DNA from: Qipengyuania marincola
GTDB lineage: Bacteria; Pseudomonadota; Alphaproteobacteria; Sphingomonadales; Sphingomonadaceae
Reading direction: 5' to 3'
Length of the DNA: 64,000 nt
NCBI RefSeq assembly: GCF_029688625.1
Contig: NZ_JARULC010000001.1
Coordinates: forward strand, 310,001-374,000
Shown here piece by piece: positions 1 through 64,000 of the stretch. Numbering within the stretch: position 1 is the stretch's first letter; the number at the start of each line of letters is the position of its first letter. Below the pieces are notes generated by a model, which was not told where the DNA came from, ran no database searches, and worked only from the letters and a program-made list of their open reading frames with translations. A program made the translations under genes and the position numbers.

Positions 1-1274
1 ACATTGAGGTCGCCGAAATCGAGTTCGCCGGTGAACTGCGTATCGAACAGCTGGCGTTCGTACCAGGCGGTGTTCTGAACGAGGTCGGTGTCGTCGCTCT
101 GGAAATCGAAGGTTTCGGCCAGCGATGCCTGCTTGAGCGAATCGCGGATGAAGAGATTGGTGAAGCGGAAGCGGTGCTCGCCCACCTCCAGCCCGAAGCC
201 CAGCAGGCCGTTCACCAGAATGCGGTTGTCGGTGACGAATTCGTTGCCGTCGCTGTCGAGATTGAGCTCCTCGCCAACCGCGGTCTGTTGCGTGATGAAG
301 CGGTTGCGCCACTTGTTGCTGATCGAGGCGGTGGCGATGACGCCGAACTGGCCGTCTCCGAACACGTCGAAGCTGGTGCCGCCGGTGATGCCGGCCGAGA
401 CATTGACGGGCAGGCCGCTGTTGCTCTGCAGCAGGATCAGATTGGGATCGCCCAGCTCGAGCAGGATCGCTTCCTGATCGACATCGGGGCTGTTGATGGG
501 CAGGCCGCTGTCGAGATAATTCTGCAGTTCCGGGCGAATGGTACGGCGTCCGTCGTCGAAGCCGAACCAGTCGTAGCTCGAACCGAAATAGGTGTAGCCG
601 ACGCCGCCAGTGGTCTCCGTGTCGCCGCTCAGCCCGCCGCTGATCGTGAGGAAACTTTCCTGCGGAATCGCGCGGGTGGTGAGGTTGATCACGCCGCCGC
701 CGAATTCGCCGGGGTAGTTGGCGGAGTAGGTCTTCTGGACGAGGCTGGAGGCGACCACGCTGGTCGGGAAAATGTCGAGCGGGACCACGCGGCTCAATGG
801 CTGGGGCGAGGGCAGCGGCAGGCCGTTGAGCAGGGCGAGCGAATAGCGATCGCCCAGGCCGCGCACGAAGACGAGGCCGTTGCCGACCGTCGAAAGACCG
901 GTCACGCGGGTCAGCGCGCCGGCGATGTCGCCCTCGCCGGTCCTGGCGATGGCTGCGGTGTCGAGCACCGAAACGACCTGAGTCGACGCGCGGGTCACAT
1001 CCTGCCGCCGGCGTCCGGTGACAACGATCGCGCCGCCCGGCACCGATACCTCGGGCTCCTCGAACTCTTCTTCCTGCGGCGTGTCGTCTTCCTGCGGCGT
1101 GTCGTCCACGCCTTCGACCTGCTCGGCGAGCAGGGCGTCGGTTGCCGGATCCTCCTCGGCCGGGACGCCTTCGGCACCGGTACCGGGCGCAGCATCCTGC
1201 GCAAGAGCCGCGCCGGGTACGCACAGCGCGGTGGTGAGCAGGAGCAGCGAAGCGAGCTGCTTGCCGGTCGACAT
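1..1274 (-). CDS. TonB-dependent outer-membrane receptor, N-terminal part (cut by window edge)
   Basis: Only the first 424 or so residues are present; the rest lies beyond the left edge. The ATG opens a signal peptide ending near residue 25 (ALAQD). An acidic, proline-containing stretch with two DDTPQE copies follows, then a plug domain beginning IVVTGRRRQDV, with VRGLGDRY and YPGEFGGGVINLTTR as typical plug motifs. The family takes up large or scarce nutrients through the outer membrane using TonB energy. It lies 115 bp downstream of a lipoprotein gene on the same strand and is probably in one operon with it. The substrate cannot be read from sequence. Confidence 0.9.
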   Translation of the reverse strand, partial: MSTGKQLASLLLLTTALCVPGAALAQDAAPGTGAEGVPAEEDPATDALLAEQVEGVDDTPQEDDTPQEEEFEEPEVSVPGGAIVVTGRRRQDVTRASTQVVSVLDTAAIARTGEGDIAGALTRVTGLSTVGNGLVFVRGLGDRYSLALLNGLPLPSPQPLSRVVPLDIFPTSVVASSLVQKTYSANYPGEFGGGVINLTTRAIPQESFLTISGGLSGDTETTGGVGYTYFGSSYDWFGFDDGRRTIRPELQNYLDSGLPINSPDVDQEAILLELGDPNLILLQSNSGLPVNVSAGITGGTSFDVFGDGQFGVIATASISNKWRNRFITQQTAVGEELNLDSDGNEFVTDNRILVNGLLGFGLEVGEHRFRFTNLFIRDSLKQASLAETFDFQSDDTDLVQNTAWYERQLFDTQFTGELDFGDLN

Positions 1275-1389
1275 GGTTCGAGACCCCCTCATTATCAGGT
1301 CCTGTAGAATTCGGTGGGAGCGCGCGCGCTCCAATCGGGTGAGGGCTCGCGGGGCACGAACGGACCGTGCCCCGCGAACCGTGTCCTGC

Positions 1390-2961
1390 TTACGAGTCGT
1401 AGACCGGCAGGCTGGTGCAGTTGGTAACGTCGCCGTCGAAGCTCACCGTCGCCGAATTGCAGGTCCAGCCTTCGACCCAGTCGGAAATGCTGGGATAGAC
1501 TGCGCCGATCTGCTCCGGCTCGACGAAGAAGCTCGACAGTGCGGTCGGATCGAAAACGGCGACGCCCGCTTCGTTGGACCCATTGAGGAAGGTCATTGTC
1601 AGCGTGTTGGTGAAGTTGGCGTTGTTGTTCGAACCAGCTTCGTAGCGGGCCTGGATATCGGCCGCCGTCACCCCGCCCGAGCTGTCGCGGAAGTCCGTCG
1701 CACAATCGAGCACGAAGGAGTTGAACGCCACCGGGCCGGCTTCATCCGGACCGCTGGTGCGATCGAGCGTCTCCGTCCCGTCGATGCGCAGGCAGGGCGT
1801 GCCGCCGGTCGCGTCGACGAGGATCGAGTTGACGATGGTGTAGTCGGCGAAGCCGCGGATGCGGATGGCCTGATCCTGGTCACCGCCATTGTGGATGAAA
1901 GTGGCGTTGGAAATGCGCGTGTTCTGGCGCGGGGTCTGCTCTTCAAGGCCGTTGGTCGAGTCGGCTTCGATGATGGTGTCACCGACGCCCGGGCGCTGGA
2001 CCGCGATGACGAACTGCATGTTCGCCTTCACACCGGTGTCGGTATCGATGCTGTCGTCTTCCGCGCCGACCACGATCAGGCGCTTCACGTTCACCCGGCC
2101 GCCGAAGAATTCGACGCCGTCGTCGGAGCTGTTGAAGCTCATGATGTTTTCCAGCGTGGTGCCGCTACCGACGCCGCCCGTGGTAAGCGACTGCAGTTCG
2201 TTGTCGCCCGACAGGACGAAGCCCGAATAGCGAATCTGGACGAATTTCATGCTGCCCGAGCTGTCGTCACCCGTCGCGCCACCGAACAGGGCGGGCTGGG
2301 CCGCGCCTTCGACCTGGCGTTCGCAGGCCGTCGTGCCCGGGGTTGCGCCCGGTGCGATGCAGTCGGTGACCGGTGCGCGACCCGACAGGACGACCCCGCC
2401 CCACTGGCCGGCGGAATTGTCGGTGTTGAGGCCCTGCACATTGTCGCGGCTGGTGAAGATGATCGGGCGTTCGGCGGTGCCGTTCGCCTGGATGGTATTG
2501 CCGCGATTGACGTTGAGGAAGCTGGCGCCCGAGGCATAGATGATCGCGCCCGGCTCAATGGTCAGCTGCACGTCGGTATCGGCACCGGTGTCACTCGGGC
2601 CGCCATCCTCGCCCACGTCGACGCGACCGTTCATGCGGTAAAGGAGACCCTCGATATAGGGGAGGGTGGAGCTGGCGGTGAACCGCGCGGGCAGGGTGCA
2701 GACGCGATATTCGCCGGTCGGGCCGGAGATGGTTCCGCTGTCGGTCAGGCCGGTCGGATCGGAAATCGTCGGACAACCTGCGGCCGGTGTCACCAGCGAG
2801 GACGTCGGCGTGGGTGTCGGGGTCGGCGAGGGCGCCGGCGCGGACGGATTGTTGATGGTGATGTTGCCGCCGGTGCCCGGCGAGACGATCTCGTCGGCTC
2901 CGCAGCTGGCAAGGGCCAGCGCGCTACAGCCAAGGACGAGCGAACGATGGAAAGTGGTCAC
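1390..2961 (-). CDS. Secreted lipoprotein paired with a TonB receptor
   Basis: The 523-residue product starts with a lipoprotein signal peptide whose lipobox ends in LALASC, giving Cys20 as the lipidated residue. A Thr-Pro repeat linker lies near residues 43-54. The long Asn/Gly/Asp-rich body contains phrases such as NTIQANGTAERPIIFTS that resemble a parallel beta-helix surface protein. It precedes the TonB receptor on the same strand, so it may be a surface partner that binds or processes the receptor substrate. No catalytic motif was recognised. The lipoprotein call is firm; the beta-helix fold and the role are inferred. Confidence 0.75.
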   Translation of the reverse strand: MTTFHRSLVLGCSALALASCGADEIVSPGTGGNITINNPSAPAPSPTPTPTPTSSLVTPAAGCPTISDPTGLTDSGTISGPTGEYRVCTLPARFTASSTLPYIEGLLYRMNGRVDVGEDGGPSDTGADTDVQLTIEPGAIIYASGASFLNVNRGNTIQANGTAERPIIFTSRDNVQGLNTDNSAGQWGGVVLSGRAPVTDCIAPGATPGTTACERQVEGAAQPALFGGATGDDSSGSMKFVQIRYSGFVLSGDNELQSLTTGGVGSGTTLENIMSFNSSDDGVEFFGGRVNVKRLIVVGAEDDSIDTDTGVKANMQFVIAVQRPGVGDTIIEADSTNGLEEQTPRQNTRISNATFIHNGGDQDQAIRIRGFADYTIVNSILVDATGGTPCLRIDGTETLDRTSGPDEAGPVAFNSFVLDCATDFRDSSGGVTAADIQARYEAGSNNNANFTNTLTMTFLNGSNEAGVAVFDPTALSSFFVEPEQIGAVYPSISDWVEGWTCNSATVSFDGDVTNCTSLPVYDS

Positions 2962-3046
2962 GGGTACGGTCCCCTCAAAAACCGAATGAATCGGAAAGTC
3001 TGTCGAAGCGCGAATTCGTTGATCGCGAATCGCCAGCTAGGAGCCG

Positions 3047-3074
3047 TTCGTGACAGTATGTGTCGCTTCGTGAC
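3047..3074 (-). promoter_or_regulatory. Direct repeats upstream of the lipoprotein/receptor operon
   Basis: TTCGTGAC occurs twice, exactly 20 bp apart (3047-3054 and 3067-3074), with a related GTGTCG between them. On the minus strand this gives GTCAC/GACAC half-sites at about 10-bp steps, placed 86-113 bp upstream of the lipoprotein start. It resembles a tandem activator site such as a PhoB box, but the match is loose. Confidence 0.35.
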
Positions 3075-3206
3075 CGTTATGTTGCAGTATCAACAGCTTT
3101 GGCCGCGGCGGTGCTGATTGCAGAAATATGACAATGTTTCAGTTTTGTTGCAGTCCACGGCTCCGCGACCTATTCATTGCCCAACAGAACAGTTGGGAGA
3201 TGCTTT

Positions 3207-3590
3207 ATGTCGCTCATTGCCAGTCTCGCCTTCGCCATGGTGGCCCAGGGTCCGGTAGCCGTCGTGGCGGCGCCAGAAACCGATTACGATGTCGGCTATG
3301 AGGAACTGGTCTCCGGGCAGGACCGCGCTGCTGCGGAAGCGATCGAAAACTGCGGCAAACTCGCTGCCGACGATCCCGCCCGCCTGATCAATCACGGCAT
3401 CGCGCTGGCCCGTTTGGGTCGCTTCAACGAGGCGAGGGCCGATTTCGAGGCCGCCGCCAATGCCAGCACGAGCGTGGAACTGGAAACGGCCAGCGGCGAA
3501 TGGATCGATTCCCGCCGTCTTGCCCGCCGCGCCCTCGCATCGCTAGATAAGGGCGAATTCGCCCGCTATTACGCGATGTCGATGCGCTGA
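3207..3590 (+). CDS. Small exported TPR-like protein
   Basis: The product has 127 residues. The ATG at 3207 was chosen because GGGAGA lies 6 bp upstream; an in-frame TTG at 3177 is the alternative. A hydrophobic signal-like segment (MSLIASLAFAMVAQG) is followed by two helix pairs that read like a tetratricopeptide repeat, including LINHGIALARLGRFNEARAD. TPR proteins are scaffolds, so no enzymatic role is implied. It stands alone between divergent sequence and a strong terminator. Confidence 0.7.
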   Translation: MSLIASLAFAMVAQGPVAVVAAPETDYDVGYEELVSGQDRAAAEAIENCGKLAADDPARLINHGIALARLGRFNEARADFEAAANASTSVELETASGEWIDSRRLARRALASLDKGEFARYYAMSMR

Positions 3591-3613
3591 TCCTTACAGC
3601 GAACCCCTTGCAG

Positions 3614-3645
3614 CCCGCGTTTCCCACAGGAAGCGCGGGTTTTTT
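3614..3645 (+). terminator. Rho-independent terminator
   Basis: A 10-bp stem (CCCGCGTTTC pairing with GAAGCGCGGG, one wobble) with a 6-base loop is followed by six T residues. It closes the small TPR-like gene. Confidence 0.85.
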
Positions 3646-3745
3646 GTGGGCGGACGTTGCTTACATGCGACGAAATTTCCAGCATTCAGCTTTCTGTCAC
3701 CCCTTTGTCATGTACTAAGGCCAGTGGGATCGGACGGAGGGTGCA

Positions 3746-4375
3746 ATGATTCTCGCACGCTTGGCGCTCGTCTCGGGGTTGGTCCTCGGAGCGCTCTCCG
3801 CCACGAATGTGAAGGCGGATGTCATTGAGATCGACGCTGACGGAGCACGCTGGATAGCCGGCGGGGGCACCGCCCTACCTGCTGCGCCGGCCCAAAGCGC
3901 ATCTGATGCTGCCATCGTTGAAGTCCCGGCCGAGATTTTCGTTCCCGAAATCGCCATCGCCGATCCGCATGCCCCGGGCGCGCTCGTGCCCGTGACCTAC
4001 CAGGCAAAGGTGGCCGAGCTCGCCGCGCGTTACGATCTCAGCCCGGCGCTGATCGAGGCGATGGTCTGGCAGGAGAGCCGCTGGCGCGCCAACGCCGTTT
4101 CGCCGGTCGGGGCCCGCGGCCTCGCCCAGCTGATGCCCGGCACGGCACGCGATCTGGGCGTCGATCCGAACGATCCTTTCGCCAATCTGGAAGGTGGGGC
4201 GCGCTATCTGCGCGAGCAACTCGACCGGTTCGATGGCGATATCGAGAAAGCGCTTGCCGCCTACAACGCGGGGCCCGGACGGGTCATGCGCGCAGGCGGC
4301 ATTCCCCGCATTCGCGAAACGCAGCTTTACGTGGCGGCCATCATGGGTCGCCTCGCCAACCACTCACGGGAGTAA
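3746..4375 (+). CDS. virB1: VirB1-type lytic transglycosylase
   Basis: The 209-residue protein has a signal peptide (residues 1-25) and a C-terminal SLT/goose-lysozyme-like domain from about residue 90. The catalytic Glu lies in MVWQESRWRANAVS, followed by GARGLAQLMPGTA and AAYNAGPG, the hallmark motifs of soluble lytic transglycosylases. It cleaves peptidoglycan so that a secretion apparatus can cross the wall. It is the first gene of the virB-type operon, and its last codons carry the GGGAG ribosome site for the next gene. Confidence 0.9.
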   Translation: MILARLALVSGLVLGALSATNVKADVIEIDADGARWIAGGGTALPAAPAQSASDAAIVEVPAEIFVPEIAIADPHAPGALVPVTYQAKVAELAARYDLSPALIEAMVWQESRWRANAVSPVGARGLAQLMPGTARDLGVDPNDPFANLEGGARYLREQLDRFDGDIEKALAAYNAGPGRVMRAGGIPRIRETQLYVAAIMGRLANHSRE

Positions 4376-4381
4376 TTTCGC

Positions 4382-4681
4382 TTGAAGTCCAAGTTTTCGA
4401 TCCCGGCCGCCCTGGCCTTTCTGGCGATGTCCAGCCCCGCGCTGGCGCAGACCACCGATCCGGCAGGGTCGGGCCCGGTCGTCGCCGCGCTCGGCTGGTT
4501 GCAGGGAACCCTGCTCGGCAACGTTGCCACGGCAGTCGCGGTCATGGCCGTTGCCGCCGTCGGCTTCATGATGCTGACCGGACGCCTCAATTGGCGCTTC
4601 GGGGCGACCGTTATCATCGGCGTCTTCATTCTCTTCGGCGCGGCCTCGATCGTGGCCGGCATCCAGGGCGTCGCCGCCTGA
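4382..4681 (+). CDS. virB2: VirB2/TrbC-type major pilin
   Basis: The 99-residue protein starts at TTG, 9 bp after GGGAG within the end of virB1. A signal peptide (to ALAQ, residue 23) is followed by two hydrophobic helices separated by a short polar loop (GRLNWRFG), the standard layout of the VirB2/TrbC pilin subunit. Size and position between virB1 and virB3 agree. Whether the pilin is cyclised cannot be told. Confidence 0.85.
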   Translation: MKSKFSIPAALAFLAMSSPALAQTTDPAGSGPVVAALGWLQGTLLGNVATAVAVMAVAAVGFMMLTGRLNWRFGATVIIGVFILFGAASIVAGIQGVAA

Positions 4682-4683
4682 CC

Positions 4684-4968
4684 ATGACCGCACTCGTCCG
4701 CCATCCCGTCCACCGCGCATTGACGCGCCCGCAGATGTTCGCGGGGGTGACGTATAACTACTTCATCATCAACGGCATGGTGACGACGGAGGCGTTCCTG
4801 ATCACCGGCAGCTGGCTGGCGCTGGTGGTGTTCGCGGTGATGCACGGCATCGGCTATTTCGCCTGCCTGCGCGAACCGCGCATCTTCGACCTGTGGATCA
4901 CCAAGGTGTCGAAATGCCCCCGCGTGAAGAACTACAAGCACTGGGGGTGCAACTCCTATGCCGCATAA
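4684..4968 (+). CDS. virB3: VirB3/TrbD-type inner-membrane protein
   Basis: The product has 94 residues, beginning at the ATG 2 bp after the virB2 stop; the frame is open further upstream but those codons overlap virB2. The N-terminal VHRALTRPQMFAGV and a central pair of hydrophobic segments are typical of VirB3, which works with the VirB4 ATPase at the inner membrane. Its end overlaps the virB4 start by 11 bp. Confidence 0.85.
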   Translation: MTALVRHPVHRALTRPQMFAGVTYNYFIINGMVTTEAFLITGSWLALVVFAVMHGIGYFACLREPRIFDLWITKVSKCPRVKNYKHWGCNSYAA

Positions 4969-7396
4969 GGACAAGTGGAAGGGCGCTGCCGCCTGGGGCT
5001 CGAAGGAGGCGCGGGCCGGCGACCGGCTGCCCTATGCCCGATTGATCGACGATAGCACGCTGCTGTTGCGTGACGGGTCCGTTATGACCGCGATCCAGGT
5101 GCCCGGCCTGCTGTTCGAAACCGAGGACAGCGAGGCGCTCAACGCCCATGCCGCGACCCGGGAAGTGGTTCTGCGCAGCACGCTCGATGCGCGTTTCGTG
5201 CTCTATCATCACGTCATCCGGCGCCGTGTCTCGGTCGATCTCGAGGCGTCGTTTCCCGACCCGATCAGCCGCCATATCGACACGCGCTGGCGTGAGCGGC
5301 TGGGATCCGGCCAGCTGTTCGTCAACGACCAGTTCATTACGCTGATCCGGCGCCCGGCCCGCGGCAAGGCTGGCCTGGTCGAGCGCGTCAGCAAGGGTTT
5401 GAAGCGCAAGGGCCGCGAGCAGGTCGAAGCGGATCCGAAGGATCTGCGGTCCTTGCGCGCCGCATCGCAGGGCCTTGTCGCTGCTCTGCAAGCCTATGGC
5501 GCAACGCCGCTGACCGACTATGTCGGCCCGCAGGGCAATACCAATTCGGAAATGCTGGAGCTGCTTTCGGCGCTCTACAATGGCGAGATGCGCCCGGTGA
5601 GGAAGCCCGCGGACGATGTCGATATCGGCCACATGCTGCCCTATCGCCGCGTCAGCTTCGGGCTCGATGCCATGGAAATGCGCGGCTCGGGTTCGCCCGA
5701 TTTCGCCGCCATGCTTGGGTTGAAGGACTATCCCGAAGCAACCAGCCCGGGATTGCTCGACAGCCTGCTGCGGCTGCCCTTCGAAATGGTGGTGAGCGAA
5801 AGCTATGCCCCGACCGAGCGGCAGACTGCGCGCGAGCGCATGGATCTGGCCATTCGCCGCCTGAAGAGCGCCGACGAAGAAGCCGCGGCGGAGCGCGCCG
5901 ACATGCTCGCCGCGCGCGATGCGCTGGGCAATGGCGCGGTCGGCTTCGGCGATCATCACCTCACGGTCATGGTCAAGGAACGCGATCTAGGCCGGCTCGA
6001 CGACGCAATGGCTGCCTGCGCCGCCGCGCTGGCCGATACCGGCGCCATCGCAGTGCGCGAGGATACCAATCTCGAACCGGCATTTTGGGGCCAGTTCCCG
6101 GGCAACGAAGGCTACCTCGTGCGCCGCGCGCTGATTTCCAGCGCCAACATGGCCAGCTTTGGGTCGCTGCACGGCTTCGCACTGGGTCAGGCCGAAGGCA
6201 ATCACTGGGGTGATGCGGTCACCTTGCTGGAAACGACCAGTGCGACGCCGTTCTTCTTCAACTTCCACCACGGCGATCTTGGCAATTTCTCGGTCATCGG
6301 GCCGAGCGGTTCGGGCAAGACGGTGGTGATGAATTTCCTCGCCGCGCAGGCCCAGAAGTTCAAACCGCGCACCATCCTGTTCGACAAGGACCGCGGCGCG
6401 GAACTGTTCGTGCGCGGCATCGGCGGGCGCTACGACAGCATCCGTGCGGGCGAGCCGACCGGGTTCAACCCGCTCGCGCTGCCCGATACGCCGATCAACA
6501 AGGCCTTCCTGCGCGACTGGTTGGGCGTATTGCTGAAGGCCGAGGGCCCTGAAGAGGAACAGACCATCGCTGGTGCGGTGGACGCAGCCTATGCCAATGA
6601 CGCGTCGCTGCGCCGGCTGCGCCACTTCCGCGAACTGCTGTCCGGCAGTCGCCGACCGCAGCCTGGCGATCTGGCAGACCGTCTGAGCGCGTGGATCAAC
6701 GCCGGCGAGCATGCCTGGCTGTTCGACAATGCCGACGACCGGCTCGACCTGACGGCACGCGTGCTCGGCTTCGACATGACCGCGCTGCTCGAGAACCCGC
6801 GCCTGCGCACCCCGACTATGATGTACCTCTTCCACCGGATCGAGGAACGGCTTGACGGCAAGCCGACCATGATCCTGATCGACGAGGGCTGGAAGGCGCT
6901 CGACGACGAGGTCTTCGCCGCGCGCATTCGCGACTGGCTCAAGACTTTGCGGAAACGCAATGCACTGGTCGGCTTCGCCACGCAGTCGGCGCGCGATGCG
7001 CTGGAGAGCCGCATTTCCACCGCGCTGGTCGAGCAGACCGCGACCATGGTATTCATGCCCAACAGCCGTGCCCGGCCGGAGGATTATTGCGACGGCTTCG
7101 GGCTGACGGAGCATGAGCTTGCGCTGATCCGCACGCTGCCGGCGCACAGCCGCTGTTTCCTCGTGCGCCAGCCCGACGCCAGCGTCGTCGTGCGGCTCGA
7201 TTTGTCCGGCGCGCCCGAAGTGCTGACGCTGCTGTCGGGCCGCGAAAGCTCGGTCCGCCGTCTCGACGTTCTGCGCGAGGCGCTGGGCGACGCTCCGGCG
7301 GACTGGTTCCCCGCGCTCACCGGCACGAAATGGCCGGGCGGTGCCAATGACAGCGAGCTGGTCGAGGAACTGAACCTCGATCTGGCGGCAGAATGA
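4958..7396 (+). CDS. virB4: VirB4-type secretion ATPase
   Basis: The 812-residue ATPase carries Walker A GPSGSGKT near residue 448 and Walker B MILIDEGW near residue 637, with downstream TQSARDALESRIS matching the family. The N-terminal half is the CagE/TrbE/VirB4 domain. VirB4 energises pilus assembly and substrate transfer in type IV secretion systems. Length is normal for the family. It overlaps virB3 upstream and virB6 downstream by 4 bp, so the genes are probably translationally coupled. Confidence 0.95.
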   Translation: MPHKDKWKGAAAWGSKEARAGDRLPYARLIDDSTLLLRDGSVMTAIQVPGLLFETEDSEALNAHAATREVVLRSTLDARFVLYHHVIRRRVSVDLEASFPDPISRHIDTRWRERLGSGQLFVNDQFITLIRRPARGKAGLVERVSKGLKRKGREQVEADPKDLRSLRAASQGLVAALQAYGATPLTDYVGPQGNTNSEMLELLSALYNGEMRPVRKPADDVDIGHMLPYRRVSFGLDAMEMRGSGSPDFAAMLGLKDYPEATSPGLLDSLLRLPFEMVVSESYAPTERQTARERMDLAIRRLKSADEEAAAERADMLAARDALGNGAVGFGDHHLTVMVKERDLGRLDDAMAACAAALADTGAIAVREDTNLEPAFWGQFPGNEGYLVRRALISSANMASFGSLHGFALGQAEGNHWGDAVTLLETTSATPFFFNFHHGDLGNFSVIGPSGSGKTVVMNFLAAQAQKFKPRTILFDKDRGAELFVRGIGGRYDSIRAGEPTGFNPLALPDTPINKAFLRDWLGVLLKAEGPEEEQTIAGAVDAAYANDASLRRLRHFRELLSGSRRPQPGDLADRLSAWINAGEHAWLFDNADDRLDLTARVLGFDMTALLENPRLRTPTMMYLFHRIEERLDGKPTMILIDEGWKALDDEVFAARIRDWLKTLRKRNALVGFATQSARDALESRISTALVEQTATMVFMPNSRARPEDYCDGFGLTEHELALIRTLPAHSRCFLVRQPDASVVVRLDLSGAPEVLTLLSGRESSVRRLDVLREALGDAPADWFPALTGTKWPGGANDSELVEELNLDLAAE

Positions 7397-8562
7397 CGAG
7401 CGCAACCTGCCAGAAGGCCGCCGAAGGGGTCGGCAACGGCGTTGCCGGGGCGCTGAAAGGCGTCGACTGCGTCGCGGGCGAAACGGCCGCGGCTGCCTTC
7501 GGTCGCCTGTTCGCCTCGGGCGGTGCCCTGACGACGACGCTGACCATCGTGCTGACACTGTTCATCGCGCTGTTCGGCTTCGCGCTGCTCACGGGTCGCA
7601 CCAATGTCGGTGTTCGCGCGCTGGTGCCGCGAATGATGACGCTGGGCCTGGTTCTGACCTTTGCGACCAGCTGGGTCGCCTATCAGAGCGTGGTCTGGAA
7701 TCTCGCCATCGGCACGCCGGACTATCTCGCCGGCATCCTCACTGGCGCGCGCGGGAGCGCGACCGAGGTCTTCGCACAGAAGATCGACGTGGTGTTCCTT
7801 GCCATCCAGGAAGTCAGTGGCGGGAACGAGGATTTTGCGGCCTTCTCGCCCGAGGGCATGATGTGGCTCGGCGCCATGCTGTTCATGCTCGGCACTGTCG
7901 GCCTGCTGGTCACGACCAAGATTGCGCTGGGCGTGCTGGTCGCGCTGGGCCCGATCTTTGTCGTCATGGCCCTGTTCAATGGCACGCGCGGCCTGTTCAC
8001 CGGCTGGATCAAGGGCCTGACGCTGTGTGCGCTGGCACCGCTCTTTGCCGTGCTTGGCGGCTCGATCATGCTCGAACTCGCCGTGCCCATTCTCGGCGCA
8101 CTCGTGGCGACACCGGGGCAGGTCAATCCGCAGGCAGCGATGGCGTTCTTCATGGTGGGGGCGGTGCATGTCGCGCTCATGGTGTTGGTGCTCAAGGTCG
8201 CAGGAGCAATGGTTGCCGGCTGGACGGTGTTTGGCCTTGCTTCCGACCGTGATGAGCGCGCCGCCGCTACTCCAACGCCGCAAGCCGCACCTGCGCCGGC
8301 GCTGGCCAGTGCCCAAGCAGCCAATGCCGCGAGCTCGCAGGCGCGCCGGATCGACGTGTCCGCCGTGCCGACGGCTGCCGCCGCCAATGATGCCGGCGCG
8401 AATGCGGCAACGACCCAGCGCACAACCAAGGTATTCGCGACCGCTTCAGGCAATGGTCAGGTCGCGCCGCTTACTTCCGGGCCATCCCGGGCAATGGGGA
8501 TCGGCAGCCGCTTCAAGCCCGCCCCGCCCAAGGCCCTCGACCGTTCCGTGGAGAAACGCTGA
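7393..8562 (+). CDS. virB6: VirB6/TrbL-type polytopic membrane protein
   Basis: The 389-residue protein has at least five hydrophobic segments between about residues 50 and 285, the conserved tryptophan region (FTGWIKGL) of VirB6/TrbL, and an Ala/Pro-rich cytoplasmic-type tail. It forms the inner-membrane part of the type IV channel. It follows virB4 directly: the gene order leaves no room for virB5, and no virB8 follows. Confidence 0.88.
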   Translation: MTSATCQKAAEGVGNGVAGALKGVDCVAGETAAAAFGRLFASGGALTTTLTIVLTLFIALFGFALLTGRTNVGVRALVPRMMTLGLVLTFATSWVAYQSVVWNLAIGTPDYLAGILTGARGSATEVFAQKIDVVFLAIQEVSGGNEDFAAFSPEGMMWLGAMLFMLGTVGLLVTTKIALGVLVALGPIFVVMALFNGTRGLFTGWIKGLTLCALAPLFAVLGGSIMLELAVPILGALVATPGQVNPQAAMAFFMVGAVHVALMVLVLKVAGAMVAGWTVFGLASDRDERAAATPTPQAAPAPALASAQAANAASSQARRIDVSAVPTAAAANDAGANAATTQRTTKVFATASGNGQVAPLTSGPSRAMGIGSRFKPAPPKALDRSVEKR

Positions 8563-9332
8563 TGAACCGCGCGCTCATTCCCGCGCTCGCCCTGGCCATG
8601 CTGGCCGCGCCCGCTGCCGCGAAGGATTCGCGGCTGGTCGAGGTGTTCTATGACGAGGCCAAGATTGTTCGCATCGACGGCAAGGTGACCGTTCAGGCCT
8701 CGATCGTTTTCGGTGACGATGAAACGATCGAAAACGTCGCGATTGGGGACTCGCAGGCTTGGCAGGTGACCCCGAACAAGCGGGCGGACATCCTGTTCGT
8801 GAAGCCGCTTGCGCCGCGCGCATCGACCAATCTCACGGTCATCACTTCCAAGCGGACTTACCTTTTCGATCTTGTCGCCAGCCCGTCGGCCAAACCGCTC
8901 TACGTGCTGCGGTTCGACTATCCTGACGAGCCAGAGGAACCGCAGATGGCGCAGGCCGATGCCATCGAACGGCAGGCAGCGCGCGATCCCTTCGCAGTCG
9001 TCGATCCGTCCGATCTCAATTTCGCCTGGAGCGGTTCGGGGGATCCCGAGCTGCTGCCGGAAAACACTTTCGACGATGGCGACGCGACCTTCCTCAGCTG
9101 GCCGCAGGGCAAGCAGGTGCCGGCGATCCTCGTCGCCAATGCGCAAGGTGTCGAAGGGCCGATCAATTTCACCGTCCGCGGCGACACGATCGTCGTTGAC
9201 GGCGTCCCGCGCACGCTGATCCTGCGCTCGGGCGAAAATCGTGCCGAGCTGGTGAACACCGGACCCGAACGCGCCGCGCAGCCCGTTTCCGCCCGTTCCA
9301 GTGCCGCGCTTGCCCAGAAGGGGAACGACTGA
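8562..9332 (+). CDS. virB9: VirB9-type outer-membrane-complex protein
   Basis: The 256-residue protein has a signal peptide to about residue 20 (APAAAKDSR) and the VirB9/CagX N-domain, including DRLV-like DSRLVEVFYDE, the paired ITSKRTYLFDL strand and a C-terminal beta domain with DGVPRTLILRSGENRAE. VirB9 lines the outer-membrane core with VirB7 and VirB10. No VirB7-like lipoprotein is visible beside it. Its ATG overlaps the virB6 TGA. Confidence 0.92.
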   Translation: MNRALIPALALAMLAAPAAAKDSRLVEVFYDEAKIVRIDGKVTVQASIVFGDDETIENVAIGDSQAWQVTPNKRADILFVKPLAPRASTNLTVITSKRTYLFDLVASPSAKPLYVLRFDYPDEPEEPQMAQADAIERQAARDPFAVVDPSDLNFAWSGSGDPELLPENTFDDGDATFLSWPQGKQVPAILVANAQGVEGPINFTVRGDTIVVDGVPRTLILRSGENRAELVNTGPERAAQPVSARSSAALAQKGND

Positions 9333-10468
9333 TGCGTCTCGCCATGCGCCTGCCCGAAAAGAAGGCCGGTTCCGAAGCCGTCGCCAACGACATCGACCCG
9401 CGCGACGACGTCGACGCCGAAATCATCGATCTTGCCCAACGCAACGCCCACCCTGCGGTCGCCCGGCCGGCAGGCAAGTCCGACGCGCTTGGCCTTGTGG
9501 CCGGGATCGCCGTCGTTGCGGGCTTGGGCATCGTGACGCTCTGGAGCATGAACGCCGCGCGCGTTGCCGAGCCCGAGAGCATCGGCGGCCAGCAGGCGGC
9601 CCCGGTCGAGGCGATCCCGGCCGTTCCGCCGGAGGCTGTTACACCCGTGGTCCCGGCGGAAATCGTTTCGCCGCAAGTCGAAGTCTCGCCGCCGGGCCCG
9701 CAACCGGTCTATGCCGCCTCGCCCGATGCCGCCGCAGCCGCCAACCGTTTCGCCAGCCCCACGGTCGTTTTCGATGCAGGCGCAGCACCTGCGGGCCTTG
9801 CAGTGCTTGACCCCGAAGCCGCTACTGCGACTGCCGGCGGCGAGGCCGCGACGGGCAATTCCGCGTCCGATTTCGCCAGCCGCATCGGCGGCGTCGGCGG
9901 TGCGCCGGCCCGCGCCAGCGCGATGACCAATCCGTCGACTACGGTGACCCAGGGTACGCTCATCCCAGCGGTTCTCGAGACCGCGATCGACACCAACGTG
10001 CCGGGCTTCGTGCGCGCCGTCGTCAGCCAGGACGTGCGCAGCTTCGATGGCACGCGCGTCCTCGTCCCGCGGTCGTCGCGCCTGATCGGACAATACCAGT
10101 CCGGCCTCCAGAACGGCCAGAAACGCGCCTATGTCATCTGGACCCGCCTGATCCGGCCCGACGGCGCATCGGTCAATCTCGCCTCCCCCGCGATCGGGTT
10201 CGACGGTACGACCGGGTTGGCAGGAAAGGTTTCCGGCAACGGCTTCTTCAAGCGGTTCGGTTCGGCCATGCTGCTGAGCGTGGTCGGCGGACTCGGTTCG
10301 GTCGCCACCGGTGGTGCCGGCGGGCTTCTGGTCGGCAGTGCGAGCCAGTCGGCCGCCGCCACCGCAGCGCAGCAGGATGGCCAGCGCGGCCCCACGGTTC
10401 GCGTCGGCATCGGTGCGCCGATCCGCATTTTCACCAGCCGCGATCTCGATTTCTCCTCGGTCAACTGA
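9332..10468 (+). CDS. virB10: VirB10/TrbI-type core protein
   Basis: The 378-residue protein has a cytoplasmic N-terminus, one transmembrane helix near residues 50-68, a Pro/Val-rich periplasmic linker and the C-terminal VirB10 beta-barrel domain with QGTLIPAVLETAIDT and LIGQYQSG. VirB10 spans both membranes and passes energy state to the outer-membrane pore. Its ATG overlaps the virB9 TGA. Confidence 0.95.
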   Translation: MRLAMRLPEKKAGSEAVANDIDPRDDVDAEIIDLAQRNAHPAVARPAGKSDALGLVAGIAVVAGLGIVTLWSMNAARVAEPESIGGQQAAPVEAIPAVPPEAVTPVVPAEIVSPQVEVSPPGPQPVYAASPDAAAAANRFASPTVVFDAGAAPAGLAVLDPEAATATAGGEAATGNSASDFASRIGGVGGAPARASAMTNPSTTVTQGTLIPAVLETAIDTNVPGFVRAVVSQDVRSFDGTRVLVPRSSRLIGQYQSGLQNGQKRAYVIWTRLIRPDGASVNLASPAIGFDGTTGLAGKVSGNGFFKRFGSAMLLSVVGGLGSVATGGAGGLLVGSASQSAAATAAQQDGQRGPTVRVGIGAPIRIFTSRDLDFSSVN

Positions 10469-10478
10469 AGCCGATCCG

Positions 10479-11504
10479 GTGAGCGCGGACATCCATCCCT
10501 TCACCCCGGATGACCGGCCGGATGACGAGGCGCTACCGGTCGACCTCCACGGGGAGCGGAGCGTCTATCTCGACGCCTATCTCGCCCCGTTTCGCGAGTG
10601 GCTGGAGCGGGACACGGTGACCGAAATTCTGGTCAATCGCCCCGGCGAGGTCTGGGTGGAGGACGCCGCTCTTGGCGGAATGCAAAAGGTCTCCCGTCCG
10701 GATATCGACGACCGGCTGGTGCAGCGCCTCGCCGAACAGGTCGCGCGCGTCAGCCATCAGGGCATCAATCGCGAGCATCCCCTGCTGGGCGCGACCTTGC
10801 CCGATGGCGCGCGCATCCAGTTCTGCGGGCCGCCGGCCGCGCGCAAGCACTGGGCGATGGCCATCCGCCGTCACCGCCGGCTCGACCTGCCGCTCGATGC
10901 CTACGACACCGGCCCGCTGACGCCGCCGACGCGTGGTGCCATGCCCGATCCGCAGGCCGAACCCGTTCCCTTCCTGCGCGAAGCCATTCGCCAGCGGCGC
11001 ACGATTCTCGTTTCGGGTGGCACCAGCACGGGGAAAACGACGTTCCTCAACGCGATGCTCGGCGAGATTCCCCGTCACGAGCGCGTGGTGCTGGTCGAGG
11101 ATACGCCCGAACTGAAGCTGCCCGGCGAGAACGGCGTGGGCCTCGTCGCGGTGAAGGGCGAGCTGGGGGAGGCGAAGGTCACCGCCAACGAATTGCTGCA
11201 GGCGGCCTTGCGCCTGCGCCCCGATCGCATCGTGCTCGGCGAATTGCGCGGCGCGGAAAGCGTCAGCTTCCTGCGCGCGATCAACACCGGCCATCCAGGC
11301 AGCTTTTCCACCATTCACGCCAACAGCTTGCGCGGGGCGCTGGAACAGTTGTCGCTGATGGTGATGCAGACCGGCATCGGCCTGACTCGAAGCGATACGA
11401 TCGCTTATGCAGCCAGTGTGATCGACGTGATCGTGCAGCTTGGCCGCAACGAGGAGGGCAAGCGCGGCATCGTGCAGATTGCGGAGAGCCACACGCTCAC
11501 CTGA
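10479..11504 (+). CDS. virB11: VirB11-type secretion ATPase
   Basis: The 341-residue hexameric ATPase has Walker A GGTSTGKT near residue 180, an Asp box (VLVEDTPEL), Walker B LRPDRIVLGELRG and a His box (GHPGSFSTIHANS). The GTG at 10479, 10 bp after virB10, fits better than earlier in-frame codons that would overlap virB10. VirB11 powers pilus biogenesis and substrate transfer. It is the last gene of the operon, with no virD4 after it. Confidence 0.93.
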   Translation: MSADIHPFTPDDRPDDEALPVDLHGERSVYLDAYLAPFREWLERDTVTEILVNRPGEVWVEDAALGGMQKVSRPDIDDRLVQRLAEQVARVSHQGINREHPLLGATLPDGARIQFCGPPAARKHWAMAIRRHRRLDLPLDAYDTGPLTPPTRGAMPDPQAEPVPFLREAIRQRRTILVSGGTSTGKTTFLNAMLGEIPRHERVVLVEDTPELKLPGENGVGLVAVKGELGEAKVTANELLQAALRLRPDRIVLGELRGAESVSFLRAINTGHPGSFSTIHANSLRGALEQLSLMVMQTGIGLTRSDTIAYAASVIDVIVQLGRNEEGKRGIVQIAESHTLT

Positions 11505-11661
11505 ACCAGCTAGCCCTCTATTGGGATACGCGTCTGTGCAACACTCGGCAAAATAGTCACGCTTAACGCGCAACATTCCTGCGTGGGGCTTGCGCGCATG
11601 CGAATGTCTGATAGCTTCCCTTCCGAGACTGCACAGACGGTCCATGGAGAGGAGTGGGTAT

Positions 11662-14583
11662 ATGAGGGTGAGGGCTACCTTGCTCGCGGGCATCTGCGCG
11701 AGCGCGATTTCATTTCCGGCATTCGCACAGGAGGCGACCGAAGACGATCTGGAGAACCCGGGTCTCAACCAGAACGTCATCGTTGTGACCGCACAGCGCC
11801 AGGCGCAGAGCCTGCAGGAAGTGCCGATCGCGGTCAGCGCATTCGATGCCGAGGCGCTCGAAGCGCAGCAGATCGAAAATGCTGCCGACCTTCAGCTTAC
11901 CTTGCCGAACGTCTCGTTCACCAAGTCGAACTTCACCGCATCGAGCTTCACGATCCGCGGTATCGGCGACCTGTGCGTCGGCGTAACTTGCGACAGCGCG
12001 ACTGCGATCCATGTGAACGGGTCGCCGCTTTTCGGTACGCGCCTGTTCGAGACCGAGTATTTCGATCTCGAACGCGTCGAGATTCTGCGCGGTCCGCAAG
12101 GCACGTTGTTCGGTCGCAATGCGACCTCGGGCGTGGTCAACGTCGTCACGGCCAAGCCGGAACTGGGTGTTTTCCGAGGCGCTGCCGAATTCGAATACGG
12201 CAATTACAACAGCATCAAGGCGAGGGGCATGGTCAATGTGCCCATTGGCGATGCGCTCGGCCTTCGCGTGGCTGGTTTCTACCTCAACCGCGATGGGTTT
12301 ACCGATAATCTTTTCGACAATTCGGACATCGACGGTCGCGATATGTATGCGGTGCGCGGATCGCTGCGCTTCGAGCCGACCGACAGCACGACGATCGATC
12401 TCATGGGGTACTATTTCCGCGAGGATGACGATCGCCTTCGCATCCAGAAACAGACCTGCCAGCGCGACCCGACCGGCGTGCTTGGCTGCCTGAACAATCG
12501 CCGGGATTTCGACAGCACGAACGCGAACTCGACCCTCGCGACTGTCCTTACTTCGGTCGAACTGTTCCGCATCCAGGGCATTCCGGAAGGGCTCGCCCTC
12601 GGCAGTGTCTACGGGCCGGACGGATACGCGAACTTCGACGAACCAAACGATGTCCGCACGGTCAACACGGCCTTCACGCCCGAATACTTCGCCGATGAGC
12701 TTCAGTTGCAGGCGCATCTCGATCAGAACATCGGCGCGATGAACCTCTCGCTGACAGGAATTTATCAGGAAACGACGGTCGATTCCCGCCAGGATTACAA
12801 CCTCGGTATCCTCGATCGTACGGGATATGCAACCGGGCTGAACACCTTGGCGTTTCTGGCTGCCAACGGGATCCCGACCGGGCTTCCGGCACCGGCCTTC
12901 ATCCCGGGATCGAATGCTTATTTCGCTCCCATTGCCGATGCGCTCATTCCTAATGGACCCAACGGCCAGCTCTGCACGTCGGACAATGACGACGGAAACC
13001 GCGGCGTCTTCGAAGGCAACGCAATCTGTAGCGATGTGCCGCTGTCGTTCGACAGGTCCAACCAGGATCAGACATCATGGTCGGCAGAGGCCATTCTTAC
13101 GAGCGACTTCGACGGACCGTTCAACTTCCTCGTCGGCGGTATCTATGCCGAAACGGAAGTCAGCGAGAACAGCTATTATGTGAACTCGTTCGGCCTCGAT
13201 TACGCGACCGCCATTCTCGGGACGTTTTCCGCCTTCGCCAACGGGCTGCCGCCATCCTATCTCGCGACGTCGATGTATCGCAACAACACCACCGACTTCA
13301 AACTGGAGAGCTTCGGTGTGTTCGCGGAAGTCTATTTCGACATCACGGACAAGCTGACGTTCACCGGCGGCCTGCGTTACAATGACGATACGAAATCGGT
13401 CGCTGCACGCACCACGTTGGCAAGCTTCCTGAATCCGTTCGGAGGCGGCGACCCGTTCGATTCGCCGTTCGTCGGCAGTTTCGATGCCGATGCCAGCGTC
13501 CCCGGTAACCAGTTGTTGCAGGAACGCGACGTGTCGTTCGACGCCATCACGGGGCGCGCGGTGCTCGATTACGCGATCACCCCGGATAACAGCCTCTATT
13601 TCTCTTACTCGCGCGGCTATAAATCGGGGGGTATCAACCCGCCGCTTTCGCCGATCTTCGCAGTGCCGGAGAGCTTCAATTCCGAGAGCATCGATGCCTT
13701 CGAAATCGGTTCGAAAAATATCTTCCTCGATGGCGCAGCGCAGGTGAATCTGACTGGCTTCTACTATAAATACAAGGACTTGCAGCTAAGCCGTATTGTC
13801 GCCCGGACGTCGGTCAACGACACGATCGATGCCAACATCTGGGGTGTCGAGCTCGAAACGATCCTGCGGCCCAGCTACAACTGGCTGGTCAACATGAACC
13901 TGAGCTATCTCAACGCAGAGGTGGCGGGCGACCAGTTCTTCAGCGATCCGCGCGATCCCGGTGGCGGCGATCCCGACGCTGTCATCATCAAGGATATCTC
14001 GAATGGTGCGTTGTGTGCCGTGACCGGCGCGGGCGCCAACGCTTTCGTCGCCGCGGTCAACGGTGGCCTTGGTCTGCAGGCTCCAGGTGCGTTTCCGGCC
14101 GATGGCGGTATCGCCTCGACCGGCGCCTTCTCGATCTGTTCGGTCCTGGCCGATCAAGCCACGGCGATCGGCGGCCTCTTCGGCGGCGTAAATGTCCTGA
14201 GCCCGGGCGTCGAGAAGAACCTGCGCGGCAACAAGCTACCGCAAGCTCCGGAGTTCAAGGCGTCGGTCGGTGCGCAATACACCGCCGAATTCGACAACGG
14301 CATGTCGCTTGTCCCGCGCTTCGACCTCGCTTTCACAGGAACGCAATACGGCAATGTGTTCAATGGTGGGGTCAACCGGATCGAACCGTTCGTACAGGCC
14401 AACGCCCAGATCCAGTTGAACGGGCCGAACGATCGCTGGTTCGTGCGTGGGTTCGTGCAGAACATCTTCGACAGCGACTCGGTGACCGGTCTATACGTAA
14501 CCGACGCCAGTTCGGGGAACTTCACGAACATCTTCACTCTCGACCCGCGTCGCTATGGCGTGGCCATTGGAGCGAAGTTCTAA
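11662..14583 (+). CDS. TonB-dependent outer-membrane receptor
   Basis: The 973-residue receptor starts at the ATG 7 bp after GGAGAGGAG and has a signal peptide to FPAFAQEA. A TonB-box/plug start (NVIVVTAQRQAQSLQEVPIA), plug motifs (FTIRGIGDLC and VEILRGPQGTLFGRNATSGV) and the C-terminal aromatic strand ending RYGVAIGAKF are all visible. This plug type is common in sphingomonads for catabolite or siderophore uptake; the substrate is unknown. It forms a single-gene unit closed by a terminator. Confidence 0.93.
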   Translation: MRVRATLLAGICASAISFPAFAQEATEDDLENPGLNQNVIVVTAQRQAQSLQEVPIAVSAFDAEALEAQQIENAADLQLTLPNVSFTKSNFTASSFTIRGIGDLCVGVTCDSATAIHVNGSPLFGTRLFETEYFDLERVEILRGPQGTLFGRNATSGVVNVVTAKPELGVFRGAAEFEYGNYNSIKARGMVNVPIGDALGLRVAGFYLNRDGFTDNLFDNSDIDGRDMYAVRGSLRFEPTDSTTIDLMGYYFREDDDRLRIQKQTCQRDPTGVLGCLNNRRDFDSTNANSTLATVLTSVELFRIQGIPEGLALGSVYGPDGYANFDEPNDVRTVNTAFTPEYFADELQLQAHLDQNIGAMNLSLTGIYQETTVDSRQDYNLGILDRTGYATGLNTLAFLAANGIPTGLPAPAFIPGSNAYFAPIADALIPNGPNGQLCTSDNDDGNRGVFEGNAICSDVPLSFDRSNQDQTSWSAEAILTSDFDGPFNFLVGGIYAETEVSENSYYVNSFGLDYATAILGTFSAFANGLPPSYLATSMYRNNTTDFKLESFGVFAEVYFDITDKLTFTGGLRYNDDTKSVAARTTLASFLNPFGGGDPFDSPFVGSFDADASVPGNQLLQERDVSFDAITGRAVLDYAITPDNSLYFSYSRGYKSGGINPPLSPIFAVPESFNSESIDAFEIGSKNIFLDGAAQVNLTGFYYKYKDLQLSRIVARTSVNDTIDANIWGVELETILRPSYNWLVNMNLSYLNAEVAGDQFFSDPRDPGGGDPDAVIIKDISNGALCAVTGAGANAFVAAVNGGLGLQAPGAFPADGGIASTGAFSICSVLADQATAIGGLFGGVNVLSPGVEKNLRGNKLPQAPEFKASVGAQYTAEFDNGMSLVPRFDLAFTGTQYGNVFNGGVNRIEPFVQANAQIQLNGPNDRWFVRGFVQNIFDSDSVTGLYVTDASSGNFTNIFTLDPRRYGVAIGAKF

Positions 14584-14609
14584 CCGACCTTTCGGGATAA
14601 AAGGGGGAG

Positions 14610-14646
14610 GAGGGGCGATCCATGCGAGGGTCGCCCCTCTTTATTT
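14610..14646 (+). terminator. Bidirectional-looking terminator after the TonB receptor
   Basis: A 12-bp stem (14610-14621 with 14628-14639, one wobble) encloses the loop ATGCGA and is followed by TTTATTT. It lies between the receptor and the convergent yhhQ gene and may serve both. Confidence 0.8.
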
Positions 14647-15384
14647 CGTGCGCTGCTGTGAGGTCGCGAAGGGCGAGAAGTCGGTATCGGTATCGAAGAT
14701 TTCCGTGCCCTCGGCACGCTTCAGCGCTCCGACGACCGCATAAGTCACGGGCGTCAGCAACGCTTCCCATGCCGTCTTGATAAGCCACTGCGACAGCACG
14801 ACCTGCCACAGCAATTCGATCGGCCAACCCGCCAGCCCGTAGAAGGCGAGCGGATAGACGATCAGGCTGTCGAGGCCCTGGCCGACTACGGTCGAACCGA
14901 TCGTTCGCATCCACAGGTAGCGGCCCTGTGTCCATACCTTCATCTTGGCGAGCACGAAGCTGTTGGCGAATTCGCCAGCCCAGAAAGCGACCATCGAAGC
15001 GATCACGATCCGCCAGCTATTGCCGAAGACGAACTCATAGGCATCCTGCCCCGGCCAGCCCTCGGCAGGGGGGAGCTGGACGACCACCCAGGCCATGAAA
15101 GCCATGAACAGCAGGGCTGCAAAGCCGGTCCAGATCACTCGTCGCGCGCGGGCATAGCCGTAGCTCTCGGTCAGTATGTCGCCGATGATGTAGCTGACGG
15201 GGAAGAACAGCACGCCGGCACCGAAGGACCATTCGCCGATGCCCGGCAGCACCACATAGCTCGGCTTCGACGCTCCGATCAGGTTCGACAGCAGCAGGAT
15301 GGTGACGAAGGCCGCCATCACGAGATCGTAATAGCGGAAGTTGGTCGGCTGGCCCGCCGGGACCGGTCGGTCGAGATTTTCCAT
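14641..15384 (-). CDS. yhhQ: Queuosine precursor transporter (YhhQ/DUF165)
   Basis: The 247-residue polytopic membrane protein has family motifs including LLLSNLIGAS, FPVSYIIGDILTESYGY and the distal GSTVVGQGLDSLI. The family imports preQ0/preQ1-type 7-deazaguanine precursors for tRNA queuosine. It lies between the TonB-receptor terminator and the tRNA-Arg gene. No preQ1 riboswitch was recognised in its short leader. Confidence 0.93.
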   Translation of the reverse strand: MENLDRPVPAGQPTNFRYYDLVMAAFVTILLLSNLIGASKPSYVVLPGIGEWSFGAGVLFFPVSYIIGDILTESYGYARARRVIWTGFAALLFMAFMAWVVVQLPPAEGWPGQDAYEFVFGNSWRIVIASMVAFWAGEFANSFVLAKMKVWTQGRYLWMRTIGSTVVGQGLDSLIVYPLAFYGLAGWPIELLWQVVLSQWLIKTAWEALLTPVTYAVVGALKRAEGTEIFDTDTDFSPFATSQQRTK

Positions 15385-15445
15385 GGCAAAGCTGCCTAGA
15401 GCCGATTGGCGCTGCGCGAAAGCGGCGTTATGGCAATCCGCACGC

Positions 15446-15522
15446 GCGCCCGTAGCTCATCTGGATAGAGCGCGAGACTTCTAATCTTGAGGCAGCAGGT
15501 TCGAGTCCTGCCGGGCGCGCCA
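15446..15522 (+). tRNA. tRNA-Arg (anticodon UCU)
   Basis: A 77-nt cloverleaf: acceptor GCGCCCG pairs with CGGGCGC, the D arm is GCTC...GAGC, the anticodon loop CTTCTAA gives anticodon TCT, the T arm is GCAGG-TTCGAGT-CCTGC, and CCA is encoded. It reads AGA codons. The gene is intact. A Tn7-like transposon begins 6 bp after its last base, so it is the apparent target-recognition gene. Confidence 0.97.
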
Positions 15523-15523
15523 A

Positions 15524-15528
15524 TCCAT
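15524..15528 (+). repeat. Left 5-bp target-site duplication (TCCAT)
   Basis: TCCAT immediately precedes the TGT terminus at 15529 and is identical to the five bases after the right terminus (46795-46799). Five-base duplications are the signature of Tn7-family insertion. Confidence 0.95.
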
Positions 15529-15574
15529 TGTGCGGTTGCATTTACGTTGAACCGTCGACGCAGATCGATGCACC
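15529..15574 (+). repeat. Left transposon end with two TnsB-site-like repeats
   Basis: The terminal repeat (15529-15554) contains a CGGTTGC...TTGAACC unit. It is followed at once by a second unit, TCGACGCAGATCGATGCACC (15555-15574). Both end in TG(A/C)ACC, as do the right-end units. The arrangement fits multiple TnsB-binding sites, inferred from position and similarity. Confidence 0.8.
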
Positions 15575-16324
15575 GCATCACCTTCCTTCGCGCGGTCGAT
15601 TGTTGGTTCAATCTTACCCTGCCTCCAGTAAACCTGAGGGGCTATCACCCTTGGACGTTCTCAACGGGCCTTAGGCGCGGGCGGTGAAAAATGCTTCTTC
15701 GCCAGATGATGATCGCGCAACTGCGAGGGGCAGTAGCTCCGAGGCATGCCGTGCTCAGTGACGGGGCCGCCGGCCAGCCGCTCGAGCACGGTCGAGTGAA
15801 GTTCCGCTTGAGGATGGACTTTCCTTAGGCCCTTTGGCCACGTAATCCTGAATTTCCTGGGCAATCAACGCTGCCAACCTGCTTTAGCTAGCGCCTTCCC
15901 TTCGTCGTGCCGCATGCCAACGGGATCTGGCCAGAGCCTCAGTCGGTTCCGATCGAGCTGGATCGGATGTTCGAGTTACTCGACCATCCCACCGAGTGCA
16001 TTGTCCGATAGTCGGGAGTCATCCTCCGGATGACTGCCGCCAAGGCCAAAGTGATTTCCGGCGAACTAGACCTAACGCAACTACGGCGGATCGAGATCTT
16101 TCATTTGCTGAACGTCATGCGAATAGGGCCCGCCGGCAACCGGGAAATGCATACGGCTCTCATCGATTGCACGAGCACTGCAAGCTATTAGATTGCACCA
16201 AGACCCCTTCATTCTTGCACTAGAGTGGCTTAGCCATGCGTCGCGGCCCGTCTCGGTTACATCAGCGGCGCTCGAACTGCTTACCTTGGTAGAAGGTTCG
16301 TTTCCTAATCCACATCTGCGGACG
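15575..16324. other. Gene-poor left cargo border, degenerate sequence
   Basis: No convincing gene was found in these 750 bp. Short in-frame fragments such as IWPEPQSVPIELDRM (plus strand near 15917) and a longer piece near 16030-16190 read like coding debris interrupted by stops. They are probably remnants of lost cargo. Confidence 0.5.
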
Positions 16325-17656
16325 TCAGCCCACCATATACCCAGCATCCGATGCAGCAGTCGGGTAAGCGAACATCGTCGATTGAATATCGTTTGCGGTC
16401 AGCCCATGCCGGATGGCGAGGCCGAAAATATTGATAAGTTCGTCAGCGTCCGGACCAACTAGGTGAGCGCCTAAAATGCGGTCGGAGCCGCTCTCAACTA
16501 GAACCTTGTGTCCATAAATCTTCGCGTTGAGACGGCGTGCCGAAAACCAGTTCGGGTGTGAACCCGCATTTACTGCAAAATCCAAACCGGCCTCGCGCGC
16601 TTCGCTTTCCAGCATCCCTACCCTTGCTGCTGGTGGCTCGGTGAAGAGCGCGCTCGGCACGCCCTGGTAGTTCGGTGTTAACCCGCTATCTTCGAGGATA
16701 TTTTCCACCACGACTTTCGCATCGTGGCTGGAAACGGGCGTTAACGGCGGGCCGCTCGCCGCAGCATCACCGGCGGCGAACACCTTGGCGTTGCTTTGGC
16801 TGCGAAGCTGCGGAGTAAGCAACAAGCCCGTTTGATCGCGCGCTATCTCACCGGCTTCCAGGTCGAGTTCGCCGATTGCGGGCACTCTCCCCGCCGCATG
16901 CACTGCCAGCTCTGCCTCAATAGTGCGGTCGCCAGCGTGCACCATGAGAGCTCCACCGCTATCGGTCACGCTGCTGACTTCCGCATCTACAATCTCAATC
17001 CCAAGATCATCGAAGCTTGGCAGCAGCCAATCGACAATGTCCGGATCGAATGCCTTCAAAATACGGCCGCGCTGCACGATCGTTACTTTGGCTCCGGCGC
17101 GCGCGGCAAGGTGGGCAAATTCCGCCGCTATATACCCGCCGCCGACAAATACGATCCGGTCGGGAAGGGTATCCAGCTCAAGAAAGGCGTCGCTGTGCGT
17201 CAGCAATTCCTCGCCGTGGATTCCCAGTGATCGGGGTATCGCTCCGGTTGCGATCAGTGCGTGCGAAAACCGCAACTCCTCGCCGCCGACCTCGATCCGA
17301 TCAGGACCGACGAAACGTGCCATACCGTGCAACGTCGCAACGCCCTTGCGCTCATATCGCGCTTTTTGCTTTTCCGGGACAGGATCGGTGAAGCTGCGCT
17401 TGAAGGCTTGAAGATCGCTCCAGTCTATCGAAACAGAGCCATCGATCCCCTTACCCTCCATTTGACGAAAGGCCGCGAGCGCCTCCTCGCCACTGACCAT
17501 CATCTTTTTCGGATCACACCCGCGCAGCGCGCAAGTGCCGCCATAAGGTCGATAATCGATAACTGCGCATCGCTTCCCTGCGTCGGCCATGCGATGGACA
17601 GCGACCTGCGCAGCGGTTCCCGAACCGATCGCAACGAAGTCAAACCTCTCAGCCAT
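16325..17656 (-). CDS. Mercuric-reductase-like FAD/NAD(P) disulfide oxidoreductase
   Basis: The 443-residue class-I flavoprotein has an N-terminal FAD motif (AIGSGTAAQ), redox-active Cys pair in GGTCALRGC (near residues 41-46), an NAD(P) motif (VFVGGGYIAAEFA) and a second FAD motif (KVFAAGDAA). It lacks both the N-terminal heavy-metal-associated domain and the C-terminal vicinal Cys pair of classical MerA, ending TAASDAGYMVG. Its place behind merT and a Hg-type merR argues for a mercury role, but Hg(II) reduction is unproven; a glutathione-reductase-like activity is the alternative. Confidence 0.8.
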   Translation of the reverse strand: MAERFDFVAIGSGTAAQVAVHRMADAGKRCAVIDYRPYGGTCALRGCDPKKMMVSGEEALAAFRQMEGKGIDGSVSIDWSDLQAFKRSFTDPVPEKQKARYERKGVATLHGMARFVGPDRIEVGGEELRFSHALIATGAIPRSLGIHGEELLTHSDAFLELDTLPDRIVFVGGGYIAAEFAHLAARAGAKVTIVQRGRILKAFDPDIVDWLLPSFDDLGIEIVDAEVSSVTDSGGALMVHAGDRTIEAELAVHAAGRVPAIGELDLEAGEIARDQTGLLLTPQLRSQSNAKVFAAGDAAASGPPLTPVSSHDAKVVVENILEDSGLTPNYQGVPSALFTEPPAARVGMLESEAREAGLDFAVNAGSHPNWFSARRLNAKIYGHKVLVESGSDRILGAHLVGPDADELINIFGLAIRHGLTANDIQSTMFAYPTAASDAGYMVG

Positions 17657-17861
17657 TGCAACAATTTCCTTCTTGGATTGGAGGGCAGGGGACCGTGCCG
17701 TAGGAACAAAATACGCAGCAGTCGCCTTGGGCCGGCTGGAGGCGCGCGCCGCAGTTCGAGCAATTATAGAAGAACATGCAGGCGTTGGTCGGCATCTCCT
17801 CGTCCTTTTCGTGGCCGCATTCCGGGCAACGCAGGCGGGACACCAGGATCGGTTCAGTCAT
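17649..17861 (-). CDS. GDCCVxC-domain small Cys-rich protein
   Basis: The 70-residue protein has ten cysteines, including CPECG, NCSNCG and the signature GDCCVFCSYG with trailing CPP and NCC. Proteins with this signature often accompany mercury-resistance genes and probably bind metal. It overlaps the merA-like gene by 8 bp and the merT gene by 8 bp, so all three are probably co-translated from the MerR-controlled promoter. Confidence 0.85.
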   Translation of the reverse strand: MTEPILVSRLRCPECGHEKDEEMPTNACMFFYNCSNCGARLQPAQGDCCVFCSYGTVPCPPIQEGNCCNG

Positions 17862-18201
17862 AGAAGAAAGCTCCCATCAGCAAGGCCGCACCGATGGCAA
17901 TCCCGACGGCGGTCAAGGCCCGATAGCTCGGTGATCCGCATGTCGCATCTGTTGGGCAGGCCCGCGCCTTACGAAATTGCCAAATTAGCCGGAGGGCCGC
18001 CGCGAGAAGCAGGACCGATGCGAGAATAAGAAGTGGTGTTCGATAAGGGGCTACGACCGGTGTGACACTGCCAAGCCACGCCGAACCCAAGCCAACAGAC
18101 GCGAGCCCTAAAGGAAGCGCACAGCAAGCCGCAGCACCAAATGCTGCGAATATGCCACCGCCTGTCGCCAATCCGTTCCACCAAGTGCCGAGCTTGTGCA
18201 T
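17854..18201 (-). CDS. merT: Mercuric ion transporter MerT
   Basis: The 115-residue membrane protein has three hydrophobic helices, a vicinal Cys pair in helix 1 (AACCALPLG) and a second pair in the cytosolic loop (ACPTDATCG). This is the Hg(II) relay pattern of MerT. No periplasmic MerP gene is visible. It is the first gene after the divergent merR promoter. Confidence 0.9.
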   Translation of the reverse strand: MHKLGTWWNGLATGGGIFAAFGAAACCALPLGLASVGLGSAWLGSVTPVVAPYRTPLLILASVLLLAAALRLIWQFRKARACPTDATCGSPSYRALTAVGIAIGAALLMGAFFYD

Positions 18202-18234
18202 TGGATGTCCTTTTGAAAATTCCAGTTGCAGTCA

Positions 18235-18265
18235 TATCTAGTGTCTGTAGCCACTACAGACTCAA
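18235..18265 (-). promoter_or_regulatory. MerR-type operator and promoter of the mer genes
   Basis: On the minus strand a TTGAGT -35 (18260-18265) and a TAGATA -10 (18235-18240) are separated by 19 bp. The spacer region holds the perfect dyad GTCTGTAG-TGG-CTACAGAC (18243-18261). The over-long spacer with a central dyad is the hallmark of MerR-regulated promoters. Confidence 0.88.
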
Positions 18266-18275
18266 GAGGATTCGT

Positions 18276-18665
18276 ATGAAAATCGGTGAAGTGTCGAAGC
18301 GAACCGGATGCAATATTGAAACGATACGGTATTACGAACGGATCGGCGTGATCGAACCGCCGCCGCGCAAGGGCGCCTACCGCGACTATGGTCCGGCGGA
18401 TGTTGACCGTCTCCGCTTCATCAGGCGTGCACGCGAACTCGGCTTTTCACTAGAAGAGGTGCAAGCGTTGCTCGATCTAGCGCCCCGACCGCACTCAAAT
18501 TGCAACCGCGTGCAATTTATCGCCGAACAGCACCTTTCAAACGTTCGCGCCAAGCTAGCAGACCTCGAACGCATGGAACTTGCACTCGCTACATTGGTCG
18601 AACAGTGCGGCGCGAGCGATCATGACCGATGCCCAGTGGTAGAGAGCCTAACTGGTAAGGGCTGA
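18276..18665 (+). CDS. merR: MerR mercury-responsive regulator
   Basis: The 129-residue protein has an N-terminal winged helix (MKIGEVSKRTGCNIETIRYY) and a dimer helix. Cysteines at 76, 111 and 119 are spaced almost exactly as the Hg-binding triad of classical MerR (82, 117, 126). It is divergent from merT across the dyad promoter. The ATG at 18276 was chosen because the family begins with this helix; codons further upstream overlap the promoter. Confidence 0.93.
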   Translation: MKIGEVSKRTGCNIETIRYYERIGVIEPPPRKGAYRDYGPADVDRLRFIRRARELGFSLEEVQALLDLAPRPHSNCNRVQFIAEQHLSNVRAKLADLERMELALATLVEQCGASDHDRCPVVESLTGKG

Positions 18666-18856
18666 AGCGAACCGCCAGTTATGGTCCAACGACAAGCGAC
18701 TCAAACTGAGGGTTTCCCACCCCAAATTCGGACCTTGCGCGCACATCGAGCGGTCGCGAGATGCGGACTAGGCAGTTCCTGCCTATAATTTGCATGGAGT
18801 TCAAAGTGTGTGAGCGGCAAAACCCTTGATGTGGATTGGTCCGGTCGAGATCCCGG

Positions 18857-19690
18857 TCAAGTCGAAGCGAAGGAAAGACGATCGCAAAACGCGAGTTTCA
18901 TGAAATGCTCGGTCAGGGCACGCGCGCCGTCCCGCGTCACCAGCTCGCTCCAATCATCCCAGCGATCGATGCGTTCGAGCAGCCAGAGGTAGAACTGGTC
19001 ACGCGCGAGACGGTCGCCATCAGACCAGGTCATCGTCCACAGGGTGCTGCGCACCGGGACCTCCCGGGTGATCCGCAAGCCGATCAGTTTTACCACCGGA
19101 TCATTGCCGATCGTATCGGTCGCGAAGCGATGCGCCATGCGCGCGGCGACGCGCTCTCGCCTTGCGATCTGGTCGGCCGCCTTACTGCGTTCGGAATGAC
19201 CCGCTACCGTGCGGTTCGCGATAATCCAGTCAAGACCGACATCTTCCGCAGCATCCTCGCTCGCTCGCGTGGCAATCAGCATCAGCAGCACAGAGCGCCC
19301 TTCAGGTGTCGGCCTTCCGTCCGTGTCGTTCACTAGCCCAGCTGCGAGTAGGTAGGCTCTGAAGAACTGATCGAGGTGACCATCACCAAGAAAGATATCA
19401 CGGACCCGCTCCTCCGGTGCTACGAAGCGGCCGTCGGCAATAGCGAGGTAGCTCGCCATGAATTCCATGATCCCGTTCATCCAGCCGGAATGGATCGAGG
19501 GCAGTCCGAGGCGATCGATCCAGAATGCCTCGCGCACCGATCCCCACTCACGGCCGTCCTCATCGATTAGGGGTGGTTCTCCCGGCACCGATCCGCTCGA
19601 AACCATCCAGTATCCCCAGGGCAGATCGGGATGCCGATCATCGCCGTAGCGTTCCTTACCGGCACCGGAAGGGTGAAACGAGCTGACCAT
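18857..19690 (-). CDS. Unrecognised protein, last gene of the exonuclease cluster
   Basis: The 277-residue soluble, acidic protein is Trp- and Asp-rich (DRLARDQFYLWLLERIDRWD near the end) and matches no family I know. Its ATG overlaps the stop of the upstream gene (TGATG), so translation is probably coupled; the GTG one codon earlier is the alternative. It is the terminal gene of a four-gene minus-strand unit that includes a DEDDh exonuclease. No function is assigned. Confidence 0.7.
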   Translation of the reverse strand: MVSSFHPSGAGKERYGDDRHPDLPWGYWMVSSGSVPGEPPLIDEDGREWGSVREAFWIDRLGLPSIHSGWMNGIMEFMASYLAIADGRFVAPEERVRDIFLGDGHLDQFFRAYLLAAGLVNDTDGRPTPEGRSVLLMLIATRASEDAAEDVGLDWIIANRTVAGHSERSKAADQIARRERVAARMAHRFATDTIGNDPVVKLIGLRITREVPVRSTLWTMTWSDGDRLARDQFYLWLLERIDRWDDWSELVTRDGARALTEHFMKLAFCDRLSFAST

Positions 19691-20424
19691 CACTCACCCT
19701 TGCGTTCGGCAGGAGCCGGAAGGCCGAGTGGCTCGCGGGTCGGCGTAGCCCTGTCCGAACTCTTCTCGGTCAGCGATTTCAACTTGCGCGCCAGTTCGAT
19801 GCAGTTCGCGTAGACAAAGGCCTGGTCACGGTAGACATCGCCCCTTCGACCTTCGCCATATCGACCGTTGGGAACGAGATCGCCGGGGTGGGCGGTGTCG
19901 AAGCCCAGCCACCACAGGTCCTCGTGGAACTCGTCCTCGGAGGTCTGCACTGTGCGATATTCCTGCACCAACCTGACCCTGTTCACGTGGCATACTGTGT
20001 AGCGCTCCTTGCGCGGCTTCCCCCAAGCCACGCGCGCAAAGCGATTGACCTCACAGGCCTTGCCGTATGTCACGCCCCCGTGCACCGCGTTGGAAACGCC
20101 GACCGGCACCGCATCCGCCTCGAACCCGAAGAGTGGATGCTCCGGGCCGACCCCCACATAGCCCGAGATGGTCCCGTTCTTCTGACGGAGCATGATACAG
20201 CCGAGGCCCGTCTCCGCATCGACCCACGCGACCTTATCGGCCTCGTCGTTCCAAGGCCCGTCACCCGAAGGACGTCGATCGGGATTGTGATAGACCTGCA
20301 GCGCGGTGATGCTGGTGTCCGCCACCGGGTAGGTGACCGGCGCCTCATTCACCAATCCGTCCGGCAACTCCGCCGTCACGACCTGCTTGCCTGCTTTCTT
20401 TCGTCCGGTGGGCTTCCTCGCCAT
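19690..20424 (-). CDS. Unrecognised protein of the exonuclease cluster
   Basis: The product has 244 residues from the ATG at 20424, which has AGGAG 8 bp upstream; an in-frame ATG at 20457 is the alternative. A basic N-terminus (MARKPTGRKKAGK) precedes a domain with DLWWLGFDTAHPGD and GDVYRDQAFVYANCIELARK. These phrases resemble small phage or plasmid proteins of unknown function. It sits between the exonuclease and the 277-residue protein. Confidence 0.7.
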   Translation of the reverse strand: MARKPTGRKKAGKQVVTAELPDGLVNEAPVTYPVADTSITALQVYHNPDRRPSGDGPWNDEADKVAWVDAETGLGCIMLRQKNGTISGYVGVGPEHPLFGFEADAVPVGVSNAVHGGVTYGKACEVNRFARVAWGKPRKERYTVCHVNRVRLVQEYRTVQTSEDEFHEDLWWLGFDTAHPGDLVPNGRYGEGRRGDVYRDQAFVYANCIELARKLKSLTEKSSDRATPTREPLGLPAPAERKGE

Positions 20425-20468
20425 CTTCGCTTCTCCTGCGCTGGTTCGTGAGGACATGGATCAGTCGA

Positions 20469-21341
20469 TCAATCGAGGCCGTTGCGACGGTATCGGCTGT
20501 AGGCATCCTGACGCGTCAGCCGCGGCCCGAGGGCTCGTGCTCCCTTTCCGCTCGCGTAGACCTCACGGGCCAACCAAGCCTGTTCGTCCAAGAGGCGGAA
20601 ATCCATGACCTCACGCCACCAGACCTGCCCCTTCGGGTCCCATCGGTAGCCGCGCATCCGCAGAGCATCCTTGGTCGAGAAGGCCGAGCCGACCGCTTCG
20701 ATGACGAAGCTGTCGCACGACGAGGTCCCATCGAGCTCGTAGAGCAGCGGGTGCCCATCGGTCCGCTCGTGCCGCAGAAGCTGGATGAGCGCGTCGACAT
20801 CCCCCTGCGCTCGGTGCGCATCGTAGAACCAACCGGCCTGTGCACAGAGCCAGCCGAGCGACCTGCCTTCGAATCCAGCGGCGGCCCAGTCGATCTCCAC
20901 GCACGAGCAAGCCCATCGCTTGGTCGGCAGGTCCGTAAGGCGCTTCTCCACCATGGGGCGGTCGAACGCCGCGTTGTGGGCGATGACGACGTCGGCGGAC
21001 GAAATGATATCGGCCGCGACCCGGTCGTCGATCCTCCGGCCGATCAGGTCCTGATCCGTGATGCCGGTGATACGGATCACATCCTCGGGCAGCGGAACGC
21101 CGGGATCCTCGCGCCAGCACCACGCCCGGCCGATCTCGGTAATGTGCCCGCCGGGATCATACCTGAAGCGTCGCACCGCCAGTTCGATGACCCTGTCGCT
21201 TTCGAGATCGAGCCCGGTGGTCTCCACATCCAAGACGGCAGCGACACGTTGGGGATCGTCCGGATCCCCAAACCCTGTTTCACCCACGCGAAGATCGACG
21301 CGGCGGAGCTGGCGAATGTCGGACTGCGCCGGTTCAACCAC
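20469..21341 (-). CDS. DnaQ-like 3'-5' exonuclease (DEDDh)
   Basis: The 290-residue protein, starting at GTG, carries the DEDDh nuclease signature: LDVETTGLD (Exo I, near residue 38), VVIAHNAAFDRP (Exo II) and YDAHRAQGDVDAL (Exo III His and Asp). These enzymes hydrolyse nucleic acids from the 3' end with two metal ions. A C-terminal extension of about 80 residues (from GSAFSTKDALRMRGYRWDPKG) is unlike DNA polymerase epsilon and may handle substrate. It overlaps the upstream gene by 8 bp. Confidence 0.88.
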   Translation of the reverse strand: MVEPAQSDIRQLRRVDLRVGETGFGDPDDPQRVAAVLDVETTGLDLESDRVIELAVRRFRYDPGGHITEIGRAWCWREDPGVPLPEDVIRITGITDQDLIGRRIDDRVAADIISSADVVIAHNAAFDRPMVEKRLTDLPTKRWACSCVEIDWAAAGFEGRSLGWLCAQAGWFYDAHRAQGDVDALIQLLRHERTDGHPLLYELDGTSSCDSFVIEAVGSAFSTKDALRMRGYRWDPKGQVWWREVMDFRLLDEQAWLAREVYASGKGARALGPRLTRQDAYSRYRRNGLD

Positions 21342-21711
21342 GTCCGCTCTCCGAGGATGCCGAATGGTCGAATAGCAATCGATCGATCACCGCTGGATCA
21401 GCGTCGAGGCCGAGACCCAAGCCGTGAAGAAGGATCGCCTTCGAACAGGCGTCGCGCTCCATGCAGGCTTCGATCGGCGCACGGCCTTCGAAGAGCTCGA
21501 GCGGCGAGACCATCCAGCCGATCGGATCCTCCGCCAAGCCGTCCCGCTGCATTCGCGCCCCGGTCTCTGCAGCCACGCATGCGATCCGAACGAGCGCGAC
21601 ACGGTGAACAGCCAACATGCCGCCGCTTTCGTCCTCGAGCGGATCGAGTGCCCAGTCCTCGGCGCGCTGCTCGAAATAAGGTTCGAATTCAAATTCTGCG
21701 GTATCGCTCAT
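21334..21711 (-). CDS. Small protein, possibly Xre/MbcA/ParS-antitoxin-like
   Basis: The 125-residue acidic product starts at the ATG with GGGGAG 7 bp upstream; the frame is open far upstream, but those codons cross an operator palindrome. The segment DPIGWMVSPLELFEGRAPIE loosely resembles the DUF2384 toxin-binding domain of Xre/MbcA antitoxins. It leads the exonuclease cluster. No partner toxin was recognised, so the assignment is weak. Confidence 0.6.
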   Translation of the reverse strand: MSDTAEFEFEPYFEQRAEDWALDPLEDESGGMLAVHRVALVRIACVAAETGARMQRDGLAEDPIGWMVSPLELFEGRAPIEACMERDACSKAILLHGLGLGLDADPAVIDRLLFDHSASSESGRG

Positions 21712-21779
21712 CGCACCGCTCCCCACGCTCTGCACCGGACCCTCCGGTGCCTCGTGGATGGCACATAGCATGAACAGAA

Positions 21780-21805
21780 AATACTTCAATAGGTAATGAA
21801 GTATT
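21780..21805. promoter_or_regulatory. Palindromic operator between the exonuclease cluster and the ArsR-type gene
   Basis: AATACTTCA (21780-21788) and TGAAGTATT (21797-21805) form perfect 9-bp arms around an 8-bp spacer. The site lies in the divergent promoter region of the exonuclease cluster and the ArsR-family gene, so that regulator probably binds here. Confidence 0.7.
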
Positions 21806-21858
21806 GAATTAACTTGTCGGTAGGGATCACTGACGCTATCTGCAGGAGAATGGAAAAG

Positions 21859-22125
21859 ATGGATGCCGTCGCGAAACTCAGTGCCTTGGCCCAGCCAACC
21901 CGGTTGGAGATATTCCTGGCCATAGCGCGAGCGGCCAACGGCATCACGTCCAGCGAGGTTGCCGAGCAGACCGACACCATGCCCAACAACACCTCGGTGC
22001 ACCTATCGGTATTGCGAAACGCGGGGCTGGTCTCTTCGACGAAGGAAGGGCGCTCAGTCACCTACAGGGCAGAGCGAGGAGCCGTGCAGAGGCTGGCGAC
22101 CTTCCTCTCCGAAGCCGCCAAGTAA
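21859..22125 (+). CDS. ArsR-family winged-helix regulator
   Basis: The 88-residue protein starts at the ATG 10 bp after AGGAG. It shows the ArsR fold: AKLSALAQPTRLEIFLAI, the recognition helix region NNTSVHLSVLRNAGLVSS and the wing KEGRSVTYRAE. Metal-binding cysteines are absent, so a redox or other signal is likelier than metal sensing. It is divergent from the exonuclease cluster across a perfect palindrome and probably represses that unit and itself. Confidence 0.88.
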   Translation: MDAVAKLSALAQPTRLEIFLAIARAANGITSSEVAEQTDTMPNNTSVHLSVLRNAGLVSSTKEGRSVTYRAERGAVQRLATFLSEAAK

Positions 22126-22176
22126 TACCGCATCGGACAGATAGGTTCCGGCCGCCCGTGCTTTTCACGTGCGAGT

Positions 22177-23130
22177 TCAATCCTCGGAAACGCGTCCGGA
22201 ATGCCCGGCTTGGGCTATCAGTCCCTCATCGCAGTCCGTTGCGAGGCAAGCTTCCAGCGTCGCATGCTCGATGCCGAACCGGGACGAGACGCGCAGCCGC
22301 ACCGTTCGCTTCAGGTCTTCGAACCGTTCGAGAGACGAATGGGACGGCAGGATATGCACTTCGAGGGCGCGGCGGTGCTCTCCCAGGTTCCAGACATGCA
22401 GATGGTGGATGCTCTCGACCCCATCGATCGCCTCGAGTTCGTCCATGATTTCTTGCAGCTCGACGTCATCAGGCACCGCACCCATCAGCAGGCGGACCGT
22501 GCGCGGCATCAACGATAGTCCCTGCCAGATCACATAAGCAGCGATGATGACCGTGATGACCAGATCGGCCACGTAGAGATCGTATAGCAGGATCAAGACC
22601 CCGGCGACGATCACCCCGACAGAGGCCATGGCATCGGACACATTGTGCAGGAACGCCGCCTTCATGTTGATGCTGTCCTTGGCGCCGCGGTGGGTGATGA
22701 CAACGGTCACCAGATCGATCACCAATGCCACGCCCGCAACGGCGATCACCGTCCATCCTTCGATGGGTTGCGGATCGGCGAAGCGGTTGACCGCTTCGAC
22801 GAGCAGATAGAAGCCGATGATGAGCAGCGTCGTCAGGTTGATGAGCGCAGCGACGACCTCGCCTTGCGCATAACCGAACGTCATCCGTCTGTCGGCGGGA
22901 CGCCTGCCGATCCTACGGGCGAACCACGCGAGGCCGAGCGAGGCGGCGTCACTGAAGTTGTGAAGGGCGTCGGCAATGAGAGCCAGCGAACCCGATACTA
23001 TCCCGCCGACGATCTGAGCGAGCGTAAGCAGGACGTTGATCGCGACCGCGAAGATTAGCTGGCGATCGCTCAGGTTCTCCTCGCCGTGGCTGTGGCCGCC
23101 ATGCCCACCATGTGTGTGATGATTGCTCAT
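22177..23130 (-). CDS. CDF-family metal cation efflux protein (CzcD/ZitB-like)
   Basis: The 317-residue protein has a His-rich start (HHTHGGHGGHSHGEE), six hydrophobic helices and the CDF metal site, with ALIADALHNFSD in helix 2 and AAFLHNVSDAM in helix 5. A cytoplasmic ferredoxin-like tail has HHLHVWNLGEHRRALEVHI. It exports Zn, Co or Cd in exchange for protons. It is the last gene of a minus-strand run with the czc genes. Confidence 0.92.
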   Translation of the reverse strand: MSNHHTHGGHGGHSHGEENLSDRQLIFAVAINVLLTLAQIVGGIVSGSLALIADALHNFSDAASLGLAWFARRIGRRPADRRMTFGYAQGEVVAALINLTTLLIIGFYLLVEAVNRFADPQPIEGWTVIAVAGVALVIDLVTVVITHRGAKDSINMKAAFLHNVSDAMASVGVIVAGVLILLYDLYVADLVITVIIAAYVIWQGLSLMPRTVRLLMGAVPDDVELQEIMDELEAIDGVESIHHLHVWNLGEHRRALEVHILPSHSSLERFEDLKRTVRLRVSSRFGIEHATLEACLATDCDEGLIAQAGHSGRVSED

Positions 23131-23132
23131 GT

Positions 23133-23765
23133 TCAGAACTGATCCCCCTTCCGATGCTCGCTCCCTTCCTCGTCATGAATGTCCATGTGGGCATCGCGCA
23201 GGATCTGGATGCCGCCATAAAGGGCAATGCATGCCACAGCGACGCCTACCACCAGGTCGGGCCAATTAGCGCCGGTGAGCATCACGACGATCCCCGCGAT
23301 GATGATCCCGCCATTGGCAATGAAATCATTGAAGCTGAAGGTCGTCGCTGCGCGCATGCTGACGTCCTTGTCCTCCGTCCGCTGAAGCATCCGCAGGCAG
23401 ATCAGATTCACCACGGCTGCGACTGCTGCCATCGCGAGCATCATGAATCCACCTGGCTCCGAGCCTTCCACGAACCGACGCACGGCATCGGCAATGACAC
23501 CTGCCGCGAATACCAAGAGCATGACCCCGGAGAACCGCGCCGCACCACGCTGCCAGATGCGCGAGCGGGCCAGCGCGAGCAGGCTGAGCGCATAGACTAT
23601 CGCGTCGGACGAGTTGTCGAGCCCGTTCGCCAAGAGCGCGTTCGAGTCCGCGAAGTAGCCGACGACGAAGAACCCGATCGCGATCGCAACGTTCAGCCAG
23701 AGCACGATCCACAGCGTCCGGCGCTTCCCGGCCGAACCGAGATCGATATCATGGTCGCCACTCAT
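23133..23765 (-). CDS. CDF-type cation transporter, short form
   Basis: The 210-residue, six-helix membrane protein has LLANGLDNSSDAIVYALS and TTFSFNDFIANGG as counterparts of the two CDF metal-site helices, but no C-terminal cytoplasmic domain. The ATG at 23765 overlaps the stop of the STAS-like gene (ATGA). It lies 2 bp before the full-length CDF gene. Its substrate is probably a divalent metal by context. Confidence 0.82.
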   Translation of the reverse strand: MSGDHDIDLGSAGKRRTLWIVLWLNVAIAIGFFVVGYFADSNALLANGLDNSSDAIVYALSLLALARSRIWQRGAARFSGVMLLVFAAGVIADAVRRFVEGSEPGGFMMLAMAAVAAVVNLICLRMLQRTEDKDVSMRAATTFSFNDFIANGGIIIAGIVVMLTGANWPDLVVGVAVACIALYGGIQILRDAHMDIHDEEGSEHRKGDQF

Positions 23766-24133
23766 GCCGTGTCCTCCCCGGATCGGCCCCAGTTCTCGGC
23801 AACCTGGTGCTGGGAAGGCTTGAAGAACTTCATTTCGGCGCCGATGAGAGGATCGGAGAGCCTGGTGCCCCATTCCTCCCATTTCGCATCGCCGACGATG
23901 GCGATCCTGCCAAAGCTGTCCTGATGATGCGCGTCGAACTTGAGGTCGCGCCATATTCCGGGCAGATCCCAGCCTGCAAAATCGGACGCGAGTTCGATTA
24001 CCATCGGCAGCTTGCCGGGCTTTCGCCCGACAAGCTGTTCGAACCGAGGCACGAAGTCATCGTAGTCCGAGCTTTCGAGTTGGCCACTCGCGCGTATCCG
24101 CAGCAGTCCCTTCTCTTCGTCTATCTTCAACAT
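23762..24133 (-). CDS. SpoIIAA-like STAS-domain protein
   Basis: The 123-residue protein matches the SpoIIAA-like (DUF3478) group: an N-terminal strand LRIRASGQLESSDYDDF, central GKLPMVIELASDFAGWD and the closing VGDAKWEEWGTRLSDPLIGAEMKFF, here split by eye into its known blocks. These small proteins often bind lipids or act in stress response; the role beside metal pumps is unknown. Confidence 0.8.
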   Translation of the reverse strand: MLKIDEEKGLLRIRASGQLESSDYDDFVPRFEQLVGRKPGKLPMVIELASDFAGWDLPGIWRDLKFDAHHQDSFGRIAIVGDAKWEEWGTRLSDPLIGAEMKFFKPSQHQVAENWGRSGEDTA

Positions 24134-24155
24134 CGTATCCTCCTTTCCGGGACCA

Positions 24156-27100
24156 TCATGCGATGTCCGTCAGCTCGCGCTGCTCGTCGCTGGTCACATT
24201 CCGACGCAGGCGATCCCACCACTTCTCGCGCCAGTTGCGCTCATCGTCCGATCGATTGAGCACGAGCCGCGCGATGGCGGGCAGGACGAAGAGCGTAAGC
24301 GCGGTCGCAGTAATCAATCCGCCGATCACGACCGTTGCCAGCGGACGCTGGACTTCCGCGCCGGTGCCGGTTGCAAGGGCCATAGGCACGAAACCGAGCG
24401 AGGCCACCAACGCTGTCATCAGCACCGGTCGCAGTCTCGCCAATGCACCATCGCAGATCGCCTCATCGAGAGGCATTCCCTTGTCGAGGCGCTGGCGTAT
24501 CGCGGTCATCATCACGAGCCCGTTCAATACCGCGACGCCCGATAGGGCGATGAAGCCAACTGCGGCGGACACCGAGAACGGCATCCCGCGCAAGGCGAGT
24601 GCGAAGACCCCGCCTGCCAACGCCATCGGAATCGCACTGAACACCGCCAATGCCGGAACCCAACCGCCGAGCGCCATGAACAGGAGCAGCAGCACCAGTG
24701 CGAAGCAGACCGGAACGACGAGGGCGAGCCTCGCCTGCGCGGCCTGGAGGTTCTGGTATTGCCCGCCCCATTCGATGAAGGAGGCAGCCGGCAGTTCGAC
24801 GCTTTCGGAGACGCCTGCCCGGGCCTCCTCGACAAACGACCCGAGATCGCGTTCGCGCACGTTCGCCGACACGATCACCAATCGGCGACCCTGCTCCCGG
24901 CGAACCTCGGCGAGACCATCGACCACCTGGAAATCCGCCAGCGTGCGAAGCGGGACCGTGACCCCGCTTTCGAGGACTATGGGCAGAGCGCCGAGCTGAT
25001 CGAAATCGTCCCGGGTCGCATCCTCGAGCCGCACGACGACATCGAAACGGCGGTCCCCCTCGAATACCAGTCCCGCCGGGCGACCACCCAGCGCGATGGC
25101 CACTGATTGTGCGACCTCCTCCACGGTCAGACCGTATCGGGCGATCGTCGGGCGATCGAAGGCGATGTCGAGCGTGGGAAAGCCAGTGACCTGCTGGACC
25201 TTGACGTCGGCAGCACCCTCGACGCCGCGCAGCACCTCGGCCACTTCTCCGGCTGACCGGGTCAGCGCGGTCAGGTCATCGCCGTAGAGCTTGACCGCCA
25301 CGTCGCCGCGAACACCCGCAATCAGCTCGTTGAAGCGCAGTTCGATGGGTTGGCTGAACTCGTAGAGGTTGCCGACCAGACCACTGAGCGACTCCTCCAT
25401 CTGTGCGACGAGTTCGTCCTTCGACAGATCGGGGTCGGGCCACTCTTCGCGCGGCTTCAGGATCACGTAGGCGTCGGACGCGTTCGGCGGCATCGGATCG
25501 CTTGCGACCTCGGCCGTGCCGGTGCGCGAGAAAACCAGCTCGACTTGCGGGAAGGTCTCGAGCTTGTCCTCCACCTGTCTCTGCATGGCAAGCGACCGTT
25601 CGAGGGATGTCGACGGTATCCGCAGCGACTGAACCGCGATGTCGCGCTCATCCAGCTGCGGTGTGAACTCGCTGCCGAGGAAGGTGAACACGAGGGCCGC
25701 TACGGCGAAAAGCCCGGCGCCCGCTCCTATCACCGGCCAGGGACGAGCAATGGCGCGGCGCAATGCCGGGCCATAGCGTTCCTTCGCCATCCGAACGGGC
25801 TTGACCTCCTTCTCGGTCAGCTTGCGATTGAGAAGCACCGCGATCATCGCCGGCACGAAGGTCAGGGACAGCACGAAGGCGGAGGCGAGTGCCAGCATGA
25901 CCGTGATGGCCATGGGCGAGAACGTCTTGCCCTCGACCCCCGTGAAGGTGAGAAGCGGCGCGTAGACCAACAGGATGATCGCCTGACCGTAGACGGTCGG
26001 CTTGATCATCTCCTGTGCAGCCAGCCGTGTCTCCGTCAGCCGTTCGCCGAGGCTGAGCAATCTGCCTTCGCGGTGCTGCCTGGCGGCGAGCCGCGCGACG
26101 CTGTTTTCGACGATGATAACGGCACCATCGACGATAAGCCCGAAGTCCAGTGCCCCGAGGCTCATCAGGTTGCCCGAGACACCAAGCCTGTTCATTCCCA
26201 CGGCGGCCATCAGCATGGATATCGGAATGACCAATGCGGCGATGATTGCAGCACGGATATTGCCGAGCATGAGGAACAGGACTGCGATCACCAGCAGCGC
26301 ACCTTCAACGAGGTTCTTCTCGACCGTGGCGATGGTCGCATCGACGAGCGACGAGCGGTTGTAGACGATCTCGGCGACCACTCCGGCAGGGAGCGAGGCG
26401 CGGACTTCTTCCAGTCGCTCGGCCGAGGCGGCAGCCACGGTGCGGCTGTTCTCGCCGCTGCGCATGAGGACCGTGCCCACGACCGCCTCCTCGCCATTGA
26501 GCGAGGCAGCACCGGTTCGCAGATCGCCGCCGATGCGCACCGCGGCGACATCCCCGATCCGGATCGGAACGCCCTCGCGGGTTGCCACCACTGCCTGTTC
26601 GATGTCCTGTGTGCCCCCAAGGCGCGCATCGACGCGGACGAGCAAAGCCTCTCCGGCACGATCGACGAAGTTGGCACCTTCAGCGAGGTTCGCCGCTTCG
26701 AGAGCATCGATCAGGGAGTCGAATGACAGACCATAGCCGGTGAGACGGGCGGGATCGGGCTGGACGAGGAACTGCTTCTCGTAACCGCCGATCGAATCCA
26801 CCCCGGCAACGCCGTCAATGGAGCGCATCAACGGAGCCACGACCCAATCCTGGACCGTGCGCAGGTAGGCTGCCTTGGCGACCTCGGTGTCGAGACGTTC
26901 ACCACGCTCGGTGATGAAGCTCCCGTCCGACTGCCAGCCGTTCCTGGTGCCTACCGGTGCGCCGCGACCTCCAGGATACTCGTATTCGATCGTATACATG
27001 AGCACTTCGCCGAGACCGGTCGAGATCGGTCCCATCGTGGGTTCCGCTCCTTCCGGGAGCGACGCACCGATCGGGGCAAGCCGTTCGTTCACTTGGCTGC

Positions 27101-27488
27101 GCGCGAAGTAGATGTCGGTGCCTTCCTCGAAGATCGCGGTGACCTGGCTGAAACCGTTGCGCGAGATCGAGCGGGTCATTTCCAGCCCCTCGATCCCGGC
27201 AAGCCCGGTCTCGATGGGGAAGGTCACCTGCGTCTCCACCTGCGAGGGAGAGAGCGCAGGCGCGCTGGTATTGATCTGCACCTGCGTGTTTGTGATGTCC
27301 GGCACAGCATCGATCGGAAGTCGCAGAAGGTTCATGGCCCCGTAGATCGCTGCGAAGACGGTAAGGACGATCACCGCCCAGCGGAACCGCACGGCGATGT
27401 CGAGGATCGCCCCGATCAGACCGTGGCGATGGCTGCCCGCATCGGGGTGGGACTCCGCGATTGGTGCTGGTCCTGTCTCAGTGCCCAT
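24156..27488 (-). CDS. czcA: CzcA-type heavy-metal efflux RND permease
   Basis: The RND pump has about 1110 residues in two homologous halves, with 12 hydrophobic helices. Helix 4 has the charged motif LDFGLIVDGAVIIVEN typical of HME-RND permeases. The ATG at 27488 lies 9 bp after GGAGG and overlaps the end of czcB; a GTG three codons earlier is the alternative. It exports Co, Zn or Cd from periplasm and cytoplasm using the proton gradient, together with CzcB and CzcC. Confidence 0.95.
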   Translation of the reverse strand: MGTETGPAPIAESHPDAGSHRHGLIGAILDIAVRFRWAVIVLTVFAAIYGAMNLLRLPIDAVPDITNTQVQINTSAPALSPSQVETQVTFPIETGLAGIEGLEMTRSISRNGFSQVTAIFEEGTDIYFARSQVNERLAPIGASLPEGAEPTMGPISTGLGEVLMYTIEYEYPGGRGAPVGTRNGWQSDGSFITERGERLDTEVAKAAYLRTVQDWVVAPLMRSIDGVAGVDSIGGYEKQFLVQPDPARLTGYGLSFDSLIDALEAANLAEGANFVDRAGEALLVRVDARLGGTQDIEQAVVATREGVPIRIGDVAAVRIGGDLRTGAASLNGEEAVVGTVLMRSGENSRTVAAASAERLEEVRASLPAGVVAEIVYNRSSLVDATIATVEKNLVEGALLVIAVLFLMLGNIRAAIIAALVIPISMLMAAVGMNRLGVSGNLMSLGALDFGLIVDGAVIIVENSVARLAARQHREGRLLSLGERLTETRLAAQEMIKPTVYGQAIILLVYAPLLTFTGVEGKTFSPMAITVMLALASAFVLSLTFVPAMIAVLLNRKLTEKEVKPVRMAKERYGPALRRAIARPWPVIGAGAGLFAVAALVFTFLGSEFTPQLDERDIAVQSLRIPSTSLERSLAMQRQVEDKLETFPQVELVFSRTGTAEVASDPMPPNASDAYVILKPREEWPDPDLSKDELVAQMEESLSGLVGNLYEFSQPIELRFNELIAGVRGDVAVKLYGDDLTALTRSAGEVAEVLRGVEGAADVKVQQVTGFPTLDIAFDRPTIARYGLTVEEVAQSVAIALGGRPAGLVFEGDRRFDVVVRLEDATRDDFDQLGALPIVLESGVTVPLRTLADFQVVDGLAEVRREQGRRLVIVSANVRERDLGSFVEEARAGVSESVELPAASFIEWGGQYQNLQAAQARLALVVPVCFALVLLLLFMALGGWVPALAVFSAIPMALAGGVFALALRGMPFSVSAAVGFIALSGVAVLNGLVMMTAIRQRLDKGMPLDEAICDGALARLRPVLMTALVASLGFVPMALATGTGAEVQRPLATVVIGGLITATALTLFVLPAIARLVLNRSDDERNWREKWWDRLRRNVTSDEQRELTDIA

Positions 27489-28638
27489 GTTCGGCACCCT
27501 CCTTCCCGAGTTCGGCCTTGAGCAGGAAGGCGTTGCCTACGGCGATCCGCCATCCCTCCTCGAGACCGGAGAGGATCGTCACCTGGCCTGCGGACCTGGT
27601 TCCGACTTCGACCTCGCGCGCCTGGAAGCCGGTCTTCGTCCGGACGAAGACCACGTCGCGTCCCTCAACGACCTGGATAGCGTCCTCCGGCACCGCGATC
27701 CGATCGCGGTCGATCTCACCCGAGGGCCTGATGCGCGCCTGAAGAAAGGCACCCGGCTGAAGCCCCGGCACACCACGCGAGAGCGACAGGACCGCAGTCG
27801 CACTGCGGCTCTCCGGATCGAGCGAAGGCGTCACCGAACGCACCCGGGCGCCGATTTCCCGACCGTCACCGATGAGCAGCACGGCCTCGTCGCCAGGCTG
27901 GATGCGGGAGGACTCGGCAGAGGGCAGTGCCACCTCGATCTGAAGTCCGTTGGGATCGACCACGCGGTAGAGTTCCTCGCCGGCATCGACGAAGGCCCCG
28001 AGCACGATCGGTGCCGCGGTGATCCTGCCAGCCAGGGGAGAGGTGACTGCCAGCGAACGCCCGTCGCCGCTGACGCCGGCTGCGGCTACCGCGGACTGCG
28101 CCCGTTGCAGTTCCGAGCGTGCCACGCTGAGATTGGCCTGTGCGGCCTCCAGATCCTGCCGGGCCGTCACATTCGCCTCGAACAGGCGCCGTTCGCGATC
28201 GTAGGCGGCGGACAGCTCCGTCACCCGGGCGCGCGCCGCGCTGAGCTGCGATGCGAGAGCAGCTGCATCCGCGCTTTCGATGCGGGCGACGGTCTCACCG
28301 CGTGCCACATAGTCGCCCAGCGTCTTGCCGACGGAGCGGACGACACCCGAGGCGCGAGCATCGATACGTGCGGAAGCCGTCGGACTCGCCGCGACCGTTG
28401 CCGGAAAGACGAGTTCTACAGCAGCTCCAGCCCGCACAGCTGCCAGCTGTATCCCGGCCTCGCCGATCTGCTCATCGCTCAGCTTGACCACCCCCTCAGG
28501 TGTTTCCGCCTCAGCTTCCTCCTGCGCATGGTCGTCCATCTCGGCGGTCGGCCAGAACATCAGCGTCAGCGCGCCGATCGCGATCACGATGCCGACGAGG
28601 ATCGCCAGCTTTCTGCGTCTCATGGGTGTATCCTTCAT
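27478..28638 (-). CDS. czcB: CzcB-type periplasmic adaptor of the RND pump
   Basis: The 386-residue membrane-fusion protein has an N-terminal membrane anchor (residues 9-30), an acidic His-poor segment, a barrel-sandwich/lipoyl half with DARASGVVRSVGKTLGDYV, an alpha-hairpin coiled coil (residues 125-175) and a beta-barrel tail. It joins CzcA to CzcC. Its ATG overlaps the czcC stop (ATGA), so the two are translationally coupled. Confidence 0.93.
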   Translation of the reverse strand: MKDTPMRRRKLAILVGIVIAIGALTLMFWPTAEMDDHAQEEAEAETPEGVVKLSDEQIGEAGIQLAAVRAGAAVELVFPATVAASPTASARIDARASGVVRSVGKTLGDYVARGETVARIESADAAALASQLSAARARVTELSAAYDRERRLFEANVTARQDLEAAQANLSVARSELQRAQSAVAAAGVSGDGRSLAVTSPLAGRITAAPIVLGAFVDAGEELYRVVDPNGLQIEVALPSAESSRIQPGDEAVLLIGDGREIGARVRSVTPSLDPESRSATAVLSLSRGVPGLQPGAFLQARIRPSGEIDRDRIAVPEDAIQVVEGRDVVFVRTKTGFQAREVEVGTRSAGQVTILSGLEEGWRIAVGNAFLLKAELGKEGAEHGH

Positions 28639-29888
28639 TGTGCGGCCAGCCCGATCAGTTCGGTTGCGGCCAGGCCCCTCTGTTCGCGGGCGGCGATGAG
28701 CGCCTCGCGGATCGTGTCGCGTGCCTCTGCTGCAGCGAGAACTTCGATCAGGGGAAAGCGTCCGTTGCGATATCCGATGCGGACGAGACGCAGCGCCTCC
28801 TCCGCCTGTGGCAGCGATGTCTGCGACAGGGTCTCGACGCGCGCTTCGGCCCCGAGATACCTCGCGCGGGCCGTGGCGACCGCCTGCTCGTAATCCGCGA
28901 GTGCCACGGCTTCGCGAGCGTTCGCGGCACGCAACAAAGCCTCGGCAGCGGCGATGTTGCCCTGGTTCCGGTCCCGGAAAGGAAGCGGGATCGAAACGCC
29001 GACGAGGAAGGCATTATCGCCGCTTTCCTCGAAGCGCCTCACGCCCGCCGAGATCGTCGGATCGGGTATACGCAGGCTCCGCTGCCGCTCGATCTCCGCC
29101 GCAGCAGCCATGCTCTCGGCGCGGGCGACCCTGTAGGCGAGGCTTTCCTGCGCCTCGGACATAAGCGAAGCGGGCGGAAGGATATCCGGAAATTGCGCCG
29201 GAACGAGCGGCGCTTCGCCGCCGGCCCATAGAGTTGCGAGCGCTGTTCGAGCCGACAGGCTCTCCGCCTCTGCCTCAACCAGGCTCGCGCGCGCTTCGGC
29301 AAGGGCCGCATCCGCCCTCAACGCGCGCAGAGGCGGCTCGCGGCCGACCTCCACAAGGACACCGGCAATGCGAGCCAGTTCCTCGTTACGCGCCACGACA
29401 TCTTCGGCAAGTTCGACCCGCGCCGCCGCTCCAGCAGCTGCGAGATATCGCTCGCGCACCAGTCGTCCCAGTTCGACCGTGGTCAGGTCAGCCCTGAGAG
29501 ATGCCAGTTCGGCCTGGGCTTCGGCTGCTCCGATCCGAGCGGATCGCTTGCCGCCGAGCTCGAGACGCTGGCCGACGGAGAGCGTATATTCTGTGGACCG
29601 GAGTCCCGAGAATGCACCGCTTCCGGCGACGTTCTCGACGTCGAACGAGACTTCGGGGTTCGGGCTCAGGCGAGCCTGGTCGACAAGCGCAACCGCCGCG
29701 TCTGTTTCCGCGCGGGGGCCCACGAGGCGAGGATTGGTGGTGGCGGTATCGGCCTCAGCGGCGACCCCGCTGAGTTCAAGGGCGTCGTCGAGCGTGACGA
29801 CACGCGGGTCCTGCGCGCTGGCAGGTCCCGTGGACAGGGCGAGTATCAGCCCCCAGACGGGGGCTGCTCGCCCCAATATGGCGAACAT
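28635..29888 (-). CDS. czcC: CzcC-type outer-membrane efflux channel (TolC family)
   Basis: The 417-residue protein has a signal peptide to PASAQD and two long helical repeats rich in Ala, Arg and Glu, with the family phrase NPEVSFDVENVAGSG and LGVSIPLPF-like VGVSIPLPFRDRNQGNIAAA. It forms the trimeric exit duct for the CzcBA pump. It is the promoter-proximal gene of czcCBA. Confidence 0.93.
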   Translation of the reverse strand: MFAILGRAAPVWGLILALSTGPASAQDPRVVTLDDALELSGVAAEADTATTNPRLVGPRAETDAAVALVDQARLSPNPEVSFDVENVAGSGAFSGLRSTEYTLSVGQRLELGGKRSARIGAAEAQAELASLRADLTTVELGRLVRERYLAAAGAAARVELAEDVVARNEELARIAGVLVEVGREPPLRALRADAALAEARASLVEAEAESLSARTALATLWAGGEAPLVPAQFPDILPPASLMSEAQESLAYRVARAESMAAAAEIERQRSLRIPDPTISAGVRRFEESGDNAFLVGVSIPLPFRDRNQGNIAAAEALLRAANAREAVALADYEQAVATARARYLGAEARVETLSQTSLPQAEEALRLVRIGYRNGRFPLIEVLAAAEARDTIREALIAAREQRGLAATELIGLAAQ

Positions 29889-29953
29889 GGATGGGTATTC
29901 CTCTACTGACGTTCAGTTCGGCGTCGGAAAACAGGTCCGACGCGCGGCAAACG

Positions 29954-30292
29954 TCAGGCGCGAGGAGGGGGTGTTGCCAGTTCGGTCAGATTGGATGCAA
30001 ACGAGGGCTGGTGACCAGCCTGTAGGACGCTCCTGACCGAGCCTAACGCAAAGAAGTCAGAAGACCGCCCGACGGCCTGCGATGCATGATGGCAATGGCC
30101 ATGCGCACAGGCACCGTGCTTCTCCGGCCCAAGGTCGTCACCACCAGTTTCATCATGCTGCTCAAGCTGAGATGCTACCGAAGGCTCTCCCGCGCATTCG
30201 GCCGCTTCCGCTACCGGAGCCCACAGGACACCGAATGCGGCGCACAGCGTGATCAGCTGCAGCAAGAGGGAGCGGGCGAAGAGCCGGGTCAT
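29954..30292 (-). CDS. Small periplasmic His/Cys protein upstream of czcC
   Basis: The product has about 112 residues from the ATG at 30292; the frame is open to a TTG at 30334. A signal peptide (LLLQLITLCAAFGVLW) leads into a metal-ligand-rich loop (HGACAHGHCHHA). Proteins of this layout precede czc-type operons and may buffer periplasmic metal. No firm family was assigned. Confidence 0.6.
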   Translation of the reverse strand: MTRLFARSLLLQLITLCAAFGVLWAPVAEAAECAGEPSVASQLEQHDETGGDDLGPEKHGACAHGHCHHASQAVGRSSDFFALGSVRSVLQAGHQPSFASNLTELATPPPRA

Positions 30293-30375
30293 CGGTGGCC
30301 CGATAGCACTGGCGGCTTTACCGCGAAAGAACAATCTCGCCAGATGGAATGTGATTTCATAACAATACCATCGAT

Positions 30376-30759
30376 TTACTTCGACTCGCGAATGTTTTGA
30401 GCTGGTGATTGACCAAGCACACGACTGATCTCCGGCTCTATGTCCATCCGGGCGAATGCGCTTACATTCGAACGACCATTGTTTCCGATGGGAAGTCTGC
30501 CGGTGATGTTACCTATGGGAGCAAGGAAAAGCCGGAATATCTGGCCCCGAACCTCACGCCAATCATGCGTCTTCCTAGCAAGTTGTAGCATACGCCAATG
30601 AGAGACGCAGTGCGGCCCCAAGCGATCCTGGGCAACCACGTGGGCCCGCTCGAGATGGTGCCAGGCTTCCTCGAAATTCTGCTCATCCGAAGCCTTTGCT
30701 GCGCGTCGGTATTCCTCAGCGAGGAAGGCATCCCTGCTGGAAATAGCGCCGCTATCCAT
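30376..30759 (-). CDS. DUF3703-like protein
   Basis: The 127-residue helical protein has FEEAWHHLERAHVVAQDRLG and HWRMLQLARKTHDWREVRGQ, the typical DUF3703 phrases. The family is regularly found beside heavy-metal transporters but has no known function. It overlaps the upstream cation transporter by 8 bp. Confidence 0.8.
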   Translation of the reverse strand: MDSGAISSRDAFLAEEYRRAAKASDEQNFEEAWHHLERAHVVAQDRLGPHCVSHWRMLQLARKTHDWREVRGQIFRLFLAPIGNITGRLPIGNNGRSNVSAFARMDIEPEISRVLGQSPAQNIRESK

Positions 30760-31372
30760 GACCCAGTTCCTGACGTGCCTGCCCGAACACCTCGATGCTG
30801 CCCCACAGCGCTAGCCCGGCTATGATCGAGGCGACGAGCAGATCCGGCCACGCCTGTCCCGTTCCGAATACGCCGAGCGCGGCGCCCAGAACCGCAATAT
30901 TGCCGATGGCATCGTTACGTGAGCAGATCCATACCGACCGCATATTCGCATCGCCTTCGCGGAACCGGAAGAGCATGAGCGCGACGATCACGTTGGTCGC
31001 CAGAGCCAGCGTGCCGACCACTCCCATCGTTGCCGCCTCCGGATCGGCACCCGCCATCAATCCATAGATCGCATAGCCGATCACCCAGATGCCGAACGCC
31101 AGCATGGTCGCTGCCTTCACCACGGCAGCTCTGGCCCGCCATGCGAGCGCCATCCCGGCAACGCCGAGACTGATCGCGTAGTTCGCGGCGTCGCCGAAGA
31201 AATCGAGAGCATCGGCCTGGAGCGAACGGGAATCAGCAGCGACACCGGCCACCATCTCCACCACGAACATGGCCGCATTCGCAATCAGTGCGACCCATAG
31301 GACACGGCGCCAGCGCGGATCGTTGCGCGCGGCGGTGTGGCATTCCGGGGTCTGGCAGCAGGACTTCGCCAT
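30752..31372 (-). CDS. CDF-family cation transporter next to a CadR/PbrR-like regulator
   Basis: The 206-residue membrane protein starts at the ATG after AAGGAGAG. A Cys-rich N-terminus (MAKSCCQTPECH) is followed by SLQADALDFFGDAANYA and SVWICSRNDAIGN, the CDF metal-site helices. It lacks the long C-terminal domain. It is divergent from a MerR-family gene with a matching dyad promoter, so it is probably induced by Cd, Pb, Zn or Co. Confidence 0.88.
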   Translation of the reverse strand: MAKSCCQTPECHTAARNDPRWRRVLWVALIANAAMFVVEMVAGVAADSRSLQADALDFFGDAANYAISLGVAGMALAWRARAAVVKAATMLAFGIWVIGYAIYGLMAGADPEAATMGVVGTLALATNVIVALMLFRFREGDANMRSVWICSRNDAIGNIAVLGAALGVFGTGQAWPDLLVASIIAGLALWGSIEVFGQARQELGHG

Positions 31373-31412
31373 CCCACTCTCCTTGAAAGGTTCGAGTCGC
31401 AAGAACATATGC

Positions 31413-31436
31413 ACCTTGTAGCAACTACAAGGTCAA
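31413..31436 (-). promoter_or_regulatory. MerR-family operator/promoter of the cation transporter
   Basis: A perfect dyad ACCTTGTAG-CAA-CTACAAGGT occupies 31413-31433. On the minus strand TTGACC (31431-31436) is the -35, and a 19-bp spacer leads to CATATG. This is the MerR-type layout and closely resembles cadR/pbrR operators. Confidence 0.85.
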
Positions 31437-31439
31437 GCG

Positions 31440-31835
31440 ATGCGTATCGGCGAACTTGCGATAGCCACCGGCACAAAGGCGGAGACGATCCGCTATTATG
31501 AACGAGAAGGCATATTGCCGGCTGCGGATCGCACGGACAGCAATTACCGCGACTATTCGGACAATCACTTGGCAGCGCTTACATTCGTTCGACGCGCGCG
31601 CCAGCTCGGCTTCAGCATGGCGCAGGTGCGCGAACTGCTTGCGCTATCCGATCGCGTCGACAACCCGTGCCAAGTAGTCGATGAACTTGTTCGTGAGCAG
31701 CTGGAGGAGGTGGAACAGAAGATCCTAGATCTCTCCTCACTGCGGGATGAGCTGCGGCTTATGCTGCGATCATGCGAAGCGAACCGTATCGGCGAGTGTC
31801 GAATCGTCGAAAGCCTAGCGCGCCCCCTCAGATAG
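31440..31835 (+). CDS. MerR-family heavy-metal regulator (CadR/PbrR-like)
   Basis: The 131-residue protein has the winged helix MRIGELAIATGTKAETIRYY and a dimerisation helix. Three cysteines (NPCQVV, RSCEANRIGECRIVE) match the Cd/Pb/Zn-binding set of CadR, PbrR and ZntR. It is divergent from the CDF transporter across the dyad promoter. The exact metal is uncertain. Confidence 0.9.
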   Translation: MRIGELAIATGTKAETIRYYEREGILPAADRTDSNYRDYSDNHLAALTFVRRARQLGFSMAQVRELLALSDRVDNPCQVVDELVREQLEEVEQKILDLSSLRDELRLMLRSCEANRIGECRIVESLARPLR

Positions 31836-32013
31836 ATGACGAGTCGATGTTCCAAGAATGCTCGTATTCGTTCCTGTAGCGATACGGATCAGTCCCATTA
31901 AGCGTGGATAAGTCCCTGCGTTCAATAAGATCATCACGGGTTGTGCAGGGGCGCCGACTTGACGGTCAGTCTAAGCCGTAGGAACGTGGCAGCCTTGGGG
32001 GGCATTTCCGGAA

Positions 32014-33909
32014 GTGTGGTCAGATAATGAAACAGTCCGCGATCTAGTCAATTTCTCGCAGGTTGCTGAAATCGCGGCTGAGAGAATTGTCGGCGCTCGC
32101 GGAGAGCCGCTTTCTATGGGTATTTCCGGCGACTGGGGCGTCGGCAAATCCTCCATGATGAAGCTGTTGCGAAACTCGCTCGAGGGACGGGACGAGATCG
32201 ACGTCCGGTTCGTCGAGTTCAACGCCTGGCTCTATCAGAACTATGACGACGCACGAGCCGCGCTCATGGAAGCGATCACAGCGGCGGTGGTCGAGCAGGC
32301 GATCGAGAAGAAGGACGCACTCGCCAAGCCTGTGCTGGAAAAGGCCAAAGGGCTGCTCAAGCGAGTGAAGAAGTTGCGCCTCCTGGGCCTCGCGGGCTCG
32401 GCGGCGGTAGACTACTTCACCATGGGGACGATGACCCCCTTCGTGGCGGGCGGCATGGCAGCATTGAGCGGCCTGACGGACGGCAGCGTCACCGGCGAGG
32501 ACGTCAAGGGGGCGAAGGATTTCGTTGCAGAGGGCATCTCGGCCGGGAAATCTCTCATCGACGAGGAGAAAGACGGGGAGGGGACCGAACCAGCCGAAGA
32601 AACACCTCGAAAGGCCATTCAGGCGTTTCGGGATGATCTTGAAGCGACCCTCGAAGAGCTTGGCATCACACTGGTCGTTCTCATCGACGATCTCGACCGC
32701 TGCCTGCCCAAGACCGCCATCGCGACGCTCGAAGCCATGCGGCTGTTCCTGTTCCTCAAGCATACCGCTTTCGTCATAGCAGCCGACGAGGGCATGATCC
32801 GTCAGGCTGTGCGCTCGCATTTCGATGGGGCCGAACTCGACGATGATCTTGTCACCAATTACTTCGACAAGCTCATTCAACTCCCCATCCGCGTTCCCCC
32901 CTTGGGAACGCAGGAAGTGCGGGCATATCTGATGATGCTGTTCGTCGAGAACGAAGTGGACCTCGACGACGACACAAAGGAGGAAATGCGAGAAGCGGTC
33001 TGCAAACGACTGGGACGCTCGTGGGAGGGGGAGCGCGTCGACAAGGCGTTCATGCTCGAACAGATCGGGGAATGTCCACCAGGGCTCATCAACAGGCTCG
33101 CGCTCGCCGAGCGTATCGCACCGATCCTCACAACGTCACCCAAGATCCAAGGCAATCCCAGGCTGATCAAGCGGTTCCTCAACACGCTCTCGATGCGGAT
33201 GGCTATGGCGCGGATACAGGAAGTGAACGTCGACGAAGAGGTCCTGGTCAAGCTGCTCCTGTTCGAACGGTGCGGTGACAAGGACGCATACGCCGAGGTG
33301 CTGAGGGCCGTGAACGAAGCGGAAGACGGACACCCAACCTTGCTTGCCGACAAGGAGAAGAATGTTCGGGGCGAGGGCGATGCGCCCCTGGAGAAGCCCT
33401 GGAACGACCCCTTCCATTCCAACTGGCTCGCCCTCGATCCAACCCTTGCCGACCGCGATCTGCGCGGTGCCCTTTACGTCAGTAGGGAAACGCATCCGAT
33501 CATATCGCGAGCAGACGAGCTGTCATCGGATGCCAAGAGCGTGCTCGACATGCTCCTCAAGATGAATTCGGCCAGCACGACCGTGAACGAGGAGGTCGCC
33601 AATCTATCCACGCAGGAAATAGCGCATGTCACCGATGCGGTCCTCCTCAAGGCCCGCCAGGAAACTTCGTGGGGAACGCCGAACATCCTCAATGCCATGC
33701 AGACACTCGCCAACACATCCTCGGCTTCCGCATCCCTTGTCGTCGCGTTCTTCGCCGAGGTGCCAACCAGCCAGGTCAAGCCAGCGCTGGTCCCACGTCT
33801 GGCGAACACCGAATGGGGAAAGCAAGTGCTTACCTCGCTCAACGCCCGTGAAGACATGAGAGGTGCTGCGCACAAGGCGATCCAGGCAGCGATGAAGGGA
33901 GAGCGCTAA
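32014..33909 (+). CDS. qatA: QatA, KAP-family P-loop ATPase of the Qat antiphage system
   Basis: The 631-residue protein starts at GTG (MWSDNETVRDLVNFS), matching the family start. Walker A GDWGVGKSS lies near residue 40 and Walker B VLIDDLDRC near residue 222; a hydrophobic insert (residues 125-155) is typical of KAP NTPases. It is the first of four overlapping genes in the established qatABCD order. KAP ATPases are membrane-associated; the trigger in Qat defence is not known. Confidence 0.93.
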   Translation: MWSDNETVRDLVNFSQVAEIAAERIVGARGEPLSMGISGDWGVGKSSMMKLLRNSLEGRDEIDVRFVEFNAWLYQNYDDARAALMEAITAAVVEQAIEKKDALAKPVLEKAKGLLKRVKKLRLLGLAGSAAVDYFTMGTMTPFVAGGMAALSGLTDGSVTGEDVKGAKDFVAEGISAGKSLIDEEKDGEGTEPAEETPRKAIQAFRDDLEATLEELGITLVVLIDDLDRCLPKTAIATLEAMRLFLFLKHTAFVIAADEGMIRQAVRSHFDGAELDDDLVTNYFDKLIQLPIRVPPLGTQEVRAYLMMLFVENEVDLDDDTKEEMREAVCKRLGRSWEGERVDKAFMLEQIGECPPGLINRLALAERIAPILTTSPKIQGNPRLIKRFLNTLSMRMAMARIQEVNVDEEVLVKLLLFERCGDKDAYAEVLRAVNEAEDGHPTLLADKEKNVRGEGDAPLEKPWNDPFHSNWLALDPTLADRDLRGALYVSRETHPIISRADELSSDAKSVLDMLLKMNSASTTVNEEVANLSTQEIAHVTDAVLLKARQETSWGTPNILNAMQTLANTSSASASLVVAFFAEVPTSQVKPALVPRLANTEWGKQVLTSLNAREDMRGAAHKAIQAAMKGER

Positions 33910-34808
33910 TGGGAACGTCTGCATCAAGCAAGGGGCCTGGTTCGGGGCCCGATATCCCCATCGTGCCGCCTTGGGTAGATGATCCCCCGAGGCCAGCGCC
34001 CCAGCAGACACCTCCGAACGCGCAGCCCAATCCCCAGTCCCCGCCGGGCGGCCCGGGCACGCCTCCCGGGCAGGGGAACCCGAACCCGCCTCAGAGTCCT
34101 CAGCAACAGCCGCCTCCACCAGATCCATCACCACCCGGTCGTTGGCGCGGGACTCGAACTTCGCTCGGTAAATTCGCCGGCGGAGGGTCGGATCGGGAAC
34201 GCCATCTGAAGCGTGGCCTAGGTCACTATTCGAGAGGCGGGATGGGCGGAAGCCGGAACGCGGCACGGCGCCTCGGTGGGTCATCCCGGACGGCCAGCAG
34301 CCTCCATTCCGCACTGACTTCGCTTTCCTCCGGCGCTCCTCTCCCGCCAGATCTGGGCATCGACGCACAAACACTCGCCGGCCTGCCGCCGGATCAGGCG
34401 GTCGATGCGCTGATTGATGCGATCAGGCCAATCGATGGGACTCAGGACGCGGAGGCCACGCGGGATTCCGCGGCGCGCGCTCTATCGGAGGTCCTGGCAC
34501 AGAACCCGGACCTCACGAGCCTCACACCTGCACAGATCGACCAGGTAACGGCTTCGCTCCTCGGTCATGACGTCGCGCACAGGATCGAGCTCGACGTCGG
34601 CAAGGCGGTCATCGACAAGGCCCCCACCAAAGGGGAAGGCCTGGAGAGGTTACAGGAGATGAAGGATTACGTGCGCGAAGTCGTCGCAGCCGAATATGCG
34701 ACCGAGCGTGCCAAGGCGGGAACGGTCGGTAGGGCAGCCATCGAGCGCATCTCGAACAATGCCATCCAGCAGACCTTCGAGGTATTCGAGGACGATGCCG
34801 ACCTATGA
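33909..34808 (+). CDS. qatB: QatB, accessory protein of the Qat system
   Basis: The 299-residue protein begins MGTSASSKGPGSGPDIPIVP, the recognisable QatB start. A long Pro/Gln/Asn-rich disordered stretch (residues 20-75) leads into a helical C-terminal domain. Its ATG overlaps the qatA stop. Its biochemical role is not established. Confidence 0.88.
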   Translation: MGTSASSKGPGSGPDIPIVPPWVDDPPRPAPQQTPPNAQPNPQSPPGGPGTPPGQGNPNPPQSPQQQPPPPDPSPPGRWRGTRTSLGKFAGGGSDRERHLKRGLGHYSRGGMGGSRNAARRLGGSSRTASSLHSALTSLSSGAPLPPDLGIDAQTLAGLPPDQAVDALIDAIRPIDGTQDAEATRDSAARALSEVLAQNPDLTSLTPAQIDQVTASLLGHDVAHRIELDVGKAVIDKAPTKGEGLERLQEMKDYVREVVAAEYATERAKAGTVGRAAIERISNNAIQQTFEVFEDDADL

Positions 34809-36085
34809 CAACCATCTCTTGCCTTCCCGAGGACATGGCCGACCTGCCCGGTTCGGATGTCCGGTTCGACCTCTATTCCAATTCGCGTATCGGCTCGAGA
34901 GGGCGCGTCGGAGACCTGGTGCCAGGCCGTTTGAGACGGCAAGGCTTGCGTCCCTCGACGCTGGCATGGGATTTCACATCCTTCGCGCTTGCCGCGGTGG
35001 CGGCAGACGAAGCGGTATCGCGCGAACGCAGCCCGGACGGCTGGACGCGTGAGATCGAGCTCACTGTGGCGGTAACGAATCCCGACCTCTGGAAAACGCA
35101 GCGCGGACGCCTGACCGAAGCACTTCGATTCTTGTCGGGTGACATCTGGTCGCTCGAGTTCGTAGGGCACGGCATCGTTCCGCCTGGTCGCGGCAAGGAA
35201 CGGGTGCGCTCTGAAGATCTCGTCTGCCTACTGTCCGGCGGCATGGACAGCCTGGTGGGTGCGATCGATGTCGTGAACGAAGGCCGCACGCCGCTGTTCG
35301 TCAGTCAGATCGCCAAGGGCGACTCCGACACCCAGAAGTGGTTCGCGCAGTCGATATCGTCGACGAGCCTGCACCTCCAAGTGAACCACCATGCCCGGCC
35401 TCCCGACCGCTCGGAGCGCTCGCAACGTGCGCGTTCACTCGCATTCCTCGGCTTTGGCGTTCTGGCCGCCACCTGTCTCGCGAAGCACCGTGACGGATCC
35501 CCTGTCGAATTGCGAATCCCCGAGAATGGCTTCATCAGTCAGAACGTGCCTCTGACGCCCATGCGCACCGGATCCCTCAGCACGAGGACCACGCATCCGT
35601 ATTTCCTGCGCTTGATCCAGGATACACTCGATGACGTCGGGCTGCGCATCAATCTTAACAATCCCTACGAGACCGCCACGAAAGGCGAAATGCTCGTCGG
35701 TTGCGCAGACCAAGGTCTTCTTTCCGGCTTGGCCGGGGCCTCTACCAGTTGCGGACGCTATTCGAGAACCGGGTTTCAGCATTGCGGACGTTGCGTGCCA
35801 TGTCAGGTGAGGCGGGGTGCCTACCTCGCCTGGGGCAATCCCGACGACACGACGAAGGGATACAAATACGAGGACTTGAGCCTGAATGACAGCAAACACG
35901 CACGGTTCGACGATGTGCGTTCGGTTGCCATCGCGATCGAGACGGTGCGCGCCAGCGGCATCGACGAACTCATCGGGGGCGCCATGAACAGTCAACTGCT
36001 CGGCAAGGTCCAGCGCTATCGGGACGTTGTCGACCGTGGTATCGCCGAACTCGCAGCGCTGCACGCGAGCCTACGTGTTCCATGA
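34805..36085 (+). CDS. qatC: QatC, QueC-like enzyme of the Qat system
   Basis: The 426-residue protein has a PP-loop ATP motif, LLSGGMDSLVGAIDV, near residue 142 and a C-terminal Cys cluster (FQHCGRCVPCQVRRGAY) like the zinc site of QueC. QueC makes 7-cyano-7-deazaguanine; in Qat a modified base or a protein modification is suspected. The extra N-terminal 130 residues and the operon context separate it from housekeeping queC. ATGA overlap with qatB. Confidence 0.92.
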   Translation: MTTISCLPEDMADLPGSDVRFDLYSNSRIGSRGRVGDLVPGRLRRQGLRPSTLAWDFTSFALAAVAADEAVSRERSPDGWTREIELTVAVTNPDLWKTQRGRLTEALRFLSGDIWSLEFVGHGIVPPGRGKERVRSEDLVCLLSGGMDSLVGAIDVVNEGRTPLFVSQIAKGDSDTQKWFAQSISSTSLHLQVNHHARPPDRSERSQRARSLAFLGFGVLAATCLAKHRDGSPVELRIPENGFISQNVPLTPMRTGSLSTRTTHPYFLRLIQDTLDDVGLRINLNNPYETATKGEMLVGCADQGLLSGLAGASTSCGRYSRTGFQHCGRCVPCQVRRGAYLAWGNPDDTTKGYKYEDLSLNDSKHARFDDVRSVAIAIETVRASGIDELIGGAMNSQLLGKVQRYRDVVDRGIAELAALHASLRVP

Positions 36086-36831
36086 TCGATTTCCATTGCC
36101 ATCTCGACCTCTATCCCGACCCCCGTGCAGTGCTCGATGGCATCGATGCCAGAGGCACTTACGTGCTTGCCGTAACGACCACTCCCAAGGCTTGGCGTGG
36201 CACCACGAAGCTCGTCGGTGATCGCAAGCGGGTGCGGGTCGCGCTCGGGCTCCACCCCGAGGTCGTCGCACAACGCCATCAGGAAGTAGCGCTCCTCTGC
36301 GGCCTGCTACCGGAAACGCGATATGTCGGCGAGATCGGGCTCGACGGAAGCCCGGCCCATCGGCAATCGCTAGAGCTGCAGGTCAAGGTGTTCGAAAGGA
36401 TCCTTTCGGAGTGCTCACGCCTTGGCGGCCGCTTGATAAGCATCCATTCGCGAGGGGCCGCTTCAAGGGTGCTGGATGCGTTGGATCTGCACCCGGGAGC
36501 CGGGACCCCCATACTGCACTGGTTCAGCGGGACGACGCGGGAATTGGAACGTGCCGTTAGCCTGGGATGCTGGTTCTCCATCGGTCCGGCCATGCTTCGA
36601 TCCAAAAGAGGACGCGAGCTCGCTTCGGCGATGCCCCTGGACCGGGTCCTCACGGAAACCGACGCACCATTCACGCGCGTTGGCGATGATCCACTCATGC
36701 CTTGGCAGGCCTATGATTGCCTGGCCGGACTCGAAGAGGTCCGAGGTATCGATCGGATCGAGCTGGGCAAACTCGTCGCAGACAATCTCCGCAGAGCAGT
36801 CCAGATCGAGCCGGAACTCTCCCCCGTGTAA
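36082..36831 (+). CDS. qatD: QatD, TatD-family nuclease of the Qat system
   Basis: The 249-residue TIM-barrel metal-dependent hydrolase has FHCHLD (residues 4-9), GEIGLDG near residue 84, SIHSRGA, HWFSG and the closing ETDAPF. These are TatD DNase metal ligands. It is translationally coupled to qatC (ATGA) and completes qatABCD. Confidence 0.93.
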   Translation: MIDFHCHLDLYPDPRAVLDGIDARGTYVLAVTTTPKAWRGTTKLVGDRKRVRVALGLHPEVVAQRHQEVALLCGLLPETRYVGEIGLDGSPAHRQSLELQVKVFERILSECSRLGGRLISIHSRGAASRVLDALDLHPGAGTPILHWFSGTTRELERAVSLGCWFSIGPAMLRSKRGRELASAMPLDRVLTETDAPFTRVGDDPLMPWQAYDCLAGLEEVRGIDRIELGKLVADNLRRAVQIEPELSPV

Positions 36832-36890
36832 TCGGCATGTGAACCGAGACGCTTCAGAGCGCCCTCAATCGCTTTCAACTCTTGTTGTTG

Positions 36891-37160
36891 TCAATGCTCG
36901 TCCAAACCGGCGAGATCCTGTCCGTCGCTGACGGATTCGCCCCACTCGACGTTGCTCCCACCGGTCCGACCGGTGATGGCGAGGTGGGTCATGTGGGTGG
37001 TGTCGGTCGCACCGTGCCAATGCCGGACGCCAGGCTGGACACGAACCGCGTCTCCCTAGCAGATCCGTTCGACAGGTCCGCCCTCGGCCTGGGTCCAGCC
37101 GCAGCCGCGCGTCACGAAGAGGTTCTGCCCTGCCGGGTGAACTAGCGCGAATGGTCGCAG
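36891..37160 (-). pseudogene. Cupin-domain protein remnant with in-frame stop
   Basis: On the minus strand FALVHPAGQNLFVTRGCGW and EGGPVERIC match the first cupin motif. A TAG follows (37056-37058), and the same frame then continues [19 protein letters not shown] and [12 protein letters not shown] to a TGA at 36891. This is a single-cupin protein of the HPLGQ/HWHGA type, truncated at its start and interrupted. Confidence 0.75.
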
Positions 37161-37310
37161 CATCGAGGCTGAAGGAAAACTCCGCATTCCCCGATTTGGA
37201 CTGCGTCGCAGAGCAGAGAGGCTCATCGCGGATTGGGGCCGGCATGTCCGCGCTACCCGCAACCAACGACAATGACTCAACCATCAACCTCAATTAAGAA
37301 GGAACAAAAC

Positions 37311-38330
37311 ATGAACAACAATGACCTTCCGGATGTCGATCTTTCTGGAATCGCGCCAGAGCTGCGTCCGGTCGTAAGGCGGCGATTACAGGCGATCAGG
37401 AAGTTCGAGAGGGAACCCGGACGCGCCCACGCACAAGAACTCGCGCGCGACCTGGGTCTCGGGACCGCGCAGTTCTACAACCTGGTGAAAGCCTGGCGGA
37501 ACCTTCGCGATCCACAGCGACTGTCCGGACAATCGCGCCCGCGCAAACGGACCGTCGATCTCGAACCGGGTCAGGTGCAGCTGATCGACAAGACGATCTC
37601 GGCAATGCCGGACAGTGCGCCCGACGAGATCGTGAAAGCGGTGATCGAAAGGGGCGCGCTGGACGATGTCGAATTTCCGGGTGCCGAAAGGATCAAGCGA
37701 TATGTCATTGCAAACAGCGCTCCGCGCCTGTCGGCCGAGATCACCGCGCTCGGGGACCTCATCGTTGAGCACACCGTGCTCGACTTGCCTATCGCCTTCC
37801 GCGGTGACGCGACGTCAAGACCGACGGCCACGATGATGTTCGACACAAGCGATGCGACCCTGTGCGGTTTGACGCTCTCAGCGGGAAAGCCGACCGTGGC
37901 CGACATCGCCAAGGCAATCATGCGATGCCTGCCTGCCTCGCCGCGGATGTCGAACAAGGCCGATACCGCTCGTATCGTGATCCCGACGACAACCGATGGA
38001 CAGTGGGACGATCTGTGCGGTCCGCTCCGCAATGCCGGGATCATGGTCTCCACATATCGACCAGGACCATACGGTCACGGTCGCTGCACGGCGACCATCT
38101 TCGGACGGTTGGCCAATGGGATCACCTTCCGACCCCGTCTGGTCGAGGTCGAGGGGGACCGGAGGAAAATGCGGGGCCACACGGCCTTCGAGCCGCTAAC
38201 GCCTGAGGAAGGCGAGAAGCTCGTATCGACCAGGCTTGGCCTGGAGCAGAGGACAGGGATCCTTGGGGGCATCGCTCAGCATCGCCTGACACAGCTACGC
38301 AGCACACTATGCTTGCTCAGCCATCGATAG
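37311..38330 (+). CDS. Degenerate transposase-fold protein A (HTH plus RNase H-like domain)
   Basis: The 339-residue protein starts at the ATG after AAGGAA. The N-terminal HTH includes LGLGTAQFYNLVKAWRN. From about residue 150 a pattern like the DDE domain of the resident TnsB appears: VLDLPIAF has Asp158 where TnsB has its first catalytic Asp, but RIVIPTTTDG has Pro225 where TnsB has Asp, and YGHGRC has Arg258 where TnsB has Glu. A catalytically dead transposase relative is inferred. It overlaps tail-to-tail by 14 bp with a paralogue. Confidence 0.7.
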   Translation: MNNNDLPDVDLSGIAPELRPVVRRRLQAIRKFEREPGRAHAQELARDLGLGTAQFYNLVKAWRNLRDPQRLSGQSRPRKRTVDLEPGQVQLIDKTISAMPDSAPDEIVKAVIERGALDDVEFPGAERIKRYVIANSAPRLSAEITALGDLIVEHTVLDLPIAFRGDATSRPTATMMFDTSDATLCGLTLSAGKPTVADIAKAIMRCLPASPRMSNKADTARIVIPTTTDGQWDDLCGPLRNAGIMVSTYRPGPYGHGRCTATIFGRLANGITFRPRLVEVEGDRRKMRGHTAFEPLTPEEGEKLVSTRLGLEQRTGILGGIAQHRLTQLRSTLCLLSHR

Positions 38331-39471
38331 CATCTCCGATATCGAGCAGAAGACCGTCGACGGCTGACAGGACAGCAGTCATCCGACCTTCGCGAACCCC
38401 CGAGCCCAAGATATCGGCAGCCTGTAACGCTGCCAAGACAGGTTCGTTGTGCCGCAGAACCTCCCGATCCCAGTAGGCACCAGCCTGCGACGGATCCAGC
38501 TCGACAACCTTACGGCGCAATACGGCTGGGTCGGCAGCGATTGACAGCGTCTTGCGTGGTGCGAGCGGCATGCGACCTATGCGGGGGCCGATCAGCTGAA
38601 CCAGCTCCTGCCCGAAGCCGTAAGTGCCTGGGCGGCGGAGATCGAGCTTGCGAGTAACTTCGCGAAGCTCCCGGGAATCCTCGCTTCCCGTCGTTCCCGG
38701 AGGGAGCATGAAGTCGAGGTCGCATGCTTGCCCGGGTTCGAGGGGACCATCGACCTTGTTGCGAGTAACGAACCTGCGGGCTTCCTCGACAGCAGCGCGT
38801 TCAATCTCAACAGCGGTTTCCAGCCGATTCAGAGCGCTTCCGAGGACAAGTCCACTCCCGGCATCGAGCACGACCGCAACTACGGCAAGCTGATCATTGC
38901 CTGCCAGCAGTATCGAGACGGCGGTCAAGTCGATCACCAGGCGTCGGGCGAAGTTATTGCGTAGATACTCGCTATCCCGGGACAAGGTCCGCCGCTCATG
39001 ACGAACGAGCCGTTCAGCCCACTGGAGTCGTATCTGTTCGGTCTTGCCGACGATCTCCTCGTTTCCCACCGGATCTTCGATCAGTTTACGGGCGATGTCG
39101 AGGTTCCTGCTCGTCATCCCATCTTCGATGATGAGTGATCGTGCCAATGCGCGAAGTGGAGAATCCAGAGCACTCTTCATCCTGCGCGGCTTTCGCCGCG
39201 CATTGGGGATGATGCCCTCGAGTGACCTTTCCTGCCAAGCCTGCCTCAGATTGTAGAAGGCAGCCCGACCAAGGCCGATGCCCTCAGCGAGCGGGGCGAG
39301 TGGCTCACCATTCTGAGCTCGCCATACTGCGTTCAGCCTTGCGACCACCTCCGCTCGACGATCCGGCAAAAGGCCGTCGAGAATAACGCGATCCCGTTGC
39401 GGGATCCCGTCAGGCCATACCGCGCGCAAGAGCCGATCCTCATCCTCTTCACGCATGCTCTCTGTCGACAT
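38317..39471 (-). CDS. Degenerate transposase-fold protein B, paralogue of A
   Basis: The 384-residue protein, ATG at 39471 (in-frame TTG two codons earlier), shares with protein A the HTH phrase IGLGRAAFYNLRQAWQE, the strand RLVIDLTAV (Asp181 at the first catalytic position) and RRPGTYGFGQELVQ near the third. The second catalytic position reads FMLPPG, with Pro instead of Asp, and the third is Gln followed by Glu. It is thus another probable inactive DDE-fold protein, convergent with A inside the Tn7-like element. Confidence 0.7.
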   Translation of the reverse strand: MSTESMREEDEDRLLRAVWPDGIPQRDRVILDGLLPDRRAEVVARLNAVWRAQNGEPLAPLAEGIGLGRAAFYNLRQAWQERSLEGIIPNARRKPRRMKSALDSPLRALARSLIIEDGMTSRNLDIARKLIEDPVGNEEIVGKTEQIRLQWAERLVRHERRTLSRDSEYLRNNFARRLVIDLTAVSILLAGNDQLAVVAVVLDAGSGLVLGSALNRLETAVEIERAAVEEARRFVTRNKVDGPLEPGQACDLDFMLPPGTTGSEDSRELREVTRKLDLRRPGTYGFGQELVQLIGPRIGRMPLAPRKTLSIAADPAVLRRKVVELDPSQAGAYWDREVLRHNEPVLAALQAADILGSGVREGRMTAVLSAVDGLLLDIGDAIDG

Positions 39472-39581
39472 GGGCAAACGTTAACCATCAGCCAGAGAGA
39501 TGTCTACTATTATCGGATTGACTTTCCTGATCGCCGACCATACATGGGCAGATGTCTAGTTTTAAGAGAGTGATTTCGATG

Positions 39582-39863
39582 ATCCGTTTGTCCTGTTCGA
39601 GAAAGCCCTTGACGGCGCTCGCCGACCCGCTCCGCGGACGCCGACGGAGCAGCGACGATGTCACGCGATCGGGCATGCCGATGAGGGAGCCGAACCAAGC
39701 GGGCGATCGTGATGGGTGCCAGCCTCCCAACGAGCGTGAGGTCCTCGTCGGCATCGTCGCGTGGCTGTCCACCGAATGCTGGGAGGATCCCGCGATGGAC
39801 CGTGCGACGATCTATTCCCTTGTCCGGAAACTCAATGAGAGGAGCCTTGGCCATGGATCGTGA
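39582..39863 (+). CDS. Small ORF at the head of the tns operon
   Basis: About 93 residues from an ATG 8-9 bp after AGAGAG; the start is uncertain (ATGs at 39552 and 39675 are alternatives). The C-terminal half reads as a plausible helix (VLVGIVAWLSTECW and AMDRATIYSLVRKLNE). It overlaps the next ORF by 11 bp. No family recognised. Confidence 0.45.
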   Translation: MRLSCSRKPLTALADPLRGRRRSSDDVTRSGMPMREPNQAGDRDGCQPPNEREVLVGIVAWLSTECWEDPAMDRATIYSLVRKLNERSLGHGS

Positions 39864-40128
39864 CCATACCGACGATCTCGACGATCAGGATCGTCGCTCC
39901 GCGACCGCGAGCATGATGAAGCACGACACCGGAGGAGCCTCCGAGCAGCCGACGATCATCGGTGAGCAGAAGACCGCCCGTCATGATGCAGGCTACAGCA
40001 GTCTTCCGCGCATGCGCGATCGCCATGCCCTTCCTTCACCCGCCGCCAGCCGCCTTCCGGCATGGCGCCCGCGTTCCTACCGGGGTGTCCCGCATACCGG
40101 GCCCGGTGCTTCGGGAGACAATCTGTGA
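39853..40128 (+). CDS. Small basic ORF just before tnsA
   Basis: The 91-residue product is acidic at its start (MDRDHTDDLDDQDRRSA) and Arg/Pro-rich at its end. It overlaps the preceding ORF by 11 bp and the tnsA GTG by 4 bp (GTGA), which favours co-translation. It could instead be a non-functional leader. No family recognised. Confidence 0.45.
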   Translation: MDRDHTDDLDDQDRRSATASMMKHDTGGASEQPTIIGEQKTARHDAGYSSLPRMRDRHALPSPAASRLPAWRPRSYRGVPHTGPGASGDNL

Positions 40129-40961
40129 GCTCTCCCTTCGACACTCACCCGGACAGGATCCGAATACCGCTTTCGCAGAAGGTGGTGCACGGGCTCGAAC
40201 TGGATCGGGAACTCCGCGACGACACGATCATCCCCGATCGCACACTCCTCGTCTCCGACGGGGAGGCGGCACTGAAAGGTGACGAACGCCTCATCAGCAT
40301 GGGAGAGATGATCGTGGAACGGGACGGCGGATCGCTCCGGACCTTCGCCGGCAATCTGGCCCACGAGAACGGGTGGTGGCCGAGCTTGAAGAGGAGGCGC
40401 CTTCAGCACTGGGAAGGGGAAACGCAACGCCAGGCGCTGATGGCGCTCGAATGCGATTTCTCGGTCGAATGGGCGCAGAGCGAGCCGTGTCTCCTGCGCT
40501 TCCCGATCGGTGACGAATGGTTCGAATGGTATGCCGATATCCACGTCAGTCGGTTCGATGCTCCCGAAGAGCTGTGGGAGATCAAGAAGGACGAGAGGCA
40601 GCTCGAGGATCCGCGCTATCGCCTCAAGCTCGCAGGAGCGCGTGAGATCTGTCGTCGGATCGGTTGGCGTTTCCGTCTGGTGATGGCCGACGAGATCGCC
40701 ATCAACCGGCACCACCGCGACAACGTCGAACTCTTCGCTTCGCGTCGGTTCGTCACCATCGGTCCGGAGCACATGAGACGGTTCGAGGACTTCGCGCTGC
40801 GTAACGGAACCGAGACCACATACGGCGAACTCGCGAACATCATCGAACCGACCTGTCCCGCGCGAGGGGCGGCCATTATTCAGGGCCTCACCATTCGCCG
40901 CAGGATCGACATCGAACTGCATGATTTCCTCACCAACCGCACTCCGCTGCGCATCCATTAA
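40125..40961 (+). CDS. tnsA: TnsA-like endonuclease subunit of the heteromeric transposase
   Basis: The 278-residue protein starts at GTG, with GGGAG 7 bp upstream. A restriction-endonuclease core is visible: an early Glu in HWEGETQRQALMALE, Asp near residue 137 in WYADIHVSRF and Lys near residue 154 in WEIKKDE, the E-D-K layout of TnsA. A C-terminal winged-helix-like part follows (ETTYGELANIIEP). TnsA nicks the 5' ends so that the element is cut out rather than copied. It precedes tnsB and tnsC as in Tn7. Confidence 0.88.
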   Translation: MSSPFDTHPDRIRIPLSQKVVHGLELDRELRDDTIIPDRTLLVSDGEAALKGDERLISMGEMIVERDGGSLRTFAGNLAHENGWWPSLKRRRLQHWEGETQRQALMALECDFSVEWAQSEPCLLRFPIGDEWFEWYADIHVSRFDAPEELWEIKKDERQLEDPRYRLKLAGAREICRRIGWRFRLVMADEIAINRHHRDNVELFASRRFVTIGPEHMRRFEDFALRNGTETTYGELANIIEPTCPARGAAIIQGLTIRRRIDIELHDFLTNRTPLRIH

Positions 40962-40973
40962 CGGAGCTAATAG

Positions 40974-41147
40974 ATGAAGCATTCCACTCAGCATCAAGGT
41001 GAACCGTCCAATGCTGCTGCCATCATGACGATGCGTGCAAGGCCGAAGCTCCGGGTCCTCGATGACCGTGGGCGCCCCGGCATTCCGCGCGCCATCGTCG
41101 TGATGGATAGCTGGTCCCGAAAGATCCTCGGGTTCTGTCTCGAATGA
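40974..41147 (+). CDS. 57-residue ORF resembling a fragment of a DDE transposase domain
   Basis: The ORF starts at the ATG 8 bp after GGAG and ends at TGA. Its last third, AIVVMDSWSRKILGFCLE, resembles the second strand of the TnsB catalytic domain (TFAFDVHSRAILAWVI) of the next gene. It may be a relic of an earlier tnsB or a small regulator that mimics it. Confidence 0.5.
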   Translation: MKHSTQHQGEPSNAAAIMTMRARPKLRVLDDRGRPGIPRAIVVMDSWSRKILGFCLE

Positions 41148-41298
41148 CCTGACGATCTCCGCCGAATCGGCGGCGCGCATCACGAAATAGGAGGACGGTC
41201 AGCGTCCTCCCTTCCGGGATCGCAGGCCCGGCAAAACCGGGACCGTGCCTGCGGTCGGCCGAAGGCCGACGCACGCCCTCTTCACAAGGAGAAAACGA

Positions 41299-43641
41299 AT
41301 GAGCCGCATCCCCATGAACAGCCAGCTGCCGCCCTACAACCTCCCGGTCGGCACGCTCATCAACATCGACGGGCGTCCGCATCAGCGACCGACCCGGACG
41401 ATCCCCGGACGGCTCGCGATGCTCGACTGCCACACGGGTCAACCCTTCGTGGTTCCCGATGTGAAGCATGGCACTGCCCTACCGACCGAGGACGACTACG
41501 ATGACCTCCTGCGCGAAGGCCGCCTGGAGATCGTCCTGCCCGAAAATGTTGTCGCATCTCGTGCACTGGCTGCGACGGCCGAATGGGACATGTCCGACCT
41601 GGAAGCGATCGATCCCGGGATCCGCAAGACGCTCGCCCAGGTGGTCCTGCTCGACGACAACGGCGTGAAGAACGGGATAGGGGCCATCGAGAAGGCGCTG
41701 GAGAAGCTCTGGACGCCCGAACTCCAGGAGGAATTCGGCAAGCACGACCACCCGGCCACGATCAAGCGCTGGCGGGCCGAACGGGGCGAACCGGGAAACC
41801 GGCCGCCGTATCTCCTCGTGCGTCTCGGCGGCAAGGTCCCCCGCACACCCCACGACGAAGACGTGCCGCTGGAGATCCGAATGAAGCACGCGCTGGAGCG
41901 GAAATCGACGCGCGGCCCCATGACCGCCCTCTACGCGAGAGCCGCCACGGAGCTGAAGGAGGTCAATGAAGGGAAGTCGTTACTCTACCCCAAGCCCGAA
42001 AAGCCCTATCCGATCTTCAGCTACGACACGTTCCGCCGGGACTGCATCAAGGTGGAGGGCTCCGAGACGGTCGAGGCCAAGGACGGCGAGAAGGCCATGG
42101 AGAACACCATGCGTGGCGGCGGCAGACCGCTCACTGCTAGCCGCATCCTCGAAAAGGTCATCATCGATCACACTCGGCTCGATGCCTTCCTGGTCATCGA
42201 TCCCGAGCGTGACATAGTCGGGGGGCGTCCGTGGATCACCTTCGCCTTCGACGTGCACAGCCGCGCGATCCTCGCATGGGTCATCACCTTCCGGTCGCCG
42301 AGCTACTGGACGGTCTGTGAGACCCTGCGCCGGATGAACCTCCCCAAGAAGCCGCCCCCGGTGGAAGCGGAGCGTTACCCGATCCTGAAGCGGATCTGCG
42401 GAAAGCCCGGAGAGCTGATCCTCGACAACGCAGCGGAATTCACCAGCCACGGTCTCGAGGACGCGGCCAAGAGCGGTTCGTTCTCGGTCCGCTTCTGTCC
42501 GGTCAGGCGGCCGCGCTACCGCGCCATCGGGGAGCGAGCGATCAAGACCGTCCAGGAGAAGATGCTGGAGAACCTGCCCGGACATTCGATGACCATCGAC
42601 TACAATCGGCGCACGGAGCATGATGGCGAGGAACTGGCCGTCGCGACGCCGAACGAGATGGAAGCGCTCGCGAACAAGGCGGTCGCCGAATACCACACCG
42701 AACCCCACGATGGCCTCAGGAACCAGCAGCCGGCGCTCGTCTTCCAGCGGTCGGCCAACAAGCACGGCATCGACGTGATGGGGGACGTGCGCCGCTTCAC
42801 TCTGGAGACCTACGATACCAAGCTCAACGTCAAGGTCACGAAGAGCGGCGTCAGGATCTTCGACGGCCTGCGCTACTTCTCCCAGGAAGGTTGCGCGCGC
42901 CTGATCGACAACAATCTCCGGTTCGAACCCCGTCGCCAGGCGCGTGTGGACGCGGTGGTCCACACCAAGATCAAGTTCGACCCCGAGAACATCGCCGTCA
43001 TCCACGCGTGGGACAAGACCACGCGGAGCTACGTCGAACTCAAGTGCCAGGACGAAACCTACGCTGACGGAATGCCGCTCTGGTTCCACAAGGACCTGGT
43101 CGATCTCGCGAGGCGCGAAGCCACCGCTCCCCCGGAATCGAGCGCGCCCAAGCGTTCGAAGAGGAAGAAGGGCAACGGCGTGGAGACGGAGAGCGAGAAC
43201 GGACTGCGTCGCCTGTCCGAGTTGGACGGGGAGATGGCGCCCCGCGGCTTCAACACCGAGGCCGAGCGCCTCGCCGCCCGCGCGCGGCGAATCGAGGCCA
43301 TCCGGGCCATCGCGCCGGGCGCCCGTGCCAGGGAACGGAAGACACTGGCGCAGCTCTACGACATCCCGCGCGTGCGGGCCATCACCGGCAATCTCGTCAG
43401 CCTGGACACCGACTACTCGAAGACCGTCACCACGGACGACTTCATCGCGCACGACGTGTCGGCTCTGACCAACCTCGACGCGGAGATCCTCGCCGACAGG
43501 CCCGACAAGTCCGGGCTGCCCAAGCAGCGCAAGGCGCGCAACGATCGCCGCAGAGGCGGGCAGGCCGGTGACGGCGCGAAGGGCGCGCCGCAGCAGGATC
43601 AGATCGTGACGCCGAACCGCCGTCGTCGGGCACGCGGTTGA
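41299..43641 (+). CDS. tnsB: TnsB-like DDE transposase
   Basis: The 780-residue transposase starts at the ATG after AAGGAG. The catalytic triad is intact: Asp290 in VIIDHTRLD, Asp376 in LILDNAAEF and Glu412 in AIGERAIKTV, exactly DD35E. N-terminal DNA-binding domains and a basic C-terminal tail (KQRKARNDRRRGGQ), probably the TnsC contact, flank it. TnsB binds the transposon ends and joins the 3' ends to the target. It is followed 47 bp later by tnsC. Confidence 0.95.
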   Translation: MSRIPMNSQLPPYNLPVGTLINIDGRPHQRPTRTIPGRLAMLDCHTGQPFVVPDVKHGTALPTEDDYDDLLREGRLEIVLPENVVASRALAATAEWDMSDLEAIDPGIRKTLAQVVLLDDNGVKNGIGAIEKALEKLWTPELQEEFGKHDHPATIKRWRAERGEPGNRPPYLLVRLGGKVPRTPHDEDVPLEIRMKHALERKSTRGPMTALYARAATELKEVNEGKSLLYPKPEKPYPIFSYDTFRRDCIKVEGSETVEAKDGEKAMENTMRGGGRPLTASRILEKVIIDHTRLDAFLVIDPERDIVGGRPWITFAFDVHSRAILAWVITFRSPSYWTVCETLRRMNLPKKPPPVEAERYPILKRICGKPGELILDNAAEFTSHGLEDAAKSGSFSVRFCPVRRPRYRAIGERAIKTVQEKMLENLPGHSMTIDYNRRTEHDGEELAVATPNEMEALANKAVAEYHTEPHDGLRNQQPALVFQRSANKHGIDVMGDVRRFTLETYDTKLNVKVTKSGVRIFDGLRYFSQEGCARLIDNNLRFEPRRQARVDAVVHTKIKFDPENIAVIHAWDKTTRSYVELKCQDETYADGMPLWFHKDLVDLARREATAPPESSAPKRSKRKKGNGVETESENGLRRLSELDGEMAPRGFNTEAERLAARARRIEAIRAIAPGARARERKTLAQLYDIPRVRAITGNLVSLDTDYSKTVTTDDFIAHDVSALTNLDAEILADRPDKSGLPKQRKARNDRRRGGQAGDGAKGAPQQDQIVTPNRRRRARG

Positions 43642-43688
43642 ACCTTCACCCCGCCCGCGCGAGCGGGCGGGGACATCAGGAGATTATC

Positions 43689-44759
43689 ATGTCCTCTCAC
43701 ATGGATGAAGATTACCGGGACGATCCCGACCACGATGAAGCCGCAATCGAGACTCTCGCTTCTGCCATCACCGAAAGAGATGCGAAGGCGCAGCTGCGGA
43801 AGCTCATAGCGACACGCCGCGTTGCCGTGCGGGCGATCCACCTCCCGTTCGCGGCCCAACAGGATCTCGAGGATGCGCTCGATGAGGCCTGGTGTGGTGC
43901 GGTCGAACTGAGAAACGCTGGGCTGCCGCAACCCGCCGTGCCCATCCTCGCCGACAGCTTCTCCGGCAAGAGTTCAGGGGCGAGGAACTACGTCAAGAAG
44001 GTCATGGGTAGCTTGGACGCCGGACCAGGAACCATCCCCGTGGTCTATGCCAAACTCGATACCGACGGCACGGTCGGCTCGCTCGCGGCCGACATCCTGC
44101 GCGGCTGCGGAGAAAAGCGACCGAACAGCCTTTCCGGCGAGAAGCGGTGGGATCGAGCGAGACAGGCCATCCGCAAGAGGGGCGTGTGCCTCCTCATACT
44201 GGACGAATTCCAACGAGCAGGTCGTCGTCCTACGATCAGTCCGGTGATCGCCGGGAAACTCCTCGACATCGTCGACGACGGCGATTGTGCGTGCGCCTTC
44301 CTCGGAAAGACCACCGCAGAAGATGTCTTCGCGTCCTGTCCGGACCTCAAGAACAGGCTCGACTCGCCCGTGAAAATGCCGAGGCTGCGTTGGATCACCG
44401 ACAGCGCCGAATTCATGGCGTTCGCCGAGGGCTTCGATCAGGCGCTGGTCGATGCCGATATCATCGATCTGAAATCCGGTCTCGGCGATGCGGACACGGC
44501 GCAGCTGTTGCTCGAAGCCTCCAACGGACTCATCGGCCAGTTCAGCCGAATCATCGAGACCGCCGTCATCGCGATCACGCGCGAGGGTCAAAGGGTGATC
44601 ACCCGACAGGATCTTTCCGATGCCGTCGATGACTGGGCCATCGCCAACGGGCGCATCGGATACAACCCATTCACGCAGGCAAGAGAAGAGCGATCCGCAG
44701 ACAAGGAGCTCGACGGAGCCGAGAACGCTGAGCCGGTCAACGACGAGGGCGAGGGATGA
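43689..44759 (+). CDS. tnsC: TnsC-like AAA+ ATPase regulator of transposition
   Basis: The 356-residue ATPase starts at the ATG 6 bp after AGGAG; earlier in-frame codons overlap tnsB. A variant Walker A (ADSFSGKSS) lies near residue 88 and Walker B LLILDEFQRAG near residue 170. TnsC/TniB proteins form filaments that link the target selector TniQ to the transposase. It overlaps tniQ by 4 bp (ATGA). Confidence 0.93.
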   Translation: MSSHMDEDYRDDPDHDEAAIETLASAITERDAKAQLRKLIATRRVAVRAIHLPFAAQQDLEDALDEAWCGAVELRNAGLPQPAVPILADSFSGKSSGARNYVKKVMGSLDAGPGTIPVVYAKLDTDGTVGSLAADILRGCGEKRPNSLSGEKRWDRARQAIRKRGVCLLILDEFQRAGRRPTISPVIAGKLLDIVDDGDCACAFLGKTTAEDVFASCPDLKNRLDSPVKMPRLRWITDSAEFMAFAEGFDQALVDADIIDLKSGLGDADTAQLLLEASNGLIGQFSRIIETAVIAITREGQRVITRQDLSDAVDDWAIANGRIGYNPFTQAREERSADKELDGAENAEPVNDEGEG

Positions 44760-46618
44760 AGCCGCTCGGTTCCTCCGAAGACCAATTCAGTTTCTACGAC
44801 GATGAGTCTTTCAATGGTGCGGTTGCGCGCTGGGCGGCTGATGCATGGATCGAGCGGATGCTGGACGTCACCCGCGTTGCGGGGGTCGAATGGGGGCATG
44901 TCCAGACGGCGGCGGCGGCGGACGAGAAGGACATCCGTGCCCTCGCTGCGGAAATGGAGGTCGATCCCGACGACCTGCTCAAGCGGGCGATGCCGAATAT
45001 CGGGGCCGGAGCGGGCAACCGCGGCTTCACGATGTTCAACGGGCTGATCCTCCCGGCCACGCTGATAGAGAAGAAACGTCGTCGGTTCGCACCTGCCGCT
45101 CTTCGCGCGGCACCCTATCACCGAGCGCTCTGGAACATCCGTTTGTTCCCCTGCTGCCTCGAGACCGGCCAGATTCTTCTGGACCGATGTGGGAGCGAGG
45201 ACTGCGAAGGCAGGGCGCTGGGCTGGAGACACACTCTGGGTATCGACAGCTGCGAGTTCTGCATGAGCGATCTGACCGCTTCGGAGACGGCGGAAATCCC
45301 TGTCGATCTGGTCGCACAGCTTCGCACCGTCGCTGATCTGTTCAGTCCAACGAGACGTGTCTCTGCACTTTCCTCGCTTCCTGCCGCAATCGCATTGAAT
45401 GACGGTCAGGTGGCCATCGATCTTCTTCTTCGCCTTCTGCCGGTGGTCGATCCCTCGCTGCGTGCACTTCGCAATCGTCTCCAGGACGCCGATCCTCTCG
45501 GTCTCGCAAAGGCGGTGGCCGCGAGCTGGAAGATGATGCGGAACTGGCCCCAGGGCTTCTCGGACCTCGTCACGCCGAAGGTCGCAGGCCGCGCGGAGAG
45601 GCACCGCGACGGCAACAGCGGCGAGACCATCCGCTTCCTGAAGACCGGTCAGTCCAGTGTTGTCTCGGCAGCGCTCGCAGGGATCATCGGTGATCTTCGC
45701 AACGAATTCGACCTGAGAGGGGAAAAAGCGGAAGAGATCGCGCAGGGAATTCTCCCGATAAAGACGGTCGGGAGGATCTTGGGAATGGGGACCGCCGAGG
45801 TCGCGCAATTGCGCCGGGCCAAAGTTCTAAGCGCCAGGCTTGTTCTCGATGAAATGGGCAGGCTTCAGCCCATGTTCGATCGGCACGAGATCGAAAACAT
45901 CGCGAAGGGCATATCCTCGCGGCTGGGCGTCGACTCCCTGGCCTGGAAGCTGGGAATGTCGCGCAATGGCGCCGAGCAGTTGGTCGAAACTGGTCTCCTC
46001 GAACTTCTCCACCATCCCTTTTTCCTCGCAAGGTATGGCATACCGCAAGTGACTGCAGCGTCGATCGATGCGGTGCTGGGTCGTCTCGATCGAGCTGCGG
46101 TCCTCGCAGCAGAGGACAAGCTGATCCCGCTTTCCACCGCCATCAAGGTCATCGGCGGAAAGCCGAAGCCTTGGGGCGCCATCTTCGGCAAGCTGCTTGA
46201 TGGATCCCTTCCGTGTCGGATCGAGCCGGGCGCGAAAACCCCGGTCCGGCGAATCTTCATCAGCCGAAAGGATCTGTCGATCATCGAAGGGTTGGGTGCG
46301 GTAAGGAATACACCGAACAGGATCGCGTTCTCGGACCTGCTCTCCAAAGCCGATGCCGGCGAAATACTCAATGTCGGTCCTCATGAAGTGACGGAACTGT
46401 TCGCGGACGTCCCCACAAGACAGGGGGAACGAGCCAAGTGCCTTCCGATGGCAGATGTCATGAGCTTGGGTAGTCGACACATCACGTCGGCCGAACTCGG
46501 CCTGCGGCGCAATGTCAGCGTGCAGAAAGCATATCGCGATGCGCTGCTGTCAGGAGTGCCCTATCTCGGCCCGGCCGGCTTCTGCCGAGCATCCGCCGTT
46601 GCCAAGTTTCTTATATAA
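44756..46618 (+). CDS. tniQ: TniQ/TnsD-family target-site selector
   Basis: The 620-residue protein has an N-terminal TniQ domain and a zinc-finger set (FPCCLETGQ, RCGSEDCEG, SCEFCMSDL, residues about 132-170), followed by a long C-terminal DNA-binding region. The length is that of TnsD-type sequence-specific selectors rather than the short CRISPR-associated TniQ. The element sits beside tRNA-Arg, so this protein probably recognises that gene. It ends 176 bp before the right terminus. Confidence 0.92.
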   Translation: MKPLGSSEDQFSFYDDESFNGAVARWAADAWIERMLDVTRVAGVEWGHVQTAAAADEKDIRALAAEMEVDPDDLLKRAMPNIGAGAGNRGFTMFNGLILPATLIEKKRRRFAPAALRAAPYHRALWNIRLFPCCLETGQILLDRCGSEDCEGRALGWRHTLGIDSCEFCMSDLTASETAEIPVDLVAQLRTVADLFSPTRRVSALSSLPAAIALNDGQVAIDLLLRLLPVVDPSLRALRNRLQDADPLGLAKAVAASWKMMRNWPQGFSDLVTPKVAGRAERHRDGNSGETIRFLKTGQSSVVSAALAGIIGDLRNEFDLRGEKAEEIAQGILPIKTVGRILGMGTAEVAQLRRAKVLSARLVLDEMGRLQPMFDRHEIENIAKGISSRLGVDSLAWKLGMSRNGAEQLVETGLLELLHHPFFLARYGIPQVTAASIDAVLGRLDRAAVLAAEDKLIPLSTAIKVIGGKPKPWGAIFGKLLDGSLPCRIEPGAKTPVRRIFISRKDLSIIEGLGAVRNTPNRIAFSDLLSKADAGEILNVGPHEVTELFADVPTRQGERAKCLPMADVMSLGSRHITSAELGLRRNVSVQKAYRDALLSGVPYLGPAGFCRASAVAKFLI

Positions 46619-46684
46619 GATAGGTTCCGTGACCCCAGTGCTAGTTTTCGGCTAGCTAGATTGTGCCGCGCCGGATTGCGCGAA

Positions 46685-46794
46685 GGTGCAAAGGTTGCGT
46701 ATCCACGTCAGGATAGGTGCAAGCTACCGCAAATCCTTGAGATGCAAATACTCGCTTAATCAGGAACGCGGTGCACTGTTAACGCGACCGCACA
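46685..46794 (-). repeat. Right transposon end with three TnsB-site-like repeats
   Basis: Reading inward on the minus strand from 46794, the terminal unit (46769-46794), GGATTTGCGGTAGCTTGCACC (see 46716-46736) and a third unit at 46685-46704 all end in TGCACC with related 14-15-bp fronts. One motif, three times within 110 bp, fits TnsB-binding sites. Confidence 0.8.
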
Positions 46795-46799
46795 TCCAT
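46795..46799 (+). repeat. Right 5-bp target-site duplication (TCCAT)
   Basis: TCCAT follows the ACA terminus at 46794 and equals the bases at 15524-15528, confirming the right boundary. Confidence 0.95.
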
Positions 46800-46894
46800 C
46801 CACAGGATGGGTTGGCGGGCCCTAAAGGCTTGAGCATCGTTCGGAATCGTAGCGCCGCAGGCGCGTAGATGACGGAGCCGCGTAGCGGCGGAGT

Positions 46895-46919
46895 AGTCCT
46901 GCCGGGCGCGCCATTCCAT
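46895..46919 (+). repeat. Direct partial copy of the tRNA-Arg 3' end
   Basis: Positions 46895-46913 are identical to the last 19 bases of the tRNA gene (15504-15522). The next six bases differ by one from those after the tRNA (TTCCAT against ATCCAT). It lies outside the transposon and looks like an attachment-site scar from an earlier integrated element. Confidence 0.85.
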
Positions 46920-46932
46920 CACTGAATGCGGT

Positions 46933-47715
46933 CTATCCGCGCGCAACGTCTTCCAACGGCTCGCCGGTGACCGGATAGCCAAGGTCCTCACCGATTTCGA
47001 GCCAGGTTCGGCCTCCGCGCTCGCCCATGTAAGGCGTGATGGTCCGGACTGGGATTGCCTCCGCCTGCGCCTTGGCTTCGGCGTAACTCCCGAACAGGGC
47101 AAGGCGTTCGAGATTGCGGCGGGTCGGGAAGATGATCTTGATGTCGCCGCGCTCGGCGGAAGCGAGCGCATCCTGCGCACTCGTCCAGAACAGGTGGGTG
47201 TTTTCCGACAGGTCGGCTTCGATTTCGACTGCACCGGTGCCGAGATCCGCAAGGTAGAAGCGCGTGTCGTAGACCCGCGGAATGCGCTCGTTCTTCGGGA
47301 ACCACCGCGCGAAAGGTGTAAGCTGGGTCAAGTCGAGTTGCCAGTCGAAGTGGTCGAGGACGGGCGCAAGATGACCGGTCTGCTGCAGGAAATCGCGCGC
47401 CGCGCGTGCTTTTGCCGCGTCGATATCGCCCGACAGACCGATGGCGAGACCGGTCTCTTCCAGCGTCTCGCGAACGACGGCGATCTGGTGCGCGGCTTCT
47501 TCGGGATCGAGTGGACCACCGATCTGCGCGCCCAGTTCGAAGTCGGCGGGATCGACTCTGCCCCCGGGAAAGACAGCCATGCCACCTGCGAACACCATTT
47601 CGCGCGAGCGGACCGTCATCAGGATTTCGGGCGGGCTGTCTTCTGGCCCATCGCGAAAGATGACTACGGTTGCGGCCGGAATGCCATCGCTCGATTGGTC
47701 GGAAGTGGTGTCCAT
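46933..47715 (-). CDS. NUDIX hydrolase
   Basis: The product has 260 residues from the ATG at 47715. The NUDIX box is present with the long insertion seen in NUDT7/NUDT19-like proteins: FPGGRVDPAD early and AVVRETLEETGLAI after the insert, with REUXEE Glu residues intact. Such enzymes hydrolyse nucleoside-diphosphate-linked compounds such as CoA or ADP-ribose derivatives. It is the first chromosomal gene right of the transposon and is co-directional with grxD. Confidence 0.88.
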   Translation of the reverse strand: MDTTSDQSSDGIPAATVVIFRDGPEDSPPEILMTVRSREMVFAGGMAVFPGGRVDPADFELGAQIGGPLDPEEAAHQIAVVRETLEETGLAIGLSGDIDAAKARAARDFLQQTGHLAPVLDHFDWQLDLTQLTPFARWFPKNERIPRVYDTRFYLADLGTGAVEIEADLSENTHLFWTSAQDALASAERGDIKIIFPTRRNLERLALFGSYAEAKAQAEAIPVRTITPYMGERGGRTWLEIGEDLGYPVTGEPLEDVARG

Positions 47716-47852
47716 GCGGGACTGTTTGGCCTGTCCTGCCGGGCTTGCCAAGCGGCGGATCACGGCGGGCTGTCGGAAAGTTTTACAAACGCAAAATCCG
47801 GCAGGGTGGCATTAACCATCGGGTTGACCAGCAATGCTGGCCCGGTCGATTT

Positions 47853-47869
47853 TGGCACGCCTTCTGCAT
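47853..47869 (+). promoter_or_regulatory. Sigma-54 promoter of a small RNA
   Basis: TTGGCACGCCTTCTGCA has the invariant GG (47854-47855) and GC (47866-47867) separated by 10 bp, and it shares TTGGCACGCC with the sigma-54 promoter of the psp operon in this window. No coding gene follows on the plus strand. Confidence 0.75.
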
Positions 47870-47878
47870 ACCGCTAGT

Positions 47879-47983
47879 CGTCACTGATTAAGTCTCCGCG
47901 GAGCACGCCCGTCCCAAGTCTTCAAGAGCGTGCTTCGGCGTAACACAAGGCCCGCCCGGTTGTCCCACCGGGCGGGCCTTTCC
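47879..47983 (+). ncRNA. Candidate small RNA under sigma-54 control
   Basis: From the predicted start about 12 bp past the -12 GC to the terminator is roughly 105 nt. It can fold into CTCC-GC-GGAG, then AGCACGC...GCGTGCT (47913-47945 region), then the terminator stem. It contains no convincing ORF. It lies between the divergent NUDIX gene and the convergent grxD gene. Promoter, structure and terminator together support a regulatory RNA; targets are unknown. Confidence 0.6.
47947..47983 (+). terminator. Strong GC-rich terminator
   Basis: AAGGCCCGCCCGG and CCGGGCGGGCCTT form a perfect 13-bp stem with an 8-base loop, followed by a short T run (TTTCCC). It ends the candidate small RNA and may also stop grxD read-through. 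Confidence 0.8.
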
Positions 47984-48036
47984 CGTTCTGGCGACAGTAG
48001 TTAGCAAAAGGGTGCCGCATGCGCGGCCACGTATCC

Positions 48037-48369
48037 TCAGGATGCGGCTTTGGCGACCTGCTTTTCGTCCATCATGGTCTGCAATTCGCCGGCTTCGAAC
48101 ATTTCCATCATGATGTCGCTGCCGCCCACGAATTCTCCCTTCACATACAGCTGGGGAATGGTCGGCCAGTCGGAATAGGTCTTGATGCCCTGGCGGATTT
48201 CCATGTCCTGCAGCACGTCGACGCTTTCATACGCAACGCCGCAATGGTCCAGGATTGCCACCGCGCGGCTGGAGAAGCCGCATTGCGGGAATAGCGGGGT
48301 GCCTTTCATGAAAAGCACGACGTCGTTCGAGCCGACGAGATCGGCGATGCGGGTATTGGTGTCGGACAT
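48037..48369 (-). CDS. grxD: Monothiol glutaredoxin Grx4
   Basis: The 110-residue protein has the CGFS active site (FPQCGFSSRAV) and the glutathione-site phrase WPTIPQLYVKGEFVGGSDI. CGFS glutaredoxins carry [2Fe-2S] clusters and act with BolA in iron sensing and cluster delivery. The bolA gene lies 39 bp upstream on the same strand. Confidence 0.96.
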   Translation of the reverse strand: MSDTNTRIADLVGSNDVVLFMKGTPLFPQCGFSSRAVAILDHCGVAYESVDVLQDMEIRQGIKTYSDWPTIPQLYVKGEFVGGSDIMMEMFEAGELQTMMDEKQVAKAAS

Positions 48370-48408
48370 AGTGGCCCGTCCTTTGTTTTCTGAAAACTGA
48401 TCGTGGAA

Positions 48409-48642
48409 TCAGGTGGGGGCTTGGGTGGTCAGTTGCAAGGCGTGCAGTTCGCCGCCCATGCGGCCACCCAATGCCTCATAGACCATCTTGTGCTGCTGCA
48501 CGCGGCTCTTGCCCGCGAATTGCGGTGCGGTCACCTTGGCCGCCCAGTGATCGTTGTCACCGGCAAGATCGCGCATTTCGACCTCCGCGCCCGGAAGCGC
48601 CTCGGTGATTGCATCGACGATATCCTGTGCCGCCATCGGCAT
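48409..48642 (-). CDS. bolA: BolA-family protein
   Basis: The 77-residue protein has the BolA fold: ALPGAEVEMRDLAGDNDHW and the conserved FAGKSRVQQHKMVYEALGG with the ligand His. It forms a cluster-bridged heterodimer with CGFS glutaredoxin, encoded next door. It follows the DUF1476 gene by 4 bp. Confidence 0.94.
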   Translation of the reverse strand: MPMAAQDIVDAITEALPGAEVEMRDLAGDNDHWAAKVTAPQFAGKSRVQQHKMVYEALGGRMGGELHALQLTTQAPT

Positions 48643-48646
48643 CGGA

Positions 48647-48970
48647 TCAGCTCTCGCTCATATATTGACGGCGCGCCTCGACCGCGCATTCTTCCAACTT
48701 GGCGCGAATGTCGGCCTCGCTGACATCGCAATCGGCGGCCGTGAGATCGCCAAGCAGCTTGCGGATCACATCCTCGTCGCCGGCTTCCTCGAAGTCGGCC
48801 TGGACCACCGCTTTTTTGTACGCATCGGTTTCTTCTTCGGTCAGACCCATGAGGCCCGCGGCCCATTCGCCCACCAGCCGATTTCGGCGCGCCGCGATCT
48901 TGAAGGCGGTTTCCTGGTCGAAGGCGAACTTGGATTCCTCGCCGCGTTCGCGATCCTTGAAGTCGGTCAT
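48647..48970 (-). CDS. ATP synthase inhibitor subunit zeta (DUF1476)
   Basis: The 107-residue helical protein matches the alphaproteobacterial zeta subunit: FKDRERGEESKFAFDQE, FKIAARRNRLVGEWAAGLMG and a C-terminal helix. It binds F1 to block ATP hydrolysis. The three genes zeta, bolA and grxD are close and on one strand, so they are probably co-transcribed. Confidence 0.93.
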   Translation of the reverse strand: MTDFKDRERGEESKFAFDQETAFKIAARRNRLVGEWAAGLMGLTEEETDAYKKAVVQADFEEAGDEDVIRKLLGDLTAADCDVSEADIRAKLEECAVEARRQYMSES

Positions 48971-49039
48971 GTCGTGTCCCTCGGGAATGAATAGAACTTG
49001 CGGGGGGAATAGGCGCGGCCCACCCCACCCGCAAGGGCG

Positions 49040-50038
49040 CTAGTCCATGGTCACGACGAGTTTTCCGATTGCGCCGCGATTTTCCAGCTTGGCGATCGCC
49101 TCGTGCGCGCGTTCGATGGGGTAGATCTCGCTGACCATCGGATTGATCTTGCCCGCCTTCCACAGGTCGAACAGTTCCGCGATGTTTTCGTTGTTCTTCT
49201 TCGGCTCGCGCGCGGTGAATGCGCCCCAGAAGACGCCGCGAATATCGCAGCTTTTCAATAGGGTCAGGTTGAGCGGCATTTTGGCGATCCCGGCGGGGAA
49301 ACCGATAACGAGAAAACGGCCTTCCCACGCGATCGAGCGCAGCGCGGGTTCGGAATAGTCGCCCCCGACGATGTCGTAGACAATATCGGCACCGCCATCG
49401 CCGACCGCCGCCTTGAAGTCGTTGGCAAGCTGTTTGGAAGTGTCCTTGTCGAAAGGCGCGCGGGGATAGATCACCACCTCGTCTGCGCCAGCCTTTCTCG
49501 CGACCTCGCCTTTCTCCTCGGTCGAGACGGCTGCGACCACACGGCAGCCGTAAGCCTTGGCGAGTTCGACCGCAGAGAGGCCCACGCCGCCGGCTGCGCC
49601 GAGCACGAGGACGGTTTCGCCTTCCTTGATGTCGCCGCGGTCCTTGAGGCCGTGAATGGTCGTGCCATAGGTCATCAGGAGCGCGCTGGCCTGCACCAGG
49701 TCGATCCCTTCGGGGACCTTGAACAGGCGCGCGGCATCCACCGCGACCTTTTCCTGCAAGCCGCCGTTGCCGACGCCGCAGATGACCCGGTCGCCGACTG
49801 CAAAGCCCTCGACGCCTTCGCCAAGCGCCTCGATCGTGCCGGAGATCTCGCCGCCCGGAGCGAAGGGGCGGGGCGGCTTGAACTGGTACATGTCGCGGAT
49901 AATCAGCGTGTCGGGGAAGTTGATCGCGCAGGCGGCGACCTTGATCAGGACCTGTCCCTTACCCGGGCTGGGCTCTGCGATATCCTCGACGACGAGGGAT
50001 TCGGGGCCGCCGGTTTCTTTCGACAGGACTGCTTTCAT
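49040..50038 (-). CDS. NADPH:quinone oxidoreductase (zinc-free MDR)
   Basis: The 332-residue medium-chain dehydrogenase/reductase has [18 protein letters not shown] in the catalytic domain and [18 protein letters not shown] as the NADPH motif, and lacks zinc-ligand cysteines. It is close to the acetyltransferase-free NCR/QorB-like reductases that reduce quinones or enones. ATGA overlap with leuD upstream. Confidence 0.9.
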
Positions 50039-50640
50039 GCTGCATCTCTCCTTTGCGGCGCGTCGAGCCAGGGAAGGGCCAGCGCGCGCTGTTCTTCATG
50101 TTTTTCAATCGCCTTGCCGCTCTCGAGCGTAAGGCCGATTTCGTCCAGCCCCTCCAGCAGGCAATGCTTGCGAAACGGATCGATTTCGAATGCGAAGCGG
50201 TCCTGAAAGGGCGTCGTGACGGTCTGGTTCTCCAGATCGATCGTTACGGGATGATCCTGTGCGATCTCAAGCAGGCGATCGACCTGATCCTGTGGCAATT
50301 CGACCGTCAGAATGCCGTTCTTGAAGGCATTGCCCGCAAAGATGTCCGAGAAGCTTGGCGCGACCACCGCTCGTATGCCCAGATCGAGCAGCGCCCATGC
50401 GGCGTGCTCGCGGCTCGATCCGCAACCGAAATTGTCACCGGCGATGAGGATCGGTGCGCCGGCAAAATCCTCCACGTCGAACGGGTTGCCGGGCGTCTCG
50501 CGGATCGTCTCGAATGCACCCTTGCCGAGGCCTTCCCGGCTCACTGTCTTGAGCCAGTGCGCGGGAATGATGACGTCCGTATCGACATTCTTGAGCCCAA
50601 GCGGAATCGCGCGGCCTTCGATCGTCGATACGGTATCCAT
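50035..50640 (-). CDS. leuD: 3-isopropylmalate dehydratase small subunit
   Basis: The 201-residue protein has [18 protein letters not shown] and the N-terminal [16 protein letters not shown], diagnostic for LeuD. With LeuC it isomerises 2- and 3-isopropylmalate in leucine synthesis. The ATG at 50640 overlaps the stop of the small upstream ORF (TGATG); a TTG one codon earlier is less likely. Confidence 0.96.
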
Positions 50641-50795
50641 CAATCTGTCTCCGGGTTCTCGCCCGAAGGGATCGGCGCGGGCCGCTTGGGCTTGTTCATA
50701 GTGGTCTTGTCCGAGCTGCGCTTGCCGGCATAGAGCAGCGCAGCGGCAATGGCGGCGGAGCCGATGGCACCGGCGATCTTGAGCTTGTTTGTCAT
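50640..50795 (-). CDS. Small membrane-anchored protein between leuC and leuD
   Basis: The 51-residue protein has a single hydrophobic helix ([18 protein letters not shown]) and a Lys/Pro-rich tail. It lies 14 bp after leuC and overlaps leuD by one or two bases, so it is translated in the leucine operon. No function is known. Confidence 0.65.
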
Positions 50796-50809
50796 GTCGT
50801 GATCAATGG

Positions 50810-52261
50810 TCAGCTGGCTTCGGCTTGGCAAGGGGCGAGCGTGCGGACATCGGCCAGTCGCCCGGTGACAGCGGCGGCGGCGGCCATGGCGGGGCTGACG
50901 AGATGCGTGCGCGATCCCGGCCCCTGGCGGCCCACGAAATTGCGATTGCTGGTCGATGCGCAGCGTTCACCCGGCGGAACCTTGTCGGGATTCATGGCAA
51001 GACAGGCAGAGCAGCCGGGTTCGCGCCATTCGAAACCGGCGTCGGTGAAGATCCGGTCGAGCCCTTCCTCCTCGGCCTGACGCTTGACCAGTCCCGAACC
51101 GGGGACAGCGATCGCCCAGCGCACATTCGGAGCCTTGGTGCGGCCCTTGAGCACTTCGGCTGCAGCGCGCAGGTCTTCAATACGGCTGTTGGTGCAGCTG
51201 CCGATGAACACGTTTTCGATCGCGATATCCTCGATCCGCTGGCCGGCTTCGAGGCCCATGTAGTCGAGGCTCTTGCGGGCGGCGGCCTGTTTCGAGGGAT
51301 CGGTGAAGCTGTGCGGCGCAGGGACCACACCGCCCACGGCGACAACGTCCTCCGGGCTGGTGCCCCAGCTGACGGTGGGTTCGACCTCGGCGGCATCGAT
51401 GACGACGCTCTTGTCGAAGTGTGCGTCCTCGTCGGTGCGCAGGCCTTTCCACCACGCCACCGCCTTGTCCCACGCCTCGCCGCGCGGAGCATAGGGTCTG
51501 CCCTTCAGATAGGCGAAAACCGTGTCGTCCGGTGCAATCAATCCCGCGCGTGCACCGCCTTCGATGCTCATGTTGCATACGGTCAGCCGACCCTCGACGC
51601 TCATGCGCTCGAACACCGGGCCGCGATATTCGATGACATGGCCCGTTCCGCCGGCAGTGCCGATTACGCCGATGATGTGGAGGATCAGATCCTTGGGCGT
51701 GATGCCAGGGCCGAGTTCGCCCTCTACCCGCACCTCCATCGATTTCGACTGCCGCAATTGCAGCGTTTGCGTTGCGAGGACGTGCTCGACCTCGCTGGTG
51801 CCGATGCCGAAGGCGAGCGCGCCGATCCCGCCATGCGCCGCCGTATGGCTGTCACCACATACGATGGTGGCGCCGGGCAGCGAGAAGCCCTGTTCCGGGC
51901 CGACGACATGAACGATCCCCTGCTCAGGTGCGACCGCGTCGATATAATCGATCCCGAATGCGGGGGCATTGGCTTCCAGCGCGGCAAGCTGGGCGGCACT
52001 CTGGGGATCCTCGATAGGCAGGCGGTTGCCCTGCCTATCGATGCGCGGCGTCGTCGGAAGATTGTGGTCGGGGACGGCAAGGGTCAGATCGGGACGGCGC
52101 ACCTTGCGCCCGGCAAGCCGCAGTGCCTCGAACGCCTGGGGACTCGTGACTTCGTGCACCAGATGCCGGTCGATATAGAGGATGCAGGTCCCGTCGTCCC
52201 GGCGTTCGACAACGTGGGCGTCCCAGATCTTTTCGTAGAGCGTGCGCGGTTTGCTGGCCAT
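50810..52261 (-). CDS. leuC: 3-isopropylmalate dehydratase large subunit
   Basis: The product has 483 residues from the ATG at 52261 ([19 protein letters not shown]); the frame is open further upstream, but the family starts here. Iron-sulphur ligands are in [13 protein letters not shown] and [10 protein letters not shown], and [20 protein letters not shown] is present. It forms the isomerase with LeuD. Confidence 0.97.
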
Positions 52262-52350
52262 GGCGTGAAATTGCGGCACGAATGTCACGAGCGCAAAAAG
52301 GCAAATCCAGAGTCTTCCAAACTTAACCTTTCTCTGCTTTATTGACACTC

Positions 52351-52770
52351 ATGTCAGCAAAGCCATTCGCCTTTCCGATCAAGGTCGTACCCGACGACAT
52401 CGATTTCATGGGGCACGTGAACAATGCGCGCTACCTCAACTGGGTGCAGGACACGGTCCTGGCCCACTGGCAAAAGCTGGCGCCGGCCGAGGAAGTGGCG
52501 AGCAAGGCGTGGGTCGCGCTGAAGCACGAGATTACCTATCGCCGCCCGGCGTTCCTCGACGACGATGTCATCGCCGAAACCGTGCTGGAGAAGATCAAGG
52601 GCGCGCGCAGCTTCTACAACACGGTGATCAAGCGCGGCGAGGATGTGCTGGCCGAAGTGCAGAGCATGTGGTGCTGCCTCGACAGCGAGACGCATCGCCC
52701 GGCGCGGATCAGCCGCGAGGTCGCAGAGAAGTTTTTCGGCCTCACGACCCGCCGCCCTTCCGGCGAATAG
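52351..52770 (+). CDS. 4-hydroxybenzoyl-CoA-type thioesterase
   Basis: The 139-residue hotdog-fold protein has VVPDDIDFMGHVNNARYLNW near its start, where the Asp and the following HVN motif form the active site. It hydrolyses acyl-CoA or acyl-ACP thioesters. It starts at the ATG at 52351 and is divergent from leuC. The substrate is unknown. Confidence 0.9.
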   Translation: MSAKPFAFPIKVVPDDIDFMGHVNNARYLNWVQDTVLAHWQKLAPAEEVASKAWVALKHEITYRRPAFLDDDVIAETVLEKIKGARSFYNTVIKRGEDVLAEVQSMWCCLDSETHRPARISREVAEKFFGLTTRRPSGE

Positions 52771-52809
52771 GGTTTTGCACTCGTCGTACGCTGCACCTAT
52801 ATCGCGGTG

Positions 52810-53577
52810 ATGGGTCGAGTTTCCGGCAAACTTCAAAATCATGCGCACGCGCGCCAGGCGTTGACCGGCCTTGCCTTGACCGCGGCGATCTTCGCCGCGT
52901 GGCTGTCGATCCACCTTTATGCCATGTTCGTATTCGCTCTTGGCTGGAGCACGCTTCCTGCCGCGCTGGCGATCGCGCTCGTCCAATGCTGGTTGTCGGT
53001 GGGCCTGTTCATCGCCAGCCACGATGCGATGCACGGATCGCTGGTTCCAGGTGGCGGCCGTATCAACGATGTCATAGGCGGTTTCCTGCTTTTCATCTAC
53101 GCAGGGTTCGCGTGGAGCCGGATGCGCGATGCGCATTTCGCCCATCACAATGCCCCAGGGACCGCAACGGATCCGGACTTCAGCGCCGCCCACCCGACCC
53201 GTTTCTGGCCGTGGTACGCCACGTTCCTGCGGCGCTATTTCGGCTGGCAGTCGGTTGCCTTCGTCAGCACGGTCGTGACGACATACTGGCTGGTCCTCGG
53301 CGTGCCGGTGGAAAAGATCGTCCTGCTCTATGGCGCGCCGGCGATCGGGTCTTCGATGCAACTCTTCTATTTCGGCACGTACCGCCCCCATCGCCACCGC
53401 GGCGATGAGTTTGCCGACCGGCACAATGCGCGTAGCGACGATTTCGGCACGCTGGCCTCACTCGCCAGCTGCTTCCATTTCGGCTATCATCACGAGCATC
53501 ATCGTGCGCCGCATGTCCCCTGGTGGAGGCTCCCGGCGGCGCGCAAGGCCATGGCCCGCGAAGAGATGCAAGCATGA
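52810..53577 (+). CDS. crtW: Beta-carotene ketolase (CrtW-type)
   Basis: The 255-residue membrane di-iron protein has the His clusters SHDAMHGSL, FAHHNAPGTATDPDF and FHFGYHHEHHRAPHVPWW. It adds 4-keto groups to beta-ionone rings. Its partner crtZ overlaps by 4 bp, so ketohydroxy carotenoids of the astaxanthin group are possible products. A GTG one codon earlier is an alternative start. CrtW is favoured over a fatty-acid desaturase by the HDAMHG and PHVPWW context. Confidence 0.9.
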   Translation: MGRVSGKLQNHAHARQALTGLALTAAIFAAWLSIHLYAMFVFALGWSTLPAALAIALVQCWLSVGLFIASHDAMHGSLVPGGGRINDVIGGFLLFIYAGFAWSRMRDAHFAHHNAPGTATDPDFSAAHPTRFWPWYATFLRRYFGWQSVAFVSTVVTTYWLVLGVPVEKIVLLYGAPAIGSSMQLFYFGTYRPHRHRGDEFADRHNARSDDFGTLASLASCFHFGYHHEHHRAPHVPWWRLPAARKAMAREEMQA

Positions 53578-54074
53578 GTACCGGTGCAATCCTGCTGACC
53601 GTGTTCCTGTCGATCCTCGGCATGGAGCTGTTTGCGTGGTGGGCGCACAAATACATCATGCATGGTTGGGGCTGGGGTTGGCACCGCGACCATCACGAAC
53701 CGCATGACAATCTCCTCGAGAAAAACGACCTCTATGCAGTCACCTTCGGCACGATCGTCTTCGCGATGTTCGCTATCGGCTATATCTGGTCGGACCTGCT
53801 CTGGTGGGTGGCTTTCGGAATCACCTGCTATGGCGTGATCTACACCCTGGTGCACGACGGGCTGGTCCATCAGCGCTATTGGCGCTGGGTGCCCAAACGC
53901 GGCTACGCCAAGCGGCTGGTGCAGGCCCACAAACTGCACCATGCGACAATCGGGAAAGAGGGCGGAGTGAGCTTCGGCTTCGTCTTCGCGCGCGATCCGG
54001 CAAAGCTGAAGGCGGAATTGAAGCGTCAGCGCGAAGCGGGCGAGGCCGTGGTACGCGAAAGCGCCGGGGCCTGA
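53574..54074 (+). CDS. crtZ: Beta-carotene 3-hydroxylase
   Basis: The 166-residue membrane hydroxylase has WAHKYIMHGWGWGWHRDHHE, VHDGLVHQRY and HKLHHATIG, the di-iron His motifs of CrtZ. It hydroxylates carbon 3 of the ionone ring. The ATG overlaps the crtW stop (ATGA), implying coupled synthesis of the two enzymes. Confidence 0.95.
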   Translation: MSTGAILLTVFLSILGMELFAWWAHKYIMHGWGWGWHRDHHEPHDNLLEKNDLYAVTFGTIVFAMFAIGYIWSDLLWWVAFGITCYGVIYTLVHDGLVHQRYWRWVPKRGYAKRLVQAHKLHHATIGKEGGVSFGFVFARDPAKLKAELKRQREAGEAVVRESAGA

Positions 54075-54078
54075 TCCC

Positions 54079-54489
54079 ATAGCCGATCCGCTCGACCTAA
54101 CCGGCGACTGGGACGGAAGTTTCAGCTATCCCGGCGGGCAGGCGAAGACACCCTTTCATGCCCGCATCGAAGAAAGCAGCGGGCGCTTTTCCGGCTCGAT
54201 GATCGAACCCGACATCTTTCGCCCTGGATCGACCGTCGGCGCCAAACTGTCGGGTATCCGCAGTGCCCGTGCGGTCGATTTCACGAAAATCTATCCTCAT
54301 CCGCCGCAGGGCTACGAAAATCCTGTCGACTATGTCGGGCAGCTGTCGGCCGACGGGCTGGTGGTCACAGGCGTGTGGAGCCTGCTGGACCTGAGCGGGA
54401 CTTTCGAGATGCACCGCGAACAGGGGGCAAGCCAAACGCAGGAGGCCGAGACCGTCGAAACGGTCCCGGCCTCCGGGATGCTGTTCTGA
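54079..54489 (+). CDS. Conserved-looking protein with no standard start codon
   Basis: Coding sense clearly begins before the first ATG (54199): the frame reads DPLDLTGDWDGSFSYPGGQ from just after the crtZ stop. Between the last upstream stop (54016) and 54199 there is no ATG, GTG or TTG. An ATA at 54079 gives a natural N-terminus and about 136 residues. Either an ATA start is used, the true start is ATG 54199 (96 residues), or the start was mutated. Function unknown; a beta-rich small protein is suggested. Confidence 0.6.
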   Translation: MADPLDLTGDWDGSFSYPGGQAKTPFHARIEESSGRFSGSMIEPDIFRPGSTVGAKLSGIRSARAVDFTKIYPHPPQGYENPVDYVGQLSADGLVVTGVWSLLDLSGTFEMHREQGASQTQEAETVETVPASGMLF

Positions 54490-54498
54490 TGCCTCTGC

Positions 54499-54657
54499 TT
54501 AGCGGGCGTAATTTACGTAGAGGCCGTGGATCAGGCCGGGAATGAAGCCGAGCAGCGTCAACACGAGATTGATAAGTGTCGTGGTCCCCAGACCATGCTT
54601 TGCCGCAACGCCAAGCGGGGGCAGAAGAATGGTCGCGATCAGAATAAGAATTGCCAT
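54499..54657 (-). CDS. Pmp3/YqaE-family small membrane protein
   Basis: The 52-residue protein has two hydrophobic helices: AILILIATILLPPLGV, then the polar turn and NLVLTLLGFIPGLIHGLYV. This is the complete Pmp3/YqaE pattern, seen in stress-induced membrane proteins. It is too short for most ORF calls. Confidence 0.88.
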   Translation of the reverse strand: MAILILIATILLPPLGVAAKHGLGTTTLINLVLTLLGFIPGLIHGLYVNYAR

Positions 54658-54729
54658 CAAGAGTGTCCTTTCGTTCACCCTCCCATCGTATGCTTTCTCA
54701 ACGACTTGCTGATGGCGCGGTTCCCGTCG

Positions 54730-55080
54730 CTACTCGTTTCGCGTCGCAATCCAGCCGCCGCAGATCACGAAAATTGCGATCGAAATCCAGTACCATGGAT
54801 GACCCAGCGTGTACCAGGTGAAGACCGCGCCGGTCGCCATCGCACCGATCGCCATGGTCTTGGCCCGGCGGCTGATCGCCCGCCGTTCGCGCCAGTCCTG
54901 CACCTGCGGCCCCCAGTGCGGGTGGTCGAGTATCTTCTGCTCCCATTCCGGGTTGCTGCGCGCGAAGAAATACACCGCCAGCAACAGGAACGGCACCGTC
55001 GGCATGATCGGCAGAAAGGCGCCGACTGCCGCTAATCCGACACTCAGCAGCCCGAGGCCGCGATAGATCGGCCGTTTCAT
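54730..55080 (-). CDS. YbaN/DUF454 inner-membrane protein
   Basis: The 116-residue membrane protein has the DUF454 phrases GAFLPIMPTVPFLLLAVYFF and ARSNPEWEQKILDHPHWGP. Three or four hydrophobic segments are visible. It lies 1 bp after sufE. Its function is not known. Confidence 0.9.
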   Translation of the reverse strand: MKRPIYRGLGLLSVGLAAVGAFLPIMPTVPFLLLAVYFFARSNPEWEQKILDHPHWGPQVQDWRERRAISRRAKTMAIGAMATGAVFTWYTLGHPWYWISIAIFVICGGWIATRNE

Positions 55081-55081
55081 T

Positions 55082-55489
55082 CTACCCCTGTGCGATCCGC
55101 GCAGCGTGTTCCTTCACCAGGGCGATCATATTGGGTACGCCCTGTGTCCGGTTGCTCGATAGCTGGTTCTTTAGATCGAACGGCTCGAGTTCGGCGGTAA
55201 TGTCCATTGCTGCGACATCGGCGGCGGGCTTGTCCTGCACGGCGCTGATCACCAGCGCGACGATCCCCTTGGTGATCGCGGCGTTGCTGTCGGCAAGAAA
55301 ATGCAGCCGGGCGGCATCGCCGGTGGGGTAGACCCAGACCGCTGCCGAACATCCGCGAACAAGGGTCGCATCGGTCTTCAAAGCGTCCGGCATGGGATCG
55401 AGTTCGCGACCGAGTTCGATGAGCAGGCGATAGCGTTCATCGCCTTCAAGGAAGCTGTATTCTTCTGAGATATCGGAAAGGTTGCGCAT
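55082..55489 (-). CDS. sufE: SufE-family cysteine desulfurase activator
   Basis: The 135-residue protein from the ATG at 55489 (MRNLSDISEEY) has the sulphur-accepting Cys in LVRGCSAAVWV and the family end SNRTQGVPNMIALVKEHA. It passes sulphur from the desulfurase SufS for Fe-S cluster assembly. The frame is open upstream over the psp-linked small genes, but the family length supports this start. Confidence 0.93.
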   Translation of the reverse strand: MRNLSDISEEYSFLEGDERYRLLIELGRELDPMPDALKTDATLVRGCSAAVWVYPTGDAARLHFLADSNAAITKGIVALVISAVQDKPAADVAAMDITAELEPFDLKNQLSSNRTQGVPNMIALVKEHAARIAQG

Positions 55490-55538
55490 AGGCAGGCGCC
55501 TTAGCCGCGCGGGCGGCGCGCGTAAATTGCGCTCGCGC

Positions 55539-55715
55539 TCAGCCCGACAGGCCGCCCGGTCGGGTGAACGCGTAGTAGACGACGTAGAACCATCCGAAGA
55601 AGCCCTGAAGGATTGCCCAGAGGATCGACTGGTGCTGGCTCCAGCTGATTGCGACCGCGATTGCGCTGCCCAAGCCGATTCCGGCGCGGGCCGCATCGGT
55701 TCGGACAACCGTCAC
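55539..55715 (-). CDS. 58-residue membrane protein at the end of the psp gene run
   Basis: The GTG start overlaps the preceding stop (GTGA). Two hydrophobic helices are visible (AGIGLGSAIAVAIS and SILWAILQGFFGWFYVVYYA), ending TRPGGLSG. The second helix resembles a small widespread family of unknown function. It is probably the last gene of the psp operon. Confidence 0.75.
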   Translation of the reverse strand: MTVVRTDAARAGIGLGSAIAVAISWSQHQSILWAILQGFFGWFYVVYYAFTRPGGLSG

Positions 55716-55945
55716 AGATCAACCCCGCTGGCGATTGCCTCGAGCTTGCGGATCCGCTCCTTGAGATCGGCGATCTCGATGCGCGCGGCCCCCATCGGAG
55801 AGCCTTCCTCGCGACCCGGCCGTGCGCGTTCGAGCTCGCTGCGCTTGAATTCGAGCCAGCCGTGCCAGCCGCGCAACATTGCGGCGGCCACGATGACGAG
55901 CCCCACAAGGCTCGCCCCGGCAATGATGATCGATGGTTCGAACAT
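55712..55945 (-). CDS. PspB-like small membrane protein, shortened member
   Basis: The 77-residue protein starts at the ATG 11 bp after GGAGG (ATG 55954 is the alternative). One N-terminal helix (SIIIAGASLVGLVIVAAAML) precedes a coiled coil ending DLKERIRKLEAIASGVDL. This is the tail module of its neighbours cut after the LE-AIAS part. It overlaps the next gene. Confidence 0.75.
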   Translation of the reverse strand: MFEPSIIIAGASLVGLVIVAAAMLRGWHGWLEFKRSELERARPGREEGSPMGAARIEIADLKERIRKLEAIASGVDL

Positions 55946-55962
55946 TTCCCTCATGTCCTCCT

Positions 55963-56289
55963 TCAACCCTTGTGTTGGTCGTCCAGCTCGTCCTTGCGGT
56001 CGCGCAGGGCTTCGATCTCGGCCGATATGCGCCGCGTTTCGACCGCGTCGAGTGAATGACCATCTGTGGCGATTTTCTCGAGTGTCTTGATCCGCTCGCG
56101 CAGTTCCTCGACTTCGCGCTGCGTCTGCACGCGATCTTCCGTGTCGATCGAACCCGCACCGGGGCCGATCCAATGTTGATTGCCCTTACGATCGGTAATG
56201 ATCCCACCCTGCGCGCGATATTTTGCGGCCATTACCTTGCCGATCACGATCATCATGACGATCAGTACGACTGCCAGCGGCCAGCTCAT
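55963..56289 (-). CDS. PspB-like small membrane protein
   Basis: The 108-residue protein has an N-terminal helix (LAVVLIVMMIVIGKVMAA), a polar linker and a coiled-coil tail with ERIKTLEKIATD and ISAEIEALRDRKD. The tail module recurs in neighbouring genes. It overlaps the upstream gene by 4 bp. Confidence 0.82.
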   Translation of the reverse strand: MSWPLAVVLIVMMIVIGKVMAAKYRAQGGIITDRKGNQHWIGPGAGSIDTEDRVQTQREVEELRERIKTLEKIATDGHSLDAVETRRISAEIEALRDRKDELDDQHKG

Positions 56290-56594
56290 CGTGTCACCTC
56301 CGGCTTGCCCACCTCGATCCGGTCGAGGGCGCGCAGCTCTTCGATTTGCGATGCGAGCGTGTGGTTGCTGTCGGTCGCAATGCGCTCCAGCACACGGACA
56401 CGCTCCTCCATCTTGCTATAGTCGCCGTTGGAATAGCGCATCTGTTCGGCCTTGGCCTCTTCCGCCCGCGCCACGAGCTCCAGCTTGCGCTCCTTGTACA
56501 TGTGTTCGCGCTTGTTGATGAAATAGGCGAAGGGGAACACGATCGACAGGACGACAAGGATGAAGCCGAAGATCAGCATCAGGTCGGGGTCCAT
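56286..56594 (-). CDS. PspB-like small membrane protein
   Basis: The 102-residue protein has a strong N-terminal helix (LMLIFGFILVVLSIVFPFAY), a basic patch (NKREHMYKERK) and a coiled coil with RVRVLERIATDSNHTL and QIEELRALD. The basic patch followed by a heptad region is the PspB layout. Its ATG abuts the preceding stop. Confidence 0.85.
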   Translation of the reverse strand: MDPDLMLIFGFILVVLSIVFPFAYFINKREHMYKERKLELVARAEEAKAEQMRYSNGDYSKMEERVRVLERIATDSNHTLASQIEELRALDRIEVGKPEVTR

Positions 56595-56902
56595 CAGTTG
56601 GCCTCCCGCTTGTCGCGCAGGCGATCGATTTCGCTGGTGAGGTGATAGCCGCTATCGGTGACGATGCGTTCGACATTGGCCAGCCGGTCCTTCATCGAGC
56701 CCAGCTCGGCGCGTAGTTCGGCATTCTCCTGCGTCAGCAATTTGACCCGTTCGACCGCCTGGTCGTTCTTGGGATAGATCGCTTTGCCCCAGCTGTTCTC
56801 CAGCGGATAGCCGTTCTTCACGCGGATCCAGGTGTTGGCGACCCAGGCCAGCGACATGGCGATCACCCCGCCGATGACAGCGCTTTCGGTGATGAATTCC
56901 AT
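56594..56902 (-). CDS. PspB-like small membrane protein
   Basis: The 102-residue protein has an N-terminal helix, then WIRVKNGYPLENSWGK, which recurs almost unchanged in the next upstream paralogue, then a coiled coil with RLANVERIVTDSGYHL and EIDRLRDKR. It clearly arose by duplication with the 56902-57237 gene. Confidence 0.85.
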   Translation of the reverse strand: MEFITESAVIGGVIAMSLAWVANTWIRVKNGYPLENSWGKAIYPKNDQAVERVKLLTQENAELRAELGSMKDRLANVERIVTDSGYHLTSEIDRLRDKREAN

Positions 56903-57237
56903 TACGCTTTCTCCTGAGTGCGCATCTCGAGCGGCACGCCGCTATCCGGGCTGCGGTCGCGCAGAGCTTCGATCTCGTCGTGCAGCGAATAGCCGCGGTC
57001 GGTGACGATCTTTTCCAACACGACCATGCGGTCCTGCATCGTATCGAGCTTCTCGTGCAACTGGCGGTTCTCGGCCTTGAGGGCCTTGGTCTCGGCGCTG
57101 TCGCCGCGCTCGGTCTTGCCGCCCCACTCGTCTTCGAGCGGATAGCCGTGCTTCGCGCGGATCCAGTTGTTGACGAGCCAGCCGACGTTACAGGCGATAA
57201 CGATACCGATGATGAAGAATGCGGTTTCCCAGCTCAT
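56902..57237 (-). CDS. PspB-like small membrane protein
   Basis: The 111-residue protein has an N-terminal helix (AFFIIGIVIACNVGWLV), WIRAKHGYPLEDEWGG, then a long coiled coil with RMVVLEKIVTDRGYSL and EIEALRDRS, ending PDSGVPLEMRTQEKA. The ending nearly repeats that of its upstream neighbour (PDSGVPLDIKRQEKA), a sign of recent duplication. Confidence 0.86.
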   Translation of the reverse strand: MSWETAFFIIGIVIACNVGWLVNNWIRAKHGYPLEDEWGGKTERGDSAETKALKAENRQLHEKLDTMQDRMVVLEKIVTDRGYSLHDEIEALRDRSPDSGVPLEMRTQEKA

Positions 57238-57545
57238 CCTGCCTTCTCCTGTCGCTTGATGTCGAGCGGCACGCCGCTGTCAGGTTCGTGCGCCTTCGTA
57301 TCGCGCAGTGCCTCGATCTGGGCGGCGACATCGTACCCCTTGTCGGTCACGATCCGCTCCAGCACCTGGACGCGTTGCTCCAGTTCGGCGACCTGGGTCG
57401 CGTGGCGGGCGGCCTCCTCGGCGCTCTGCGAGGCCGTGGCGTTGAGGCGCTTCTCTTCCAGCTTGCGCTGGTTGGCGATCCACACGATGGCGACGACCAT
57501 GATGAAGGGCGCCAGCGGGATCATCAGTGCGAGTATGCCTTCCAT
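57234..57545 (-). CDS. PspB-like small membrane protein
   Basis: The 103-residue protein has an N-terminal helix (LIPLAPFIMVVAIVWIA), a basic NQRKLEEKR and a coiled coil with RVQVLERIVTDKGYDV and QIEALRDTK. It is the first of the duplicated run after pspC and overlaps its downstream neighbour by 4 bp. Confidence 0.86.
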   Translation of the reverse strand: MEGILALMIPLAPFIMVVAIVWIANQRKLEEKRLNATASQSAEEAARHATQVAELEQRVQVLERIVTDKGYDVAAQIEALRDTKAHEPDSGVPLDIKRQEKAG

Positions 57546-57569
57546 TGTATCTCCCCTTGGCAGGCGTGC

Positions 57570-57944
57570 TTAGCGCAGGCGTTCGATTTCGGCGTTCAGG
57601 CGCGGGTTGCTGGTGACATAGAAGGTCTCCACGTCGGCCAGGCGGCGATCGATGTCCTTCATCCGGCTGCGGATTTCCCGCGCGGTCCGCTTCGGGTTCT
57701 GCCGTACGCGCTGCCAGTATTTGCTCTCGTCATGATCGGTATAGAGATGCGGCGGCTTCTTGTTCAGCAGGATGCCGGCGACGAAATAGGCGAGGATCGG
57801 CCAGCCCATGCTGATGGCGAGGATGATGAAGCCGAGCCGGACCCACAGGGCATTGACCCCGGTATAGTCCGCGATGCCCGACAGCACGCCCATGAACTTC
57901 GCGTTCTGCTTGTCGCGATAGAGAGTGGTGCGGGGGCTGTTCAC
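57570..57944 (-). CDS. pspC: Phage shock protein C
   Basis: The 124-residue protein has the PspC domain: LYRDKQNAKFMGVLSGIADY, GVNALWVRLGFIILAI and a second helix WPILAYFVAGILL. Its C-terminus has a coiled coil (RMKDIDRRLADVETFYVTS, then EIERLR) that echoes the tail of the small PspB-like proteins. PspC and PspB sense envelope stress and draw PspA to the membrane. Confidence 0.94.
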   Translation of the reverse strand: MNSPRTTLYRDKQNAKFMGVLSGIADYTGVNALWVRLGFIILAISMGWPILAYFVAGILLNKKPPHLYTDHDESKYWQRVRQNPKRTAREIRSRMKDIDRRLADVETFYVTSNPRLNAEIERLR

Positions 57945-58237
57945 TGGGCTGCTCCTTTTTTCTCGGCGATCAGCTGTTCGAGTTCGCGCAGCTGCTGGTT
58001 GTCGGCTTCGCTGTCATGGACAAGGCGGGCCGGCTTGAAGTCGGGATTGTCGCTGGCGACCAGGCGCTCGACCGTGTCCATCCGGTCATCGAGGCGCTTG
58101 GCGAGGCTGTAGAGTTCCTCCAGCAGCGCTTCGTCGTCGGTCGTGATGGTCGCAGCGGTCTTCCATTTCGTGATGTAGTGCAGGACCAACCAGGGCAGCC
58201 CGATGAAAAGGGCAGGTATGATGATGATTTCTTCCAC
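57941..58237 (-). CDS. pspB: Phage shock protein B
   Basis: The 98-residue protein has an N-terminal helix (IIIIPALFIGLPWLVLHYI), a short basic segment and a leucine-rich coiled coil (EALLEELYSLAKRLDDRMDT), as in PspB. It sits 3 bp after pspA and overlaps pspC by 4 bp. It is also the parent type of the tandem small proteins that follow. Confidence 0.9.
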   Translation of the reverse strand: MEEIIIIPALFIGLPWLVLHYITKWKTAATITTDDEALLEELYSLAKRLDDRMDTVERLVASDNPDFKPARLVHDSEADNQQLRELEQLIAEKKGAAQ

Positions 58238-58240
58238 GGG

Positions 58241-58930
58241 TCAGTCCTCCTTGGGGGCGCTATCCTTGCCGAGCGCCTTTTTCATTTCTTCGAGCTCGTC
58301 GTCGATCGCGTCGGCGCCTTCCAGCGCGGCGATCTCGTCGGCGAGGTTCGGGCTCTTGTTGCCGTCGGCAATCTGCAGCGCATCGGCGCGGCCTTCGGCA
58401 TAGTCGACGCGGCGTTCCAGCTGGTCGAAGCGATTGAGCGCATCGTCCACGCGTTCGTTGGTCATCAGGCTGCGCAGCTTCACGCGGTTTTCCGCGCTTT
58501 CGAGCCGGGCAGCGATGGCGGTCTGGCGGCTGCGCGCTTCGCGCAGGCGGTTCTGCAGCTTCTGGATGTCCTGCTCATAGGCCCGCAGCGCATCGTCGAG
58601 CACGGCGATTTCCTGCTTGAGCTGATCGGACATGTCCGCCGCTTTCTTCTTTTCGACGAGCGCGGCGCGGGCGAGATCCTCGCGGTCCTTGGAAAGCGCC
58701 AGCTGGGCTTTCTCGCCCCAATCGGCCTGCAGCTTGTCGAGCTTGACCGTGTGACGGTGCATTTCCTTCTGGTCGGCGATCGTGCGCGCGGCACTCGCCC
58801 GGACCTCGACCAGCGTCTCCTCCATTTCGAGGATGATCATGCGGATCATCTTCTGGGGGTCGTCCGCCTTGTCGAGCATGTCGTTGAAATTGGCGGCGAT
58901 GATATCGCGGGTGCGGCTGAAAATGCCCAT
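58241..58930 (-). CDS. pspA: Phage shock protein A
   Basis: The product has 229 residues from MGIFSRTRDI, the standard PspA N-terminal amphipathic helix, with GGAG 9 bp upstream. It is wholly helical, with EDPQKMIRMI-like ADDPQKMIRMIILEME and a long coiled coil, as in the ESCRT-III-like PspA/Vipp1 family. PspA stabilises damaged membranes and inhibits PspF. The frame is open for 68 more codons to an ATG at 59134. Confidence 0.93.
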   Translation of the reverse strand: MGIFSRTRDIIAANFNDMLDKADDPQKMIRMIILEMEETLVEVRASAARTIADQKEMHRHTVKLDKLQADWGEKAQLALSKDREDLARAALVEKKKAADMSDQLKQEIAVLDDALRAYEQDIQKLQNRLREARSRQTAIAARLESAENRVKLRSLMTNERVDDALNRFDQLERRVDYAEGRADALQIADGNKSPNLADEIAALEGADAIDDELEEMKKALGKDSAPKED

Positions 58931-59130
58931 CAATGGTGCTCCACTAGAAAAAAAGTCCGATCCCTTGGCCCGCCCACCGTCGCGGGTCGGGGTGGGGGAA
59001 CGACGCAGCCGTTCTACCTCTTCCTCGATGCGCGACAAGCGGGGCCGGCCGTTGGAACGGTCCGAAGCGTCCTGGGGACTGTCGGGGGTTTGACGCTCCG
59101 GACCGAGGGGATCGTGATCGGGGGGTAGGG

Positions 59131-59283
59131 TCATGCGATTTCCACTTGCTCGATGGCGGCGATCGCCGTGACCGGCGTCGTTACCGTGATCTGCGAGCTC
59201 AGCATGACGAATGCCGACATCGCGACGATGCTGGCGATTGCTGCCTGACCGAGTTGTGTCCGGAAGAAGCTGCGATCGTACAT
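59131..59283 (-). CDS. 50-residue membrane protein, first gene of the psp operon
   Basis: The ATG lies 8 bp after GGAGGT. MYDRSFFRTQLGQAAIAS leads into a hydrophobic helix (IVAMSAFVMLSS) and a Thr/Val/Ile-rich tail. It is the first gene after the sigma-54 promoter. Its TGA overlaps an ATG in frame with pspA (59134). It may be exported or a single-span membrane peptide. No known psp gene matches. Confidence 0.75.
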   Translation of the reverse strand: MYDRSFFRTQLGQAAIASIVAMSAFVMLSSQITVTTPVTAIAAIEQVEIA

Positions 59284-59343
59284 GGTGGGTTACCTCCCTT
59301 GTGAACCTTCGTGATCGGTTCGAATTGCTGTTGTCTCCTGTTC

Positions 59344-59360
59344 AGCAAGCGGCGTGCCAA
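59344..59360 (-). promoter_or_regulatory. Sigma-54 promoter of the psp operon
   Basis: On the minus strand TTGGCACGCCGCTTGCT has GG (59358-59357) and GC (59346-59345) separated by 10 bp, a near-perfect -24/-12 element. It lies 62 bp upstream of the first psp-operon gene and is divergent from pspF. An inverted repeat GGTTGG-N9-CCAACC in the intergenic region is a possible PspF-binding site. Confidence 0.88.
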
Positions 59361-59458
59361 ATGGGAAAATTCAGGAATTCAGGGATTTTTGGCGAAGGGT
59401 TTCCCCCTGAGGTTGGTTTCTGTTGCCAACCCTTGGTGTAAAACCCTATATCTTGGTC

Positions 59459-60496
59459 ATGGAAAGGGAAAACCAGTTCATTGGCCAGTCTGGCGCCTTT
59501 CTCGACGCGGTGGAGCGAGCCAGCCGTGCGGCCCCCATGCGGCGACCCGTCCTCGTCATCGGCGAACGCGGGACTGGCAAGGAGCTGATCGCCGAACGTC
59601 TGCATCGCCTTTCCACCCGTTGGGACGAACCGCTGGTCGTCATGAACTGCGCCGCGCTTCCCGAAACGCTTATCGAAGCGGAGCTCTTCGGGCACGAGGC
59701 GGGGGCCTTTACCGGTGCTACCAAACAACGGGTCGGCAGGTTCGAGGAAGCCGACAAGGGCACGCTATTTCTCGACGAACTGGGCACGCTGTCGATGGGC
59801 GCACAGGAGCGACTGTTGCGCGCCGTCGAATATGGCGAGGTTACCCGGATCGGGTCGAGCCGTCCGGTTCGGGTGGACGTGAGGATCGTCGCTGCGACGA
59901 ACGAAGACCTTCCGGAAAAGGCCGCGCGCGGCGAATTTCGCGCCGACCTGCTCGACCGGCTCAGCTTCGAGGTGATTACCCTTCCGCCGCTGCGCGTGCG
60001 CGAGGGGGATATCGACGTGCTGGCAGATTATTTCGGCCGGCGCATGGCTGCCGAACTGGGCTGGGAAGGATGGCCCGGCTTCGCCCCGCACGTTCGCGAG
60101 GAGATGACGAAGCACGACTGGCCGGGCAATGTGCGCGAATTGCGCAACGTGGTCGAGCGCGCGATCTATCGCTGGGACGACTGGCACGAGCCGGTCGGCC
60201 ATGTCGTGTTCGATCCCTTCGACAGCCCGTGGAAGCCGGTTTCCATGCCGCGCGCGTCCGACAAGGCTGCAGCTCCTGCCGCGAATGGCCACGCGGGGCC
60301 GGTCCAGCCAGCGCTTGACCTGGAGCATGTCGACGATCTGCGCCAGGCGGTCGATGATCACGAGCGTACGATCGTCGAGCATGCGCTCGTCAAGCATCGC
60401 TGGAACCAGCGGCAGACTGCGAAAGCGCTGGGCCTGAGCTACGACCAGCTGCGGCACTGCATCAAGAAGCATGGCCTGATGGAAGAGCAGGCGTAG
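59459..60496 (+). CDS. pspF: PspF, sigma-54-dependent activator of the psp operon
   Basis: The 345-residue AAA+ activator has no N-terminal receiver domain. Walker A GERGTGKE lies near residue 36, the sigma-54 contact loop GHEAGAFTGA near residue 80, and Walker B EADKGTLFLDELG follows. A Fis-type HTH closes the protein (QRQTAKALGLSYDQLRHC). The ATG at 59459 (MERENQFIGQ) matches the family start. PspA binds this kind of activator to hold it inactive. Confidence 0.95.
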   Translation: MERENQFIGQSGAFLDAVERASRAAPMRRPVLVIGERGTGKELIAERLHRLSTRWDEPLVVMNCAALPETLIEAELFGHEAGAFTGATKQRVGRFEEADKGTLFLDELGTLSMGAQERLLRAVEYGEVTRIGSSRPVRVDVRIVAATNEDLPEKAARGEFRADLLDRLSFEVITLPPLRVREGDIDVLADYFGRRMAAELGWEGWPGFAPHVREEMTKHDWPGNVRELRNVVERAIYRWDDWHEPVGHVVFDPFDSPWKPVSMPRASDKAAAPAANGHAGPVQPALDLEHVDDLRQAVDDHERTIVEHALVKHRWNQRQTAKALGLSYDQLRHCIKKHGLMEEQA

Positions 60497-60559
60497 CGGA
60501 ATTTACGTTTCCTTCGCTCCCTCAGTATAAGGTGGGTCGGGCGCATCGAGGGGGCGGCC

Positions 60560-60910
60560 GTGTTGAACGAATTTACCGAAACGGTGGAGAAGCTGACCTT
60601 CAGCTTTACGCGGATCGTATGGGCTTTCGTCCTCGGGTCGATGGCTTTGTCATTTGTCTCCGGTTACTTCGCCTACGCGAACGCGAGAGACAACTTCGGA
60701 CGCGCTTCTCCGGTCGAAAGCGGGACGCAGGCCATTGGCGGCGCCGACATTCGGGATGCGCTGGCTGCGAGGCGCGCGGCCGAATGCGAAATCGCGACGC
60801 GCGCCGTAGAGGATGCGTGGAACCGCGCGGTGGAAGCCAACAGGCTCGACCGCCAGAGTGACCGGATCGCACGCCTCGACCGAAAGCGCGATGCGGTCTG
60901 CGCTCGCTAG
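60560..60910 (+). CDS. Small single-span membrane protein of unknown function
   Basis: The 116-residue protein starts at GTG (a TTG follows at once as alternative). One transmembrane helix lies near residues 19-40 (IVWAFVLGSMALSFVSGYFA), followed by a charged helical tail rich in Arg and Ala with two cysteines. No family recognised. Confidence 0.6.
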   Translation: MLNEFTETVEKLTFSFTRIVWAFVLGSMALSFVSGYFAYANARDNFGRASPVESGTQAIGGADIRDALAARRAAECEIATRAVEDAWNRAVEANRLDRQSDRIARLDRKRDAVCAR

Positions 60911-61074
60911 CTTTCCCGCCCACCAACATTTCGATTGCAATTTCCGGGGGCGGGTCCTATTTGCCAGCCCATCCCGACATTGTCGCGACACTGAAGGGGC
61001 TGGCGCCGCGAGGGGCCGGCCAATAGCCACTTGAGCCACCGAATTGTCGCAGATGTCCTGTAACCGGAGACCGA

Positions 61075-61641
61075 ATGGCCGACATCACGCGCCTTACCGA
61101 AGTAATCGAACCCGAGGCGAAGGCGCTGGGTTTCGACCTCGTGCGCGTGAAAATGATGCCGTCGGAAGCCGGTGACGGAGGCGAGGCCCTGCAGATCATG
61201 GCCGAGGATCCGGCGACCGGGCAGCTCGTCATCGATCAGTGCGCGGCTCTCTCGCGGCGCATATCCGAAAGGATCGACGAGCTGGAGGAGCAGGGCGAGG
61301 TGTTGATCGACGGCGCCTACCACCTCGAGGTGAGTTCGCCGGGCATCGACCGCCCGCTGACCCGCGCCAAGGATTTCGCCAACTGGGCCGGTCACGAAGC
61401 CAAGATCAGCATGGTCAAGGGCTACGAGGGCCAGCGCAACTACAAGGGCGAACTGAAGGGCATCGAGGGCGAGGAGGTCGTGATCGCCGACGCGAAAGCG
61501 GGCGATGTAAAGCTCGACCGCAAGCAGATTCATTCGGCAAAGCTCGTCTTGACCGACGCGCTCATTGCCGCCACCCAGCCGCTCGATACGAGCGGTGCCG
61601 ACGAAATCGTCGAAACTGAAGAAGAAAAGGCAGACGACTGA
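61075..61641 (+). CDS. rimP: Ribosome maturation factor RimP
   Basis: The 188-residue protein has the RimP N-domain with ITRLTEVIEPEAKALGFDLV and QLVIDQCAALSRRISERID, and YHLEVSSPGIDRPLT, the best family marker. It helps assemble the 30S subunit. An acidic C-terminal tail is typical of alphaproteobacteria. Its TGA overlaps the nusA ATG. Confidence 0.96.
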   Translation: MADITRLTEVIEPEAKALGFDLVRVKMMPSEAGDGGEALQIMAEDPATGQLVIDQCAALSRRISERIDELEEQGEVLIDGAYHLEVSSPGIDRPLTRAKDFANWAGHEAKISMVKGYEGQRNYKGELKGIEGEEVVIADAKAGDVKLDRKQIHSAKLVLTDALIAATQPLDTSGADEIVETEEEKADD

Positions 61642-63302
61642 TGGCCAGTGCCATTTCCGCCAACAAGGCTGAACTCCTCGCGATCGCCAATGCGGTCGCA
61701 TCGGAAAAGATGATCGACAAGGCCATCGTGATCGAAGCGATGGAAGAGGCGATCCAGAAGTCCGCCCGCAACCGCTATGGCGCGGAGAACGACATTCGCG
61801 CCAAGCTCGATCCGCAGACCGGCGACCTGCGCCTGTGGCGTGTCGTCGAGGTCGTCGAAGAGGTCGAGGACTACTTCAAGCAGGTCGACCTGAAGCAGGC
61901 GCAGAAGCTGCAGGACGATGCCAAGATCGGCGACTTCATCGTCGATCCGCTGCCGCCGGTCGATCTCGGCCGCATCGACGCGCAGTCGGCCAAGCAGGTG
62001 ATCTTCCAGAAGGTCCGCGACGCCGAGCGCGAGCGCCAGTTCGAGGAATTCAAGGACCGCGCCGGCGAAGTCATCACCGGGGTCATCAAGTCGGTCGAAT
62101 TCGGCCATGTGATCGTGAACCTGGGCCGCGCCGAAGGCGTCATCCGCCGCGATCAGCAGATCCCGCGCGAAGCCGCCCGTGTCGGCGAGCGTGTCCGCGC
62201 GCTGATCACCAAGGTGGAACGCAACAATCGCGGCCCGCAGATCTTCCTCAGCCGCGCGCATCCCGATTTCATGCGCAAGCTGTTCGCGCAGGAAGTGCCC
62301 GAAATCTACGACGGCATCATCGAGATCAAGGCCGCCGCCCGCGATCCGGGCAGCCGCGCCAAGATCGGCGTCATCAGCCACGACAGCAGCATCGATCCGG
62401 TCGGCGCCTGCGTCGGCATGAAGGGCAGCCGCGTTCAGGCCGTCGTGCAGGAACTGCAGGGCGAGAAGATCGACATCATCCCCTGGTCGGAAGACGGCGC
62501 GACCTTTATCGTCAACGCGCTGCAGCCGGCCACCGTCAGCCGCGTCGTGCTCGACGAGGAAGAGGGACGCATCGAAGTCGTCGTGCCCGATGACCAGCTC
62601 AGCCTCGCCATCGGCCGCCGCGGCCAGAACGTGCGTCTCGCCAGCCAGCTGACCGGCAACCAGATCGACATCATGACCGAGGAAGAAGCCTCGGAGAAGC
62701 GCAGCAAGGAATTTGCCGAGCGCTCCAAGATGTTCGAAGAAGAGCTCGACGTCGACGAAACACTCTCGCAGCTGCTCGTCGCCGAAGGCTTCGCCGAGCT
62801 CGAGGAAGTCGCCTATGTCGAGCTCGAGGAACTCGCCTCGATCGAAGGCTTCGACGAGGAACTCGCCGAGGAACTTCAGAGCCGCGCGCAGGAAGCGATC
62901 GAGCGCCAGGAAGCCGCGCATCGCGAGGCCCGCCGCGAGCTTGGTGTCGAGGACGATCTCGCCGAATTGCCGCACCTGACCGAAGCCATGCTGGTCACGC
63001 TCGGCAAGGCCGGGATCAAGACGCTGGACGACCTCGCCGATCTGGCGACCGACGAACTTATCCAGAAAAAGCGCGAAGCCCCGCGTCGCCGCAACAACGC
63101 CGATGGTCCGCCCATGCGCCGCCCCTCGGTGCGCGAGCAGGACAAGGGCGGTGTGCTTGGCGAATACGGCCTGAGCGAAGAACAGGGCAACGAGATTATC
63201 ATGGCTGCCCGCGCGCACTGGTTCGACGACGAGGAGCCTGCAGCGGCGCCCGCCGACGATACCGCAACCCAGGAGGCCGCCGATGCGGACTCCACCCAAT
63301 GA
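61641..63302 (+). CDS. nusA: Transcription termination/antitermination factor NusA
   Basis: The 553-residue protein has, in order, the N-terminal RNA-polymerase domain, an S1 domain (GEVITGVIKSVEFGHVIVNL), KH domains (IGVISHDSSIDPVGACVGMK and DDQLSLAIGRRGQNVRLASQ) and acidic helix-hairpin repeats near residues 360-440. It follows rimP and precedes ylxR, the conserved order. Confidence 0.97.
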   Translation: MASAISANKAELLAIANAVASEKMIDKAIVIEAMEEAIQKSARNRYGAENDIRAKLDPQTGDLRLWRVVEVVEEVEDYFKQVDLKQAQKLQDDAKIGDFIVDPLPPVDLGRIDAQSAKQVIFQKVRDAERERQFEEFKDRAGEVITGVIKSVEFGHVIVNLGRAEGVIRRDQQIPREAARVGERVRALITKVERNNRGPQIFLSRAHPDFMRKLFAQEVPEIYDGIIEIKAAARDPGSRAKIGVISHDSSIDPVGACVGMKGSRVQAVVQELQGEKIDIIPWSEDGATFIVNALQPATVSRVVLDEEEGRIEVVVPDDQLSLAIGRRGQNVRLASQLTGNQIDIMTEEEASEKRSKEFAERSKMFEEELDVDETLSQLLVAEGFAELEEVAYVELEELASIEGFDEELAEELQSRAQEAIERQEAAHREARRELGVEDDLAELPHLTEAMLVTLGKAGIKTLDDLADLATDELIQKKREAPRRRNNADGPPMRRPSVREQDKGGVLGEYGLSEEQGNEIIMAARAHWFDDEEPAAAPADDTATQEAADADSTQ

Positions 63303-64000
63303 GCGCCTGACGTCCGACATCGCCGACACGCCCAAGGCACGGAACGCTTCCGAGCCCGGCAAGGCCTGCCCGGAACGCCGATGCATCCTGACGGGTGAAA
63401 CGCAGCCGCGGCAAACCTTGCTGCGGCTGGCCGTCTCGCCGTCGGGTCTTGTCCTGCCCGATGCGCAGGAAAAGGCGCCGGGTCGCGGGGCCTGGGTGTG
63501 CAGCGAGCGCGCAGCGATCGAGACTGCGCAAGGCAATGGCAAGTTGAAGGCGGGCCTGGCGCGCGCCTTCAAGACCGGCGACCTCGAGATCCCCGAAGAG
63601 CTGCCACAGATGGTGGAAGATGCGCTGACCCGCGTCGTCCTCGACCGGCTGGGGCTCGAAATGCGCGTCGGGCACCTTATGTTGGGCACCCAGCGCATTG
63701 CCGAAACGGCGCGGGCAGGGGGCGTGGCGCTGCTGTGCCATGCGAGCGATGCGAGCGAGGACGGGCGCAAGAAGCTCGACCAGGCATGGCGCGTCGGACG
63801 CGAGATGGAAGGATCGGGCGAGCGGGGACTTATCCTGCCACTGGACCGCGACGCATTGTCTGTGGCATTGGGCCGCGACAATGTCGTTCATCTGGCGCTG
63901 GCCGATGATGCTGCAGCCGCGCGAGTGCTCAAGCCCCTTGTGCGCCTCATGCTTTACATGGGGCACGATGTGCCCGCCGAACACAGGCGCGCGGAGGCCT
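63283..64000 (+). CDS. YlxR-type RNA-binding protein (DUF448) with L7Ae-like half, cut by the window
   Basis: At least 239 residues run off the right edge. The ATG lies 6 bp after AGGAGG and overlaps the nusA end by 20 bp. The N-terminal YlxR motif is ERRCILTGETQPRQTLLRLA with GRGAWVC; the second half (LGTQRIAETARAGGVALLCH) resembles the L7Ae/ribosomal L30e fold. Such fusions sit between nusA and infB, so infB probably follows. Confidence 0.92.
   Translation, partial: MRTPPNERLTSDIADTPKARNASEPGKACPERRCILTGETQPRQTLLRLAVSPSGLVLPDAQEKAPGRGAWVCSERAAIETAQGNGKLKAGLARAFKTGDLEIPEELPQMVEDALTRVVLDRLGLEMRVGHLMLGTQRIAETARAGGVALLCHASDASEDGRKKLDQAWRVGREMEGSGERGLILPLDRDALSVALGRDNVVHLALADDAAAARVLKPLVRLMLYMGHDVPAEHRRAEA

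Follow-up and report, generated by a model that had tools for sequence, protein, structure and literature searches.

What is the role of two convergent genes that sit directly ahead of the transposition genes of a bacterial mobile element, and whose products look like catalytically dead relatives of its transposase? The question arises from a stretch of 64,000 nucleotides of the Qipengyuania marincola genome (contig NZ_JARULC010000001.1, positions 310,001 to 374,000), referred to below as the window, in which two such proteins, A and B, had been predicted. Tn7-like elements carry much defense and resistance cargo and are being turned into genome-writing tools, and the natural restraint of their jumping is known for few groups. 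A pair of dead TnsB relatives that is inherited together yet independently of the transposase would represent a new way for an element to turn its own enzyme into a switch.

The gene pair and its carrier

The carrier is a Tn7-like transposon in which genes for TnsA, TnsB, TnsC, and TniQ are all present (Table 1), the Pfam matches of its TnsA, TnsB, and TniQ proteins lying below the curated cutoffs. Its terminal inverted repeats (TGTGCGGT from 15529, and the inverse up to 46794) are bordered by the 5-bp target duplication TCCAT (15524–15528 and 46795–46799), and a tRNA-Arg gene (15446–15522) adjoins the element. Empty sites are present at six loci (L081 to L086) of genus relatives, which lack the stretch between tRNA-Arg and a gene that by eye resembles a NUDIX gene. 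The A/B pair is located between the QatABCD genes and the tnsA-tnsB-tnsC-tniQ genes (40062–46618), and its two members overlap tail to tail by 14 bp (38317–38330). The coordinates, convergent orientation, overlap, and placement upstream of tnsABC-tniQ given in the original prediction are all correct.

The end of the tRNA-Arg gene (15504–15528) recurs with 24 of 25 bp as a direct repeat at 46895–46919, outside the right end of the element. This copy indicates that the insertion site has an older history too, and a similar double tRNA end is present at L083. Searches found homologs of the small open reading frame at the head of the tns operon in L046 and L011, and one in L010 was recognized by eye; these three elements carry pairs related to that of the window.

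Table 1. Features of the window that are relevant to the A/B pair
Feature	Position	Strand	Remarks
Whole Tn7-like element	15529..46794	.	31,266 bp; ends TGTGCGGT / ACCGCACA; beside tRNA-Arg
QatABCD defense cargo adjoining the pair	32014..36831	+	Cargo, outside the cassette
Protein A gene	37311..38330	+	339 aa; catalytically dead TnsB/TniA paralog; HTH domain, second DNA-binding region, RNase H-like domain
Protein B gene	38317..39471	-	384 aa; catalytically dead TnsB/TniA paralog; convergent with A
Putative operator repeat 1 (ATGTCTACTATTA)	39500..39512	+	Between B and tnsA
Possible tns promoter (TTGACT, 17 nt, TACATG)	39518..39546	+	Between the repeats, by eye; absent from consensus scan
Putative operator repeat 2 (ATGTCTAGTTTTA)	39552..39564	+	52 bp from repeat 1
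Small ORF before tnsA	39552..39863	+	Start possibly 39579; no Pfam family
tnsA	40062..40961	+	Profile matches below curated cutoff; true start possibly further in
tnsB, active-type DDE transposase	41299..43641	+	D290, D376, E412 of the 780-aa form
tnsC (TniB/AAA)	43638..44759	+	Pfam match
tniQ/tnsD-like, 620 aa	44756..46618	+	Weak Pfam match, E 0.011; homologs at same place in relatives

Relationship of A and B to TnsB and TniA

Homology was assessed with clean profiles of A proteins only (17 rows) and B proteins only (19 rows), and an iterative profile that had absorbed TnsB was set aside. In profile-profile comparisons the two families match each other (probability 99.8, E 7.6e-28), which bears out the original view that they are paralogs. 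Both also match 12 other TnsB/TniA proteins (A, 99.5 and E 2.5e-23; B, 98.6 and E 8.9e-16) and do so better than they match TnsBs of the resident type (15 rows; A, 96.8 and E 2.2e-10; B, 72.4 and E 3.3e-5). As a negative control, the same profiles reach probabilities of only 0.7 and 0.1 against TnsC. The match is colinear over about 300 columns that cover the HTH and RNase H-like regions, and this significant, colinear homology places A and B in the TnsB/TniA superfamily.

Plain profile searches likewise connect A with a TnsB of another lineage (L095, 4e-28) and B with a transposase of TniA size (L100, 6.9e-20). At an E value of 0.01, the A or B profile matches 17 of 47 TnsB frames, the window's own TnsB not being one of them. 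Against solved structures, the A-only profile has TnsB-family chains as its seven best matches, the top one at E 2.4e-6 and one of them titled only "Integrase", and TnsB was not found with the B-only profile. For the two families, Pfam returned only HTH_23, HTH_28, HTH_29, and HTH_32 (E up to 0.01). Such matches occur in a single A protein of 17 and, for any one family, in no more than 4 of the 19 B proteins, and those of the window's A and B lie below the cutoffs. Given that the Pfam matches are limited to these four families, A and B do not belong to the MerR, Arc, or Xre families. NCBIfam and PADLOC gave weak matches at most, and PADLOC gave none.

In a phylogenetic tree, built by a quick method and containing long branches, a branch with a support of 100 separates all 39 A/B rows from 36 transposases, and the 22 resident-type TnsB rows group together (support 99). 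A and B form two separate groups with supports of only 58 and 79. The tree speaks against the idea that the pair is a recent copy of the resident TnsB. Comparison of the window with L046 yielded dN/dS values of 0.27 for A, 0.115 for B, 0.088 for TnsB, 0.096 for TnsC, and 0.153 for TniQ. Both genes thus look to be under selection for protein function, and with such values the pair is unlikely to be a relic.

AlphaFold models of the two proteins, built with only two outside proteins in the alignment, are weak (mean pLDDT 50.8 for A and 47.0 for B). For both, Foldseek nevertheless ranked TnsB and MuA chains at the top. With a second structure aligner, the B model matches TnsB (Z 10.2, rmsd 4.4, 155 residues) and MuA (Z 9.4), and integrases or transposases occupy all 50 rows among the matches listed. 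The A model matches TnsB through its HTH part alone (Z 7.5, middling by the scale of the tool; rmsd 2.8, 62 residues). The fold is RNase H-like, and structures that lack this fold, which would have spoken against the original prediction, were not what the comparison returned. Profile comparisons, the structure matches of the A-only profile, and the structure comparison together support the proposal of a dead TnsB fold.

TnsB and TniA transposases of the Tn7 and Tn402 types, which resemble A and B in the HTH and RNase H-like regions and supply the best structure matches, are about 550–830 aa long and possess a catalytic triad. In contrast, the window's A and B are about 340–385 aa long, have lost the triad, and occur as two convergent copies. 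As judged from lengths and alignment ends, both lack the C-terminal region of TnsB beyond the RNase H domain, a region that includes the contact with TnsC.

The intact DDE triad of an active TnsB/TniA enzyme is found in neither protein, whereas D, D, and E are all kept in 15 of 15 TnsB proteins. In A, Glu153 occupies the column of TnsB's first catalytic Asp, which is Asp290 in the 780-aa form. Asp158, originally taken for this residue, is off register and is ruled out by the alignment. Of the 17 members of the A family, 6 have Asp and 3 have Glu at the Glu153 position. The corresponding assignment for B, Asp181, holds, with Asp in all 19 aligned B proteins. Also as first proposed, the second position is Pro in both proteins. 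Read by eye from the alignments, Pro225 of A is Pro in 6 of 17 and Asp in 1 of 17 members, and Pro257 of B is Pro in 7 of 19 and Asp in 1 of 19. The predicted loss of the third residue is likewise seen, since Glu is present in 0 of 19 B proteins and in neither register considered for the window's A. A retains no conserved catalytic residue, and B keeps the first Asp (D181) and has lost the other two. Comparison of sequences in this way shows that A and B are homologs of TnsB/TniA that lack the catalytic triad. The first Asp of B (codon 181, 38929–38931) is invariant in 19 of 19 proteins despite the loss of the triad.

Distribution and exchange of the pair

P0001 matches 21 of 397 family genomes and P0002 matches 5 of 196 order genomes, the window's genome being included in each count, and two plasmids match both. 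Across the class, the B profile found matches in 5 of 385 genomes, two of them from the window's family. In a third, G742, one of two hits is a 571-aa frame that encodes a TnsB-like transposase, and the last two give short matches to the HTH part. Pattern-based scans of viral contigs gave no match.

The survey of other Tn7-like elements that had been suggested as a check revealed the same pair in the same order. Of the 25 loci where A or B was called, 21 show A forward, B reverse, and TnsA and TnsB forward, beside different cargo, and forward TnsC follows in 20 of these 21 (L060 ends at a contig border). The exceptions are L012, with both genes on one strand, L059, with A only, and L051 and L062, with one gene each. 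A clear TnsB is encoded in 24 of the 25 loci (in L062 the TnsB match is only 27 bits), so the pair does not occur mostly away from transposons. Some loci were treated separately. A weak A hit in L063 was not confirmed in a later scan and was dropped, L106 and L107 are repeats of L047 and L010, and L055 and L056 are near-copies. The A gene of L011 has one in-frame TAG, and only its 256-aa piece was used for gene-order and distance comparisons. L064 was found through its TnsB, not through the pair, and is the one locus that a scan of genome contigs with TnsB as query yielded.

Viewed from the transposase, 24 TnsB loci in the 397 family genomes score at E < 1e-60, a cutoff chosen after inspection of the list. 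Both genes are present in 19 of these, A only in one (L059), and neither in four. Two of the latter (L088 and L091) are cut off by contig borders, IS-like genes (as judged by eye) take this place in L089, and L090 has tnsA, tnsB, tnsC, and tniQ without the pair. Thus, L090 and L059 indicate that the pair is not always needed. Among 47 matches of other TnsB types, 14 loci were fetched (two on contigs of at most 6 kb), and none has separate A and B genes. A fifteenth, L051, had been fetched earlier and has one A-like frame of 566 aa.

Pairwise distances at 17 loci separate two sets of genes. A and B are correlated (rho 0.69, 0/2000 permutations), as are TnsB with TnsC (0.71), TnsB with TniQ (0.62), and TnsC with TniQ (0.48; each 0/2000). 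In comparison, A or B against TnsB, TnsC, or TniQ gives rho values of −0.13 to 0.01. Because A and B are correlated with each other and neither is correlated with the Tns proteins, the pair behaves as a two-gene cassette that is exchanged at one fixed place. The trees agree: the B of L064 groups with those of L054 and L055 and its TnsB with that of the window, and the B proteins of L010 and L011 group with that of the window while their TnsBs fall elsewhere. The AU test rejects a single clade of window, L046, and L064 in the B tree, and likewise one of window, L046, L010, and L011 in the TnsB tree (forced-agreement AU p 8.9e-46 and 1.6e-45; these groups were defined once the initial tree was known). 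Alignment A3 omits the A proteins of L011, L012, L013, L059, L061, and L064, and alignment A2 omits the B proteins of L053 and L064. These data show that the A/B cassette has been exchanged between transposons.

In DNA comparisons, only the element stretch 37299–46796 of the window is matched by L046 (19.9 kb compared), and similarity between L064 and the window begins only at tnsA (40159). Because of this junction, the stretch between B and tnsA that bears the repeats described below lies on the pair's side. Such comparisons assign the pair to the core of the element, not to its cargo. L054 shares the Qat cargo (window 31818–36976; L054 14737–19896) at 93% DNA identity and has a TnsB only 20% identical, which indicates recent cargo exchange between distant elements. 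Metal-efflux cargo (RND, HlyD, OEP, cation efflux, MerR) at 25120–31839 is shared at 89% DNA identity with L011 (12764–19501), a different transposon in the same genus.

In L064, genes for an ATPase and an HNH protein (3667–6288; Septu-like by eye) lie between A and B, which indicates that cargo can land inside the pair. Two tandem A-B pairs are present in L048 (8850–13115), the outer B being left as a remnant of 91 aa, and this locus is perhaps a cassette replacement caught halfway.

Repeats ahead of the tns operon and the proposed role of the pair

The stretch between B and tnsA of the window contains two putative operator repeats around a possible promoter that was recognized by eye; a consensus promoter scan of the stretch found none. 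The repeats ATGTCTACTATTA and ATGTCTAGTTTTA have no further match with up to two mismatches in the 64 kb. Among 21 loci, direct repeats at p<0.05, spaced 44–57 bp apart, occur between B and tnsA in 7, and not in the other 14. Such spaced repeats are enriched at this place. Three control stretches gave 1/21, 0/21, and 1/21 loci, the region upstream of A gave 0/19, and 2 of 37 stretches upstream of tns operons without the pair reach this threshold. The seven loci are not all independent because L054 and L055 are close relatives.

GTCYAS pairs were observed, among the same 21 loci, in the window, L046, and L010 (52 bp), L009 (50 bp), and L053 (57 bp), where 0.002 are expected per 370-bp region at spacings of 50–54 for a motif chosen after looking. 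L046 and L009 have this pair and miss the p<0.05 threshold. Other repeat types are TTCTAMATGCCAAYGC (44 bp apart; L054 and L055), TTTTGGATCG (53 bp; L064), and AAACCCACTACAGCC (56 bp; L061), and in L011 a repeat seen by eye has a spacing of 22 bp, outside the tested range. With repeat strings picked by eye at nine loci, and the first piece of the split L055 TnsB (that of L056 is split as well), repeat type correlates with A (rho 0.67, 8/3000) and B (0.62, 7/3000) and not with TnsB (−0.10, 2097/3000). When L046 and L055 are left out, the values drop to 0.45 for A (118/3000) and 0.41 for B (144/3000). At these nine loci the repeat sequence goes with the type of the pair rather than that of TnsB, although it could do so by hitchhiking, as the repeats lie beside B.

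Non-catalytic DNA-binding proteins that are encoded divergently from tns, together with paired repeats at this place whose type goes with that of the proteins, point to transcriptional control with autoregulation. The best explanation, to which we assign roughly an even chance, is that A and B are transposase-derived regulators without catalytic activity that bind operators at the tns promoter and are swapped as a cassette. The two proteins would jointly regulate their own transposon by binding the direct repeats that flank the promoter upstream of the tns genes. This region doubles as the upstream region of B, and the pair would thereby set the level of both the transposase and B. Binding of the repeats by A, B, or both is inferred, repression would be the presumed effect, and immunity between elements may follow from it. 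A, B, and the operator region would then form a unit that passes between transposons in the manner of a temperate phage's immunity region, and by this likeness a resident pair of matching type could shut off newly arriving elements that have its operator type. A fuller version is only a tentative possibility, and rather an unlikely one. According to this version, the two proteins would jointly recognize an operator code, repress transcription from the tns promoter, and keep out incoming elements of the same code, and such exclusion would favor swapping of the cassette by selection, as with phage immunity regions. With such a pair, rivalry between transposons could be put to the test in a reporter strain.

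There are precedents for regulators that are related to, or are shortened forms of, the transposase of their own element, namely the Mu repressor with MuA and the Inh protein of Tn5. The Mu repressor shares only part of the DNA-binding region of MuA, and Inh arises from the transposase gene itself. Element-encoded regulators of the MerR, Arc, and Xre families are already described, as is the dead recombinase TnsF for targeting (PMC9938897, PMC12150760, PMC10293859). CvkR of V-K CAST represses cas12k and tnsB by binding an inverted repeat, and CvkR and Arc-type repressors are, like A and B, element-encoded and associated with transposon genes. Unlike A and B, these are MerR or ribbon-helix-helix proteins that are not transposase-derived (PMC9938897). 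VpxR of a Vibrio CAST is an element-encoded, autoregulated Xre-type protein that its report likens to phage lambda CI, and it is a single gene whereas A and B are a pair of another family (PMC12150760). TnsF of Tn6022 resembles A and B as a catalytically dead recombination enzyme re-used by a Tn7-like element, and differs in having a tyrosine recombinase fold, in choosing targets with TniQ, and in being unpaired (PMC10293859). The available text of a survey of Tn7-like cargo mentions no such pair (PMC8649781). Paired dead TnsB proteins appear in no title or opening lines returned by a literature search that covered mainly openly available journal papers.

An unlikely alternative is that A and B work in the transposition complex, where, bound to the ends or to TnsB, they would serve as subunits without catalysis or would hold TnsB back in a dominant-negative manner. 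The DNA-binding and RNase H regions that they have in common with TnsB, together with absence of the part beyond, would suit this role, and shortened transposases of Tn5 indeed inhibit through mixed complexes. However, partners of TnsB or of the ends are expected to co-evolve with TnsB, and the pair shows practically no correlation with it. The AU tests also support swaps between very different TnsBs, and this independence argues against an obligate role in the complex. Moreover, the promoter repeat, a putative A/B site, is unmatched elsewhere in the window at up to two mismatches and hence absent from the ends.

We consider it improbable to a greater degree that the pair selects target sites or provides target immunity. 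Tn7-like elements do recruit selectors derived from enzymes, TnsF being an inactivated tyrosine recombinase (PMC10293859). Yet the window already encodes a 620-aa TniQ/TnsD-like protein, and TniQ correlates with TnsB and TnsC rather than with the pair. In addition, L010 has a window-like pair and ARAGORN detected no tRNA in its 19.5 kb, the left end possibly lying outside. No TniQ or tyrosine recombinase fold was found for A or B among the Pfam and structure matches listed, which for structures involve weak models and may have missed such a fold. Just as doubtful is the view that the pair is cargo with its own function, such as defense, that sits beside tnsA by chance. Exchange independent of the tns genes is also typical of cargo, and defense genes adjoin the pair, but position and orientation are fixed in 21 of 25 loci whatever the cargo. 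Separate A and B genes are also missing from the 14 loci of other TnsB types, the fifteenth having the single A-like frame, and PADLOC found no match. Among the roles offered in the original prediction, regulation fits best, and binding of transposon ends, target immunity, and a separate system fit less well.

The A proteins of L013 (8070–9191) and L061 (10269–11075) consist, by eye, of two HTH units without an RNase H part, as one would predict were DNA binding the activity that counts. In L008 (22226–22747), L049 (4407–5225), and L060 (3323–3685), the interval between B and tnsA contains short frames that match the TnsB profile weakly (33, 47, and 26 bits, respectively) and are possibly a separate copy of one TnsB domain.
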